Positions 1 through 64,000 of a DNA stretch of 64,000 nucleotides are shown here, one piece after another. How positions within the stretch are numbered: the stretch's first letter is position 1; each line of letters starts with the position of its first letter. The translations under genes and the position numbers were made by a program. Origin of the DNA: Asterias amurensis. Its lineage: Eukaryota > Echinodermata > Asteroidea > Forcipulatida > Asteriidae. Location: the NCBI RefSeq assembly GCF_032118995.1, contig NC_092648.1, forward strand, positions 2,123,001 through 2,187,000, in the 5' to 3' direction. The notes beneath the pieces were generated by a model. The model saw only the letters and a program-made list of their open reading frames with translations, ran no database searches and was not told where the DNA came from.

Positions 1-403
1 ATCACCGCTGGGTTGTCCCGTATGCCAGTTGGTGTAGCCCTGTGAAGGGCTGCCGTCAATAAAGCGCCAAGTTGGAGAGCCAATCGATGTATCCTTGCGG
101 TAGCCGAACCAAGTTGCCATGCCGCTTTCTCCGTAAACGGATTTTATAAGCAGGAGGAGGAAGTCGGAATCCTCCTTGGCTCATAATGGACGCCAGATGA
201 GATGGTCTGCCATGGCGTGACAAACTCTGACAGTGCTGTTCAGCTTCATCAAAGGTCTTTTCATCCGTCACAAGAAGGTAGCAATGATTCCCAAAACTTG
301 TCCATGGACTGATGCAGGACATGCAGGGAGATACAATCAGGAAATGCGACTGAAGGAGAGCTGCAAGAATACTGAAAGTGATGACACTGAAAGAACTCGC
401 CAT
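1..403 (-). pseudogene. C-type lectin A, frameshifted and cut by the window edge
   Basis: A single-exon secreted C-type lectin read leftward from the conserved start MASSFSV at 403. The signal peptide, the Cys-rich start of the lectin domain (CMSC, then FGNHCYL) and the EAEQHC helix match the intact copies in this window. After ...SIMSQ the frame breaks. Relative to the other copies there is one extra base near 171-176. In the next frame the sequence resumes with family features (a WFGY strand, a RFIDG turn, a QPSGD loop) and then runs off the window at base 1. The loop resembles the longer lectin E/F subtype. It is either a young pseudogene or a sequencing or assembly error, since the rest is hardly decayed. 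Confidence 0.8.
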
Positions 404-834
404 ATTCAGGAACCAAAAGCAGTCTAAAGATTAGACGAGCAGCGGGGGGTGGTCGTAAAAATAAAAACCCATTGCGTTCAGACAGCACAGAGTTAAACCC
501 GATCCGGTTTATCTTCGGTTTTAAGAGGTCAAAGTAGACGCGACCCCGTTGCTCTAACATCCGGTTTTATTCATCAGATTCACGCACCGAGTATGCCGAG
601 ATACCGAGTGCCCCATGCCCTGGATGATCAGACAGGGCATAATTATTGGATACAAATGGCTCAATCGAACGCGGTAACAGTTTTACCGTTGGGAGGATAT
701 GGGCACTTAAAACAAACATGAACACGACTCGAAATTATTTTTTTAAACAAACAAAATATTGATACAAACCGCCGAGAAAACTCACCAAAATATTGCCCAT
801 ATTCCATGAAACAGAACACGCAGTGTTAAAAGAT

Positions 835-1120
835 AAACCCGAACCGGTTTAGACTTAGAGCAGAGGCATTCATTAGCGCCGACTTGGTGTCGTTCTCAGT
901 ATAGCCTTTGTTCACCAATTATCAATAATTGGGGAGACCGTCTTGGCTTAATTGGGGAGACCGCTTTGGTGTCACTGTAAATCAATTGTGACGAGTCAAT
1001 TAGTGTGAATAATTATAATATTCATCACAATTCTTTTGCTATACTAGCGATACCTGTATCAGTCGATTTTCTTGAGGTCACCTTTATCCCTGTCCGTAGA
1101 CCAACACTTGCAAAGACGTA
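835..1120 (-). promoter_or_regulatory. Upstream block of lectin A, shared with the other lectins
   Basis: On the plus strand this reads AGAGCAGAGGCATTCATTAGCG, then TAATTATAATATTC, then GATACCTGTATCAGTCGATT, then GTCCGTAGACCAAC. The same ordered segments lie upstream of lectin B (2683-2905) and, more diverged, lectin C (5524-5730). The conservation shows duplication together with the gene. A promoter or enhancer role is inference. Confidence 0.5.
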
Positions 1121-1282
1121 GGTGACTAGACTAAAGGTTATAATGGTTCCTCAGTACATGTTTCTGCCAACTGCCAGGCCAGGTTTCTCAGTAGTTTGCT
1201 TTTTATAGTTGTTTTACATTATTTGTTTTCTTCTTAAAACTATCGTATTGCTTGTCCTTGCCAATAATTGATGTCCAATTTT

Positions 1283-1592
1283 TTAAAGACAGTGGACACC
1301 ATTGGTAATTGTCAAAGACTAGTCTTCACAGTTGGTGTATCTCAACATATGCATAAAATAACAAACCTGTGAAAATTTCAGCTCAATCGGTCGTCAAAGT
1401 TGCGAGATAATAATGAAAGGAAAAAACCCTTTTCACACGAAGTTGTGTGCTTTTTGATGCTTGATTTCGATACCTCAAATTCTAAACTTGAGGTCTCGAA
1501 ATCAAATTCGTGGAAAATTACTTCTTTCTCGAAAACGACGTCACTTCAGAGTATTATTTTGAGTAATTACCAATAGTGTCCACTGCCTTTAA
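1283..1592. mobile_element. MITE, family A (TTAA-flanked)
   Basis: Begins TTAA-AGACAGTGGACACC and ends GTGTCCACTGCCT-TTAA, so the ends are inverted repeats inside a TTAA duplication. The interior carries an inner palindrome around a dinucleotide-rich centre (GATTTCGA...TCGAAATC). No coding capacity. The TTAA target suggests mobilisation by a piggyBac- or Kolobok-type transposase, which is inference. Confidence 0.85.
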
Positions 1593-1654
1593 TGTGATTT
1601 TTAATGTGTGCTGGCAAATAAAATGAAACGACATGAAATAATTTATACTATTTT

Positions 1655-1775
1655 GACGATAGAGCAGAGAGCAGAGACACTCACTGTAGCGCCAACTGTC
1701 ACTGCATAATCACCCCAATTATTTTGCAATAATACCTCCAGCGACACCTGTATCAATCGATTTGCTTGTGGAAAC
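1655..1775 (-). promoter_or_regulatory. Orphan copy of the lectin upstream block
   Basis: Contains GCAGAGACACTCACTGTAGCG and CAGCGACACCTGTATCAATCG-ATTTGCTTGTGG, matching the blocks upstream of lectins B and C. No lectin reading frame sits in the expected place between it and lectin B. It looks like a leftover of a lost or partially duplicated lectin unit. Confidence 0.45.
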
Positions 1776-2089
1776 TTGTATTCGTGTTTGATAGTAGACT
1801 CTTCAACTCAAGTCCAAGTTCTGTGCCATCGCGAGAAAACTATTGTTTTGTGATGCCTTGCATTCCCCAACCTGCTCCGAACGCAAATTTCTATTTTGCG
1901 TTGCTTTTTTCGCTGCTTTTTGAGTTATGCGCCAACGACTTGGTAGAACGACTTTTATACATTAGACTTGTTCCCATCAGTCGCACGTAGGTTTTGACCT
2001 TCTTCCAGGCACACGACGATAATTTTACAATGCGTTTGCTGTCTCTCTTCTTAGCATCCATGAAGCCGGTAGTTAGCCACAGTTTAAAC

Positions 2090-2572
2090 TCAGAACCTGG
2101 CTGCTATTTTACAAATAGAACGCCTGAGGGACCAACATTGAAGGTCATTCCACGTGTTAAGCATCTCGACGCAGCGTCCATCGCCACTGGGTTGATCCGC
2201 GGGGAAGTAGGTGTACCCTCCGGATGGACTGCCGTCGAGCCAGGCAAAGCTACCGGATTCGTTCTTGTAGTAGCCGATCCAGATTTTCGTGCGGATTTCT
2301 CCGTAAACGGATTTGATAAGCAGGAGGAGGAAGTCGTGTTCCTCTTGGCTCATAATCGACGCCAGATGAGATGGTCTTCCGAGGCGTGACAAACTCTGAC
2401 AGTACTGTTCAGCTTCATCAAATTTCGTCTCATTCGTCACAAGAAGGTAGCAATGATTCCCAAAACTAGTCCATGGACTGATGCAGGACATGCAGGGAGA
2501 TACGATCAGCAAATGTGACTGAAGGAGAGCTACAAGAACACTGAAAGTGATTACACTGAAATAACTCGCCAT
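2090..2572 (-). CDS. Secreted C-type lectin B (single exon)
   Basis: A 160-residue protein with a hydrophobic signal peptide (about residues 1-25) followed by one long-form C-type lectin domain. Cysteines at 27, 30 and 41 form the N-terminal hairpin group. C58 and C154 fit the outer disulfide, and C134 and C146 the inner one. WIGY (98-101) replaces the usual WIGL. The binding loop reads QPS (127-129), where QPD or EPN is typical, and WND (141-143) is intact. The loop before WND is seven residues shorter than in lectins C and D. N-glycosylation sequons occur at N47 (NET) and N104 (NES). I chose the start at MASYFSV because all copies conserve it in a good context (A at -3, G at +4). An in-frame ATG ten codons upstream is less conserved. 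A secreted, calcium-dependent sugar-binding role is inferred from the family. Confidence 0.88.
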   Translation of the reverse strand: MASYFSVITFSVLVALLQSHLLIVSPCMSCISPWTSFGNHCYLLVTNETKFDEAEQYCQSLSRLGRPSHLASIMSQEEHDFLLLLIKSVYGEIRTKIWIGYYKNESGSFAWLDGSPSGGYTYFPADQPSGDGRCVEMLNTWNDLQCWSLRRSICKIAARF

Positions 2573-2654
2573 ACTCAGGAACCAGAAGAAGTTTACAATC
2601 AAAGACTATAATGATCTAAAAACTTAAACGAGGATGAATGTGGCTAAAGGTTTT

Positions 2655-2662
2655 GTTTATAA
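2655..2662 (-). promoter_or_regulatory. TATA-like element of lectin B
   Basis: Reads GTTATAAA on the minus strand, about 85 bases upstream of the lectin B start codon. Lectin C has a similar GTTATAAG about 70 bases upstream of its own start. The role is inferred from position. Confidence 0.4.
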
Positions 2663-2682
2663 CTGATAACTTTAACGAGAAA

Positions 2683-2905
2683 AGAGGCATTTACTAGCGC
2701 TGACATAGCACCATGCTCAATGTATAGCTTTCGATCACCACTGATAGCTCGGAGGTGACGTCAAGATGTCAGCTACTGTCAATAATTATAATATTTTCCC
2801 AATTTTGTTTTTGCAATATTACCTACTAGCGACACCGGTATCTATCGATTTGCTTTGTGGTAACCGTCATCTGTGTGTCCGTAGACCAATAAACACAAGG
2901 AACCA
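2683..2905 (-). promoter_or_regulatory. Upstream block of lectin B
   Basis: Shares ordered segments with the regions at 835-1120, 1655-1775 and 5524-5730: a TAGCGCTGA segment, GATCACCA, AATTATAATATT, ACACCGGTATC-ATCGATTTGC and GTCCGTAGACCAA. Conservation beyond the transcribed part suggests the duplicated unit carried its regulatory DNA. Confidence 0.5.
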
Positions 2906-3344
2906 AGCTATATGCACCAGCAAAACAAATCACAAGTTGATTGGAAGAAAATATTATATTGACCAGATATTGGCCTATATTTGGTTCGACTATGATCAAA
3001 ACTTGTGATTGGTCTGTCCTGGCCCGACCATGCGCTTTGAATGGTTTTTGTTTCTATTCTTGGCCATTGACCAAAACAGTTATTGCACAGCCGCGAAAAC
3101 GCACTGAGAAGTCAAGCTGTCAAGATGGACGCCGTGATTATTACTTTTGTTCATAAACATAAAACATTTTTGTCATTTGTTGGTATCTTTCTAGCTTGGT
3201 TACTGTTATTTCTGGAGCAGTATTGTAATTGCTTGATGCGTAAGTGTAATCATTGTTATACCTGTATAGTTATATCATTCAGCTTATTGCTTTGGTATGG
3301 TTTTCCATCTTACCACAAACTCGGTACACGCGCATATATTAGGA

Positions 3345-3420
3345 GTTGAATGAGGTGCATCCTGTTCTAGCTAGTGATCAAGTTTGATCGCTAGCTTGAA
3401 CAGGATGTACCGCATTCAAC
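3345..3420. repeat. Short foldback palindrome
   Basis: GTTGAATG...GCATCCTGTTC...GATCAA on the left pairs with TTTGATC...GAACAGGATG...GCATTCAAC on the right, giving a nearly complete hairpin of about 76 bases. Probably a minimal MITE. Confidence 0.7.
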
Positions 3421-3514
3421 AGGTATACTTATGCCATTATTGGCCCGGCTGCTTTTTTTCGATTTTTTTTTTTTTTTTTATTGTTTTTTTCTCGGGGGGT
3501 GGGGGCGTTGGGTT

Positions 3515-3625
3515 TGCTCTATATCAATGCAAAGGTTTGTGTTCGAATCCCATCTGAGTGATTTGCCTATGCATTTTTTTTTCACAGAGCTCGGAAAAGC
3601 ACTGAGTATACAGTGCTTACTACAA
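3515..3625 (+). repeat. tRNA-derived SINE fragment (family 2)
   Basis: Has a B-box-like GTTCGAATCCCA, followed by GAGCTCGGAAAAGCACTG and AGTATACAGTGCTTAC. The same tail occurs near 18508-18542 (CTCGGAAAGTACTGAGTATA) and near 45970-46005, so this is an interspersed family. Confidence 0.5.
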
Positions 3626-3711
3626 CTTATTACACGTCGGTGTTTAGGTAAAAACAAATCCCCGCTGCAATTATAACATCCAAAACACCACACACGATGT
3701 CAAAATAGTGT

Positions 3712-4108
3712 CTCTATGCAATACTATCTGGAGGACATTATTGCATATGCAATCGTGTCCGCCCGGACGCTGCTGCACAATGCAATTGTGTCCGCCCCAT
3801 GCAAAACCGTCCTTGCAGTAAATTAAACGCCCTTGGTTGACGGAACACGTTCGCCATTTCTTTTACAAGAGGCCAAGTGCATGTCATGAATGACGTCGGA
3901 AATGTTCGGCCGTTGGGTTTTCGCTGCAATCATAAATACGTGAACATTCATGCTGCATACACGTAGGTTCAGTGCATGCACGCTCGCTCACGCGCGCACA
4001 TAAATGTAGCCTGCAGTCATGCTGTGTCCACCGGACGGTTTTTGCATAGCCCCGGACACGATTGCATGTGCAAACGTGTCTGGAGCGGACAGTATTGCAT
4101 GGCGGACA
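3712..4108. mobile_element. Foldback element of about 400 bp
   Basis: The left arm (ATGCAATACTATCTGG, GCAATCGTGTCCGCC, ATGCAAAACCGTCC) is the inverted, imperfect complement of the right arm (GGACGGTTTTTGCAT, GGACACGATTGCAT, GGACAGTATTGCAT). The middle carries no gene. Confidence 0.65.
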
Positions 4109-4290
4109 CAATTACATCTGACAATTGCACCTGACACCCGCCGTCAATGGCAGAAGTGTTTCTTTTTTTTTCAAAACCTAGTGGTCGGGGCCTTATCTTT
4201 TTAAAGATCTATATAAGTACGAACAATTAAAATCTGTGCAAATATAAAACTACATTTTAACTGGGTGATAAACATACACATCTATACTAT

Positions 4291-4542
4291 GGGTGCGTTT
4301 GTTTAGCTTCCCTTGGTCATCCACGGTCTGCCCCGGTGCGTTTGAATAGCTTTTGACGTCATTTCAAGGGCTCACCCAGGTCAGCCCCCAGTGCCCTGCT
4401 TGCGGTGTGGGTCACTTGGGGGCTGGCCCTAGGTAAACGACGTCACAACGAGAGCGGTGAGTGGTCGTTGTTAAGCTCTTTTCAAGGGCTCACCTGAGTG
4501 AGCACCACGGGGTAGACCCAGGGAAGCTAAACGAACGCACCC
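4291..4542. mobile_element. MITE with GGGTGCGTTTG ends, hAT-like
   Basis: The left end GGGTGCGTTTGTTTAGCTTC is matched inversely by GAAGCTAAACGAACGCACCC. The flanks TATACTAT and TATAATAG could be an eroded 8-bp target duplication, which is typical of hAT elements. The interior has a second inverted pair around TCAAGGGCTCACC and no coding capacity. Confidence 0.75.
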
Positions 4543-4682
4543 TATAATAGGGCTTAAATCGCAAGGGCGCCGCCATTGTTGTGTGGGCGCCGCCATGTCG
4601 GTTTCACGTCAAGTGGTTCTGCAGGGCCCAATTTCATGGCTTTGCTTACCGCCGAATTCTGTGCTGATGTTAGTTATTGTAG

Positions 4683-4945
4683 TTGCAGTCACAGTTCCAC
4701 TCAGAAGCTGCTAGCAGTTAGGCAAAGGCAGTTATAGTCACAGTTCCACTTAGAACCTGACAGCTAAAGTCACAGTTCCACTTAGAACCTGGCAGTTGTA
4801 GTCACAGTTCCACTTAGAACCTGGCAGTTATAGTCACAGTAGAGCCTGATAGATAGTCACAATTAAACTTAGAACCTGGCATACAGTTGTAGTCACAGTT
4901 CTACTTAGAACCTGGCAGTTATAGCTACAGTTCCACTCAGAACCT
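4683..4945. repeat. Minisatellite made from the lectin stop-codon region
   Basis: About seven degenerate units of roughly 32 bases built on CACAGTTCCACTTAGAACC. On the minus strand the unit reads AGGTTCTAAGTGGAACTGTG, which is the last codons, stop and first 3' UTR bases of the lectins (compare the end of lectin D at 28750). The array directly abuts the stop codon of lectin C. Confidence 0.8.
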
Positions 4946-5440
4946 GGTTGCTATTTTACAGACGGATCTTCTGCGTTCGTAACATGGCATGTCATTCCAC
5001 AAGAAGTTGAAATCATCTGTAGTATCTAGAAACTCAGCACAGTCTCCGTCGCCACTGGGTTGAGCTGCGTACCAGTTGGTGTACCCTCCGGATGGAGTGC
5101 CGTCGAGCCAGGCAAAGCTACCGGATTCGTCCTTGCGGTAGCCGAACCAGGTTTTCATGCCGCTTTCCCCGTACACCGATTTGATAAGCAGGACGAGGAA
5201 ATCGTGTTCCTCTTGGCTCAAAATGGACGCCAGATAAGATGGTTTGCCAAGGCGTGACAGACTCTGGCAATACTGTTCAGCTTCAACAAAGGTCTTGGCA
5301 TCTGTCACAAGAAGGTAGCAATGATTCCCAAAACTTGTCCATGGACTGATGCAGGACATGCAGGGAGATACGATCAGGAAATGTGACTGAAGGAGAGCTA
5401 CAAGAATACTGCAAGTGATGACACTGAAAGAACTCGCCAT
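4937..5440 (-). CDS. Secreted C-type lectin C (single exon)
   Basis: A 167-residue protein: signal peptide (about 1-25; note C10 inside it), then one C-type lectin domain. Cys 27, 30, 41, 58, 134, 153 and 161 match the family pattern. WFGY is at 98-101, the FAWLDG turn at 109-114, the loop motif QPS at 127-129 and WND at 148-150. The protein belongs to the shorter loop subtype with lectins B and D (ESGSFAWLDG). It ends in ATRF where the others end in AARF. The start at MASSFSV is chosen over an in-frame ATG ten codons earlier, as in lectin B. The 3' flank has expanded into a minisatellite built from its own stop region. Expected to be exported and to bind sugars, with ligand unknown. Confidence 0.9.
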   Translation of the reverse strand: MASSFSVITCSILVALLQSHFLIVSPCMSCISPWTSFGNHCYLLVTDAKTFVEAEQYCQSLSRLGKPSYLASILSQEEHDFLVLLIKSVYGESGMKTWFGYRKDESGSFAWLDGTPSGGYTNWYAAQPSGDGDCAEFLDTTDDFNFLWNDMPCYERRRSVCKIATRF

Positions 5441-5507
5441 ACCCAGGAACCAAAAGAAGTTCACTATCAAAGTTCACTGACAAATTGAGCAAGGAAGTAT
5501 ACTTAAA

Positions 5508-5517
5508 GACTTATAAC
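5508..5517 (-). promoter_or_regulatory. TATA-like element of lectin C
   Basis: Reads AGTTATAAG on the minus strand, about 70 bases before the lectin C start codon, in the position matching the element of lectin B. Confidence 0.35.
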
Positions 5518-5523
5518 TAATGG

Positions 5524-5730
5524 TACAGAGCAGAGACACTGTAGCGCTGATTTAGATACCGTACTCAATGCAGCCTTGATCACCAATGGAGGTCAGTGGT
5601 GTATAAAATTGTTTCACCGCAGTATTATATCTGATTATTATTATTAGTTGAGATACCGGCTACATCATCGGTATTGATCTATATACATGCGTTTGTTTAT
5701 AACCTTCGTCGCTGGACCAACGCAAGGTAC
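5524..5730 (-). promoter_or_regulatory. Upstream block of lectin C
   Basis: A diverged relative of the blocks at 835-1120 and 2683-2905. It keeps GCAGAGACACTGTAGCGCTGA, GATCACCAATGG, a GATACCGGCTAC segment and GCTGGACCAACGCAAGG in the same order. Confidence 0.4.
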
Positions 5731-5766
5731 CAGCTACGTCAGCTAAGGTGAACTATGCTAAGTGAC

Positions 5767-6143
5767 TTAAAGGCAGTGGACACTATTGGTAATTACTCAA
5801 AATAATTATTAGCATAAAACTTACTTGGTAACGAGTAATGGGGAGCTATTGATAGTATAAAACATTGTGAGAAACGGCTCCCTCTAAAGTAACGTAGTTT
5901 CCGAGAAAGAAGTAATTTTCCACGAATTTGATTTCGAGACCTCAGATTTAGAATTTTCGAAATCAAGCATCTGAAAGCACACATCTTCGTATGACAAGGG
6001 TGATTTTTTCTTTCATTATTATCTCGCAACTCCGAACTACCGATTGAGCTCAAATTTTCACAGGTTTGTTTATTATGCAAGTTTAGATACATCAAGTGGA
6101 GGTCTGGTATTTGACAATTACCAATAGTGTCCACTGCCTTTAA
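5767..6143. mobile_element. MITE, family A
   Basis: TTAA-AGGCAGTGGACACTATTGG at the left and CCAATAGTGTCCACTGCCT-TTAA at the right. The inner GATTTCGAGACCTCA segment and its complement are still recognisable. No coding content. Confidence 0.9.
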
Positions 6144-6216
6144 ATAAATTTAAAAAATCAGCAAGCAATAAAGAAAAGGGCAATAACGTTATCATACCAA
6201 GGTGATCGTAAATGCC

Positions 6217-6578
6217 TTAAAGGATTTGGGTACTTTTTCAAAATGTCCATAGATTTACATTAAACTTACAGGGTTTGAAGATAATGATAGTGGAAAGCTT
6301 CCCTTCAAATATTACTTACTGAGGTGATGTAGTTTTTGAGAAATGAGTTAAACAATGTCATGAAAATACGTTTGTAAATGATTAAAATAATTTTCGTTTC
6401 ATGAGACGAAAATTATTTTCATGACATTGTTTTACTCATTTCCCCAAAACTACATCACCTCAGCACGTAATATTTTCAGGGAAGCTTTCTACTATCATTA
6501 TCTTCAAACTGTGTAAGTTTAGTGTAAATCTGTGGACATTGTGTTTTTTGTCCTACAAAAATTACATAGACCCTTTAA
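6217..6578. mobile_element. MITE, family C (TTAA-flanked)
   Basis: TTAA-AGGATTTGGGTACTTTTT on the left. The right half is the inverted complement of the left (TACATCACCTCA, AGCTTTCTACTATCATTATC) and ends ...GACCCT-TTAA. The end TTAA is shared with the next element. A second copy is at 56539-56800. Confidence 0.8.
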
Positions 6579-7273
6579 AGGGAAGGTGCATGTTTGGTAA
6601 TTACTGAAAACAAATATTAAAGGCAGTGGACACTATTGGTAATTACTGAAAATAATTTTTAGCATAAAACCTTTCTTAGTGACCAGTAATGGGGAGAGGT
6701 TGATGGTATAAAACATTGTGAGAAACAGCTCCCTCTGAAGTGACATAGTTTTCGAGAGAGAAATAATTTTCCACGAATTTGATTTCGAGACCTCAAATTT
6801 AGAACTTGAGGTCTCGAAATCAACCATCTAAACGCACACAACTTCGTGTGACAAGGGTGTTTTTCTTTCAGTATTATCTCGCAACTTCGATGACCGATTG
6901 AGCTCAAATTTTCACAGGTTTGTTATTTTATGCATATGTTGAGATACACCAACTGTGAAGGCTAGTCTTCGACAATTACCAATAGTGTACACTGCATTTA
7001 ACTTAAAAACTGACTAACGAGCATTGGAGAGCTGTTGATAATATAAAACATTGTGAGAAACGGCTCCCTCTGAAGTAGCATAGATTTCGAAATAGGGGTA
7101 ATTTCTCACTAAAATAATAAAATACTTTTATGTCAGAATGTGTTTTATTCCTATCTGAAAGCCCACAAATTCGTCCAACAAAGGTGTTTTTTCTTTCATC
7201 ATTTTCTCCCAACTCCGATAACAAACTAAGCAAAATTTGTTCAGATACACCAAATGAGAACACTTCCCTTTAA
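6575..7273. mobile_element. MITE, family A-prime, split by a nested MITE
   Basis: Begins TTAA-AGGGAAGGTGCATGTTTGG and ends ...CACTTCCCT-TTAA. Its sequence stops at AAAACAAATA-TTAA (6617) and resumes after 7001 with CTTAAAAACTGACTAACGAG. The uninterrupted relative at 58320-58689 shows the two parts joined. Confidence 0.8.
6617..7001. mobile_element. MITE, family A, inserted in the A-prime element
   Basis: TTAA-AGGCAGTGGACACTATTGG to CCAATAGTGTACACTGCAT-TTAA. Both flanking TTAA sites lie inside the older A-prime element, so this copy arrived later. Confidence 0.88.
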
Positions 7274-8061
7274 CCAATTAAAGCACCTTTATTTGTGTCC
7301 AAAATTAAAACCCCTATAAAAAAATAAAACAAAAAACAAAGTGCCAAATTAGTTATGGTACAGTTTAACAACGGAGCTATTTCAACAGTGGAGCTATAAA
7401 TAGCCCCATTGGTTAGCTCAAGGTTGAACAAAAATTAATACGTGAAATTGGGTATGCGACTGAAGTAGCACGTGCGACATGCAATTCAAGTGAGTTCAGA
7501 AAATAATTTGTAAAGTAGTTACTCAAACTGCTCCCCCTTCTTGGACTGTTAAGTGACAACAAAATTAACAAAATTCTTGCGAGCAAACTTTGTAAATAAT
7601 CTCTTCTTAGAAGCAGTGTTGGCTCCGAAAAGTAGAGCCGGTTGGTTTTGTCAGGCTCAGGGCTTTTTATTGACTGTTCAAACTGCATGCCTTCGACGAA
7701 ACTAACTTCTGCTGATGCAAAGTCAATGTTTGGCTTCAGTCCGTCAAACCTGTCCCTATTCCACTTAGAAATTATTTCTAGAATGACTACCACAATGGCA
7801 AATTCTCTCTCTCAACTTTGGATAAATCCACTCTACTGTTCTAAGATATTTGCCCCGTACGATACGTCGGTCTCTTCTTGGAGTACCTAATAATAGAGGG
7901 CTGTATCAATGTCCAAGCGTTGATTACTTGGCCTGCCAAAATTAGCTATACGACTTTGTCGAGTTTCATTTATCTGTCTTTAGCTTGTTTAGAGAGCCAC
8001 TTTGTGATTCGTGGCTCCCGGAGTTTGACTTAAATTTGTTTAAAATTGAAAACTAATTGAC
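7274..8061. other. Intergenic stretch with one unassigned open frame
   Basis: A minus-strand open frame of about 126 codons (7413-7793) has even, protein-like composition (an EVSFVEGMQFEQSIKSPEPD segment, then a Leu-rich stretch). It has no ATG at its front, no recognised domain and no matching second copy here. It could be a decayed transposon or gene fragment. I do not call it a gene. Confidence 0.3.
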
Positions 8062-8312
8062 TTGTGCCGAAATTTGGCAAAGTGATATTTTGAGGACGTA
8101 GTTAATGTCATGGTGCGCATATAAATAATTTGCAGAAATCGGGCGTAGAGTAAACGTTTTGGACTAATTATTCGCTTTATGCAAATTTTTAGTCACGTGA
8201 CTTTTTAAAGTGAATAATTATTTTAAAACGTTTATTATACGCCCGATTTCTTACTTGGGCACCATGCCTTTAAGTACGTACCCAAAAGACCACGTTGCCA
8301 AATTTCAACACA
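8062..8312. mobile_element. Foldback element of about 250 bp
   Basis: The left arm (GAAATTTGGCAAAGTG, CATGGTGC, GAAATCGGGCGTA, AAACGTTTT) pairs inversely with the right arm (AAAACGTTT, TACGCCCGATTTC, GCACCATG, CACGTTGCCAAATTTC). The centre is GTCACGTGAC. Confidence 0.75.
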
Positions 8313-8439
8313 GATCTTTAACAATTGCGGATAAATACTACATGTTGAAGATTCATCCATCCCCGGGAGCCATGAATGATAAAGTGGCCCCCTAAAGAAG
8401 CTAAAGATAGGTGAAGACACTAATGGTAATTGGCACTCT

Positions 8440-8801
8440 TTAAAAGGCATTGGACCTTTGATAAGTATCAAAGACTTGTTACTTTGGATAGCTCAACATG
8501 TGTTATAACAAACCTGTGATTTTTGGAGCCCAAACGGTCATCGAAATTGCGAGATAGTAATTTAAAAAGAAAACACCCTTATCGCACGAGGTTTATTTGA
8601 TTTCAGATGCTTGTTCCGGGACCCCAAAATCTAGGAATGATGGCTCGAAATGAAAATCGTGGAAATTACATCTTTCTCCAATACAACGTTTCTCACAACG
8701 TGTCATACTATCAACAGCTCCCCATTGCTTGTAACAAGCAAATGAGCTTTTATGCTTACCAATAATTTTGAGTAATTACCAATAGTGTTCAGTGCCTTTA
8801 C
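8440..8801. mobile_element. MITE, family A (diverged)
   Basis: TTAA-AAGGCATTGGACC at the left, then AACCTGTGATTTTTGGAGCC, with the right end ACCAATAGTGTTCAGTGCCT-TTA. An older copy than those at 5767 and 27577. Confidence 0.7.
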
Positions 8802-9052
8802 ATCACCTTGAGCGCTTTAACACCGATACCGCCCACCTAAAAGGGACTTTTATCTTGAGTTCGGTTTCGATCAGAAGTCGAATGGGGGTAATGATGTGCA
8901 AACATGATGTACGATATTAGATCTTGTTTTTATTATGGTTCTCAAGATCCAACCTTTCTAGCTTCCGTAAATGCTCCAAAGTTTGCTCTGTATCCATATA
9001 TTATACCTTTTCATTTAATTTTCGTTCATTATTTTCTTGATCTGTCTTTGAC

Positions 9053-9427
9053 TTGAAGGAACATTACAGAATTGGTTTTGCTGTGCTGGCAGTGTAAGCA
9101 CTTTATGTAATCCACCATACACATAAACTGACAAACCTCCAGAAGTGCGAGATAGATCGGTCATCTGGGTCACGAGAGAATAGTGAAAAACCGATTACGA
9201 ATTTTGCATTGCACCGATGCCAAAACAAAAGTGAATAAAAACGCTCTGCGAGCGATTAACTCCAAACCCGAAATTAGATTATTTATTTCTCATCAAATAT
9301 AAAATTTCAGAGAAAATTTTTTCAAGGGATGTTTTCTACTATCATCATCAATTAGACCGTGTAAGTTTTATGTAAATCTGTGATCTTCACGATTTTTTTT
9401 CTTACCAATTCTGCAACGTTCCTTTAA
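9053..9427. mobile_element. MITE, family B
   Basis: TTGA-AGGAACATTACAGAATTGG at the left and ATTCTGCAACGTTCCT-TTAA at the right. Interior: CTGACAAACCTCCAG, then GACCGTGTAAGTTTTATG. A second copy is at 54298-54664. Confidence 0.8.
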
Positions 9428-9685
9428 ATGTACAAATACATTTGTTAATTAAAAATATTATTCTCTTTTTTGACCAATATGGAAATAAATGTTGGTCGAA
9501 TTGAATCGAGTTGAGTCGTGACAACAATTCCAGTGTAATGGACAGACATAGATTCAACTTTACGGCAAGCGCCAATTATTGGTGACTGTAGTAGTTTCAG
9601 GTTGCCATGGAAACGCAAACACATTGGTGTACTTCATGAAAAGATCTTGACAAGGGTGGTTATGTAGACGGTATCCATTTGTAAT

Positions 9686-10032
9686 GTTAATACAGGCACT
9701 GGACAATCTGAGCAATGGAGAGCTGTTGATAGTATAAACATAGAAACGGCTCCCTCTGAAGTGACGTATTTGTTTTGAGAAAGAGGTTATTTCTCATCCA
9801 ATTTTAAAGACTTCAGGCCTAAAGCCTTTTTCATGCATCGTCTGAAAGCACATAATTAATTGGTGCAACTATGTTTTTTTTTCTTAATTTTTATATATTT
9901 TATTCTCTTGCAATGTCAATGACCAAATTGAGTAAAAAATTTCACAGATTCGTTATTTGATGCATTATGTTGGATGGGATACACCAAGAGAGAATACTGG
10001 TTTTTAACGATAGATGTCCATGACCTTTAACG
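9686..10032. mobile_element. MITE remnant, A-like
   Basis: Begins TTAA-TACAGGCACTGGAC, then GCAATGGAGAGCTGTTGATAG and GGCTCCCTCTGAAGTGACG. It ends near GTCCATGACCT-TTAA. The same variant recurs in the tandem units at 36-41 kb. Confidence 0.65.
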
Positions 10033-12949
10033 AGCTTGGGGAAGTTCTTAACAATTAGACGCTCCAGACTATAGCTGCAATATCAGGATTTTTTTTTTTC
10101 AGATGCGTTTCGCTAAGTTTTTATTTGCCTTTCAATTAATCTGTTTTCAGTCTGCATAGATTAATTGGTTATAGGGTGCTCTCATCATTATCCACCATTG
10201 AGTGATTAAAGCAGCCATGGTAGCTAATTTTGTTTCACTATACATTTTTCAAACTTATCGGTAAAAGTACACAACTTGGCACGCACTTGAAGATCCAATG
10301 TGGGCATATTAATTTAATTAGCTGGTTGCCCTTTTATCAAGGCTTTACACATTCAGTCTCATTTTCTTTCCTGTAGTTTACCAGTTTTTGTTACAACGCA
10401 AAGTATAACCATGAGCTGTCGATGGCCTTGATATTTGTATTTATAATAAAAATGGTTGATTAAAGCACGTTTTTATGATGAACTATCTCGGTATCTGTTC
10501 ACGTGAAGGTAATAATGTAAGCAATAAACAGGTGAATAGGCCCCTAAATTCAGCGGTTTTAGTTGTTGGGAGATTCACTTATAATGCATATTCATCAACC
10601 TACTAGACTTGGCTATTCCAAATATCAAAAAACTAATAATAGTTATAACAATAATATGAATAATAATAAAACCAGAATCATTCGAAAATTGCTATACTAG
10701 AAACAATGCTTTGTGTTTAACCACAAGGACGAAGTCAGTTTTAATTACTAATTGCCTGTTTTACCAAGGGCCATGTTATTTCCTTTGTCCCATATGTATC
10801 ATGTTTTTCTAATTTTTGTTTTTTTGTTGTCAGCATTGTTTTTTTGCCCGAACCACGTGATTCCCGAGTCACGCTAAATTGTAGATATTTGTATATATAA
10901 TAGAGGTATTCATTTAACTATTTAATTATTTTGTTTTTTGTTATTATTATTGTTATTTTCTGAGCTTCTGCTACTTACTGTGCCTGTTATATATTAGAAG
11001 TATTTACTGGAGTGTCTTTTGATAGTGTGTTTATTTGATGTATGCCTTTTCTGATGAATGTTGAATAAACGGAGTAGTATAACTCCACATCAAGAGAAAA
11101 AAAAATATATTAATAAGGGGTGGGGTCGGGTCTCAGAGATGTTTTCTTTTTGAAGGGTAGAAAACTATTTGCACACATATCACATGTCAAACACATATAA
11201 AATATAACCCACTGAGTATAAAACCTCGCCTTGAATGTCGTCTAGTAGGCCTATGCTTATGGAAGAGTGTGGTTCCAACACCCCACCCCAAATGCCATCT
11301 ACAAACTGCGTGGGCTTATATGGAAAAAGACACGTCACTCATGTTTATCCAAATTGAAGAGATGGAAGGCGAAATAAAAATTACAAAAGTCTTCTGTTTG
11401 CTCCTTATACTAAAAACACACAAAAATAAGGGGCTCAAGATAATCCTACTGGACAAGAGCTAATTTTTTTTTTAAATGCACGCACAATTGTTTGTGTCGA
11501 TCTTAGAGGCTGACACGCCCATAAGGGTTAAACAGTGACATTAGGATAACAGGAAAATTGTTCACAATAAAAAAAACTGAATGGTTTTTTTTTCAAATCA
11601 TCTATCCAATTTTTTAACAATAACACTTACACTTTTCATGGTGTGTTGAAATTTTTAAAGTTTTGGTTTTACGTTGCGAGAGACAGTCCGCCATTAACAG
11701 TGCTTAAGCATGCACGACATTGGAGCAACGTCATATGTTTTCACACCTTTCATTGGTATTACCTGGTTGGTATTTTATTGAATATTCAGAAGCTAGTATG
11801 GCGTGCAAAATAAATCGAAAATATTATTCAATTATTACTTAACAAATTTAATTACATTTTTGTCCTAAGGCATTATGGCTTCTATATTAGAATCCAGAGA
11901 TATCATAAGGCATGAAAGTAAAACACCCCACCCCCTTGAAGCACACAAATTTCAAAACAATCCGTTTTCCCCCATCAGACCAGTAATGTTTGGTTTCGGG
12001 AGATAAGAAACCAATCTATGATATTTTCTCTTTAATGTAGACTTAATATTTATTACGCTTATCGGAATGTATTTTTTTTTTTTTTCATTTTCACTTATAT
12101 ATTTTAATTTTTCCACCATAGAATCCCAAATAGTATCCACAGTTCACGTGATCCATCTAGTGACTTAAGCAGAATGAAACTCAATCTAGCAGATAGTAAT
12201 TTTGTTTTGAACTTTCGAGGTTGGATGATGTTTCTTTGACTCATTTGAATGTTGGCATAATAATGCACTTGTGATTTGTACCAAAAATAAATCATTTTAT
12301 AAATGTTTGAGCATAACCAACGACAGGAAACTTTATTCTCAGCATGATTGAGCCTGATGAAAATACAGACCGTGAGTAAACTGCATAGCTTCTGTCACCG
12401 GTGCAGCTTGCACAATCTCGCGGTAAACGGGAATCAAAGTTGGGGTTCGAAAACATATGAGAGTCGATAACGTATGACGCTACGATATTGGATGGCACTT
12501 CCAGGGCTAGGGCTCTATGAGAAAGTTGCATTGAAAATTTACCTAAACAGTTTTGGCCAAGAGAGGGCGTTTGACTAAGTAACTACTTTTTGCGCACACG
12601 CGTTTTCGTCTGATTTTGTACGACAAACCAGGGAGCAATAAACTAGATTGTTCCATGGACAAACAGAAACTTTCGGTAGCAACAACACGGAGAAACTCAA
12701 AAGTAAAAACTCGCAGTACACAGGTAAATGCATTAATTATTTGTTGTTGTGACACTATAAACTTACATACTATTCAACAATAGTCAAGAAAAACATAAAA
12801 TAAAAACTTTATTTGTGATGAATTTTTTTTTTCAACACTACACTAGCTTACCTGAAAAATCTGAACCCTCACACTCACAGTCTCAACTTCTTCGGCTTAT
12901 TTTGCTTCGGCTATGTGCTGGTATTTGCCAAAGGAACAGTCAAGTTGAT
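10033..12949. other. AT-rich spacer without recognisable genes
   Basis: Long poly-A/T tracts and no repeat I could assign. Two minus-strand open frames near 12292-12755 are composed like coding DNA but have no recognised domain, no acceptable splice structure and in-frame stops at the would-be junction. I leave them unannotated. Confidence 0.5.
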
Positions 12950-13210
12950 GTTTCCATGATCCAGTAGGTCAGGAAATGTATTTCCGCCAGAAGAAGTCGC
13001 TATTTTTATGCGATTCAATCCAAAAAGACGAACGACTAAAATTTAACTGTGAAAGAAGCGATCGTGAATTATACACCTTTCATCAAACAGCAGTCGGTTT
13101 TATATTGCCATGCACATGCGCAGAGCCTCAAGCATGGCGGACAAATTTGGACACTTTTGCGAGCAGACGACATTTGCAAAGACACGGAGTATTTCCACTT
13201 GAAGTATTCA
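12950..13210 (+). promoter_or_regulatory. RPAP1: Probable RPAP1 promoter and non-coding first exon
   Basis: A locally GC-richer segment with CATGCGCAG (NRF1-like) and AGCATGGCGGAC (YY1-like), both typical of TATA-less housekeeping promoters. It ends in a strong donor, ATTCA-GTAAGT, at 13210/13211. A matching acceptor, TTTTGTCAG, precedes the coding start at 14838. The exon holds a short upstream reading frame, 13134-13202 (22 codons, MADKFGHF...), closed by TGA before the donor. The exon and promoter roles are inferred; only the motifs and splice signals are seen. Confidence 0.5.
13134..13202 (+). other. Candidate upstream ORF in the RPAP1 leader
   Basis: ATG in the context AAGC-ATGG, 22 codons, then TGA, all before the proposed 5' UTR donor. 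If transcribed it could reduce RPAP1 translation. It shares no frame with RPAP1. Confidence 0.35.
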
Positions 13211-14838
13211 GTAAGTAAATTCTTCCTCGAAATGACCTTAATTTGTGTTTATTTTAGCATTTTATGAATCACTGACAAATTCTTTTCAAGAAATTATTGA
13301 TTATTTTGCGACAATTAGTGCGAAAAAAGAGATAATTGTGCGTGTTTTGTCTTTCGCGTTCGAGGAAGTTTTGACCGTCACCGACCGTGTGGTACAGCAG
13401 TTTTGTTGTGGGTGTTTTTGTGACGTTTTGCGGGCTTGTCCCGTGGACGTTGGCTTGCCGTAAGGCTCGTTTATCAATTATTATACTTTGACTGGCTCTC
13501 AGTTTTATAAAATGCTGGTAATGGTGTCCGTACGTCCTCATTAAAAGGGTGACTTGTAAATTATTGTTCAACATGTTCAATTTAGGAGCTTCATCCTCAT
13601 TATTTTAATAATTAATCATTTTTGGCAGTCTGACATGTTTGTACGAGCTGGATTTGGACTTCGTCTTTTTTTGAAAATGAATGGAAAACGTTTCAAACAC
13701 TACAAATGCACTCCCTGTTTCATGTTTTTCAAATAAATTTGTGTTTAATAATACTACTTTTTTGTTGAACAGTGTGGTCAACATGTAAAAATACAAAAGA
13801 ACATGATAAAACAATGTTATCAATATCTTGTTCAATGGTTTTCAGACTTGATTGATTGGTAGCAATTAATTTTAATTAACTTGACCTTTACAATGAAGTA
13901 CCAAACACCGCCGTCATTTTATAAATTTAAGCACACATGCCATGCCATGCAACCATATTAAACGTACATGCCTCGAACTTACTGAAGCCGTAAGGGCTGC
14001 ACAGCAATTTTCCTCTGCTCTGCTCTGGTAGACCAAAAAGGGGTACTTTTATTTACTCGGCCTAATTGAACTTAAGGGCACCACCTGCAGCGCAGACAGT
14101 CCTCAGCAAAGGCACAATGCACTACGCCAATAGACCTTATGCATTGACGTCATCCAGCCGCCATCTTTGAGGTCAAATGGTGATGAAACAATCGAAACGC
14201 ACATAGATTGGCCAATGAACAACCTCCTTTTGACCTCAATGCGGGGGCGCCGTACTGAAATGACGTCATGTGCATAAGGTCTATTGCTGTGGGTGCCATG
14301 GGTTATTTTGACTTGAGGTCTGGATATATTCAGCGATAGTAAGCCTACCCTCCCTCCTGACCAGCAGTAGATAGTAAAACAAATTCAAATGGAAAATTTA
14401 CTTTATGGGGATGTGAACCTGCAGTCTCTGAATTAAAATAATGTGCCTGCACTTTGCTAACTGACCTATCTTATCTAGCCCTATGTTGGGGGCTCCTTTT
14501 TATTGTCAATGTATATTTGTTTGGGGTGCCAGTCGACAGACACTCAACCTATCTGTGTACATTTTAGCCTTTGAAAAAAACCATACCTGTTACTACTAGG
14601 ATCAAAGCGTCAGGTTATTCACAATATTGGTAATTTTTTTTAAATGTGGTTTTATTATAAACCAATGATTTTCCAATGTTCCCGCAAAATCCCCCCCCCC
14701 CCCCTTCAAGCTAACCAAAGGGGGTGGCTGCAATTGAAATTAAGGAGACAATTTAGATTGGATTTTAGGTCAGATTGTAAAAGGTTTCATTTGTCCCTTT
14801 CCTTTAAACTGTTTACTTTAGGGGGTGACTTTTGTCAG
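13211..14838. other. Proposed first intron of RPAP1
   Basis: Lies between the GTAAGT donor and the TTTTGTCAG acceptor just before the coding start. Holds a GC-richer patch at 13330-13480, the TIR element at 14128-14286 and a C-run at 14691-14704. No coding sequence is supported. Confidence 0.45.
14128..14286. mobile_element. MITE with CAATAGACC ends and two CRE-like sites
   Basis: CAATAGACCTTATGCATTGA at the left is complemented by TGCATAAGGTCTATTG at the right. Each arm carries TGACGTCA, and a GGTCAAA/TTTGACC pair lies further in. A different element with the same outer CAATAGACC is at 45644-45841. Confidence 0.7.
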
Positions 14839-14848
14839 CTAATCCAAG

Positions 14849-15035
14849 ATGAAGCGCCCCAAACCAGGAGAAACTGAAGATGATTTGCTGAGACAGCAGG
14901 AAGATTTCATTTCACGTCAGCAGACTGCGTCAGCCACTGTTGTCAAGCGAGGGGATAAACGTAAGACGACCACAGAGAAAGGACGGGGAGACACCAAGAA
15001 GGTCACAGTGGAGAAGGATGTGGTGCAACTTCCAG
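14849..15035 (+). CDS. RPAP1: RPAP1 coding exon 1
   Basis: Start MKRPKPGETEDDLL aligns with the vertebrate N-terminus (RPKPGE). Preceded by CTAATCCAAG after an acceptor. The donor is CTTCCAG-GTACAA, leaving one base of a codon. Confidence 0.93.
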
Positions 15036-18000
15036 GTACAAAAAACATCTCTTGCCAATGACCATTGGAAAGTTATGATGAGTAATGTATGGTGCAAAAA
15101 CTTGCTTGGTCACAAGTTACTGCTTTGAGTTCCTCAGACTGTAGATACAGTTGCTATGTAAAATGGTTAGGGGGTAAGCTTTTGTAAAGCAACCTCCAGA
15201 TGAGCAAACCCTGATTGTGCCATTCACATTCATTGAGAGTTGTGTATTGGTGTTTGCCATCTCTTTATAAACTACGCAAAGCGTATCATTGTAGCAGCTG
15301 TCTTGAGGAATTCAAGTTTAAGCAGTAACTTGTGATCAAGCAGGTCATTGTTTCAGACATAGCTCTCATAAATGTTTTTTTTTCTTTCTTTTTGCAATCC
15401 GATGTATCAGACTTCTCTGATTATTCTCTTCAAGTTAATTTATTTAACCCAATCACAACCCAATTTGTTACTAAATAATTATATAATATATGCAGTTCTA
15501 ATGTAGTGTTTTATTGCATCCAATGGGCATTTCAAAGCATGTAGAGATATGTTACAATGTAGCTGATTATGATACTGATTTATGCAGCACTTTGTGATTT
15601 GGGTTAGCCAACGATGCCAGAAATACCACAGCAAGATCTAGACCCCTTCTGTCAATGATAAGTGATGAGCGTACTTAGTTCTTTCACATGTTTTACACTA
15701 CAACACATGGGACCTACTACTTATGTCCCGTTCAAACGGTTAGAGACACATGTGCCATGTTCTGATCGAGAACCAAGTCCACATGCTGACAACACCATAG
15801 TTCTGGTAATGTTATGTGGACAATGGGCTGGAATTTCAAACTTTTTTGTTTTGTGTGTCCCCGAAACAGTAAGTTACTTGAGCTGAAGGAATTTATGTAG
15901 AAATCACCAAGTAGGAGGGCAGAGTCTTCTGCCACACTGGCACTGATCAAATGTCTCTAGCTGCAATACTGCTCAAGTCAAGTGCACTAGAACTCACCCA
16001 TGCTCAAAATAAAGCATTCACTACTTAGTGGATTGTTTGCTGCTTTTCAGGATTGTCGATGACGTCTACGATGTTTGAACCATCAATTCATCCTCAGAAG
16101 AAAAAATCACGATTTAAAGAACAAACAGCAACGGTGAGTCTCAAAAACTATCTTATAATGTCTTTCATTTCTCCGGAGCTCTGGAAGTGCCATCCGCCTT
16201 GTTGAGATCCTGAAATGTTTATCTTAGTACATTGCGAACTTGAAAGTTGTATGATGACGTCACAGATAATTTACCTAAGAATGCAGACATCTTGAAATAA
16301 TAAGCCTGACAAAAAATAAATGTTCTTGGTATGTGGTATTCCTGCGACATTTACATCTAGGGAAGCTCAGAAGTTTTTTATCCTTATAAGCCTTTTAAAG
16401 ATTTGAATAATGTATGGTACACAATGACATGCTCAGTCACACGTGAATGCTTAAATTTAATCAGTCAATAGAAAGTTGTTATTTCTTGTGATTCAAGGCA
16501 AGTTTTTGCATAGTTTAATGTGAGACATGGGGAAAACCCACAGCCACACCAGACCTGATGCTTGTGATTGAAAGGACTAGGGCACCAAGGCGGATGCTTC
16601 ACTTTTGAAGGGATAACGGCACGCAGGCGGATGCCTCGCTTTTGAACATCATTGCATTTTATCCTTTGTGAAGGGCCTCTGTATGAGAGCATTATTTTAT
16701 ATTCTATTGGAACATTTCAAGGGGCATCAAGGCAATGACCAGGGTTTATTGCCTCCAATGCCTTTGTACAGTATCAGGCCTGCACACACAATTCTGAATG
16801 AACATGTTTGGCACAATGGTACGACGCTTTTCCCATCTTGCCCCAAGCTTGCCCGAACCAGGTAACGTAGCAGCGCTGTCTTTAGTCTGGAGAAATAAAT
16901 TTGAGTGCTTCCTTGTGACCGATGAAGCCTAACTCACAATGGCTTACTCCTCTTCTACCTGAGCTCAAATCTTAAGTATAAACTATTCATCCACGTATAT
17001 TATAACCTAAATGCCCAAACAAACAATTCAATTTATTGCATTGCCTTTCATTGCATGTTTTACATTAGACTGGAGGTTCTCATCAGAGAGTGACCTTTGA
17101 CCTTGAGGATGATGAAGACCCAGAAGAAGCAATGGACAGTAAGTGCATTTTTGGTTTGTTCCTCTGGAATTTAAGTAAAGCAATTATTTATTTCACTTGG
17201 TCATTCAACATGTCTGATTCCAAGATTTACTGTTTGTAGAATGTAATATGTTTAGACTTTCTTATTGTTGAATAGAATATTTTGTATAAAATGCAGGCCT
17301 CAAAAGAACCTGTATGGCACCCACAGCAATTGTCGTGGCATGCTTTTGCTGTGGTGCCCATTGCAAAGTTCCGATACAAGTTTAAATTGTACCCCTTGCC
17401 AGAGGAGAATGGCTGTGTCCCTTTAAGACTGAAATCGAGGTCTGAAATGTAATTGTTTTATGTCAATCAGTCTTTTAATTCTGTGTTTTCTTTACAGGGC
17501 GTGATACTCACGTAACATCTGTCTTATCTAAAATTATGGTAAGTTTTTGAAAAAAGCGCTCTCTTTTCTTATTTTCCATGAAAACATTTGAAAGTATTGT
17601 AGCTTGTGGTTTAATGCACTGGACTTTAGTTCTGGTAGCAAAGTAACTGACAATGACACTTGTATCCATGAGCTTAAATTGCTTCTCTACACCCTGGAGT
17701 AAATGAGTACCTGTGCAGAGATGGTTTTTGTGTTTGATTTAGCTTGCTGCATTATATACTCAGTGAGCTGAGATTGTTTCAAGAATGAAATGAATGAACA
17801 GAATGCATTTTAAAATTGGCGAATTATTAAGATTAATATCTAAAAACATTGTCAGAAGAATTCAAATATTTTAACTGTTTACAACTGTTACTTTATTTGT
17901 TGTTTTTGTCAAAGGAACGTGAAGCAAATCCATCCCCGAGATTTCTTCCTAAAACTACAAATCAGGGGTTTCCCACTGCGCCGCACAGGGGTACGACTCC

Positions 18001-21000
18001 CCGACAACAGGTATGTCAGCATCTATTTGTTATCTGGTTGGCTGCATACTGCGCCACAGCACCTTCTAAACCAGTACACGGTACTACTTGTAAAGGAGTT
18101 GAACCTTTGCAAGCATGTCCGTCACACACGGCGACTGTGCCACACTCGCCATTTTGGTGGGCAATAGGTTTACGTGTAAACGTCGCGTCACTCAAAATGC
18201 GCAATTTACTGAATAACGCACAGTGACACTGCCCACCAAATGGCGCATCCAAGACTACTCTGATGATGATGTCAGGTGAATTGGGTCAATAGGTCTCATT
18301 CTTCAAAACGTAGCTCCACATACCTTGCAGAAAAAATACTGAATGCTAAAGCTCATTCAGGATCACTGAGTGACGAGTTTGAGCGCTATGTAAAAAGCCA
18401 CTATTATTATTACCGGTACATAGCTTCAGAGATGTAGTTGGAAAACCACCTAATCAGACTGAAAACTGTTTCCTATTGCAAAGCTCTGTCTCAGTTTGGA
18501 TTGGCAGGACTCGGAAAGTACTGAGTATACAGTGCTTAGAGAATGCTGCTAAAGTCTGAACGATATCAGTTCTAAATGGATCGGTTAAGTACATGTATTT
18601 CAGCTGGGGTACATGTACCTGGGTCCTTTGGACTGCTGGAACATTCCGCTGGAACTTTCAAAATGCGTGTGCATATTCCATGTGTATGGTTTCCTGTAGT
18701 TTGAAACAATCTTGAGTATTCTATCGGGCTACTGGATTGCAGGTGATGCCTATATGTTCCTTTACGCCTAGAATATACCTGACCTGTGAGATGCTCCCTA
18801 GATCACACATCAGTGTGAGGGCAAAATCGAAACACTTTGTATTATAAAAGTTTCTTTGAACTCTTTGAATATGTTACAGCCAGCATCTCAGGGTGATACA
18901 AAAGCAAACAAGAAACAGAGTTTATTCGCCCAGCAATTTGAGAGCTCATCTCCGTCTAGCTTTGGTGTTAATACCCCTAGTCTATTAACCCCATCCATGG
19001 GACCAGACACCAGGAGTAAACAAGATCCTCAAGGCATCAGTGAAGCTGATTCAGTTGAAGAGTCTGTAGAGTCTAATCAACCATCAAGCAGTCTCACTGA
19101 TGATAGGATAGGGATTCATCAGGAGAATTTGAGCAAACTTTCAGAAATGTCGGAGGCAGATATACTTGAAGAACAGAAGAAATTAAAAGCAATGCTTGGT
19201 AAGAAACTTTCTTTAATGGATCAAGTTCAGTTATTGTTGTTAGATATTAAACATACCTCTGTGTTTCTGATCCCAAGTGTTAAACCATTCTTTGTAAACA
19301 TTCGTATCATTAAATATTATTCATAAATACCTGTGACGTTTATCCATTCTGATCGGTCAAGAAGGCATCACGTGTGGGTGTTTAAATGGATGATATAACA
19401 CCAGTAAAAATTGTTTAACTATAGGCGTGACGCAGGAGATTATTGCATGGTGTTATTTTACATGGAACGCATTCAATACACCGGATGGTCGATACTCAAT
19501 GTAAATAAGAAAACTATAGCCTTTCAACCATTGAAATGCGAAATGAGCAGCCAAGGCAGAAATTGAAAATTTTCTTGATTTGGTTTACAGATTTTCCAAT
19601 TTTATTATGCTTTTTAACAAAAGGGCATTTATTAATGAAAATAAAAGAGTTGTGACTCGGTCTTGAACATCCGTTTAAAACCTTGCAGGGTCGTGGCCAG
19701 TTGATAAATGCCCTCACCTTCGGCTCGGGCCTTCATCGCATGTTCACGTTTATCACCAGTTTTAAATAGACGTTTAAGACCGAGTCAGTACTCTTTGATT
19801 CCCTCATTGGAAGTGTCACTACGTAATCCTTTTCTTAATTATAGTAAAGGAGTATTTTTGTTGATTGCAGATCCCAGCTTGCTATCATTCATGCAGTCAA
19901 GAAATATTCCCAAACCAGTTGCATCATCACATGCATCAAAACTAGAACAGAAAAATGTGAGTGTAGCATCAGAACCTATGGACATCGGACCTCCGGCTGT
20001 TAATCAAGAAAATTGTGGAAGCCAAGGATCTGCAGATGGAAAAGTTGTATCATTTACTGATCCAGTTGCTGACATGAAGGTCTCTGATAGAATGGAAGAA
20101 AGTTCAGGGGAGAGTTGTAAGTTTGCATTAATGCTATCAACCATCAATCTTTAATTTTTTTCAAATTTAGTTAAACTTTCACTGATTAAAGAAAATGTGT
20201 CCTCATAATCAAAGTAGGACTGTGGCTGTGGAATTAGGAACTCTCACTCAATTACTGTATGCGCACGCACTCATACAGCCATGACAGTAGCTGGGTGAGA
20301 GGCAAACATCAACTTCAATAAGAAAATTCATTCACATGTCAGTTTTCTCAATATTTTCTTGGGGATAATGAGTTACAGCTAGATCATTGTATCTTGTGCA
20401 GCCAAAGTCTTCCTTGTGAATACAGTGTAAGATGTTTCTTCAAAGTTGCATGTAAAAATTACCCTCTGCGAAAAGACCTTAAAGTCACCTGGAAGTGGTA
20501 TTTTTTCAAAATAAAGCTTTTGTCACTAATATATGTACTTTGATGAGTGGAATGTGAATAAACAGTTAACTAAGGTTTTAAAAAATCAGTTCTTATGTTA
20601 TTTACAAATTTAAGAGTAGACCCCAACCCGAGAGGGCGCTGTTCGTGACGTCAATCGAGGCAGACTTTGCCTGTAATGCGTAGAGTAAACACAATTGCAA
20701 AGTGCATGTACGGACCAAGTCGTGAGTTTGTACGTTTCAAAAAAAGATTTTTTTGGTTTTTCCGGCAATGCCGACCAGGTGTATTGCTGCTGAATGCAGA
20801 AAAACACTTTTTGAAACGTACCAACTCACGACTTGGATGTACATGTACTTTGCACGTGTGTTTACTATACGCATTGCAGGCAAAGTCAATTACTAAAAAA
20901 ATTGTTTTATTGTTTGTAAGCATATACTCTTATGTTTGAAAGAAAAAAAATTATATTTCCAGGTGACTTTAAGAATGTGCTGGTTATGTGTTATTCATGT

Positions 21001-24000
21001 ACTTGAATGTTGCAGTTAGAATGAATTCTTCTTGATTCTTTAGTGAAAGCCCCCGTCACCATCAAGGAAGACTGGGTCCATATGGATAAGACTGAGCCAG
21101 AGAAACTAGAATGGATGAAGGATCTACCAAAGCCATCTGCAAAATCTAAAGAAGGATCCCAAGCTAGATTTGACTTCAATGGACATCTGATAGCTAGAGA
21201 TGCTGATATATCAGTTAGGACAGGATTACATCATCATGGTGATGAACAAGAGGTAGGTTAGAAACATCTCTCTCCTCACAGGTACCCATTTATTCCTGGG
21301 TGGACAGAAGTAAATTTATAGTTAAGACTTAAGCAGAAAATATTGCTCAACAATTTCCTGCTTAGCAGAAATGAGCAGGATACCAGTATACAATTGTTGC
21401 ACACTGTGACGGGGTCCATGGCGTTTTGTACACCTGAGGGGGAAAATGGCACCCGAGGCGAAGCCGAGGGTGCCATTTTCCCCCTAGGGTGTACAAAACC
21501 TATGGACCCCAGTCACAGCGTGCAACAATTGTTTTGTTATACCTTTGTTTAATTGTTATTCCTCTTCTCGAAGTGCTGTTGTCATCTTCAAACATTATTA
21601 CGACGGACTATTCATTGTTTAATTAGCAGACGAACAAGAAACAATTCCCTTGTACCCGCGGTTGTTTCATACACAGCGCTGGAAATCGACCAACGCTAGG
21701 AACGATCAAGGTGATGTACACCGGTGTACATCACTTTTCATGTTACCCGGCCTGTCGAGCCATGTAACATGCGTTTTTGTTGCGCATCAAACTTCACAGT
21801 TTGTTACCGAGGTATAACAATCACAGATGGTACACATGACAGGGTATGTTGGCTGGCAACTTTATTCTTGTAAGCATTTAGTTTACTTTTGTCAGCTAAA
21901 CAGCTCCATGAAATTTGTCCTACCATAATAATAATAATAATTATACAGAGAGGTTATTGAAAGTTATGAACTCTGAGACCCAATTATGTAGCACCTTATA
22001 AGGGTTTACAAGGTGCTACGGCACATTTAGCAGCCACAGCCAGGAACATCGGGGCGAACCCCTCTTCTTTACAACCCTGACAAAATTTAAAGTTGCACAA
22101 TGTCTTTAAGTATTGCCTCTTACATCCTCATCCTTCATCCTTCTCCCCACTGTCTCTTTCTATCTCTTTCTGACTGCCACCTTCTTAAAGTGAACTGATT
22201 ATACTTCAACTGGCTTTCTGTATATTTTCCAGGTACCAGGTTATTCTCTGGAGGAATTGTTTACATTATCACGCAGTGCCGTCACTCAGCAACAAGTTCT
22301 TGCATTGCAGACTCTAGCAAGAATTATCTACAATGTAAGAAAAAAATACTGATAATGTTTTGTTTTTAATCAAACTAACAAACACTGACAGCATCAAAGA
22401 AAATAGTATTACATTTAAACTATGAGAAGATAGTTGTCTGCAACTAAGTAATCCTTTAAGGTGCTTGAAAGGTTGAATTTGTTCCGTATCAGATAGATGT
22501 ATCTATTTTGTTGCATTTTTGAAAGTGAGATGAAAAAAAAAGGGTTTTAGATGTGGGATAAAAACCCCAGGTGGGGAAAACCCACACAATAACATGAATA
22601 AGGCAGTGACTGAAAACTCAATCCACATTAAGCTCTAGTCTAAAGATAGGATTTGAAACAGGGTTCACAGGTGTGAAAGGCAGGCAAAGAAGACCCTAAG
22701 CCAACCTTGGCTCGATTTCACAAAGCAATAAAATCCATTGTAAGACAAATTATCAGTATCACCATAGTGATTTGCACTTACTAAGCAACTACGATTGATT
22801 TGCATTACGATAATCATAGCTCTTTGTGAAATCGGCCCCAGGTCCCACAAAAAATGAGTATTGTTGATAAAATGTAGTTTGTTTTAATGGAAAAATAACC
22901 ATTGTTTTTAATAGTTATTTGGTTGTACACATCATCTTCGAAAATCTTCAAGAGGTAAATGAAATCTCATTTGCTTTGTGATTTTCTCCCATAGACTTGA
23001 GCATGAGTTTAGTTTAAACACTGCTTGTTTTGTGTAGATGCCTTGGTTGGGTTTTTGATAAGCGCATCATATAAGTCCATATTAAAATCACTATTTTAAT
23101 GAGTTTATCATGATTAATTTGATTGTTTTTTGTTCAGTGTCGATTGAAGCAACTAGGGGGAGAACTCTTGGAGCCCTTGCTTCCCCAGCTCTTGAAGTCT
23201 GGTATACTATTTCTCTTAAGATGGTCGTTGGACAGCGTCAATGAAGGAGTTATAGCTTCAACCATGGAGGCCTTAGCAGCACTACTTATACAGCCTGGAG
23301 ATGAGGTAAGGAAACGTATGATGAGTTAAGCCCAGTTCATACTTCCTGCGAATGCGAATCAAATTTTGACAGCCCCTGCAGGGGCTGTTTTCGCAGGAAA
23401 TGTTTCGCCGGAGTTGAGCACATTTCAACTGTTGCAATTTATTTGTTGCGAGTTTGTGATGTTGAAATTCGTACGCATTCGCATTTGCAGGAAGTATGAA
23501 CCAGGCTTTAGGGAGTTTTCATGAGTAAGCAATACTCATGAGTCTATGATTGAATTACAACTAACATCTTCCATTGGGGCCTGTGGATCTTACTGCTAGC
23601 CTTGAGATGAAATAAGGAAACTTAGGGAGTTAGGGAGTACTCATGAGTCAATACTATACTCATGAGTCAATACTGAAATTAAAGCATCCTCCTTTGTGGC
23701 CTTTCTACTCATACAGCCTGTAGAGAAAGTAAGGAAACTCATATTGAAAAAGGAGTTCTCATGAGTAGGAAATTACTCATTAAGAGTCAATGGTGAAACT
23801 ATAGCATCCTCCATTGAGTCCTGATGGGTGCGCTTCTCATACAGCCTGGAGATGAAGTAAGGAAAACTCATACTGGAAAAAAAGAGTTCTCCAGAGTAAG
23901 AGATACTCACGAGTCAATGATGGAATTATATCATGTTTCATTAAGGCCTTAATAGTGCTGGGCCCAATTTCATAAAGCTGTTTTGCAGAAAATTCTGCTC

Positions 24001-27000
24001 TGCAAATTCCTTTGCTTTATTTAGCAAGAAATGAGTGTGTATCACTTACAGCAATGGTAAATGTACAGTATTTTATCTGGTAACCTAATTTTGCTATTGA
24101 AAGAGTTTTCTGTGCTTAGCAAGTTTTTGTGATTACAGGTTTTATGAAATAGGGCCCTGCTGTGCAAGCTGGAGATAAGCTAAGGAAACTCATTTTGAGA
24201 AGGGAGTTCTGCTTAGTACTAAATGCTCACAAGTCAGTGAGTGACATGCCTAAACCTCGGCACTGAGAACCCTGATAACATGAAAGTCAAGTCAGAATGC
24301 TGGGGGTTAGGTTTATGAATATCTCAGTGCTACACAGTTTTGAAGCATTAATAATAATAATAACAATAATAATAATAATATCAAAGTCTTATGTATATAT
24401 AGCGCACATATCTACCTAACAAGGTACTTTGGGCGCTTAGTATTATATATACAAACTCTCAGAAAGGTTGGTTAATGAAGTGATGAACACTGAGACCCAA
24501 TTATGTAGCGCGAACATCTATCACTAAAACTATTTTTTTTTTTTTCAGGGTACATTGGATCGTGTATTTAGTTGGCATCGTGGTATGGAGGTTCCTCCAA
24601 TGCTTCCAATTTCATCAGATGATGATACTGAAGATGTAACTGAAGAAGGAGAAGAGATTCAAGAGAAAGATCGATCGGATCCTCACATTGCGGAGAAAGA
24701 TGCTATCAAGGTAAGTGAGTGGCTGGAGAAGATTTGCTTTTATATTGGAGCACATTGCGCTACAGCACCTTGTAAACCATTACATGGTGCTAAGGATTAG
24801 GTCTCATAAATCAAACTTAGTCCCATTATAGTCCCAATTAAGGCTTTTTTCTTTCAGAATTTATTGGAGGTGTATATTGCAAAAAACTTGAATTGGTGAC
24901 GTAGACCTAGGAACATAATGTCAGTTGGCAGACAAACTTAGGTAACTTCATGTCCTATTACGTTGGACAAATCTCTAGATATTCCTCCTTCGTCATATTG
25001 GAAACACCGTCAAGGTTTATTGTTGCTTTTTGCACGACTTCAAAAAATAGTTTTGGAAGACTGCTGAGTGAAGCATGCTAGAGAAAAATAATAAGGAATG
25101 TGCATTGTCACTGTGTGTTTATTGTCATTCGATGCCGAGGTCCGCATTATGAAAGTGCACCACGAGGTGATATATAAAGGTACAACACAAATTTAGGGCA
25201 TAAGTTAAGGGAGAATTATAACAGGTTTTCTATCCTGCTGAAACATGGTCACATTGGGTTCAATAATATGGCTACTGCATGAAATTTGCGCCATTGTGAA
25301 CTGGACGCGCATCAAAACATCACGCTACTAATTTTCAGGAAATAATTTCCGAACCGGGCATACAGCACCCTCTCATGATGGGAAGAGTAGTCAGCATGTA
25401 CAAAATTTAATCTACGGGAAAATATTCTTTTTATGGTTGACTACACAAATGTTTAACACATGAGTTATTTGGGGAATTATTTGTGGTTGTATCCAATTTG
25501 CTATGTAAAAACGAGACCGTTTTCATCCTTAATGGCTCTTGCACAATGGCAACTAGTCACGCAATATTGGATCAATTAACTTGATGTCTGAATGGGCTGG
25601 CCAGGTCTTAATATTAACGTAATATAATAATATTTTGAGTTTATATAGCGCTTTTTCAGGTCTTGTGTTAAATAACCCTTGGAAAAAAAAATTAGGTTAA
25701 TTTCTTTCCTAAAAAGTCTTCAGGTAAAACTGAGCTGTTTTTTTTTTTTTTTTTTTTTTTTTAAAACAATTTTTCCTTGATACGTAGCTTGATAGCTCGA
25801 AAGTTCACCGTATGGAATGGAATAAAGGTTTATTTGAGCTTGTAATGTGAATGCTGGACAAGTTTATACCTTCATAATTTTTTCCAACTGCAGTTAACTT
25901 GAAACAAAGTTGCAATATAGAAATTTTATAATTTGATGCAGACCTGATGTAGAAATCTTACTTAAACCGCCATCATGGTGCGTTTCAGTTATTTGGTCTT
26001 CAATCGATAACCACTAGGGAGTAATTGAATAGCATATAATGGTTGGCTAAGCAATTAACTTGATAAATTTTGTGCGCACACAGTCTATGAGCTTCACCAA
26101 CAACTTATTTTCAGACAGTATACAGAAAGGGCATAAGCAATATAAAATGATACATAAAATAGAATGGTTTTGCAAGCACACTGATACAGATAAAATGCTG
26201 AATTTGTTCATGTTGGATGTGCATCAGTTTTCATTTCATAAGTGTTGCAAGCAAAACAAAATATTATGACAATTTTGTTTTCTTCCTTTCTTGTTGTTAA
26301 AGAATTTTGTGACTGTTAAATAAATTTTGGACCATGGGGTTAACACGTATTATTTGAATGTCTAAAGTTTAAAACAACATGGTGAAATAGAGACCCTGTT
26401 TACACTGCTTACAAATGACTTCCACATTTCATCTATATCATGTTAACTTGCATGCAAAACACGAATACAGTCAGTTGCCTTCCACATGGACACAATATCT
26501 GTATAATAATTCATAGACTTTTCGAGGTGAGATTTTGTCCCTTGGTTGTTGTTGCCAGATAAAGTAAGACAAAGTAAGAAGTAATATTTTTCATTTGTCA
26601 AATCCAAAAAAAGCTGTCATCCCCCTTATAATATTATGAAAGTCTTCTATCTTTCGACTGCCAATTTGATTCCTTTGAAGAATAAGATTTAATTCAAATG
26701 TTTTGGGGGAGGGGGGTTCAATTAAACAAAATTCTACTTTAAACCATGCCATTTTTTTTTTCAGCAGAAAAACTGAAAATAAGTTGACAGCTCAAGCTCT
26801 TTTCTGTTTTTGAAGAGTTGCAATCAACATTTTTTAAGTTGTGGTGAAAAAATACTGATGGATAGCATTCCAATGATGTTATTTTTTTCTAAAAGAGGAA
26901 GTTGTAATCAACATTGAATGAAGCAGTATCCCATGCATACGTATTTATGATCACACAGACAATGTTTCAGTTTACACTAACTCATACTTGTCTGAAGCAA

Positions 27001-30000
27001 CTTCATGCAAAACATAAGGCTCAACACCATCCAATTTTGTTTTGTAATTGTGGGTGCTGTTAATTTTCACCAAGCTTTAAAACTTCTGGGGATAAATTCA
27101 GCTTGCTTTGTTAAAATACAAAGAGATGAACAAGGTTATTATGTCAGAAATCCAAATTGTACAATTCTTATGCTGATTCAGTGACCACACATAGGCTAAC
27201 TGTGTTTAAATACTTCTTGGTGTGATTTTCTCTCAACCAATCAAAATGGAGAAACTGTCCCAGGTATTTATGAATGCATGTTAATGACCGTGGTTGGTTG
27301 CTGGCCATTGTTAATAGACCTCTCGTAAGCCTATTCAAAATAGCAATACAATTAACTGTGGCCATGTCTTTCTTTCCATAAAACAATTTTTTAAAATTCT
27401 CTTTAAAGATTTTGACGAGAGTAAAAAACCGAGTCAAGGCAAGGTTCTTGTAGCTCCCCCTTTAACTGGTCAAGTCAAGGCCTTGGTTATTCAAAATTGC
27501 AATTTCAATACTAATCAATAAATTAATAAGCTCCTGAGAAGCATTTGTGCTGAACAATGGAGGACTCTTCATCACCTTAAAGGCAGTGGACACTAATGGT
27601 AATTGTCAAAGACTAGCCTTCACAGTTGGTGTATCTCAACATATGCATAAAATAACTAACCTGTGAAAATTTGAGCTCAATCGGTCATCAAAGTTGCGAG
27701 ATAATAATGAAAGAAAAAATCACCCTTGTCACACGAAGTTGTGTGCGTTTAGATGGTTGATTTCGAGACCTCAAGTTCTAAACTTGAGGTCTCGAAATCA
27801 AATTCGTGGAAAATTGCTTCTTTCTCGAAAACTATGGCACTTCAGAGGGAGCCATTTCTCACATTGTTTTATACCATCAACGTCTCCCCATTACTCGTCA
27901 CCAAGATAGGTTTTATGCTAATAATTATTTTGAGTAATTACCAATAGTGTCCACTGCCTTTAATTGGTTTTGTGTGCATTGGTTTACAGACAGGGACCTT
28001 AATGAGCAAATCAAACTAAATCGCTGGCAACCAAGGTATTATGAACTTAACCATGCCGATGAAACCATCACCCCATACTTGCTATAATTGGTGCAGTCTG
28101 TCATTTAACAAGCTACATTGAAGCATGGAACAATAATGACTTTGCTCTATCGTTGTATTTACAAACCTTAAGCAAAAATTCTTTTAGTCACCTACATCCT
28201 TGCAGTATCAGTTCCTCCTAGTCTTTGAAAGTGGACTGCATTTGGTTCCTGAGTATGGCAAGTTCTTTCAGTGTCATCACTTTCAGTATTCTTGTAGCTC
28301 TCCTTCAGTCGCATTTGCTGATCGTATCTCCATGCATGTCCTGCATCAGTCCATGGACAAGTTTTGGGAATCATTGCTACCTTCTTGTGACGGATGCCAA
28401 GACCTTTGATGAAGCTGAACAGTACTGTCAGAGTTTGTCACGCTTTGGCAGACCATCTCATCTAGCGTCAATTATGAACCAAGAGGAACATGACTTCCTT
28501 GTCCTGCTTATCAAATCCGTTTATGGAAAAAGCGGCATGAAAACCTGGTTCGGCTACCGCAAGGACTGGTCCGGTAGCTTTGCCTGGCTCGACGGCAGTC
28601 CATCCGGAGGGTACACCAACTGGTACCCTGCTCAGCCCAGTGGCGATGGACCCTGCACCGAGATCCTTGAAACTGCTACGAGTGGAACCAACTTGTGGAA
28701 TGACCTGTCATGTAATTCCCTCAAGCGTTCTGCTTGTAAAATAGCAGCCAGGTTCTGAGTGAAACTGTGACTAACTTACCTATCGGTACTGGCTTCATGG
28801 GTGACTATTAGGAGAGAAAGAGATACTTTGTGATTTATTTATCATCATGTGCCTGGATGAATGTCATATCGAAAATGTGACTGGGAACAGGTTGCAAGGA
28901 AGTACTGTAGTCCAAAAATGTGTCATGAAGAAAACTGAGTCTCAAAGACACTGAACGTCAAAGTGTTGTAGTTTTTCTGCCCTTCATAAGTCTTTACAGA
29001 AAACTTAAAATCCACATGGGGAAGGAAAAATATTTCTTTGAGCCTTTTTAACATTCTAACCGTCATGAACTAATTTTGTTTAAAAGAGTTACTGCTTATA
29101 AAAAGACCTTTTGCTGCAGCAAAAACTTGTATCCTTCTTTGTGTGCCTGAAAAAGGACGTAACAGCCTTGTGACCTTCTTCAACACAGCGTGTGCCCTAT
29201 ATTGCTGTAGAAGTTGTAAATCAAAAACTTAAAGTTTGTTTTTACCTCGATTTGGGGATATTATTTTTGCATCTGTTAAAGCAAAGAAAAAAAGAAAAGG
29301 TGCAATGAACATCAAGTATGACATAAGACATAAAACCAAAGAAGCCAAGCAAAATGAAAATCAGGCGCAATGCAAAATGAAAATTAACCCCAAAACAAGA
29401 ATATGACAGTCAAAAAGCGATGCAAAACAAATGTAGCTTGTACCTTGTATGATTTGGTCTACGGACAGACAGAGATGAAAGTAACCATTGAACATTGATT
29501 GCTGGTGAACAGGTTAGTTGCAAAAGCAAAAAAAAAGGGGGGGGGGGTTACATTGACAATAGTATTGAGATTGTCACACCTTGGCACGCACTGAAACAGT
29601 TTTCGTTACCATTAAGTTAGTGAAAGTGAATGCTCTTGCTGTGTCGTCATATTATTTTCAGTTCCTCTAGTCTCTGATAGCGAAAAAATTAGTTACTTAA
29701 TTATTAAGCACTCCAATTTACAGAGTTTTTAAATAATGAATTTGATACTCGTTTTTTAGCGAGCGGTAAAGAAAGCGTAGTAATGCTCAGTTTTCGTAAG
29801 GCGCCTCATTAAGGCCTTTTGTTTCTTTATTTTTTTCGGTGTGGCTTTTTATGATTTGATACTTAACGCATTTTTTTTATTTTGGGTTGAGTTTCTGGTT
29901 TTGAGTTACATTTTTTTTTTGGGGGGGGGGGGGGCTGGCACAAAAAAAAAATTGGAAGCTCCCGGATCTACAGACATCAAACACAAGATCTGACCGGAGC

Positions 30001-33000
30001 CAAGTCTATCTTATACCATGCTTATTTGAAGTTATTTCATGTAAAAGCAACTTAACATAATTCAGTTTGCTGTCGCAAGTAGCTGGTACATGTAGCTTGT
30101 ATCTCATGTGCATTGGTATGGACACTGATGGAAGTTATTGTATCATCAGCAAATAGATCGATACCAATGATGTGGCGGGTGTATATTTGTATATTTGCAA
30201 AAAAAAGGGAAAACAATATTGATTGTTATTGACATCAGCACAGTTGCCTCTGCAGTGGAACTGAAAAAGTAACCACAGCACTAGCCATTATTGTTGAAGA
30301 AAAGCTACACTTAGTAGGGTACTAAGTCAGCGCAAGTTAAGGCCTCAGCCTTTGCTTTATAGTAAACTATACCAAAACGTGCCTATTATTATTCTTAGTC
30401 CTCGCTTAAATTGTCAGTTCCTCTAGCCTTTGATAGCGGACTGTGTTTGGTTCCTGAGTATGGCGAGTTCTTTCAGTGTCATCACTATCAGTATTCTTGT
30501 AGCTCTCCTTCAGTCGCATTTCCTGATCGTGTGCGCGTTTTAATGCACAAAGAACAGCTATCGTCCAATCATTTGCCTCCTTTGAACCCAGTGAAGGCGC
30601 TGTACAGATCATTATTTAAAAGAGTCACTGGTCTCAAAGATCAGTAACGTGATTAACGCACGAAAGAGATGGGAACTATCAAAAGCTCAAATACGGCCCC
30701 TGAACATGTCTGGAAGTACTGCTGAGAGAAAAGTCACAAAATTTGGAAAATTTTAGCCGATTAATTTGCTAAAAAAGTATTTATTAATGGGAATAACAGT
30801 GTTCGTACCCGGTCTTCACTGCGTGGTAATGACCTTGGTTGGTGGCTGGCGCTGTTATCGGACCTCGTCTCCGGCTCGGTCCGTTAACAGTGCCAGCCAC
30901 CAACCCGGTCATTACCACGCAGTGAAGACTGGGTACGAACACTGTTATTCTCTAATTGTCAACTGTTAATTTTCAAAGCTCATAGTCTGGTTCTTGAAAA
31001 TATGCTTTGTAGTTGAGTATGTGTTTGAGATTATAGGCCCCATGCAAGCTGAGCAGCCTTAATAAGAATTGCTTTTGAATTTGAGTATGAGTTCAACTTT
31101 TTAAATTTTTTTTTTAAGCGGGGGGGGGGGGGGGGGGGGGGCATAGGTATTTTTATGGCAATAACAGTGAAAGGAGATGATCTTCATTGTGTGTAAAAGA
31201 CCGTGGTTGGTTGCTGGTCATTGTTAAGGGACCGCTCCATTAATATTATTGCCTAAACATCAACCAAAATTGCAATCTATTAAACTGCTGATGGCTCTTT
31301 TTGTCCTTGTGCTCATAAAAACAAAAGTTATAAAAAATTCTTCATGATAACCGATCAAGGCAAGGCGTTGGTTGTTCAAAAGTGTATGCTATTTGTCAAT
31401 CAAAGGATTCTCATTAGCTTAATGTTGGTTTTATTGTGAAAGGTAGGTAGTTAGTACTGTGTGTGCATTGATTTAAAGACAGGGAGGGAAGGTAACTAAA
31501 TTAAGCAAGGCAATCATAATCCAGCTAGCATCCATGGTAATATTAATTGAACAATCTCCCTATAATTAGCCATCATTGGTGTAGTCGGTCATTTAACAAG
31601 CTACATTTAGTAAGGAATTTTGAAGCCAGCAACTGTTATATCTTAGCTCTATCGTTAAATTTAACCATCATAGCCAAGATTTCTCATTAGTAAATTTGTC
31701 AGTTACTCTAGTCTTTGCTAGTGGAGTGATTCGGTTCCTGAGTATGGCGAGTTCTTTCAGTGTCATCACTTTCAGTATTCTTGTAGCTCTCCTTCAGTCG
31801 CATTTCCTGATCGTATCTCCCTGCATGTCCTGCATCAGTCCATGGACAAGTTTTGGGAATCATTGCTACCTTATCGTGGCGGATAAGAAGACCTTTAATG
31901 AAGCTGAACAGTACTGTCAGAGTTTGTCACGCCATGGCAGACCATCTCATCTGGCATCCATTATGAGCCAAGAGGAAAATGATTTCCTGGTCCTTCTTAT
32001 CAGATCCACTTTCAACCAAGTCGATACGAAAACCTGGTTTGGCTACCACAAGGAAAGATCCAGTGGCTCTTCAACCTGGCAGTTTATTGATGGTAACCTT
32101 TTCATGGGTTACACCAACTGGGGATCTGGCCAACCCGGGGGGGATGGATACTGCTCCGGGATGGTTCAGACTGCTACAACTAATACAGACTTTTGGAATG
32201 ACCAGAAATGTCGTAACCGTAGGAGTTCCGTCTGTAAAATAGCAGCCAGGTTCTAAGTGAAACTGTGACAAACTCATCAACAGTAACTTGATGTATTCAT
32301 TTTGGTATCTTAGCTTCAAGCGTTGTGCAGTGAAGAAACAACTTTGCATTAATTATGAACAACAGACAGAACAACAGTTAATCAGGAATCTGGGTTTCAT
32401 CATGCACTGTGTATCTCCAGTGGATTCAAAGTCATAGCAATGGAGGACTTTAACATTTCATCTCAATTGAATCAATATTTGTTGAAAGTTCTTTTCCGAT
32501 TCATCCACTTCTGGGCAAGGCATCATGCAAATTTGTATTTCCTGCTAATACGGGGGACTTTCCCTCAGCCTCACTTTTTGGCCCAGTGGGCTACACCTAC
32601 TTGGTCTGCGGATATCCCGGAGGCGATGGAAACTGCACAATGTTACTTGAAAAGAGTGGAATAACTTGTCATGTAATCAACACAAACGTTCTGTCTGTAA
32701 GACTAGTTAGGTTATTAGTGGAATAAACTAAATAAACACTCACGCAAAAACAAAAGTGACACAAAACCCAAAAAGCAATTCAAAATAGAAAGATAAATAA
32801 TTTTAAAATGTCCATTACAATGATACTGACAACAAATTTACCTGAATAATTCATTAACAACAACTGATTAAGGCAAAGCTTTGGTTGTTCGTATATACTA
32901 ATTTAAATTGACAATATACACCAATTAGCTTTCAATTCTGCTGAACAAAGGGGATATTCTCAATCTAACGAGTCTCATCAATTTGGGCTTAATTGACGTA

Positions 33001-36000
33001 GCTTGTTGGTACCTTGTCTGCATTGGTTTATTGGCCTTAATTAAATCAATCTAAACTGATGTGGCTGGCAACCCGGTAAAAAAAATGAATTAATGGTGTC
33101 GTCACAAGCACCATGTCAATGAAATCGTCTCACCATAATTAGCCATCATTGGTGTTGTCTGTCATTTAACAAGCTACATTGAGTACGGAATTTTCAAGCC
33201 AGCAACAGAAAAGCCTTACTCTTTATCGTTATATATAAATCTTTTTAAAGCAAGAATTCTTTTAGTCACCTACATCCTTGCTTAAGTTTTTAGTTCCTCT
33301 AGTCTTTGAAAGTGGACTGCACTTGGTTCCTGAGTATGGCGAGTTCTTTCAGTGTCATCACTTTCAGTATTCTTGTAGCTCTCCTTCAGTCACATTTCCT
33401 GATCATATCTCCCTGCATGTCCTGCATCAGTCCATGGACAAGTTTTGGGAATCATTGCTACCTTAGCGTGATGGAAGAGAAAACCTTTAATGAAGCTGAA
33501 CAATACTGTCAGAGTTTGTCACGCCTTGGCAGACCATCTAATCTGGCGTCTATTATGAGCCAAGAGGAAAATGACTTCCTCATCCTTCTCTCAAGATCCA
33601 TTTCAAACCAAGATGAGACAGCATCCTGGTTTGGCTACCGCGAGGACAGATCCAATGGCTCTTCAACCTGGTATTTTATTGATGGCAACCCTTCCGTGGG
33701 CTACAACAACTGGGGATCTGGCAACCCCAGCGGCAATGGTCAGTGCGGCTTGATAGTTCAGAAACCTGCAACTAATACAAGCTTTTGGAATGATCTGACA
33801 TGTAGTAAACCAAGGAGTTCCGTCTGTAAAATACCAGCCAGGTTCTAAGTGAAACTGTGATAACTCATCGACGATAGCTAAATGCATTCAGTTTGATATC
33901 ATAGCTTCAAGCGTTGTGCAGTGTCTCATGGTAAAGGAACAAACTACTTTGCATTACTTACGAACAACAGACAGAGTGCTGTTTAGCAGAGTGCTTTAAA
34001 GCAGGATATGGGTTTCATCATGCACTGTGTATCTCCAATGGATTTAATGTTGTAGAAAAAGAAAGGATTTAAACATTTCATTTCACTTTAATCAATATTT
34101 GTTGAAAGTTCTTTTGTGATGAATTTAAAAAAAGATGTAGGCCTATGCATCCACTGCTGGGCAAGGCATCATGAAAATTGGTATTTCTTGTTTGAGGGGA
34201 GCCGATGGGCTACACTAACTTGGTCTGCGGATATCCGAAAACTGCACAATAATACTTGAAAAGACTCAAACGTTCTGTTTGTAAAAGAGTTAGTGCAACT
34301 GTGATTGACTAGTTGATTGTTAATGTCTTCAGTTTGATGACCCAGTTTCAAGGGCTGTACATTGTCTTAGAAAGGTAAAGATAATTTTGTTGACAGACCG
34401 GGTGTTATAAAGCTGGATGTGTACTTGCACTTTATTTAATGTAGAGCTACACAGAACCATTTAATCTAGATGACTATCTTAAATCATCATTTGTCAAAAT
34501 TTGTTCCCCAAAAGCTGAAACTGTTATTGCAGGTGTTGTTGCAGAGCACATTTTTTTGTTTATGGTTAGTTTATGACCACTTTAAACATTTTTGCTGAAC
34601 ATAAGCTAGTAAATGTTGTATATTACTCTTGGGTGACTTCATCATCATTTTACTTATTTATTCAAATTCTAGTTGCTAGTTCTTTATTGGTGTATTAACG
34701 ACCCAAATGTCACGTATTAGTTGAATTGGTAAGCCTGTCCATATTGCTGATATTTCTGCAACTCTGACAGACAAGTTACCTTAATGTCCCAGACCTGGTA
34801 ACACCTCGATGGGGAAGTTTAACTATTTGTACAATGCGTTTTCGAAAATTGACACAAACCCTATGTGTAGAGTGCATGCGTGGACCTCCATTTTACAAAG
34901 TGACACACAGGTCATACGTTTGAAATAATCACTTTGTGAAAACGGAAGTTGTCTGTTTTTATTGCAGTTTCTCGATCAAACACAAACCTTTCTTACTTAT
35001 TGCTTATTATTTTAGGCAATACAAATTTTAAAACAAACAATATTTTTATGAAGATTGAAGCATCAAGTGTCCACTCTAAAAAAACTAGTTGAAAATACTA
35101 ACCCCCCCCCCAAAAAAAATAGTTGTGTTTTAAAAAGTGTTGTCTTTAATTGCTAATTTTTACTAGAATGGTAGGTGTGTGTCAGTTCAAGGCATTTGTG
35201 ATAATTTGTTTGGACTTTAAATATGATTGGAATGCCAGATCCAGTAGTAAGTAATTGTTTGGGCCTACCTGCCCCAGTCCTTCTGAATCCTTTACTCTGG
35301 CATTTGAATATAGAAAGATTTGGAACTATAGTAAGGATAAAAATGTTATTGCCAATAGTTATCTAATCCTATAGTCTCATATTAAATAAGTAAGCTAAAT
35401 ACAGAAACCCAAGCTAGACTTTTATGACAGCTGAGAAAATGGTTTATGCTCACCATACCTTCAAAACAATTTGAAGGTATTTAGCTCATTTTTGAACAAA
35501 CACAAATTTGCAAAAACTTGATGGCAACATAGTTTCCACTGAGGAAATTACTCTTTTGTTTTCAGCGATTGTTTTGCCAAAACTGGCACAGCTCTTGTTA
35601 GTAATATTCTTTCATTTCAAATAGCTTTTAGTTTTACAAACTACCTGACTAATCCTATTAAAAATTCATTATTATTCACCAATTTGATAAATAGAACGTT
35701 ATTGGCATACTTAATGGCACCGGACACTATTGGTAATTACTCAAAATAATTGTTAACATGAAAAGTTACTTGTTAACGAGCTATGGAGAGCTGTTGATAG
35801 TTTAACAATGTAAGAAACAGCTCCCTCTAAAGTAACATAGTTTTTGAGAAAGAGGTACATGTATATTGAAACTCAACAACATTTGTTTGTAAACCACTGG
35901 CACATACTTTTGTTCAATTCAATTCAATTCAAAAATGGTTTATTAAAACATGACTCGCAGTTAAAAAAACTGAATTGCACATGTCAACATGTTTGGATGT

Positions 36001-39000
36001 CAGTTGTTGTAGTAAATTGCAAAAGTAGTTTCTGTCTTTGAAAAGGATGATCCTATCTGTTAGAATCAACCATCATAGACAACATTTCATATTTTTCAAT
36101 TTGAAATCTCAAAATAATTGTTAGCATAAAAACTTACTTGGTAGCGAGCAATTTGAGAGCTGTTGATAGTAAAAAACATTGTGAAAAATGGCTCCCTCTG
36201 AAGTATCATTGTTTTAGAAAGAGGTAATTTCTCACGCAATTTATAAAAGCCTTAAGCTGAAGCCTTTTGTTATGCATCTCTGAAAGTACACAAAGTAATG
36301 CATTAAAGGTGTTTTTTCTTTACTTATTCTCTTGCAAAGTCGATGACCAATTGAGCCCAAATTTTCACAGGTTTGTTATTGAACCTGCTTTTCATTTTAC
36401 ACAGGCATGATCCCTGTTTTTTTAAACACCCATGATATGATGTTCCAATAACCCTATATTCTGACAGATCTATACAGCAAGGCATTTTCTCCTTGGTAAA
36501 GGGCACCCCATTAATGGGGGAAACTGTAAACTTCTACTGTAGCATTTCAAGGGCACCAAAGGCAATGACCAGGGGGCATGGAGGCGAACGCCTTCATTGC
36601 CTCTGTGAACTATCAGGCCTTGAGTTTACTTGTAAAATGTCAACGCTAGTGATTATGAAATAATTTAGCTCTTACCCAACGAAACGCTCATTTGTGAACA
36701 AAAATGAAATTGCTCTTTAGCAATTAATTAATATGAGCATTGAGCCAGATGAAAGCCTATTGTGTTAATTGTAACCTTATGAAAAAATAATCACCATAAA
36801 AATTTATGATAGCCAGAAAAAAGCCTTGAAAAGCTATTCATGTTCATTTTAACCTTATAAAGAATTAATCGCCAACAAAATTACCGGTTGCCATTAGTGA
36901 GAGGCATTAATTGTTCCCTAGGGACTTATTATATCTGAACAAATATTATTACCAAAAAGGACACAAATTAAACATCAGTAATAAGCCTTGGCTATCTCTT
37001 TAAATTTTAACCACGATTCTAGTAATTCACTGCAAGAGTCTTGAAAACAAGTTACCTTTCAGCAAACTAGAGCGGTGCAGGGACTAGAGGGTTGACCAAT
37101 GCATGGGGTGCGATCTTGCTTAATGAGTCTGTGTTTTTGGTCGAAAATATCAGTGTGAGGAAACAAGCCAAAACAGACCAACAGGGGTGAAATAAAAATA
37201 TTTAAAAAAATATAAAAAAATTAAATGACAATCTTCGTTTTCTTTTAAATTGGCAACTTGTGGACGTCAGTTGTTTTTGTAAATTGCAAAAGTAGTTTCT
37301 GTCTTTGAAAAGGATGATCCTATCTGTTAGAATTAACCATCATATACAACATTTCATATTTTTTAAATTTGTAGACAGACTTAATATTTCAAATCTCATT
37401 TTGGATTTTAAGCTCTTGTTGGTTTTAATAAAAGGGTCACAAGTCATGTATTAATTTACTGCTACATGTATATAGCTAGGGATCATGCCCAGTACAATAC
37501 AACCAGTTCCCAATTTTGAAACATCTTATTTTGTGCTTACAGGTGCGAGTTTCCATTCCATATCGCTGCTAACCGTAAGAATATGAAAGGCATTTTGGCC
37601 TTCTGTTGCTTACACTGTATGAAATAACTGACATAACCATGCAAATCCATGGTTAACAATCAAGCTGGATGACTGCCTCATATTTATGCTAACCTGCTAT
37701 ATAGCATGAAAATTTGCTAACTGTTAAGCAGCCCAATGAAATTGTCCCCATTTTTTGTCTTAAACTTGGCATGATCTCATGATTTCTAGTTTCCTAGTCA
37801 GTTTCCCTTGTGGTTTATAACTTGAAGTGTAAACAACTTAGCAACATATTATAAAAACTAATTGTAATTGTTGTACAGAAGTGGTACTGTTTGTTGACTC
37901 TAGATTAAAATTGGAAAATCATTTTGATCGTGTATGTCAAGTAAATTTCTAGAAATATTGGTGTGATTAATAAGATTCATGATGTTTGTAAAAAAGTTGT
38001 CTTAAATTTTCCTCATTAAATCAACACATTAAACCAACACAATAATAAAAACTTAAAGGCACTGGACACTATTGGTACTTACTTAAAATAGTTTTCAGCA
38101 TAAAAACTTACTTGGTAGCGAGCAACAGTATAAAGCATTGTGAGAAATGGCTCCCTCTGAAGTAATATATTTTTTTAGAAAGAGGTAATTTCTCACTCAA
38201 AAAAGAAAAGACTGAAACCTTTTATTATGCATCTCTGAAAGTACACAAAGTAATGCATTAAGGGTGTTTTTTCTTGATTATTCTCTTGCAAAGTAGATGA
38301 CCAATTGAGCCAAAATTTCCACAGGTTTGTTATTTGATGCATGTTTTAGGATACACCAAGTGAGAATACTGGTCATTGACAACTACCAAACTTGTCCAGT
38401 GACATAACCATTGAATACTTGCTGGGGGGGGGCATTTAGATCACTAAATTGAACCTGCTTTTCATTTTACAACGGCATGATGCTCTGTTGGCTTTCATTT
38501 GAGATACAAATCCCTGTTTTTTTAAACACCCATGATATGATGTTCCAATAACCCTATGTTCTGACAGATCTATACAGCAAGGCATTTTCTCCTTGGTAAA
38601 GGGCACCCCATTAATGGAGAAAACTGTAAACTTCTACTGTAGCATTTTAAGGCCACCAAAGGCAATGACCAGGGGGCATGGAGGCGAACGCCTTCATTGC
38701 CTCTGTGAACTATCAGGCCTTGAGTTTACTTGTAAAATGTCGACGCTAGTGATTATGAAATAATTTAGCTCTTACCCAACGAAACGCTCATTTGTGAACA
38801 AAAATGAAATTGCTCTTTAGCAATTAATTAATATGAGCATTGAGCCAGACGAAAGCCTATTGTGTTAATTGTAACCTTATGAAAAAATAATCACCATAAA
38901 AATTTATGATAGCCAGAAAAAAGCCTTGAAAAGCTATTCATGTTCATTTTAACCTTATAAAGAATTAATCACCAACAAAATTACCGGTTGCCATTAGTGA

Positions 39001-42000
39001 GAGGCATTAATTGTTCCCTAGGGACTTATTACTTCTGAACAAATATTACCAAAAAGGACACAAATTAAACATCAGTAATAAGCCTTGGCTATCTCTTTAA
39101 ATTTTAACCACGATTCTAGTAATTCACTGCAAGAGTCTTGAAAACAAGTTACCTTTCAGCAAACTAGAGCGGTGCAGGGACTAGAGGGTTGACCAATGCA
39201 TGGGGTGCGATCTTGCTTAATGAGTCTGTGTTTTTGGTCGAAAATATCAGTGTGAGGAAACAAGCCAAAACAGACCAACAGGGGTGAAATAAAAATATTT
39301 AAAAAAATATAAAAAAATTAAATGACAATCTTCGTTTTCTTTTAAATTGGCAACTTGTGGACGTCAGTTGTTTTTGTAAATTGCAAAAGTAGTTTCTGTC
39401 TTTGAAAAGGATGATCCTATCTGTTAGAATTAACCATCATATACAACATTTCATATTTTTTAAATTTGTAGACAGACTTAATATTTCAAATCTCATTTTG
39501 GATTTTAAGCTCTTGTTGGTTTTAATAAAAGGGTCACAAGTCATGTATTAATTTACTGCTACATGTATATAGCTAGGGATCATGCCCAGTACAATACAAC
39601 CAGTTCCCAATTTTGAAACATCTTATTTTGTGCTTACAGGTGCGAGTTTCCATTCCATATCGCTGCTAACCGTAAGAATATGAAAGGCATTTTGGCCTTC
39701 TGTTGCTTACACTGTATGAAATAACTGACATAACCATGCAAATCCATGGTTAACAATCAAGCTGGATGACTGCCTCATATTTATGCTAACCTGCTATATA
39801 GCATGAAAATTTGCTAACTGTTAAGCAGCCCAATGAAATTGTCCCCATTTTTTGTCTTAAACTTGGCATGATCTCATGATTTCTAGTTTCCTAGTCAGTT
39901 TCCCTTGTGGTTTATAACTTGAAGTGTAAACAACTTAGCAACATATTATAAAAACTAATTGTAATTGTTGTACAGAAGTGGTACTGTTTGTTGACTCTAG
40001 ATTAAAATTGGAAAATCATTTTGATCGTGTATGTCAAGTAAATTTCTAGAAATATTGGTGTGATTAATAAGATTCATGATGTTTGTAAAAAAGTTGTCTT
40101 AAATTTTCCTCATTAAATCAACACATTAAACCAACACAATAATAAAAACTTAAAGGCACTGGACACTATTGGTACTTACTTAAAATAGTTTTCAGCATAA
40201 AAACTTACTTGGTAGCGAGCAACAGTATAAAGCATTGTGAGAAATGGCTCCCTCTGAAGTAATATATTTTTTTAGAAAGAGGTAATTTCTCACTCAAAAA
40301 AGAAAAGACTGAAACCTTTTATTATGCATCTCTGAAAGTACACAAAGTAATGCATTAAGGGTGTTTTTTCTTGATTATTCTCTTGCAAAGTAGATGACCA
40401 ATTGAGCCAAAATTTCCACAGGTTTGTTATTTGATGCATGTTTTAGGATACACCAAGTGAGAATACTGGTCATTGACAACTACCAAACTTGTCCAGTGAC
40501 ATAACCATTGAATACTTGCTGGGGGGGGGGCATTTAGATCACTAAATTGAACCTGCTTTTCATTTTACAACGGCATGATGCTCTGTTGGCTTTCATTTGA
40601 GATACAAATCCCTGTTTTTTTAAACACCCATGATATGATGTTCCAATAACCCTATGTTCTGACAGATCTATACAGCAAGGCATTTTCTCCTTGGTAAAGG
40701 GCACCCCATTAATGGAGAAAACTGTAAACTTCTACTGTAGCATTTTAAGGCCACCAAAGGCAATGACCAGGGGGCATGGAGGCGAACGCCTTCATTGCCT
40801 CTGTGAACTATCAGGCCTTGAGTTTACTTGTAAAATGTCGACGCTAGTGATTATGAAATAATTTAGCTCTTACCCAACGAAACGCTCATTTGTGAACAAA
40901 AATGAAATTGCTCTTTAGCAATTAATTAATATGAGCATTGAGCCAGACGAAAGCCTATTGTGTTAATTTTAACCTTATGAAAAAATAATCACCATAAAAA
41001 TTTATGATAGCCAGAAAAAAGCCTTGAAAAGCTATTCATGTTCATTTTAACCTTATAAAGAATTAATCACCAACAAAATTACCGGTTGCCATTAGTGAGA
41101 GGCATTAATTGTTCCCTAGGGACTTATTACTTCTGAACAAATATTACCAAAAAGGACACAAATTAAACATCAGTAATAAGCCTTGGCTATCTCTTTAAAT
41201 TTTAACCACGATTCTAGTAATTCACTGCAAGAGTCTTGAAAACAAGTTACCTTTCAGCAAACTAGAGCGGTGCAGGGACTAGAGGGTTGACCAATGCATG
41301 GGGTGCGATCTTGCTTAATGAGTCTGTGTTTTTGGTCGAAAATATCAGTGTGAGGAAACAAGCCAAAACAGACCAACAGGGGTGAAATAAAAACATATAA
41401 AAAAAAATTTTTTTAAAAATTAAATGACAATCTTTGTTTTCTTTTAAATTGGCAACTTCCTTCCTGATAAATAGCAGGAAACAAATTGACATTGGAAGAA
41501 AAATGCCGAATGTGTTTTAAATAAACACTCGACTTGGAAACCTCTTTTTCGCAGTTTTAGTCCTTCGCGTTTCAATTGGTGCTTCTACTTTTGAATCAAT
41601 CGTGGTACCAACATGGGGTTTTAAAAGTATTTAAGCATCTCTTTTCAGATGTACATAAAAATGAAATTTTTTTCTGGGTCGACAAATGACTCATTTTGCT
41701 TGATCGCATCACATTAAGTCTGATTTTTTACAATTGTCCACACAAAAATTAAAAAGTGATTGTTGTATTGTTAATAAAAAAAACATTAATGATAAAATCT
41801 GCAACTCAATATTTTAATTCTGAAAGTCCAAGTATCAGACCATGGTTCAGACAGTCTATCAGGCCATGAATTATACCTTTGAAAGGGCAAGGCCATTTTT
41901 ATTTTGCAAAGGCCACTTCCATAGGAAAATCTTAAAGTCAATTGGAAACTTTTGAAGGGGCACCAAGGCCAAGACCAGGGGCCATGGTCTCTGTGGCATG

Positions 42001-45000
42001 CGTGTAATTCTAGACCTAGTCTATCCCTGCAGCTTGACAAAAAGTTAACAATTTCAATATAATAATAAAAAATAATAATAGCAATAATACAAGTGGCTTC
42101 TTATAAAGCACACATTCACTCAGTGATGCTCAAGGCACTTCTCCTTTTAAATAGCACCATGTAATGGTTTTCAATGTGCTGTGGTGCAGTATGCTGCCAA
42201 TCAAGCCAGGAACACCGCGGTGAACCCCTTCTCTTTTCGATAAGTGCACTGGGTTCTTTAATGTGCGTTACACAACACACAGGACCTACGGCTTTACGTC
42301 TCATCCAAAGGATGAAGCATCATGGTTAAGTGTCTCGCTTAAGTGTCTGACACAGGTGTCACGACTGGGACTTGAACCCACACCCTGCTGATAAGAAACA
42401 CCAGAGCTTGAGTTCAGTGCTCTTAACCGCTAGGCCACGACACGCCTAAGTATGTTTTGAACAACAATCTCAAAGAAAAATGTTTGCAGTAATTGTTAAA
42501 CCTGTCATATTTTCTCTTTGCAGGGTTTGTTACGAATGACACTTCTTCCCAGGCTTCGCTACATTCTTGAAGTAGTCCGACCCCCAGCCCCTGTCGTCTT
42601 GAACACCTTAGCAATCTTGATAAGGATATGTCGTCATTCTCAAGAAGCATCTCATCAAGTAATGAGATGTCCTCGTCTTCTTCAAACCATCTTTACTGAG
42701 TTCCTTCCCATGTCATCTTGGAAACAACAAGGTGGGTACAAATCATGCGAGGCTATCACTTTGTGGTTATCTAATGTAAACGCATGCGTGATACTCCATG
42801 GAGGCAGCAGAGGCAATTGCCACCAGATGGCCTTAGTCATTGCCTTGATGCCCTGTGAAATGCTCCAGTAGAAATTGGAATAAAATACAAACAATTCTCA
42901 TGAAAACCATAGGCCTAAAACAAAGAAAACCCATTTATGGTCACCAATCTTTTTTGCTCTACAACAAAACTTGCCTTTGTTTCTGAAAAGTAACATCTGT
43001 AATCCTTAGTGGCGTGTCATGGATTAGCAGTTAGGAGCACCGGACTCAAGCTCTGGTGTTTTTGATCAGCAGAGTGTGGGTTCAAGTCCTAGTCGTAACA
43101 CCTGTGTCCTTAAGCAAGACACTTTAAACCCATGATAGTCCTCCAGATAGGATGTCAAGCTGTTTGTCCTGTGTGTTGTGTAATGAAAAAAAGAAAGAAT
43201 CCAGTGTACTTATCATAAAGAGAAGGGGTTCGCATCGGTGTTCCTGGTTTGATTGGCAGCATACTGCGCCACAGCACCTTGTAAACCATTACATGGTGCT
43301 ATGTAAATAGAGTAGGTCTCATAATTTTGGTTAATGTTATTAAACAATTTTTGGTATTATTTAATCTTAGATGATGTCATCAGTGATGTGTATGGCTATC
43401 CAGTGGTTTCAGCAATGAAGTTAATTCATGTACTCTGCTTGTCTGGAAGGAATACTACTGCCTCATTAGTAAGTCAAAAATCGCTGCATATAACATTCTT
43501 ATTCTTGTTGGTTCACTAGTTCAACAATTTTGACTACCAAAGACTTTTGTTGGACTAACTTCTTGACTTGAATAGTGTCTGGTCACCCATCATTGTTTTT
43601 TCTTGTAAACTATTTGGAACCAATGCTACAGGTTATCATAGTTTTTTTGTTCTTAAGAGCAGGGTATTATACTTTGGTAATGACCCCTTCTCCCACACCC
43701 CCCCCCCAAAAAAAAAAACAACCCAAAAACAAAAAAGTATGAAAAAAGGGTAATTTTTTCAGCGAGCTTACAGTTTTTACTGTGTTTTCTCAACAAGCAG
43801 ACTTTAAAACCCAGTTATATACATGACTGTTTGTTTTTTGAGGTTAGATGGAATATCTCTGCTGTAATGAATAAGATTTTGTTGTGAGGCCAGTTTACAT
43901 GTAGGTTTAATTGCATTCATTTTGGCTGCTTGAAGGTCCCAAACTGCCGCACAGTGGTGAGTTAGGATTGTGATTTGTGTCGTTGCCCTCTTAGGTAAAA
44001 TATCTCACTTGGGTGAACTATTGCTGTATTGTAAATCGCCCATATTGATACAAAAGGTATATGGAATTAAGGGTATTAAAAGAATTGTTTTTAATGAAAA
44101 TGGTTTAATTCTGTTTAGCTTTCAGGTGGTAAGTTGATGTCTGTGATTATGCGGTATATCACCATAGAGCCAGCTGATATGCAACTGAACATCGCTGAGG
44201 CATATCATCTCAGTACAGTAAGTCTTCATACATGGAGGATATGTGTGTCTTATGGATTGGCATGCGATGAATACAGGTAAGGTCTTCTGTGTACTAACAG
44301 GGGCACTATTGTAAATTGCAGTCCCTACCCAATTGTGTATTGAATTCTGTGGAATATTTCTCTTAAGTTTCCTTCCATATCTACAACTGAAAATGTCTGC
44401 CTTGTCTTCTGTACATAGGGTTCTTGGCTAGTTTAGTTATTAAGTTCAATTCTCTTAGAATACTTGGCAACACAATATAAATAAGTTATAAGGAGAAACT
44501 ATAAATAAATAGTAAACTTGCTGGTACAACCATGTGTAAATTTCTTAGGGTGAGTGTTTGCTCTGAAAAGAGCCGGTTTGGTCTCGACGTTTCAAACAGT
44601 ATACTCTGCTCATCTTCAAGAGAATGCTTCAAACAATACTAAATAAGTTAATCAAACAATTACATTTATATTGTTTCTACAGGGAGCTTTATCCATTGTT
44701 AATGCAACAACTTCAGCTGTTCCAGAGATTATCTGTCCACCCTTTGGCCTCTACTGAAGAAGAATCCGATGTTGCTGTACATAGATTGCAGATGACCAGA
44801 GCCTGTGCCCTCTTTGGTCTATTGGAGGGAGTAGTGAATGTTGCTGGAACAGCCACTGAGTTGCAGGCTAAATTGAAAATGAGGTGAGTGTTTCTAATTG
44901 AGGTCATAGTATAACGCATTTTGGTAGTGCATTATTCTACCACTATTCTTTGTGGCATGTTGTGGTGGAGTGGTCTAGTACACAAGACCCTAGCTTTGGT

Positions 45001-48000
45001 GTGGTCCCCAGATCGCAGAGTAGGGCTTTCAAAACCAAAGATAAATGTATGTAAGCAGGCTTCATACCCGCAAACTTTTCACTGGCAAGCTTTCACTCTT
45101 TGCGCTCATAGTTCAGTCTTTTGTTTCAATAGCCTATCACATCCCTGCTCTATGGACTGTTTCAGGCCCAGAAGTATCGCAACGAGCCCTTGGTGACATT
45201 TGATTTTGGTTGACCACCTGAATCAGTTAAGTGTAGCTCTCACCTTGAAGTGGCCGTCCAGGCTTTTATGTAAGCGATCTCTCCTTTAAAAAAAAGAGTC
45301 AGTGGTTTCCAGTATGTTAAAGTTTGGTCAATATGGTGTGTGTAATCAATGATGTCCTTTGTTTCCTCCCTAGTAACGATAAGACAGAGACTGCATCTTC
45401 TGATGCCCAGCCTGTACCTCCTTGCATCAGTTGGAGTCATGTGAGTGGTCTTCAGTCACCAGTTGAGCTTTGTGTCTTCAGATGGTTGGTTGAATTGACG
45501 AGCATAACTCGGACTTTAAATCCTGAGGTGATGGACATGGTGTCTTGCCTCATGAACCTCTTGGCGTCATTCTATGATAAATACACTCAACAGGTAAGCT
45601 GTCAGCCTTGAGACTGCTATTAAAATAAATTCAGTCTTATCTTCAATAGACCGATCCATTAAGCTCCGCCCCATTGCGTATTGACCAATCACAACGCAAC
45701 GAAGGTCCGACAAATAAGGTCCGGCATGCGTGCGCGTATGCTTGGTGCGCACGGCAGAGTTGTGCAGAAAGGCATTAGAGAGCCCCACGTGTTCTTGCTC
45801 ACACGTGTGTCGTGGGCAGAGCCTACTGGATCGGTCTATTGTTAAAAAGTACAAGCATAAAAATTTTGGTTTTACCTATATACACTGTATACTTTCCTGA
45901 GCTCTGTGAAGAAAAACACAGGCATATTATTCGGATCCCACCCAAGTAAAATGCATGTAATTTTGTTCACTGAGCTCGGGAAAGTACCCAGTTTACAGTG
46001 CTAACACGAATCAGTATGTATGGATAAAATCTAAATTAATTTTACTTTATCTCCACACAAATCTATTACATGTAAGATTAATCTATTGAGCAATCATGGT
46101 CAATTATACATGTTTTTGTCGATCGACCACCCAGCTTGATTATTAATATGTCCTTCTTACTTAAATGTAATTTTTCATTCTCCAAAGTAACCTTTCCTTG
46201 ACTCGTTTATTCCTTATAGGCTTGTTACCGGCCAGTGGATTGTTTGCAGACTATAGAGAAGCTGGTTGATACTTCACTGGTTCCCTTCATGACATCAGCA
46301 ACGTTTTACTCAGTCATGGTGAACCTCAAGTAAGACTCCCCAGTCTCCTAATATTTTTACCTTTCACAAAATAAATGTTTGTCATATTATTGTTAATACA
46401 GACCAATTTCACCATAGACTCTGCAAGTCTTGCTTGAATCAGAGAAATCAAATCTTTAAAAATTCTGTTCATACAGAGTTCTTGAAAATAAAATGACCCA
46501 CATCAATTTGTTGAAAAAACAATTTAAATTTGTTACGCCTAAAAAGTTAAGTCCTATTCTCTGGTTTTCTTTGTTGATTGGTTGAATATATTTTACTTGT
46601 ATATATTCCATGGATACATTATAATTTCCCAACAATATGTTATATGGCCATACACTCTGTTAAACCAAAGTATATGAAGAAACAGAATTGCACACAGTTA
46701 AAGATCAATATGGCTAGGATCACTTGCTCCAATGTAGCGGGACTTGGGTGTTTTTTCGTGGTGGTAACCAATGACTGTTTCAGTTGAGCTTTCCATTGGT
46801 TGATCACCAACCATGCTACCATGGGCAGCGCGCCGTATCACGCTAGCTCTGCGTACGTCTCTAACCCCTGGGAGGGAAACTCCGATCCAGGTCTTTGATT
46901 GGCTATCATATACACGCAAAATTTGAACCGCCATGCGTTTTCAAAAAGCTCTGTACGCCAAAACGCGTGCAAATAAAGATGTACGTATTCACTTTTTTTT
47001 GTCACGCAACACTGAATGCCAAGGCAAGTTTATGACTTTTATTACACACAGCGCATCCAGCGTTTGTGCGACTAACGCCCAACACAGAACGGATCAACCA
47101 CAGGACTAATTGTAATATCCCTTATATTTGGATATTTTGGAGTTACACTTCCAGGGGTTATGATCAAGCAAGGCATGCTGGGAAAAAATGGCGCGGTGAG
47201 ATCGATCACCCCTGGGAACGAGGTTGGTTGATCACTGGCCATTGACCACACCCTTGCACAGTCTTTACCACTCCATTAAGTTTTCTGACAGTCTTTGGTA
47301 TCATTGTGCTTCAACTTTTGCAACTTGCCTTTTCACCTCATTTGTAGGTTTCAGTCATCGCTGAGATATGAAGACAATAAGAAATCGATATATCCATCAT
47401 CGTTACCCGACTTTGGTTGTGATCCGTCTGATGCAGATAGTAATTATCCATCAGTGCGGATTGAATCAACGTGTGGGTTAGCGATTGGTCTGCTGAGATT
47501 GGTGCATATCCTTCTTAAGATTCATAAAGGTGTAGCTGTTAAGGTAGGAACTTTGTCTCACTACTCTGGGATCGATTTTAACAACACGCTAAGTAGAATT
47601 AGGTGATATGTTGATTTACAAACAAGATTCATATTTCAAGACATTTTAAACCATGGCGCCAATAGAGCCTCAATCCCTAATCAATATTTTGGTTTTACGC
47701 TTTCTATTTTGTGCATTGTATCATCATTTTGTACTGGTTTCATTTTAAATATTTTTCTGTTGTGGATCTAAGGGTAACTATTTCAGGAGCTTTATATTTG
47801 ACATGGTTTTTACTGTTGTGATTGATTGCTGATATATATTTTGTATACTTTTACCTTCATTGTTTTATTGATCACATTTGTGGCTCTTATTGTTTAACTT
47901 TTCATGATTTTACTTTTCGTGTTATAGTTTTTCTTATTGTTCCTGTTAACTTCCTGGGAGCATTTTTACAATGGATTTGGCGCTATTTATTATTATTATT

Positions 48001-51000
48001 TTTATTTCTAGTATGCAAGATTGTGTTTATTTATCTATTTATTTATTTGATTTGGTTTTGTTTCACCAGGGTAGCCCCAGTAGTTTTCAATGAACTGTTC
48101 CTCCTGGGACCCTGGATACATACAATACAAAATACATAAATACCGCTGTGCAAAGATAATTCCTTATTCATCTTCATGAGCGAAACCTAGTAAGGGCAAA
48201 TCTTGGCTTGAATCTTGATTTCTCTGTAAAACATGTACTATTTGTGTTTTTCATTCAACCCTTTCCGTTTTATAATTTTTCTCTGTTGCAGTTTTGTCCC
48301 ATCGTGGAGAACACGTATGTCACAACTTATCTAAAAGCAATCTGCAAGAATTCTATCAAGCCCTCATCAAGACTTTGCTTCAACTTTGCAAGATTTGAAC
48401 ATCAGGCTCTGTATTATCTCTTGAGACTCTACCATAGTGTGGTAAGACAGTCTGACAGTCTGACCAACAGACAGACATAAGCTTCTTTTCATTAGTTATT
48501 GTATCTTTATTAACCTAACTGACTCTCAAAGCTGTGACCCGTAGGCCTGAAGATGCCTGTGTAGATGTTGGAGGAAAACCCAGTCTGTTAAACACTTAAA
48601 ACCCTAAGCAAGGCATTAAACCAAACTTGTACCACGTCTTAATAAACCAAGAACAGCACTTTTCCAGCAAAGCTACCAACTCTCCCCGATTCTGCTGAAA
48701 GTTCCCTGAAAATCAACCAATTTTTCCACACACACTGATGAACAAATTTAACAATCTCCCTGATAATGGAAACCTTTTCTCTTATGTTGAATATAATTGT
48801 AAATACCTTTGTAATTGTTGTACAAAATCTCCCTGGTAGCTCTGTTCCAGTGACAAGGGTATCAAGGCCAAAACCAGGGTCAACAGTGGCCCTGGCCTCC
48901 GTATAATTCCTGGCCTGGGCTTTTCCTGTAATCTTGACCATTCCTGATTGTTTTTATCTTCAGGCTCAACAAGCAGAAAGCTGTCATCAGTTCAGCAATG
49001 TATACCACAGCGCTGCACTAACAGTGTTTGCTCGTTTACTACCAGGGGATGAATATTATGTCCAGGAGCTTATGTCAAGCATCTTGTTCAACACAGACTT
49101 CATTGCGTGAGTAACTAGTGTTTTTACAAGATAGTTTACGACACTTAAAACTTTTTAAATTGCTAACCAAGTGACCAAACATGTTTGTTACTGGTTGCAG
49201 TTACCAAAGTCCCACTACATTTTCACTTCTACAGCAAATTTAAAAAGTATAGTCATAGATTGTTTTTTGACAATGTAATTCGGTTTTCTAGACAAAAGTA
49301 CAAAGAAAGTTACAATAAAAGTCACTTGTGAAAGTTTCAGCTGATTATGGTGTCTACTTACTGAGAAAACAGCAAACAACTGCAATGGTATTTTCAATCC
49401 ATCTGCCCTTAGAGAGGTGACAGCAGAAACCAACTGCATCTCTCGTTGCAGCATTCAAGAACGGACACCAACCTTCAGAAATCTGAGTAACGATTCACGC
49501 GTGAATTATTTCTCAGATTCAAATGTTCTTGGATGAAAAATTTTCCAAACAATACTACTTCACAGGGGATCCTTTCTCAAAATAGGTTATCAACAGCTGC
49601 ATTGCTTCTCACCATGTACATTTTTATGCTCATATTTTTTTTTGAGATTTTACCAATCTATGACCAAACCTTTACCACTCATTTTTTAAAAAAACTATTA
49701 TCTTAATCCTTTTCAACTGTTCATAATTTGGTCCCTGTATATCTCAAAGACCTCATAGCCCTTCGTTCTTCTTCACTTTCATCAGCTACCCGAGCCTTCG
49801 CTGTTCTTCAATCGCTCATTTCTAGCTTTCCCCAGGACCCCGCAGTATGACACGCTATGGTGATTGCACCTTTTTAGTCATAGCTCCAACACTTTAGAAC
49901 AAGCTACCCACCCACATTCAAGCAGTTCCTTCATTGGACCCTTTTTAATCTCTACTAAAAACCCATCTGTTTGTCAATCTGGTTATAGCGCTTATAAACT
50001 TCCGTATTAAGCGCTCTATGAATGTTACAATTATCATTATTATTATTTTTACAATCTTCATTCCAGCGAGGGAAGGATTGGAGATCCTATCGCTGTTGAT
50101 CTAGCTGAGCGTCTTCAGATGACCTCATCCAAAGATTCCCAAATCCCAAGCCTTCTTCAGGCTGGACCAACCCGTGGGGAGCTTCTTGAGAATGCTTATA
50201 AGCATCTGCCAAGCATACGGAACCTGTACATGGTGTTCTTTGGGTCTGGGCAGGATGCAATCCTCAAATCAAAGTAAGTTTCCTTTAATTTGTTCTGGTT
50301 GTGAAGCCAAGGACTCTCAGAAAAGCAAACTTAATCACACTGGACAGAAGACAGGGAAGGAAGTTTCAGCTTTAGATGTGGGAGGAAAACCGCAGAGAAT
50401 TATTTCAGGGGAAAACCCAAGCAGTCAGGTAGGGATTGAAAACCCGATCCACATAGTGTTCCTGGTTTGAGTCAAACTGGGGTCCTGTAGGTGGAAGGTG
50501 AAGAAAGATACCACTATGCAACCCGCCCACCAAAAAGTTAAATTCAATTCAATAAACTGTAATCATCCTCAATAGGCAACTACATCGAGTTGAGTGAAAA
50601 GATGAGTAAATGTCAGATGTTGTGGATGCAAAGTGAATTACTAGGAGTCAGATAAATTTGTAGAAACTTAGTGACAATACATATTTTAATATTGCTGTTA
50701 AACCTCCTTTTCAATTATCCTTTCGAAAACTGTGTTTTATTATACTTGTTTTCTATTAATATATATGTATAGTCATGAATAAATTTTGTGTTTTCTATCA
50801 ATGCCTGTTTAATTTTGACTGAATAACTTGTTTTCTTTATAAGTATATCTGTGATTGAATATCAATGTGTGCATAACTGTAAATGAGCAAATTGTTTTCT
50901 TTCAATTCGTATATAACTGTGCAAGAACAACTTGTTTGCTTTCAAATATCCATAATTGCATAACTTGTTTTCCATCAAGTTGTGCTTTACTGTGACTGTA

Positions 51001-54000
51001 TTTAACTTTTTTTCTTTCTATTTTGCTCAAATCTCTGAATGAATAACATGTTTTCTATCTATTCTATTTGGCTTATCTGTGAAAATATTACTTGTTTTCT
51101 ATCTATTCTGATTATATCTGTGATTTAATAACTTGTTTTTCAACAATGTGTGCATGACTGTGGACTTATAACTTGTTTCTTTCTATTTTGCTCATATCTG
51201 TGAATGAATGACTTATGCATAACTGTAAACTGAGAACTTGCTTTCTATCTATTTTGCTCATATCTGTGAATGAGTAACTTGTTTTCTATCTATTCTATTT
51301 TGCTTATCTGTGAATATATTACTTGTTTTCTATCTATTCTGATTATATCTGTGATTGAATAACTTGTTTCTATCTATTTTGCTCATATCTGTGAATTAAT
51401 AACAATTTTCATATCTATTTTCCTTATATCCGTGAAAGAATAACTTGTTTTCTATCTATATTGCTCATATCTGTGAATGAATAACTTGTTTTCTATCTAT
51501 ATTGCTCATATCTGTGAATGAATAACTTGTTTTCTATCTATATTGCTCATATCTGTGAATGAATAACTTGTTTTTTATCTATATTGCTCATATCTGTGAA
51601 TGAATAACTTGTTTTCTATCTTTTTTGCTCATATCTATGAATGAATAACTTGTTTTCTATCTATTTTTCTCATATCTGTGAATGAATAACATGTTTTCTA
51701 TCTATTCTATTTTGCTTATCTGTGAATATATTACTTGTTTTCTATCTATTTTGATTATATCTGTGATTGAATAACTTGTTTCTATCTATTTTGCTCATAT
51801 CTGTGAATGAATAACTTCTTTCTATTTTTTGCTCATATCTGTGAATGAATAATTTGTTTTCTATCGAGGTGTGTTTAAGTGAATGAATAGCTTTTTTTTC
51901 TTTTTCAATGGTATGTAACTGTGAATGAACAGCTTGTTTTCTTCCAATTTATATCCATGATTGAATAACTTGGTTTCTAACAATGAAATATACAACTGTG
52001 TGCGAATGATTAACGCGTTTTTCTTCAATATGTGTATAACTGTGATTGGATATAGCTTGTTTTCTTTCAATGTATCTGTGATTGAATAACTTGATTCCTA
52101 ACAATGTGTGCATACATGTAGCTGTTGAATTGATAACTTGTTTTCTATCTATTTTGCTTACATATATATGTGAATCAATAACTTGTTTTCTATCTTTTTT
52201 TCTTATAAAAATGTGAATGAATAACTTGTTTTCAAAAACTGTGCAAAACTGTGAATTGATAACTTGTTTTCTATCTATTCTATTTTACTTATATCTCTGA
52301 ACGAATAACTTGTTTTCTTTCAATGTATATAACTTTCAATATATATTTGTGATTGAATAACTTTTCCCAAAGTGTGTGCATAGCTCTGAATTGATAACTT
52401 GTTTTCTATCTATTTTACTTATATATGTAATCTCTGATTGAATTACCTGTTTTCTTCAATTTGCGCATAACTGTACTGTGACTGAATAACTTGCTTTCTA
52501 TCTATGTTGTGTATTCTTTCTATTCTTTTTTGCTTATATCTGTGAATGAATACATGTACCTTGTCTTACATTGAGCAATTAAAATGTTAAAAGGTCACCC
52601 AAATTTTTCTGTAATTTTGCTAAAACTTCTTCATGTGCCATTAACCAATTTCTTTAGTATTTCATTGTTTTAATATGTTTTTACTTATCAATGGTACTCA
52701 GATCCAAATGTATACATCAGCCCCATGAGATTGATACATACATTCAGCCTGCATTCACTGGTCCCCTGCTACCTGTTGATTGGATGTTTCTACCACTCCT
52801 TCATTTGCATACAGAAGCACAGAAAGCGTAAGTAAATCAGTTTTGACCATCGGGTTAGTTTAAAAACATAGCTTGCTTCCCTTCACCTAGGTGTGAATAT
52901 ATATTTCATGGGAAGAACCTCTGATCTCTCGATATCTTTTAGAGAAGTGTTGAAGTACCAAAATTGCATTTGGCTTCATAGTTGAAGCTGTAAATTAGTT
53001 CCTGTATTGTTTGAGGACACTTATCAACATGGTTATCTGAATATTTTATTGTTAACTTTCCATAAACTGAAACTGTTAACTGTTGAAAATTTTCAAAACC
53101 ACTCCATATCAGATGATAAATGATAAGGAATTGTAAAAGAATTCAGACAGTATTATTATTTTTTTAGTTTGTTATTTTTTATCTTGTTGACCTTAACCTT
53201 GATAGCCTTTTCAGAATTTTGCAGAAACAAATCTACAGGCTTACTACTCTTATGGGTTCTGAACCTACGACACCAACCATTCTAGAAAAGATAGCTTACC
53301 ACTAGACCACCAACCTGGTCGCTGATGAGAGGCTTGCGCTATTCCTGTAATTAGCAGCGGGACTTGCAATAATTTCATACAGGCCTTCAAATAACCAACA
53401 GCACCCACAGCAACTGCCCTGGTGCCCTGTGCTTTTGCTGTGGTGCCCTTTGCAAAGTTAAAATACAGGTTACAAATTTTCTCAAAGGAGTGCCCCTTAC
53501 CAGAGGAAAATGTCTGTGCCCCTTCATGAACAAAATTAAAGGCCTGTAATAACTTTCTGTTTGTTACCCTAACCACAGAGCTATAAGTATAATGGTTTGT
53601 TCCATAGCTGAAAAAAACCTTAAATTTCTTGTGTTTGTTTATATTTTGAATAGTGAGCTTCATGGAAAATCAGTCAAGGCTCTTCCTTCACATATCCTGA
53701 GTGCTTTAGTGGATACTCTTAGATGGATCTTCATGGTGGAAACATGGAGACCTAAATGTCTAAAGATGGTACCTCAGACAGCCAAGATTGCTCGCATCTT
53801 CTGTGTCTTCCTCATAGGTATATATGACAATATAATGAGCTGTTGCAAACTGCTTACCAACCAAAAGGAACTATGGTATAAATGCAAAAAAATAGTTAAT
53901 GGCCTGACGTTTCGACCCTAGCAGGGTCTTTCTCGTGAGTCTTTCTCGAGAGAGACTCTGCTAGGGTCGAAACGTCAGGCCATTAACAAATTGTTGCAAT

Positions 54001-57000
54001 AACTAATAACAATATATAGTTCTTATAGGAGTTTATCACAATTGAAAGGCGTCTTCAATTGCTCATTGTTAAAACAACAGGTATGTAGGTCTGTGTTTGA
54101 AATGGTACCAATGCCTATATCCTTACAAACTTTAAAGGGTGTCCCCTTCAGCCTTAGGAGTAGTTGGCAACTTGCCCCTGGTGGCAGTTGATTTGGTTTG
54201 ACAGCAGCCCAAATCAGGACATGTTGCCCTCACCTTGAAGTGGCCGTCTGTCCTTGTGATGTCAGGTGATATCACAATAAAAAATATAGTAAATTGTTTA
54301 AAGGAACACTACAGAATTGTTTTTGCTAACAAAACCGTTGCTGGAGGTGTAAGCACTTTATGTAGTTTACCATATACCTAAACTGACAAACCTGATGAAA
54401 GTTTAGATTGATAGGCCATCTGGGTCACGAAAAAAATAGTTAAAAACCGATTGGACAGTTTTGCATGACATCGATGCAAAAAAAAAAATAAACGCTCACT
54501 GAGCGATACACTCCAAAATGCAAAATTAGAGTATTTATTTCTCATCAACTACAACATTTCAGACAGGGATATTTCTACTATTATCATCGTTAGACCGTGT
54601 AAGTTTTATGTAAATCTGTGACCGTCCTGACTTTTATCTTATCAATTCTGTAATGTTCCTTTAAAAAAAGGACAACAAAAGCAGAGGGATAACTCTAAGG
54701 GGATGCAACTTTATTAAGACTCAACACTACCATTTAGATTGGTTCGCTCGTGAAACCTCTCTACTTTTGCTAACTGATCTTAATCCTTTGTAGGGAGTGA
54801 CCTGTTTCTGGAAGACACAGTGCGTCAATATCTTAACCCACTGCTGAGACTCTACACAAAGCCAGAGTATCTCAAACTTCTTGACTTCGATGCTCCTGTG
54901 CCTGGAGTAACATCCTTCTATGATCTGTAAGTTTTAGTCCTAGTCTCCATCTTATAGGTTCATGTTAGATTTGTTTGATTTGAATGCTACCAAGCTGACC
55001 ACTAACTTCACAATGACTAGAATAAGTATCGTGTCTAGTTGCGAAATCACAACTTCTTGATTTGTGCAACTCATAATCATAGACGTTAAACCAATGTTTG
55101 TATGAAGGAGATTGGCTGTTGCCAGCTTTGTGTTTATATCCCCTTGTGGGAGTTTTGCTGAATTCCCTTGACGGGAGATCATTATGAGAGATTTGCCCAT
55201 CACAGCCAGAGCTATGATTGTCATGTATAATCGGACAGACACGATACATGGGATTTGAATTCATGACTTTTCACAATCTAACTCTGATTTATAACCATAA
55301 GATGACTGACATACCGGGTAGTTTTGTTGCCCATGGATGTGCTTACCAACTCAGCTATTTATATTAGCCCTGATGCTGGTGGTCTCCCCATTTTATCAAA
55401 ATCTTTATTAAGAGTACCAGTCAGAAGCCATTTAACCTGTAATTGCTGTATAGCCAGGGATCACACCCAAGTTTAAAATACAACCTGGGAAGCGGCAGCA
55501 AAGGCATCACCTTTGTTTAGATATTTTTTGTAGGATGGTCTGTTCAGAAATTGGCTTGGACTGAAATGTTGTCCTTATCAAGAAGTTTACATTAAAAAAA
55601 CCAAAGAATAAATACAATTATTTTTACACTGAGTTTTCAAAGTTCAAAATTCCCTGGTTTGTTTTACACGTGAATGTGTTTTCTTGATCTTTCCTTGATA
55701 TTCTTGCATTTTAACCAAATGGGTTGACACTTGACAAATTTTGTTTCCATGCAGCTTTATGGAGTTACTGACCCAATATGAAGCTGTGTCATTTGGAGAT
55801 GCACTATTTGCCCATTACATACTACTCCCACTACAGCAGAGATTTGACCTAGGGATACGTAAGGGTCTGTGGGGTGAACACGCTGCTGTACTACGGTCTC
55901 TGAGCCTACCAATATCACAGGTAATTCTTATCATATCAAAGGGGAGACTTTTAGGCAGTTCTTTATCACAGTATTACACTTGCTCAGACCTACGCGCGAA
56001 GTACTGAGCATGCGTGCGCCTCTCAGAGCAGTAAAAAGGGACCAGTCTGTTGCTGCTGCCAGCGTCTCTAAAGTCTCCTATTGTACCACACTTTACATAA
56101 AACAACTTTTTGTTTTTAATTTTAAACTTTCATGAGCAGTTATTGACATCCATTCAACCCATAAAAGCTCTATTGTATCTGTATTAGATATTTTCTTTGT
56201 TTGGCTACTCCCTAACACAAGCTGTGCTTACTTGGCTGTTGCCCCCAATTTCCTGCATTTTGTGTGTCACTCTGCTACATTGATTGAGGAATTGGAAATA
56301 AATCTTGAACTGAACTGAACTTTACTGTTTTACAAAAAATATATTTTTGTGACTTCAAAACAAAGCACTTTTTGCAAAAACCTAAAACAGAGTTTTGTTG
56401 CTCATCAAAAAGAACAGAATACGCACTTTCAAATAAAATCTAAATATGACTTATAAGGTAAGTATTTCTCAACATATAGAATGTTTAAAACATCACATCA
56501 CATTGATAACAAAGATGATGTTTCAGTTGTCTTCTCTTTTAAAGGGTTTGGGTATTTTTTGCAGAAGACAATGTCGACAGATTTACATTAAACTTACGCG
56601 GTTTGAAGATAATGATGGAAGAAAGCTTCCCTTCCAATATCACTTGCTGAGATGTTGCGGTTTTTGAGAAATGAGTAAAACAAGGGAAGCTTAAGAGAAG
56701 CTTTCTACCACCACTATCTTCTACCTGTGTGTATGTGTAACTTAAATGTAAATCTGTGGACATTGTGTTTTGTGTTACAAAAAGTACCCAAACCCTTCAA
56801 TGCCATTTAACTATTTTTGAGAAGGGCTTGATTTTGGCGAGGGGCTTTACATTTGAAAGGTAAAGCAGCCCAGATAACATCCAACATAACTTGTTTGTCT
56901 TCCATTTAATCTTCCAGCTCATCTTGCCGATAGATAACTTCCTTTATCCTCAAGAAACCAACCCGGATCTTCTCAGCATCTACATGAGCTCTCTAATCAG

Positions 57001-58235
57001 TGGCGTGATCAAACAAACATGGTCCCCAATCATGTACCTTGTGGCACTACATCATCTCAATGTGTTCCTCTTCAGCCAAACCGGTTCAGACCAGATTGAA
57101 GCAGTTCGAACCAGATTGAGGCTACTCAGGCTTGTGATGGCTTGTAAAGATCAGGTAGGTAGATATTAGTGTGAAGATTACAATGAGGATAAGTTGCAAA
57201 ATAAGGCAGCGTTTCTCTGGCTTGGTCGTTATAAATTTGTGTTTGCGATCGGATAAACTGAATTATATAAATTGGGTAGGAAGGGAAAGAATCTAAATGT
57301 CAATGCATTCTAACAAAATGCCATAAGTTTCTTGTTAATCAGAGCCACAGGTAGTGATGAATACTCAAGTCTATTCCCAATTTTCAAAGCTACCAATGGT
57401 TTAGTAACAAGCTATTTCAAGTCATCCTCAGGTTTACTGGCAATTCGCCGGGGCTATGGCGGAACCGTCGGCATCAAGTAGAAAATTATAACACAAAAAA
57501 CTATGGTCATTCATATTTTCTTTGTTTCATTGTTTAATGTTTACACAAAAGTTGTAATAATTACGTTTGTGTCTTTTCTATTTTCCCAATATTGTAAGAT
57601 GTCTATGGAGCTATATTTTCAGTACATTTGTTATAGTTGTTTAAACCAAAAAGTTTAAGTTCTTTGACTTTATACTTAGTGGTTAAATCCGAAATGAAAT
57701 GAAAGTGGTAGCCATTGGCTAAGTACTGAATTGAATTTAACCTGTTTGATTGCTTTGTTTTTACAGTTTTGATAGATCTGGTCTTTTAATAGATCTGGAC
57801 TTTGTGTTTCCTCGTACAAACCTTACGCGATTAGGCAATTCTTTGTCCCCATCTCCATTCATTCATTTAACACATCAGCTGTATGTAAAAATGGGTATTT
57901 ATTTGTATGTTTGCTCACTTCAAGTTTCCTTGTCCATTGTAAAAACTTGTATTGCTTAATCTTTGTAATTTTGTTGGGAAATCAATGTGTTTATCTCAAT
58001 TAATTTGGCAATTTCTTAATGCAGCAAAAGGAACTCTGTTTCTGTTTTTCTATGATACGGACAATAACATTTCTAATTCTAATCTGTGTTTCAACGTTTC
58101 CCTTTCCATCAGGTGTTACTACACCACATGACATGTTACCAAGGAGTAGATCTCTCATCCCCTCTTGGCTTCAGTCTGTATCCATCCATTCCTTCAGATC
58201 GATCTTCCATCTTACAAGCAGCTCAGAAGAGATAA
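14849..58235 (+). CDS. RPAP1: RPAP1, RNA polymerase II-associated protein 1 (27 coding exons)
   Basis: Join of 14849-15035, 16051-16133, 17069-17138, 17498-17538, 17915-18010, 18880-19198, 19871-20116, 21044-21252, 22233-22334, 23138-23305, 24549-24710, 42524-42731, 43371-43468, 44119-44276, 44683-44883, 45374-45593, 46220-46329, 47348-47543, 48292-48441, 48964-49106, 50067-50273, 52702-52827, 53654-53817, 54794-54926, 55755-55920, 56918-57154, 58113-58235. The sum is 4323 bases, 1440 residues plus stop; human RPAP1 has about 1390. Every junction is GT/AG and keeps frame. The N-terminal RPAP1 domain covers about residues 238-283 (IHQENLSKLSEMSEADILEE, then DPSLLSF). The conserved C-domain covers about 358-450, with GLHHHG ending at 413 and GYSLEELFTLSRS. 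The rest is helical, repeat-like sequence. The family bridges RNA polymerase II to assembly and nuclear import factors. Intron 11 is 17.8 kb and hosts lectin genes. Confidence 0.96.
16051..16133 (+). CDS. RPAP1: RPAP1 coding exon 2
   Basis: Acceptor TGCTTTTCAG; encodes LSMTSTMFEPSIHPQKKKSR, a basic low-complexity linker; donor ACG-GTGAGT in phase 0. Assigned by frame continuity more than by similarity. Confidence 0.85.
17069..17138 (+). CDS. RPAP1: RPAP1 coding exon 3
   Basis: Encodes an acidic stretch, FDLEDDEDPEEAMD, resembling the DEDPEE stretch of vertebrate RPAP1. Donor GACA-GTAAGT. Confidence 0.9.
17498..17538 (+). CDS. RPAP1: RPAP1 coding exon 4 (41 bases)
   Basis: Microexon encoding RDTHVTSVLSKIM, matching the conserved RHDxHITAVLTKII stretch. 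Acceptor TTCTTTACAG, donor ATG-GTAAGT. Confidence 0.93.
17915..18010 (+). CDS. RPAP1: RPAP1 coding exon 5
   Basis: Starts ERE right after the conserved KIM, as in vertebrates (KIIERD), and ends HRGTTPRQQ. Phase 0 on both sides. Donor CAACAG-GTATGT. Confidence 0.92.
18880..19198 (+). CDS. RPAP1: RPAP1 coding exon 6
   Basis: Contains KKQSLFAQQFE (vertebrate KRSIFAQEI) and most of the RPAP1 N-domain (IHQENLSKL, ILEEQKKLKAML). A serine-rich linker lies between them. Donor CTTG-GTAAGA, phase 1. Confidence 0.96.
19645..19796. mobile_element. Foldback element in RPAP1 intron 6
   Basis: GTGACTCGGTCTTGAACATC with GTTTAAAACC at the left pairs with GTTTTAAATAGACG and TTAAGACCGAGTCAGTAC at the right. 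The middle is GC-richer (CTTCGGCTCGGGCC). Confidence 0.65.
19871..20116 (+). CDS. RPAP1: RPAP1 coding exon 7
   Basis: Begins DPSLLSFMQSR, completing the N-domain, then a poorly conserved linker of about 65 residues. Acceptor TTGATTGCAG, donor AGTT-GTAAGT. Confidence 0.95.
20479..20972. mobile_element. MITE, family D (TTAA-flanked)
   Basis: TTAA-AGTCACCTGGAA at the left, TTCCAGGTGACT-TTAA at the right. An inner inverted pair, GACCAAGTCGTGAGTTTGTA and TACCAACTCACGACTTGG, makes it a long hairpin. No open frame in it is convincing. Confidence 0.85.
21044..21252 (+). CDS. RPAP1: RPAP1 coding exon 8
   Basis: Encodes DWVHMDKTEPEKLEWMKDLP and ends with the diagnostic GLHHHGDEQE. This is the start of the RPAP1 C-domain and the strongest match in the gene. 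Confidence 0.97.
21389..21537. mobile_element. Near-perfect foldback in RPAP1 intron 8
   Basis: The arms ACAATTGTTGCACACTGTGA and TCACAGCGTGCAACAATTGT continue inward through GGGTCCAT, TTTTGTACACC and GGGGGAAAATGGCACCC with few mismatches, leaving a loop of about 13 bases. It may be part of a larger element reaching to about 21825. Confidence 0.8.
22233..22334 (+). CDS. RPAP1: RPAP1 coding exon 9
   Basis: Encodes GYSLEELFTLSRSAVTQQQV, conserved in vertebrates (GYSLQELFHLTRSQVSQQ). Flanked by TTTTCCAG and AAT-GTAAGA. Confidence 0.97.
22708..22839. mobile_element. MITE with CGATTTCACAAAGC ends
   Basis: GGCTCGATTTCACAAAGC at the left, GCTCTTTGTGAAATCGGCCC at the right, inside intron 9 of RPAP1. 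A relative of the element at 23960-24157. Confidence 0.7.
23138..23305 (+). CDS. RPAP1: RPAP1 coding exon 10
   Basis: Encodes LKSGILFLLRWSLD and ALLIQPGDE, matching vertebrate GFLFLLRFSLD and LLVAPGDE. Its last 70 bases and donor are repeated as decayed copies in the following intron. Confidence 0.97.
23328..23507. mobile_element. MITE with AGCCCAGTTCATACTTCC ends
   Basis: AGCCCAGTTCATACTTCCTG at the left, complemented by CAGGAAGTATGAACCAGGCT at the right, flanked by TTA on both sides. Inserted just behind the exon 10 donor, in the first spacer of the tandem array. Confidence 0.8.
23960..24157. mobile_element. MITE with GGGCCCAATTTCATAAAG ends
   Basis: GGGCCCAATTTCATAAAGC at the left and TTTTATGAAATAGGGCCC at the right, flanked by TGCT on each side. 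It splits the last exon 10-like repeat unit. Confidence 0.8.
24549..24710 (+). CDS. RPAP1: RPAP1 coding exon 11
   Basis: Encodes LDRVFSWHRGMEVPPMLP (vertebrate LDSTFSWYHGALTFPLMP), an acidic run and EKDAIK. Its donor AAG-GTAAGT opens the 17.8-kb intron. Confidence 0.97.
24711..28000. other. Left part of RPAP1 intron 11
   Basis: Contains a SINE tail (24741-24810), a T-tract of about 25 (25738-25762), a relative of the 30790 foldback at about 27265-27350 (AATGACCGTGGTTGGTTGCT) and one family A MITE. No exon or gene recognised. Confidence 0.5.
27577..27963. mobile_element. MITE, family A
   Basis: TTAA-AGGCAGTGGACACTAATGG and CCAATAGTGTCCACTGCCT-TTAA. The central GACCTCAAGTTCTAAACTTG palindrome is intact. 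One of the best-preserved copies. Confidence 0.9.
27975..28200 (+). promoter_or_regulatory. Upstream region of lectin D
   Basis: Shares GTCTGTCATTTAACAAGCTA and a CTCTATCGTT segment with the regions before lectins E and F. It also shares a GTGCATTGGTTTACAGACA segment that resembles the far end of the lectin B upstream block. A TGTATTTACAAA element lies about 95 bases before the start codon. Regulatory role inferred. Confidence 0.45.
28255..28758 (+). CDS. Secreted C-type lectin D, nested in RPAP1 intron 11
   Basis: An intact 167-residue intronless gene on the same strand as RPAP1. Signal peptide about 1-25, then a C-type lectin domain with Cys 27, 30, 41, 58, 134, 153 and 161. WFGY is at 98-101, FAWLDG at 109-114, QPS at 127-129 and WND at 148-150. 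It is closest to lectin C, 23 kb away on the other strand, and shares the shorter loop subtype. The start at MASSFSV has A at -3 and G at +4. The 3' flank resembles that of lectin B (CTTCATGG, then TGTGCCTGGA), so the duplicated unit included UTR. Secretion and sugar binding are inferred from the domain. Expression must use its own promoter or escape splicing of the host intron. Confidence 0.9.
   Translation: MASSFSVITFSILVALLQSHLLIVSPCMSCISPWTSFGNHCYLLVTDAKTFDEAEQYCQSLSRFGRPSHLASIMNQEEHDFLVLLIKSVYGKSGMKTWFGYRKDWSGSFAWLDGSPSGGYTNWYPAQPSGDGPCTEILETATSGTNLWNDLSCNSLKRSACKIAARF
28759..30404. other. Spacer between lectin D and the lectin fragment
   Basis: The lectin D 3' flank, AT-rich DNA, G-runs at 29541-29549 and 29920-29933, and pieces of the lectin upstream block (GGTCTACGGACAGACAG near 29456; GATCGATACCAATGATG near 30157). 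The pieces suggest a formerly complete lectin unit ahead of the fragment at 30405. Confidence 0.5.
30405..30530 (+). pseudogene. Truncated lectin fragment (5' end only)
   Basis: Leader plus the start codon at 30460 and about 23 codons of the standard signal peptide (MASSFSVITISILVALLQSH). Similarity stops abruptly after TTCCTGATCGT at 30530. The unrelated sequence that follows gives a stop within a few codons. It has no lectin domain, so it is a broken copy. Confidence 0.85.
30790..30951. mobile_element. Near-perfect foldback element
   Basis: GAATAACAGTGTTCGTACCC and its complement GGGTACGAACACTGTTATTC enclose arms matching over almost their whole length (TCTTCACTGCGTGGTAATGA, GGTTGGTGGCTGGC). 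Diverged relatives lie at about 31155-31255 and 27265-27350. Confidence 0.85.
31120..31141 (+). repeat. G homopolymer, 22 bases
   Basis: Uninterrupted G run within RPAP1 intron 11. Could form a quadruplex; its length is prone to sequencing error. Confidence 0.9.
31440..31690 (+). promoter_or_regulatory. Upstream region of lectin E
   Basis: Matches the lectin F upstream region over AGCCATCATTGGTGTAGTC, CATTTAACAAGCTACATT and GGAATTTTGAAGCCAGCAAC. Its TATA position is weak (CGTTAAATTTAA). Confidence 0.45.
31744..32256 (+). CDS. Secreted C-type lectin E, nested in RPAP1 intron 11
   Basis: 170 residues, intronless. Signal peptide and first 80 residues nearly identical to lectin D; then the longer loop subtype: RSSGSSTWQFIDGN (105-118), loop motif QPG (130-132) in GQPGGDGYC, WND at 151-153, Cys 137, 156 and 164. 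The start at MASSFSV is set by conservation. The frame is open further upstream but with no ATG. The unit, including UTR and a decayed lectin tail downstream, is duplicated as lectin F. Substituting G for D or N in the QPD/EPN motif makes classic mannose or galactose specificity uncertain. Confidence 0.9.
   Translation: MASSFSVITFSILVALLQSHFLIVSPCMSCISPWTSFGNHCYLIVADKKTFNEAEQYCQSLSRHGRPSHLASIMSQEENDFLVLLIRSTFNQVDTKTWFGYHKERSSGSSTWQFIDGNLFMGYTNWGSGQPGGDGYCSGMVQTATTNTDFWNDQKCRNRRSSVCKIAARF
32560..32710 (+). pseudogene. Decayed lectin C-terminal fragment after lectin E
   Basis: GYTY, then YPGGDGNC, then after a frame change WNNLSCNQHKRSVCK and a stop at 32710. This is the end of a C-type lectin domain without its N-terminal half. 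An equivalent, more damaged fragment follows lectin F. Confidence 0.75.
33232..33239 (+). promoter_or_regulatory. TATA box of lectin F
   Basis: TATATAAA about 97 bases before the start codon. The best TATA match among the lectin copies, embedded in the conserved proximal region (TATCGTT before it, TAGTCACCTACATCCTTGC after it). Confidence 0.55.
33336..33848 (+). CDS. Secreted C-type lectin F, nested in RPAP1 intron 11
   Basis: 170 residues, intronless, the tandem partner of lectin E. Signal peptide about 1-25; Cys 27, 30, 41, 58, 137, 156 and 164; WFGY 98-101; NGSSTWYFIDGN loop; NPS (130-132) where E has QPG; WND 151-153. Potential N-glycosylation at N107 (NGS) and N147 (NTS). Most differences from E fall between residues 84 and 160. 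It has the clearest TATA box. The ligand-loop change from Q to N in the family motif position makes a changed sugar preference possible; this is inference. Confidence 0.9.
   Translation: MASSFSVITFSILVALLQSHFLIISPCMSCISPWTSFGNHCYLSVMEEKTFNEAEQYCQSLSRLGRPSNLASIMSQEENDFLILLSRSISNQDETASWFGYREDRSNGSSTWYFIDGNPSVGYNNWGSGNPSGNGQCGLIVQKPATNTSFWNDLTCSKPRSSVCKIPARF
34190..34305 (+). pseudogene. Decayed lectin C-terminal fragment after lectin F
   Basis: GGGCTACACTAACTTGGTCT, GCGGATATCC, AAACTGCACAAT, then AAACGTTCTGTTTGTAAAAG match the fragment after lectin E with deletions. It was copied along with the E/F duplication and then decayed further. Confidence 0.65.
34306..35990. other. Intron 11 stretch between the lectins and the tandem units
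   Basis: No gene seen. Holds a 5' half of a family A MITE (about 35707-35854, ATGGCACCGGACACTATTGG) and a small CAATT microsatellite near 35918. Confidence 0.5.
35991..37259 (+). repeat. Tandem unit 1 of the 2.1-kb repeat (internally deleted)
   Basis: Starts like the other units (TGTCAGTTG, then GCAAAAGTAGTTTCTGTC) but jumps after TTTTTCAATTTG into the MITE part. It lacks roughly 830 bases, then runs on to ...TTGGCAACTT. It differs from the others more than they differ from each other. Confidence 0.85.
37260..39356 (+). repeat. Tandem unit 2 of the 2.1-kb repeat
   Basis: 2097 bases from GTGGACGTCAGTTG to TTGGCAACTT. Contains a family A-like MITE remnant (about 38055-38405, TTAA-AGGCACTGGACACTATTGG). 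Nearly identical to unit 3. No coding content. Confidence 0.93.
39357..41458 (+). repeat. Tandem unit 3 of the 2.1-kb repeat
   Basis: About 2102 bases. Differences from unit 2 are few: a longer G-run near 40520, GTTAATTTTAACC for GTTAATTGTAACC, and a changed A/T tract near 41390. It ends at GGCAACTT before unique sequence. Confidence 0.93.
41459..42523. other. Right end of RPAP1 intron 11
   Basis: AT-rich DNA, a copy of the interspersed element with GGGGCACCAAGGCCAAGACC (about 41870-42020), and the SINE at 42062-42446, directly before the exon 12 acceptor region. Confidence 0.5.
42062..42446 (-). repeat. tRNA-derived SINE
   Basis: Read on the minus strand: tRNA-like head with A box TGGCCTAGCGG and B box GGTTCAAGTCC, probably tRNA-Leu-like. 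The body has GAAGGGGTTCACC and GCACCACAGCACATTG, and the tail is AATAAT-rich. Ends near 42446. Close to the plus-strand copy at 43011. Confidence 0.8.
42524..42731 (+). CDS. RPAP1: RPAP1 coding exon 12
   Basis: Encodes LLPRLRYILEVVRP and LAILIRICRHS, closely matching vertebrate RPAP1 (LLPRLRYVLEV, LAVLIRLARHS). Acceptor CTTTGCAG across the 17.8-kb intron; donor ACAACAAG-GTGGGT, phase 1. Confidence 0.97.
43011..43327 (+). repeat. tRNA-derived SINE
   Basis: GGCGTGTCATGGATTAGCAG head, B box GGTTCAAGTCC at about 43079, body GCATACTGCGCCACAGCACC, end near AGTAGGTCTCATAA. Lies in intron 12, opposite in orientation to the copy in intron 11. Confidence 0.8.
43371..43468 (+). CDS. RPAP1: RPAP1 coding exon 13
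   Basis: Encodes VSAMKLIHVLCLSGRNTTAS, matching vertebrate ATAMKLLRVLASAGRNIAA. Acceptor TTAATCTTAG, donor TTA-GTAAGT. Confidence 0.96.
44119..44276 (+). CDS. RPAP1: RPAP1 coding exon 14
   Basis: Starts LSGGKLMSVIMRYI after acceptor TCTGTTTAG. The CTTTCAG seven bases later would break the frame. An internal ACA-GTAAGT at 44218 looks like a donor, but the codons beyond it align with vertebrate RPAP1 (SYG...YRELYP across the next junction). Confidence 0.92.
44683..44883 (+). CDS. RPAP1: RPAP1 coding exon 15
   Basis: Encodes ELYPLLMQQLQ (vertebrate ELYPVLMRALQ) and LFGLLEGVVNVAGTA. Donor ATGAG-GTGAGT, phase 2. Confidence 0.96.
45374..45593 (+). CDS. RPAP1: RPAP1 coding exon 16
   Basis: Encodes ISWSHVSGLQSPVE (vertebrate VTWTQVSGLQPLVE) and LLASFYDKYTQQ. 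Acceptor CTCCCTAG, donor CAACAG-GTAAGC. Confidence 0.96.
45644..45841. mobile_element. MITE with CAATAGACCGATCCA ends
   Basis: CAATAGACCGATCCA and TGGATCGGTCTATTG are exact inverted complements. The GC-rich interior (GCATGCGTGCGCGTATGC) has no gene. Sits 50 bases behind the exon 16 donor. Confidence 0.85.
46220..46329 (+). CDS. RPAP1: RPAP1 coding exon 17
   Basis: Encodes DCLQTIEKLVDTSLVPFM, matching in position the vertebrate DWLQDMQRLSEELLLPLL. Donor CTCAA-GTAAGA, phase 2. Confidence 0.9.
46690..47235. other. GC-richer segment in intron 17, possible transposon or promoter
   Basis: Contains AACCCCTGGGAGGG and CACCCCTGGGAACGAGG at either end, plus GGCATGCTGGGAAA (ZNF143-like), AAAATGGCGCGG and several CG dinucleotides. 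No coding exon recognised. A repeat element is the simplest reading. Confidence 0.35.
47348..47543 (+). CDS. RPAP1: RPAP1 coding exon 18
   Basis: Encodes GLLRLVHILLKIHKGVAVK, matching vertebrate LLSLLNTLAQIHKG. Acceptor TTTGTAG, donor AAG-GTAGGA. Confidence 0.94.
48292..48441 (+). CDS. RPAP1: RPAP1 coding exon 19
   Basis: Encodes 50 residues ending FEHQALYYLLRLYHSV, corresponding to vertebrate RHEYHLQYLALAL. Acceptor TGTTGCAG, phase 0 at both ends. Confidence 0.92.
48964..49106 (+). CDS. RPAP1: RPAP1 coding exon 20
   Basis: Encodes YHSAALTVFARLLPGDEYYV (vertebrate YHGMALALLSRLLPGSEYL). Donor ATTGC-GTGAGT, phase 2. Confidence 0.97.
50067..50273 (+). CDS. RPAP1: RPAP1 coding exon 21
   Basis: Encodes LPSIRNLYMVFF (vertebrate LPSIRNCYLTHC) after a divergent linker. 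Acceptor TTCATTCCAG, donor TCAAA-GTAAGT. Confidence 0.95.
50274..52701. other. RPAP1 intron 21
   Basis: About 400 bases of ordinary intron, then the minisatellite array, then about 130 bases before the exon 22 acceptor. No gene. Confidence 0.7.
50745..52560 (+). repeat. Minisatellite, 41-bp period
   Basis: Units contain TGAATGAATAACTTGTTTTC and TATCTATATTGCTCATATC. Between about 51440 and 51700 the period is exactly 41 bases with near-perfect copies. Toward both ends the units shorten and decay. Roughly 40 units in all, by estimate. Confidence 0.9.
52702..52827 (+). CDS. RPAP1: RPAP1 coding exon 22
   Basis: Encodes GPLLPVDWMFLPLLHLH, matching vertebrate EPLLPTDWPFLPLIRLY. Donor AAAGC-GTAAGT, phase 2. 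Confidence 0.97.
53654..53817 (+). CDS. RPAP1: RPAP1 coding exon 23
   Basis: Encodes TLRWIFMVETWRP and AKIARIFCVFLIG (vertebrate VLQWVLVLESWRP, ARLARLMCVFLVD). Donor ATAG-GTATAT is the weakest donor of the gene. Confidence 0.96.
53895..53987. mobile_element. Perfect foldback in RPAP1 intron 23
   Basis: GTTAATGGCCTGACGTTTCG is exactly complemented by CGAAACGTCAGGCCATTAAC, and the arms continue through ACCCTAGCAG and CTGCTAGGGT. 78 bases behind the exon 23 donor. Confidence 0.85.
54298..54664. mobile_element. MITE, family B
   Basis: TTAA-AGGAACACTACAGAATTG at the left and CAATTCTGTAATGTTCCT-TTAA at the right. Same interior as the copy at 9053 (CTGACAAACCTGATG, GACCGTGTAAGTTTTATG). Confidence 0.88.
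54794..54926 (+). CDS. RPAP1: RPAP1 coding exon 24
   Basis: Encodes LFLEDTVRQYLNPLLRLY and VPGVTSFYDL (vertebrate LPGLTSFPDLY). Acceptor CCTTTGTAG, donor GATCT-GTAAGT. Confidence 0.96.
55755..55920 (+). CDS. RPAP1: RPAP1 coding exon 25
   Basis: Encodes QYEAVSFGDALFAHYILLPL and LWGEHAAVLRSLSLPISQ, the most conserved part of the C-terminal half (vertebrate [20 protein letters not shown]). Confidence 0.98.
56539..56800. mobile_element. MITE, family C
   Basis: TTAA-AGGGTTTGGGTATTTTTTG at the left and AAAGTACCCAAACCCTTCAA at the right, with ACATTAAACTTACGCGGTTT inside. Shorter than the copy at 6217. Confidence 0.8.
56918..57154 (+). CDS. RPAP1: RPAP1 coding exon 26
   Basis: Encodes WSPIMYLVALHHLNVFLFSQ (vertebrate [20 protein letters not shown]). 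Acceptor ATCTTCCAG, donor GATCAG-GTAGGT. Confidence 0.97.
57155..58112. other. RPAP1 intron 26
   Basis: AT-rich intron. No repeat or exon recognised. Confidence 0.7.
58113..58235 (+). CDS. RPAP1: RPAP1 coding exon 27, with the stop codon
   Basis: Encodes VLLHHMTCYQ and LGFSLYPSIPSD, aligning with the vertebrate end (QHLLHYKLPN, EGFELYSQLPP). Stop TAA at 58233-58235. It ends about ten residues before the vertebrate end. Confidence 0.95.
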   Translation: MLLHHMTCYQGVDLSSPLGFSLYPSIPSDRSSILQAAQKR

Positions 58236-58309
58236 CGAGCAACTGTCACCATTCTGGTAAGTTCTGCTCTCATTCTTATCCTACCTGATAGTTTGAATCT
58301 GAAAGTTGG

Positions 58310-58315
58310 AATAAA
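58310..58315 (+). terminator. Possible polyadenylation signal of RPAP1
   Basis: AATAAA 75 bases after the stop codon, giving a very short 3' UTR. A donor-like CTG-GTAAGT at 58257 allows a spliced, longer 3' UTR as the alternative. Confidence 0.4.
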
Positions 58316-58319
58316 ACAG

Positions 58320-58689
58320 TTGGAAGGTACACGTTTGGTAATTACTAAAAACAAATATTAGTTTCAAAACTGACTTGGTAACGAGCATTGGAGAGCTGTT
58401 GATAGTATAAAACATTGTGGAAATGACTCCCTCTGAAGTAACTTAGTTTTTGAGAAAGAGGTAATTTCTCACTAAAATAATAAAAGACTTCTAGCTAGAA
58501 GTCTTTTATTCTTACTGAAAGCACACAAATTCGTCTAACAAGGGTGTTTTTTCTTTCATCATTTCCTCGCAACTTCGATGCCCAATTGAGCCCAAATTTT
58601 CACAGGCTTGTTATTTTATGGTTATGATGGGATACACCAAGTGAGAAGACTGGTTTTTGACAATTACCATACGTGTACCTTCCCTTTAA
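58320..58689. mobile_element. MITE, family A-prime (uninterrupted)
   Basis: GGAAGGTACACGTTTGG at the left and CGTGTACCTTCCCT-TTAA at the right. Inner AAGACTTCTAGC/GCTAGAAGTCTT palindrome. The intact reference for the split element at 6575-7273. Confidence 0.8.
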
Positions 58690-58950
58690 AGGAGGCAACG
58701 CAAGCAATAGCCTCCGTTGCCTTATGACACTACCTTGGGGCATAGAGGTGTCCTTTAAAAAGTACCTTTTTGTTTGGTCATTATTCTTGGTTATTATTCA
58801 TAAAGGAACCAGTCAGTATTCCTAATTGTTTGATATTGTTCATGTGATGATTTCATGTTATATAAGATCTGTAATGCTATGCGCAACCTCATGTAGGTTG
58901 AAATACTTTACTCTTTTTTTTTATATGGCGATTAACTTAATTATGCGGTG

Positions 58951-59128
58951 GTTCATCACAAACAAAGTTTGTGTAAAGGTTTTTCTTCCTTAGGAAGTCA
59001 GGAATACCCAGCCATCAAATCATTGCACTTTGTTACATGGTTCATCACAAACAAAGTTTGTGTAAAGGTTTTTCTTCCTTAGGAAGTCAGGAATACCCAG
59101 CCAAGGAACACAAACAAAGTCAGGAACA
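58951..59128 (+). repeat. 89-bp tandem duplication
   Basis: Both copies run GTTCATCACAAACAAAGTTT, then TTTTTCTTCCTTAGGAAGTC and GGAATACCCAGCCA. The offset is 89 bases. Confidence 0.8.
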
Positions 59129-62006
59129 CAAACAAAGTTTTTTTAATATCAGACAAACTGTTGATAGTTTTGAAATGATTACCCATGATAAATGCAGTTG
59201 TGTTCCCATGGAGGCATTGCCTGCATTATAATAATAATGTTAACACTCAGCTCTTATACTGCATTTCTCACACCCAAAGGGCATTCCAAATCGCTCAATA
59301 TTATTTCGACCAGTATGCAAAGCTGTGTTTGGAATTATAAGACCCATTTTACATGTTTGTGCTTTTAACACCCAATGACAGTTTACAAGGTGCTGCATTG
59401 CAATCCAAATGCTGTCTTGCATGCCAGTTTCAGTTATACTGTAAAAATAAAAAGTGTTTAAATGTAGGCCAAAATTATAATTCTTAATTGTTATTGAGGT
59501 ATAAAAGATATACGACCATAAAAATAAGAACTTACCTAGGTCATTACATGTAGGTTTGATACTTCATAGAGGCAATGTTCCCTAGTCAGTGCCTTGGTGC
59601 CCCCTTGAAATGTTTTGTAACAATTTTAAATTTCTGGCATTGAGGTGCCATTTACTAAGAAAAAAACTACCCTCCCTGTTTGCCCTTTCAAAGTTTCACT
59701 TGTGTGAGGGCGTTTCTTCCTTGGGAAGCCAGGATTACCTAGCCAAAACATTGTACTTTATTACCTGGTTCATCACAAACAAAGTTTTTTATCACTTCCC
59801 AAACCTGTGTTATTTCATTCACAGTTTACATCCTATTCATAATGAAAAGATCTATTTCTGGCAAGCTATATCCTCAAGCGACTTTGCCGAATCCATCAAT
59901 ATTTAGATTAATCTGGCCGACCAATCCAATAATGACATAAACAATTGCCTTGGAAGTCTGTTGTGATGAAACCCAAGTACAAAATCATCTGTTCATATCA
60001 TCAGTCCAGTGTATTTATAGTTCATTAAATCTCTTAAGGTCTGAGAAGTTTTCTCTGTGTGACCTAAGCTAGGTATCCTTGGCCTTGGTGGATCTTGCCA
60101 CCAACATCTTGGTCATGTTCCTTGTATCCAATAAAAGTAATGTATGCTATTATTCATTGTACAAAAAGGAACCAGACTATTTCTCCTCCAAGCCTCGGTT
60201 TGGTAACATTGATTTGAATGGGAGAAAAATAAAAATGGCGCACCAGGACTAAGAATTTTATACTCATAGCATGAATACACAGTGAGGGATTATTAGCCTT
60301 GTATACCCTCCTTGATTGATCTTGTACATGCAATCAGTTAGAATAGAGTTTCCCATCCATTATGGTGTTTGCTGTACTTTGGAGTAGCGGAACATGTCGC
60401 ATTTAGAATCCAGACTACAGTAATTATTCAGTTCAGTGACGTCAACAGCTGATTTGGTATTCCAATCAGGACTCAGGCAATCCGGAACTGGGCAATCCGG
60501 AACTTGATAATTCTTAGCCCCAACACTGAATTAATCCAGAGTCCATATGCTACACAACATTCTCTCTCGGCTTGGTTTAATTCCAACATCAAATGAGACA
60601 CAAATATTCTGCACACAGAGTCATGAATGTCATTCCAGATATTTATATTTCATACTTAACAACATTCCATGCTTAGAGGCTCTTCTGAAGTCGGAAGTGT
60701 TTTAAAATTTTTATTTGTTTATTTCCCCCTCAGAGATGTTAGGGGATAGGTCTTGGAAACATTAAACAAATAATTAATTAAACAAGACCACAATATATAT
60801 AACATTGGGATGGATGGTCGGGTAAATAAAACGATTGTTTTCAAAAATACTTTAAGTTTGAAAATCTAATATTGTTTATTTCCCCCAGAGATGTTGGGGG
60901 ATAGGTCTAAGAAACTTTGGGATGGATTGTCGGGTAACAAAAAAAATGATTTAAAAAATACTGTAAGTTCTTCCTTTGATGTCTGGTCATATTTTTATTG
61001 GTTCATGATTATTCTAACAGCCTTGTTCTGTATATAGGTCGCCTTCATATTCTTCCATTATTAAGTCTGACTTCTGGAATGTATTCTTTTATATTTATTT
61101 CCCATGTGTGGTTTAGTTTAAAATCCGGATGCATTGGTTCTCATCCCAATTGTATTTCAATTATTTTAATTCAGCAAAGTGTAGAGAAATTCCAGAAATA
61201 GTATGGGTTCACAGCACTTTTGTGAACTTTCAACCATTTTTTACGAAAACCAAATTAAGATTTACAGGGAAATTTAGAGTTGTTTTAAGGTGAAGTTAAT
61301 GGGCATGAATCCAGTTAATTCCTGAAGACGATCAGAATATACTGATCGAAACATTGAGATGTAGTATCATTGGTTATTTTCAGAAATGCTAGTTTTTTCC
61401 TGAAGATGATCAGAGCATACTGATCAAACCATTGAGTTGTTACATCAGCGGTTCTTTTCAGAACCACCACAAGTCATAGGGAGATAATTTATATCCGTGG
61501 ATGTTTACCACAAACCGTACTAGATTATTGTGCATCAAAAGGCCTAGCTAGAGGTTTTTCACAAACATTTAACCAAAAATACAAGTGAATGTATTCGCTT
61601 TCGATCCAAACCAGACCTTCGTCAGCATATTACATCAAAACGCATTTTATAGTGTTGGCATGTTTTTGCAACAACTTTGAGCTTGCTTCATTAAGTATTG
61701 AAAAATGCAGCAAACAATTTCTGAGTGATGGCATGCATGTCTGGACAGACAACTTGAAGATAACATTACATGCCTCGCCGAATAATGTAATATCTGTTAT
61801 CAGCAGTACATGAGTATCAATACATCCAGGGTCTCAAGTCTGTCTTATTATTCGGGACGGCAAGCCGAGATTCAAGATGAGATTCAAGATGTAAGTTAAG
61901 ACGAAGCAGCCGGGAGAGGAAAACACAACCCCCCCCCCCCCCTAGCACTGGATGACTCATCCAACCCAACCCACCCCCACAAACAACTTAGCGCAAGATG
62001 ACCAAG

Positions 62007-62235
62007 ATTTCATCTACTGTGCCTCCGAGTCTAATTCTACCTCCTAGGAGGAACATGAGAGATCTCATGAATATCTTAATACCATCAACCAATCATGCAT
62101 CAGGATGTCCAATGATCCTAAAGGAGAGTCATGAATATTCAGTAACCTATGAATACTCAGTAACCTATGAATATTCAGTAACCAAGATTTCATCTACTGT
62201 GCCTCCAAGTCTTATTCTAACTCCTTGCTCCAAGG
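62007..62235 (+). repeat. Split direct repeat of about 45 bases
   Basis: AGATTTCATCTACTGTGCCT at 62007 and again at 62186, both followed by diverging CC-AGTCT-ATTCTA sequence. In between lie three GAATA(T/C)TCAGTAACCTAT units. Confidence 0.75.
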
Positions 62236-64000
62236 GTACTCATTAAGTTAAATTATTGAAATGTCAGGAAGTGGAGCTGTCTGAGAGGTTGACTTCCGTC
62301 TCCTAACGCCGTCGTCGATGCTGAAACACTTGTAGAGATTTACCTGTCTGTGAATTTTAATATTCACAGCGCGTCTTGTTGAAGGACAGTTAAGGCCACT
62401 ACATCTACCTAGATTAAGGTCCAAGGGTAGCTGATGTCTTTTCAAGAGAGGTTGGGTGAAAATTCATTTGAAACATATTTAGAATGTTGTATGTCCATTA
62501 AGGAGTGAGTGACATTGGAGGTAAATGCTTTTAACTCCAAATCAAATTAGCCTCAAAAGAACATTTTGTCATAGATATTTTGTTACGTTGGCATTAAGAT
62601 TGACATTAATGTAGTAACGTAAGATTGACATTAATTTAATAATGTATCGAAGACTGATTGTCAGGGTGATATTTTATTAGTGATAACTAAATTACTCTAG
62701 TCTGGGGGAGGATGGTGAATTGGAAATGTCCCTAGCTCTACTTATTGCAACATCCTGTAAAATGGTATTGTGGGAGTGGGGGGGCATAATATTGAAAATT
62801 ACTTCTAAATTGAACTAATATGATGTTGTAGTTTCTCAAGAGCCAACAGTAGCAAACCTCTCACAAACATGTAAGCAATCACCCCCATCCCACCCCTGGC
62901 TGGACCTATATTGGTCTACCCTCACACTTGCCTCATCCCTAACCGCTTTGAAGGTTCTCTACCCCCATGGATCATCTGAGAATCTGAGGTACTGTCTCAC
63001 TAAATCAATTTTAAAGTGAAAAACAAGTGCGTTCTCACCCTAAAGACACATGAAAGAGTATGCAGTGACCTTTGATAACCTTGATGGATCTGTCTAAAGG
63101 TTACATTGTTTACTGCAGAAGACGTCTGCTAACTACACATTTCCCTGTTTTAAAATACAGAGATATTCCTTCTGGAAGTACTTCCCTACCTATTCCCAAC
63201 ACTGCTTGAATCAAATTTGTGCTATCCCCCCTTCAAGTTGAGACACGTTTTGTGATGCTCTTTTATGCGTGGATGATTGGGGTTCTTGTTGTCTGAATAA
63301 AGAACCACCAAATACTACTGCATCATACCACATGTTTGACATCATCACTCGTCATTGCAAAGGCCACTAATTAAAGTCATCTTTAATCACTAATGCAATC
63401 TCTTGCCTTCCTTAATTGCGAATCATCACAACACTCTGCAGTAATTATCTCAATTTCCTGCTGTTAAGGCTGCTGTATTCAAACCTGACCTTTCGTCCTC
63501 CTCCCATATAAATATTTGACATCTTGAAGGCATTCTTAAGATTGTTAAGGCCTGAGCTTTACTTAAATGAGATAATGTGATTTAATCGCTCACAACACCA
63601 ATGTGTGATAGGCTTTGTAATAGACAATGAAACCTCTGACGTTACAATGAAACATTGAAGTTTTTTTCCCACAGATTGTGTGTGTGCACCTGGTCTGTTA
63701 TAATTTATTGTTTAATATAAACCACAATGGAAAATGACTGGGTAAGTTTTAAGTTATTTGAGGTTGACTGAAGAAAAATTTACTAGACTGGGACTTGAAC
63801 CATGACCTCTTGATTAACGTACTGGCGCTCTACCAAATGTTGGTGGTCTCCCTTTCTTTGTTTGGTTATTATTTAGTTTGAATAATTGAAGCTTCCGTTT
63901 GTTACCATTTCTTCAGCAACACTAGTTGAAGAATGCACTGTATACCTAGAAATATACTTTCTTTTTAAATTTAATTTAAAATGTCAGATTTATAGGAAGC

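Follow-up and report, generated by a model that had tools for sequence, protein, structure and literature searches.

Three intact C-type lectin-like genes nested on the host strand within intron 11 of RPAP1 in Asterias amurensis

Intron 11 of the RPAP1 gene of the sea star Asterias amurensis contains three lectin-like reading frames on the same strand as the host gene. Are such genes expressed from promoters of their own within a transcribed intron, or by alternative processing of the host transcript? We addressed this question in a window of 64 kb (64,000 nucleotides), by which we mean the whole stretch of DNA analysed. We consider it probable that each of the three frames, here L1, L2 and L3, is a genuine nested single-exon gene for a small secreted lectin-like protein, transcribed separately from a promoter of its own, and that RPAP1 splices the whole intron out.

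The host gene was delineated by tblastn with the RPAP1 protein of A. rubens (P0001) together with splice modelling.

14849..58235, plus strand: RPAP1 coding part, 27 exons, 1440 codons (tblastn with A. rubens P0001 and splice modelling)
24549..24710, plus strand: RPAP1 exon 11, ending in phase 0 (splice model)
24711..42523, plus strand: RPAP1 intron 11, 17,813 bp (splice model)
42524..42731, plus strand: RPAP1 exon 12 (splice model)

P0001 was the top match in the search with RPAP1 pieces from the window, and carries the precomputed Pfam domains PF25766, PF08620 and PF08621. The 27-exon model was identical to it at 1391 of 1443 aligned positions in a full-length, collinear match, with a single, terminal stop and no internal one. 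As judged from this reading frame the host gene is intact, in agreement with the preliminary description, which had named it RPAP1. The same description had put intron 11 at about 17.8 kb and had joined exons 11 and 12 in frame. Both points are borne out by the model, where the intron stands apart from the other 25 (359-2,428 bp; median over all 26, 848.5 bp) and the junction is in phase 0, A. rubens RPAP1 being continuous across it. The donor of exon 11 is GTAAGT after 24710 and the acceptor of exon 12 is ...CTTTGCAG before 42524; the splice search was restricted to GT-AG sites (GC donors were permitted at two junctions), so that this consensus is partly built in. On a splice matrix that is small, trained on these same 26 RPAP1 sites and hence a rough tool, the donor scored 12.8, as against 11.3 for the best of 1016 intronic GTs scanned, and the acceptor scored 14.7, second among 969 intronic AGs (best, 15.2).

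The three genes lie wholly within this intron, each a single exon running from ATG to stop on the host strand.

28255..28758, plus strand: L1, intact C-type lectin-like gene, 167 aa (open reading frame; PF00059 E 4.6e-17; predicted protein P0124)
31744..32256, plus strand: L2, intact C-type lectin-like gene, 170 aa (open reading frame; PF00059 E 1.2e-16)
33336..33848, plus strand: L3, intact C-type lectin-like gene, 170 aa (open reading frame; PF00059 E 2.1e-16; predicted protein P0122)

All three match PF00059 (Lectin_C) at 63.1, 61.8 and 61.0 bits for L1, L2 and L3, respectively, against a curated cut-off of 22.6. The three open, intronless frames reported earlier are confirmed at these positions. 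Identity is 70% between L1 and L2, 65% between L1 and L3, and 76% between L2 and L3. Each has a hydrophobic N-terminus, taken by eye as a signal peptide, and the products may thus be secreted. Among the 60 of 157 matches of L2 to solved sequences that were listed, endocytic receptors with C-type lectin-like domains ranked first, and snake snaclecs, lithostathine, CEL-IV and CEL-I ranked lower. An AlphaFold model of L2 was unusable (mean pLDDT 40.2).

Calcium-dependent sugar binding by C-type lectins follows a rule of EPN or QPD plus WND motifs. WND is present in L1, L2 and L3, but the EPN/QPD position reads QPS in L1, QPG in L2 and NPS in L3, the third residue being replaced in each. Classic calcium-dependent sugar binding by these proteins is doubtful on this evidence. 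'Lectin-like' is a better term than the earlier label 'lectin' because the third residue is changed in all three.

Placement of the lectin block in the RPAP1 intron by misassembly would make the nesting spurious. In favour of such an error, the stretch from the lectins to exon 12 contains near-identical 2.1 kb repeats (36410-39356 and 38510-41458, 99% over 2952 columns). Tandem Repeats Finder detected no large array in 24711-43400, the longest searchable period being 500. The window, however, is free of any N, and in A. rubens both RPAP1 and the five named lectins lie on a contig of 33,825,921 bases, which is linkage and not nesting. We regard misassembly as very improbable.

Further members and remnants of the lectin family are present in the window.

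4940..5440, minus strand: E1, intact family copy outside RPAP1, coding without stop (tblastn; orthologous to A. rubens P0125 by the tree)
2093..2572, minus strand: E2, intact family copy outside RPAP1, coding without stop (tblastn; predicted protein P0130)
1..403, minus strand: E0, family copy with a frameshift, truncated at the window edge (tblastn, two frames)
30460..30531, plus strand: lectin relic, first 24 codons only (tblastn)
32544..32707, plus strand: lectin relic, C-terminal part, two frames (tblastn)

E0, E1 and E2 all lie 5' of RPAP1, and a piece matching the C-terminal relic is also present after L3. The protein database lists L1, L3 and E2 each as a predicted protein in its own right, a point in favour of separate genes. 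Thus, the three-gene set described earlier stands as three intact genes in the intron, but it belongs to a larger family with copies outside RPAP1 and on the opposite strand. Pfam gave no matches for the open reading frames at 7413-7808 (minus), 32454-32723 (plus) and 36436-36660 (plus), and Rfam gave none across the whole window.

The DNA around the intronic genes indicates how they multiplied.

28050..28254, plus strand: L1 upstream DNA common to L2 and L3 (alignments)
31555..32655, plus strand: L2 unit of the L2/L3 tandem duplication, with upstream DNA, gene and downstream relic (77% over 1178 columns with 33128-34264)
33128..34264, plus strand: L3 unit of the L2/L3 tandem duplication (alignment with the L2 unit)

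The alignment of L2 with L3 starts about 190-210 bp before the ATG and takes in the downstream relic; judged by this alignment, L2/L3 is a tandem DNA duplication. The region that L1 has in common with L2 and L3 begins about 200 bp upstream and reaches 18 bp beyond the L1 stop. Upstream DNA (-260 to -40) was compared by local alignment in 21 pairs, each against the maximum of 200 shuffles, and exceeded that maximum in 8 pairs. The conserved upstream region claimed before for L1-L3 is evident in scores of 70 (L1-L2), 123 (L1-L3) and 132 (L2-L3) against shuffle maxima of 28, 29 and 33. The other five pairs were L3-E2 (47 against 31), L3-E1 (33 against 26), E1-E2 (36 against 25), and the 30460 relic with E1 (31 against 25) and with E2 (43 against 27). 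The remaining 13 of 21 pairs, including those of L1 or L2 with E1 or E2 and the six that involve E0, were not above the shuffles. Since both upstream DNA (for L3 also with E1 and E2) and downstream DNA are shared, L1-L3 as retrocopies of one another was rejected; the single-exon family itself may have a retro origin further back. The intron was entered either by several units at once or on two occasions.

A search for relatives at E<=1e-3 returned 21 proteins: 5 from A. rubens, 9 from A. amurensis, 3 encoded in the window and 4 on contigs of 1097-2527 bases. In each species the named or window-encoded relatives, 17 in all, share one long contig, that of the A. amurensis and window-encoded ones being 38,009,675 bases in length. 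At E<=1e-20 a profile search yielded 22 proteins, these 21 and one more, with Asterias as the only named genus. Among the named proteins of the searched database the close family has thus been seen only in Asterias, where it appears linked to RPAP1. Its members (P0121-P0142) resemble L1-L3 in having one PF00059 domain and are 53-87% identical to L2; unlike L1-L3, some retain the sugar motif, EPN in 8 and QPD in 2 of 23 aligned members. The main texts of two A. amurensis genome papers (PMC10625585 and PMC11090083) contain no word beginning with 'lectin'.

In a tree of 24 proteins, L2 grouped with A. rubens P0121 (98/95), and both with L3 (100/98). E1 grouped with A. rubens P0125 (100/98), and L1 was nearest to E1 by path; a DNA tree of the six copies placed L1 with E1 and E2 (99/99). 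Since the orthologue of L2 in A. rubens falls among them, a clade of L1-L3 alone was rejected (AU p 5.6e-07); one that also takes in P0121 was not (AU p 0.31). As L2 pairs with P0121 before L3 joins them, the L2/L3 duplication is older than the separation of A. rubens and A. amurensis, dated to about 28 million years ago in PMC11090083.

The intronic copies could be passengers, recent inserts that are still open and unexpressed. Codon comparison gave dN/dS of 0.46 for L1-L2, 0.43 for L1-L3 and 0.72 for L2-L3, and dN reached or exceeded dS in 1, 0 and 145 of 1000 codon bootstraps, respectively. Thus, dN was below dS in all three pairs, clearly so in two, and L2-L3 alone was not significant. At this level of evidence, purifying selection has acted on the intronic copies as a set. 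Under neutral simulation the frames of L1-L3 stayed open in 315-380 of 2000 runs at 0.1 substitutions per site and in 83-98 of 2000 at 0.2. The L2-L3 ratio, indistinguishable from 1, suits passengers, as do the relics, which indicate that lectin copies decay in this intron. The ratios of L1-L2 and L1-L3 speak against them, though part of that constraint may predate insertion, and so does the L2 frame, which has been retained since the split from A. rubens. On balance we hold passengers to be unlikely.

Divergence is uneven along the genes. Pooled pS climbed along the gene, being 0.078 in codons 1-25 and close to 0.5 in windows that cover codons 105-153; the low 5' synonymous difference points to gene conversion or to constraint at the 5' end of the gene. 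L2 and P0121 differ in 0 of 74 columns of the first part and in 23 of 97 of the rest (Fisher p 1e-6, at the protein level), the latter again a point in favour of passengers. E1/P0125 (3/74 and 5/93) and P0128/P0126 (5/74 and 12/93) gave no significant contrast between first part and rest. Positive selection on the C-terminal half was unsupported in the window, where dN/dS of that half was 0.45, 0.42 and 0.84 for the intronic pairs and exceeded 1 only in L1-E2 (1.15) among ten pairs.

Because the intronic genes share upstream DNA with paralogues, some of them outside RPAP1, separate promoters are the simplest reading and the one we favour. On this reading family units were copied as DNA, with their proximal upstream sequence, into RPAP1 intron 11, and one unit was doubled in tandem (L2/L3) prior to the split of the two species. 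Each lectin-like gene would then start at its own proximal promoter and end at its own 3' signals, in those cells that need the lectin, where the products may serve in recognition or agglutination. RPAP1 would remove all 17.8 kb of intron 11 via its strong outer splice sites; interference would be possible when host and lectins are both active. Several observations count against this reading. Thirteen upstream pairs were no better than shuffles, L2-L3 alone gave no significant dN<dS, and nesting on the host strand is the rarer kind. TATA-like words occur near -100 to -90 in L1, L3 and E2 and are absent in L2. Only L2 is followed by AATAAA within 500 bp; after L1, neither AATAAA nor ATTAAA occurs in the 1645 bp scanned, and after L3 the first ATTAAA lies 1536 bp away.

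An AG is present 32-33 bp before the ATG in L1, L2, L3 and E2, and could be the acceptor of an intron in the 5' untranslated region. The same AG would serve alternative processing, in which exon 11 joins an acceptor immediately upstream of a lectin ATG and transcripts terminate within the intron; in L1 and L3 the frame from exon 11 via the AG indeed runs on into the lectin without a stop. However, the site is a low-scoring one in L1 and L2 (117th and 148th of 969; L3, 18th), that of L2, at 32 bp, is out of frame with exon 11, and the same AG occurs in E2, outside RPAP1 and on the opposite strand. The fused protein would presumably bury the signal peptide. Alternative processing is, in our estimate, distinctly improbable. 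More far-reaching, induction of the lectins, which lie in the way of RPAP1 transcription, might end or divert RPAP1 transcripts in intron 11, or splice exon 11 onto a lectin unit, with opposed expression of a variable recognition family and a general Pol II assembly factor as the outcome; we give this little credence. Separate promoters for L1-L3 remain our preferred reading.

The locus is of interest since a family so far seen in one genus only has apparently entered an intron of a conserved housekeeping gene, and on the strand that nested genes occupy less often. Because L2/L3 are older than the species split, orthologous and paralogous units are both at hand here for a natural test of transcriptional interference. 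It also flags a family with a similar 5' part and a diverging C-terminal half.

The preliminary description knew of no lectin array in RPAP1, and we found no report of one among the hits listed from the searched literature or in PMC9382459; most subscription papers lie outside the coverage of that literature. Same-strand nesting and nesting of gene families are nevertheless already in print. According to PMC8467205, nesting is mostly in the opposite orientation to the host, same-strand pairs making up 76 of 296 human and 55 of 248 mouse cases, and PMC3192792 describes interference for human nested genes. The mammalian same-strand genes of these two sources are, like L1-L3, intronic on the host strand and commonly single-exon, whereas L1-L3 are three members of one family in one sea star intron. 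Closer parallels appear in PMC3240667 on insects. There, TipE genes nested in CG18675 are, like L1-L3, several family members that share an intron of a conserved gene unrelated to them; they encode sodium-channel subunits and are kept in most insects examined, whereas L1-L3 are lectin-like and found only in Asterias. The GMC oxidoreductases in flotillin-2 (Flo-2) are likewise an array of related genes within a large intron of a conserved host, with a family and host that differ from L1-L3 and RPAP1. Thus, the nesting of lectin-like genes in RPAP1 is real, but it is of a kind known from other animals.

Comparison of L2, one of the intact C-type lectin-like genes in intron 11 of RPAP1 (31744-32256, + strand), with its A. 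rubens orthologue P0121 revealed no differences over residues 1-96 and 23 differing columns beyond them. This contrast may reflect either gene conversion or rapid change in the ligand-facing half. Outside RPAP1, the frameshifted copy E0 (1-403, minus strand) was judged by eye to resemble the full-length A. rubens family protein P0123, and the lectin family continues past the window edge.

Much of the remaining intron 11 is occupied by three copies of a unit of about 2.1 kb (36410-41458), where 36410-39356 and 38510-41458 were 99% identical over 2952 columns. A Pfam search with the 75-aa ORF in the first copy returned no matches. RPAP1 exon 12, which is 208 bp long and hence not divisible by 3, is flanked by inverted repeat arms in intron 11 (42138-42446) and intron 12 (43011-43315), with 81% identity over 314 columns; these arms could favour skipping or circularising of the exon.

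A short repeat with ends AGGCAGTGGACACTA and TAGTGTCCACTGCCT, adjoining TTAA, was present close to the lectins, both within and outside intron 11, as well as elsewhere.

Copies of the short TTAA-flanked repeat
27577-27963, copy
5767-6143, copy
6616-7001, copy
1283-1601, copy
58329-58689, further copy, an example of those elsewhere

This short repeat resembles a MITE of the piggyBac type.
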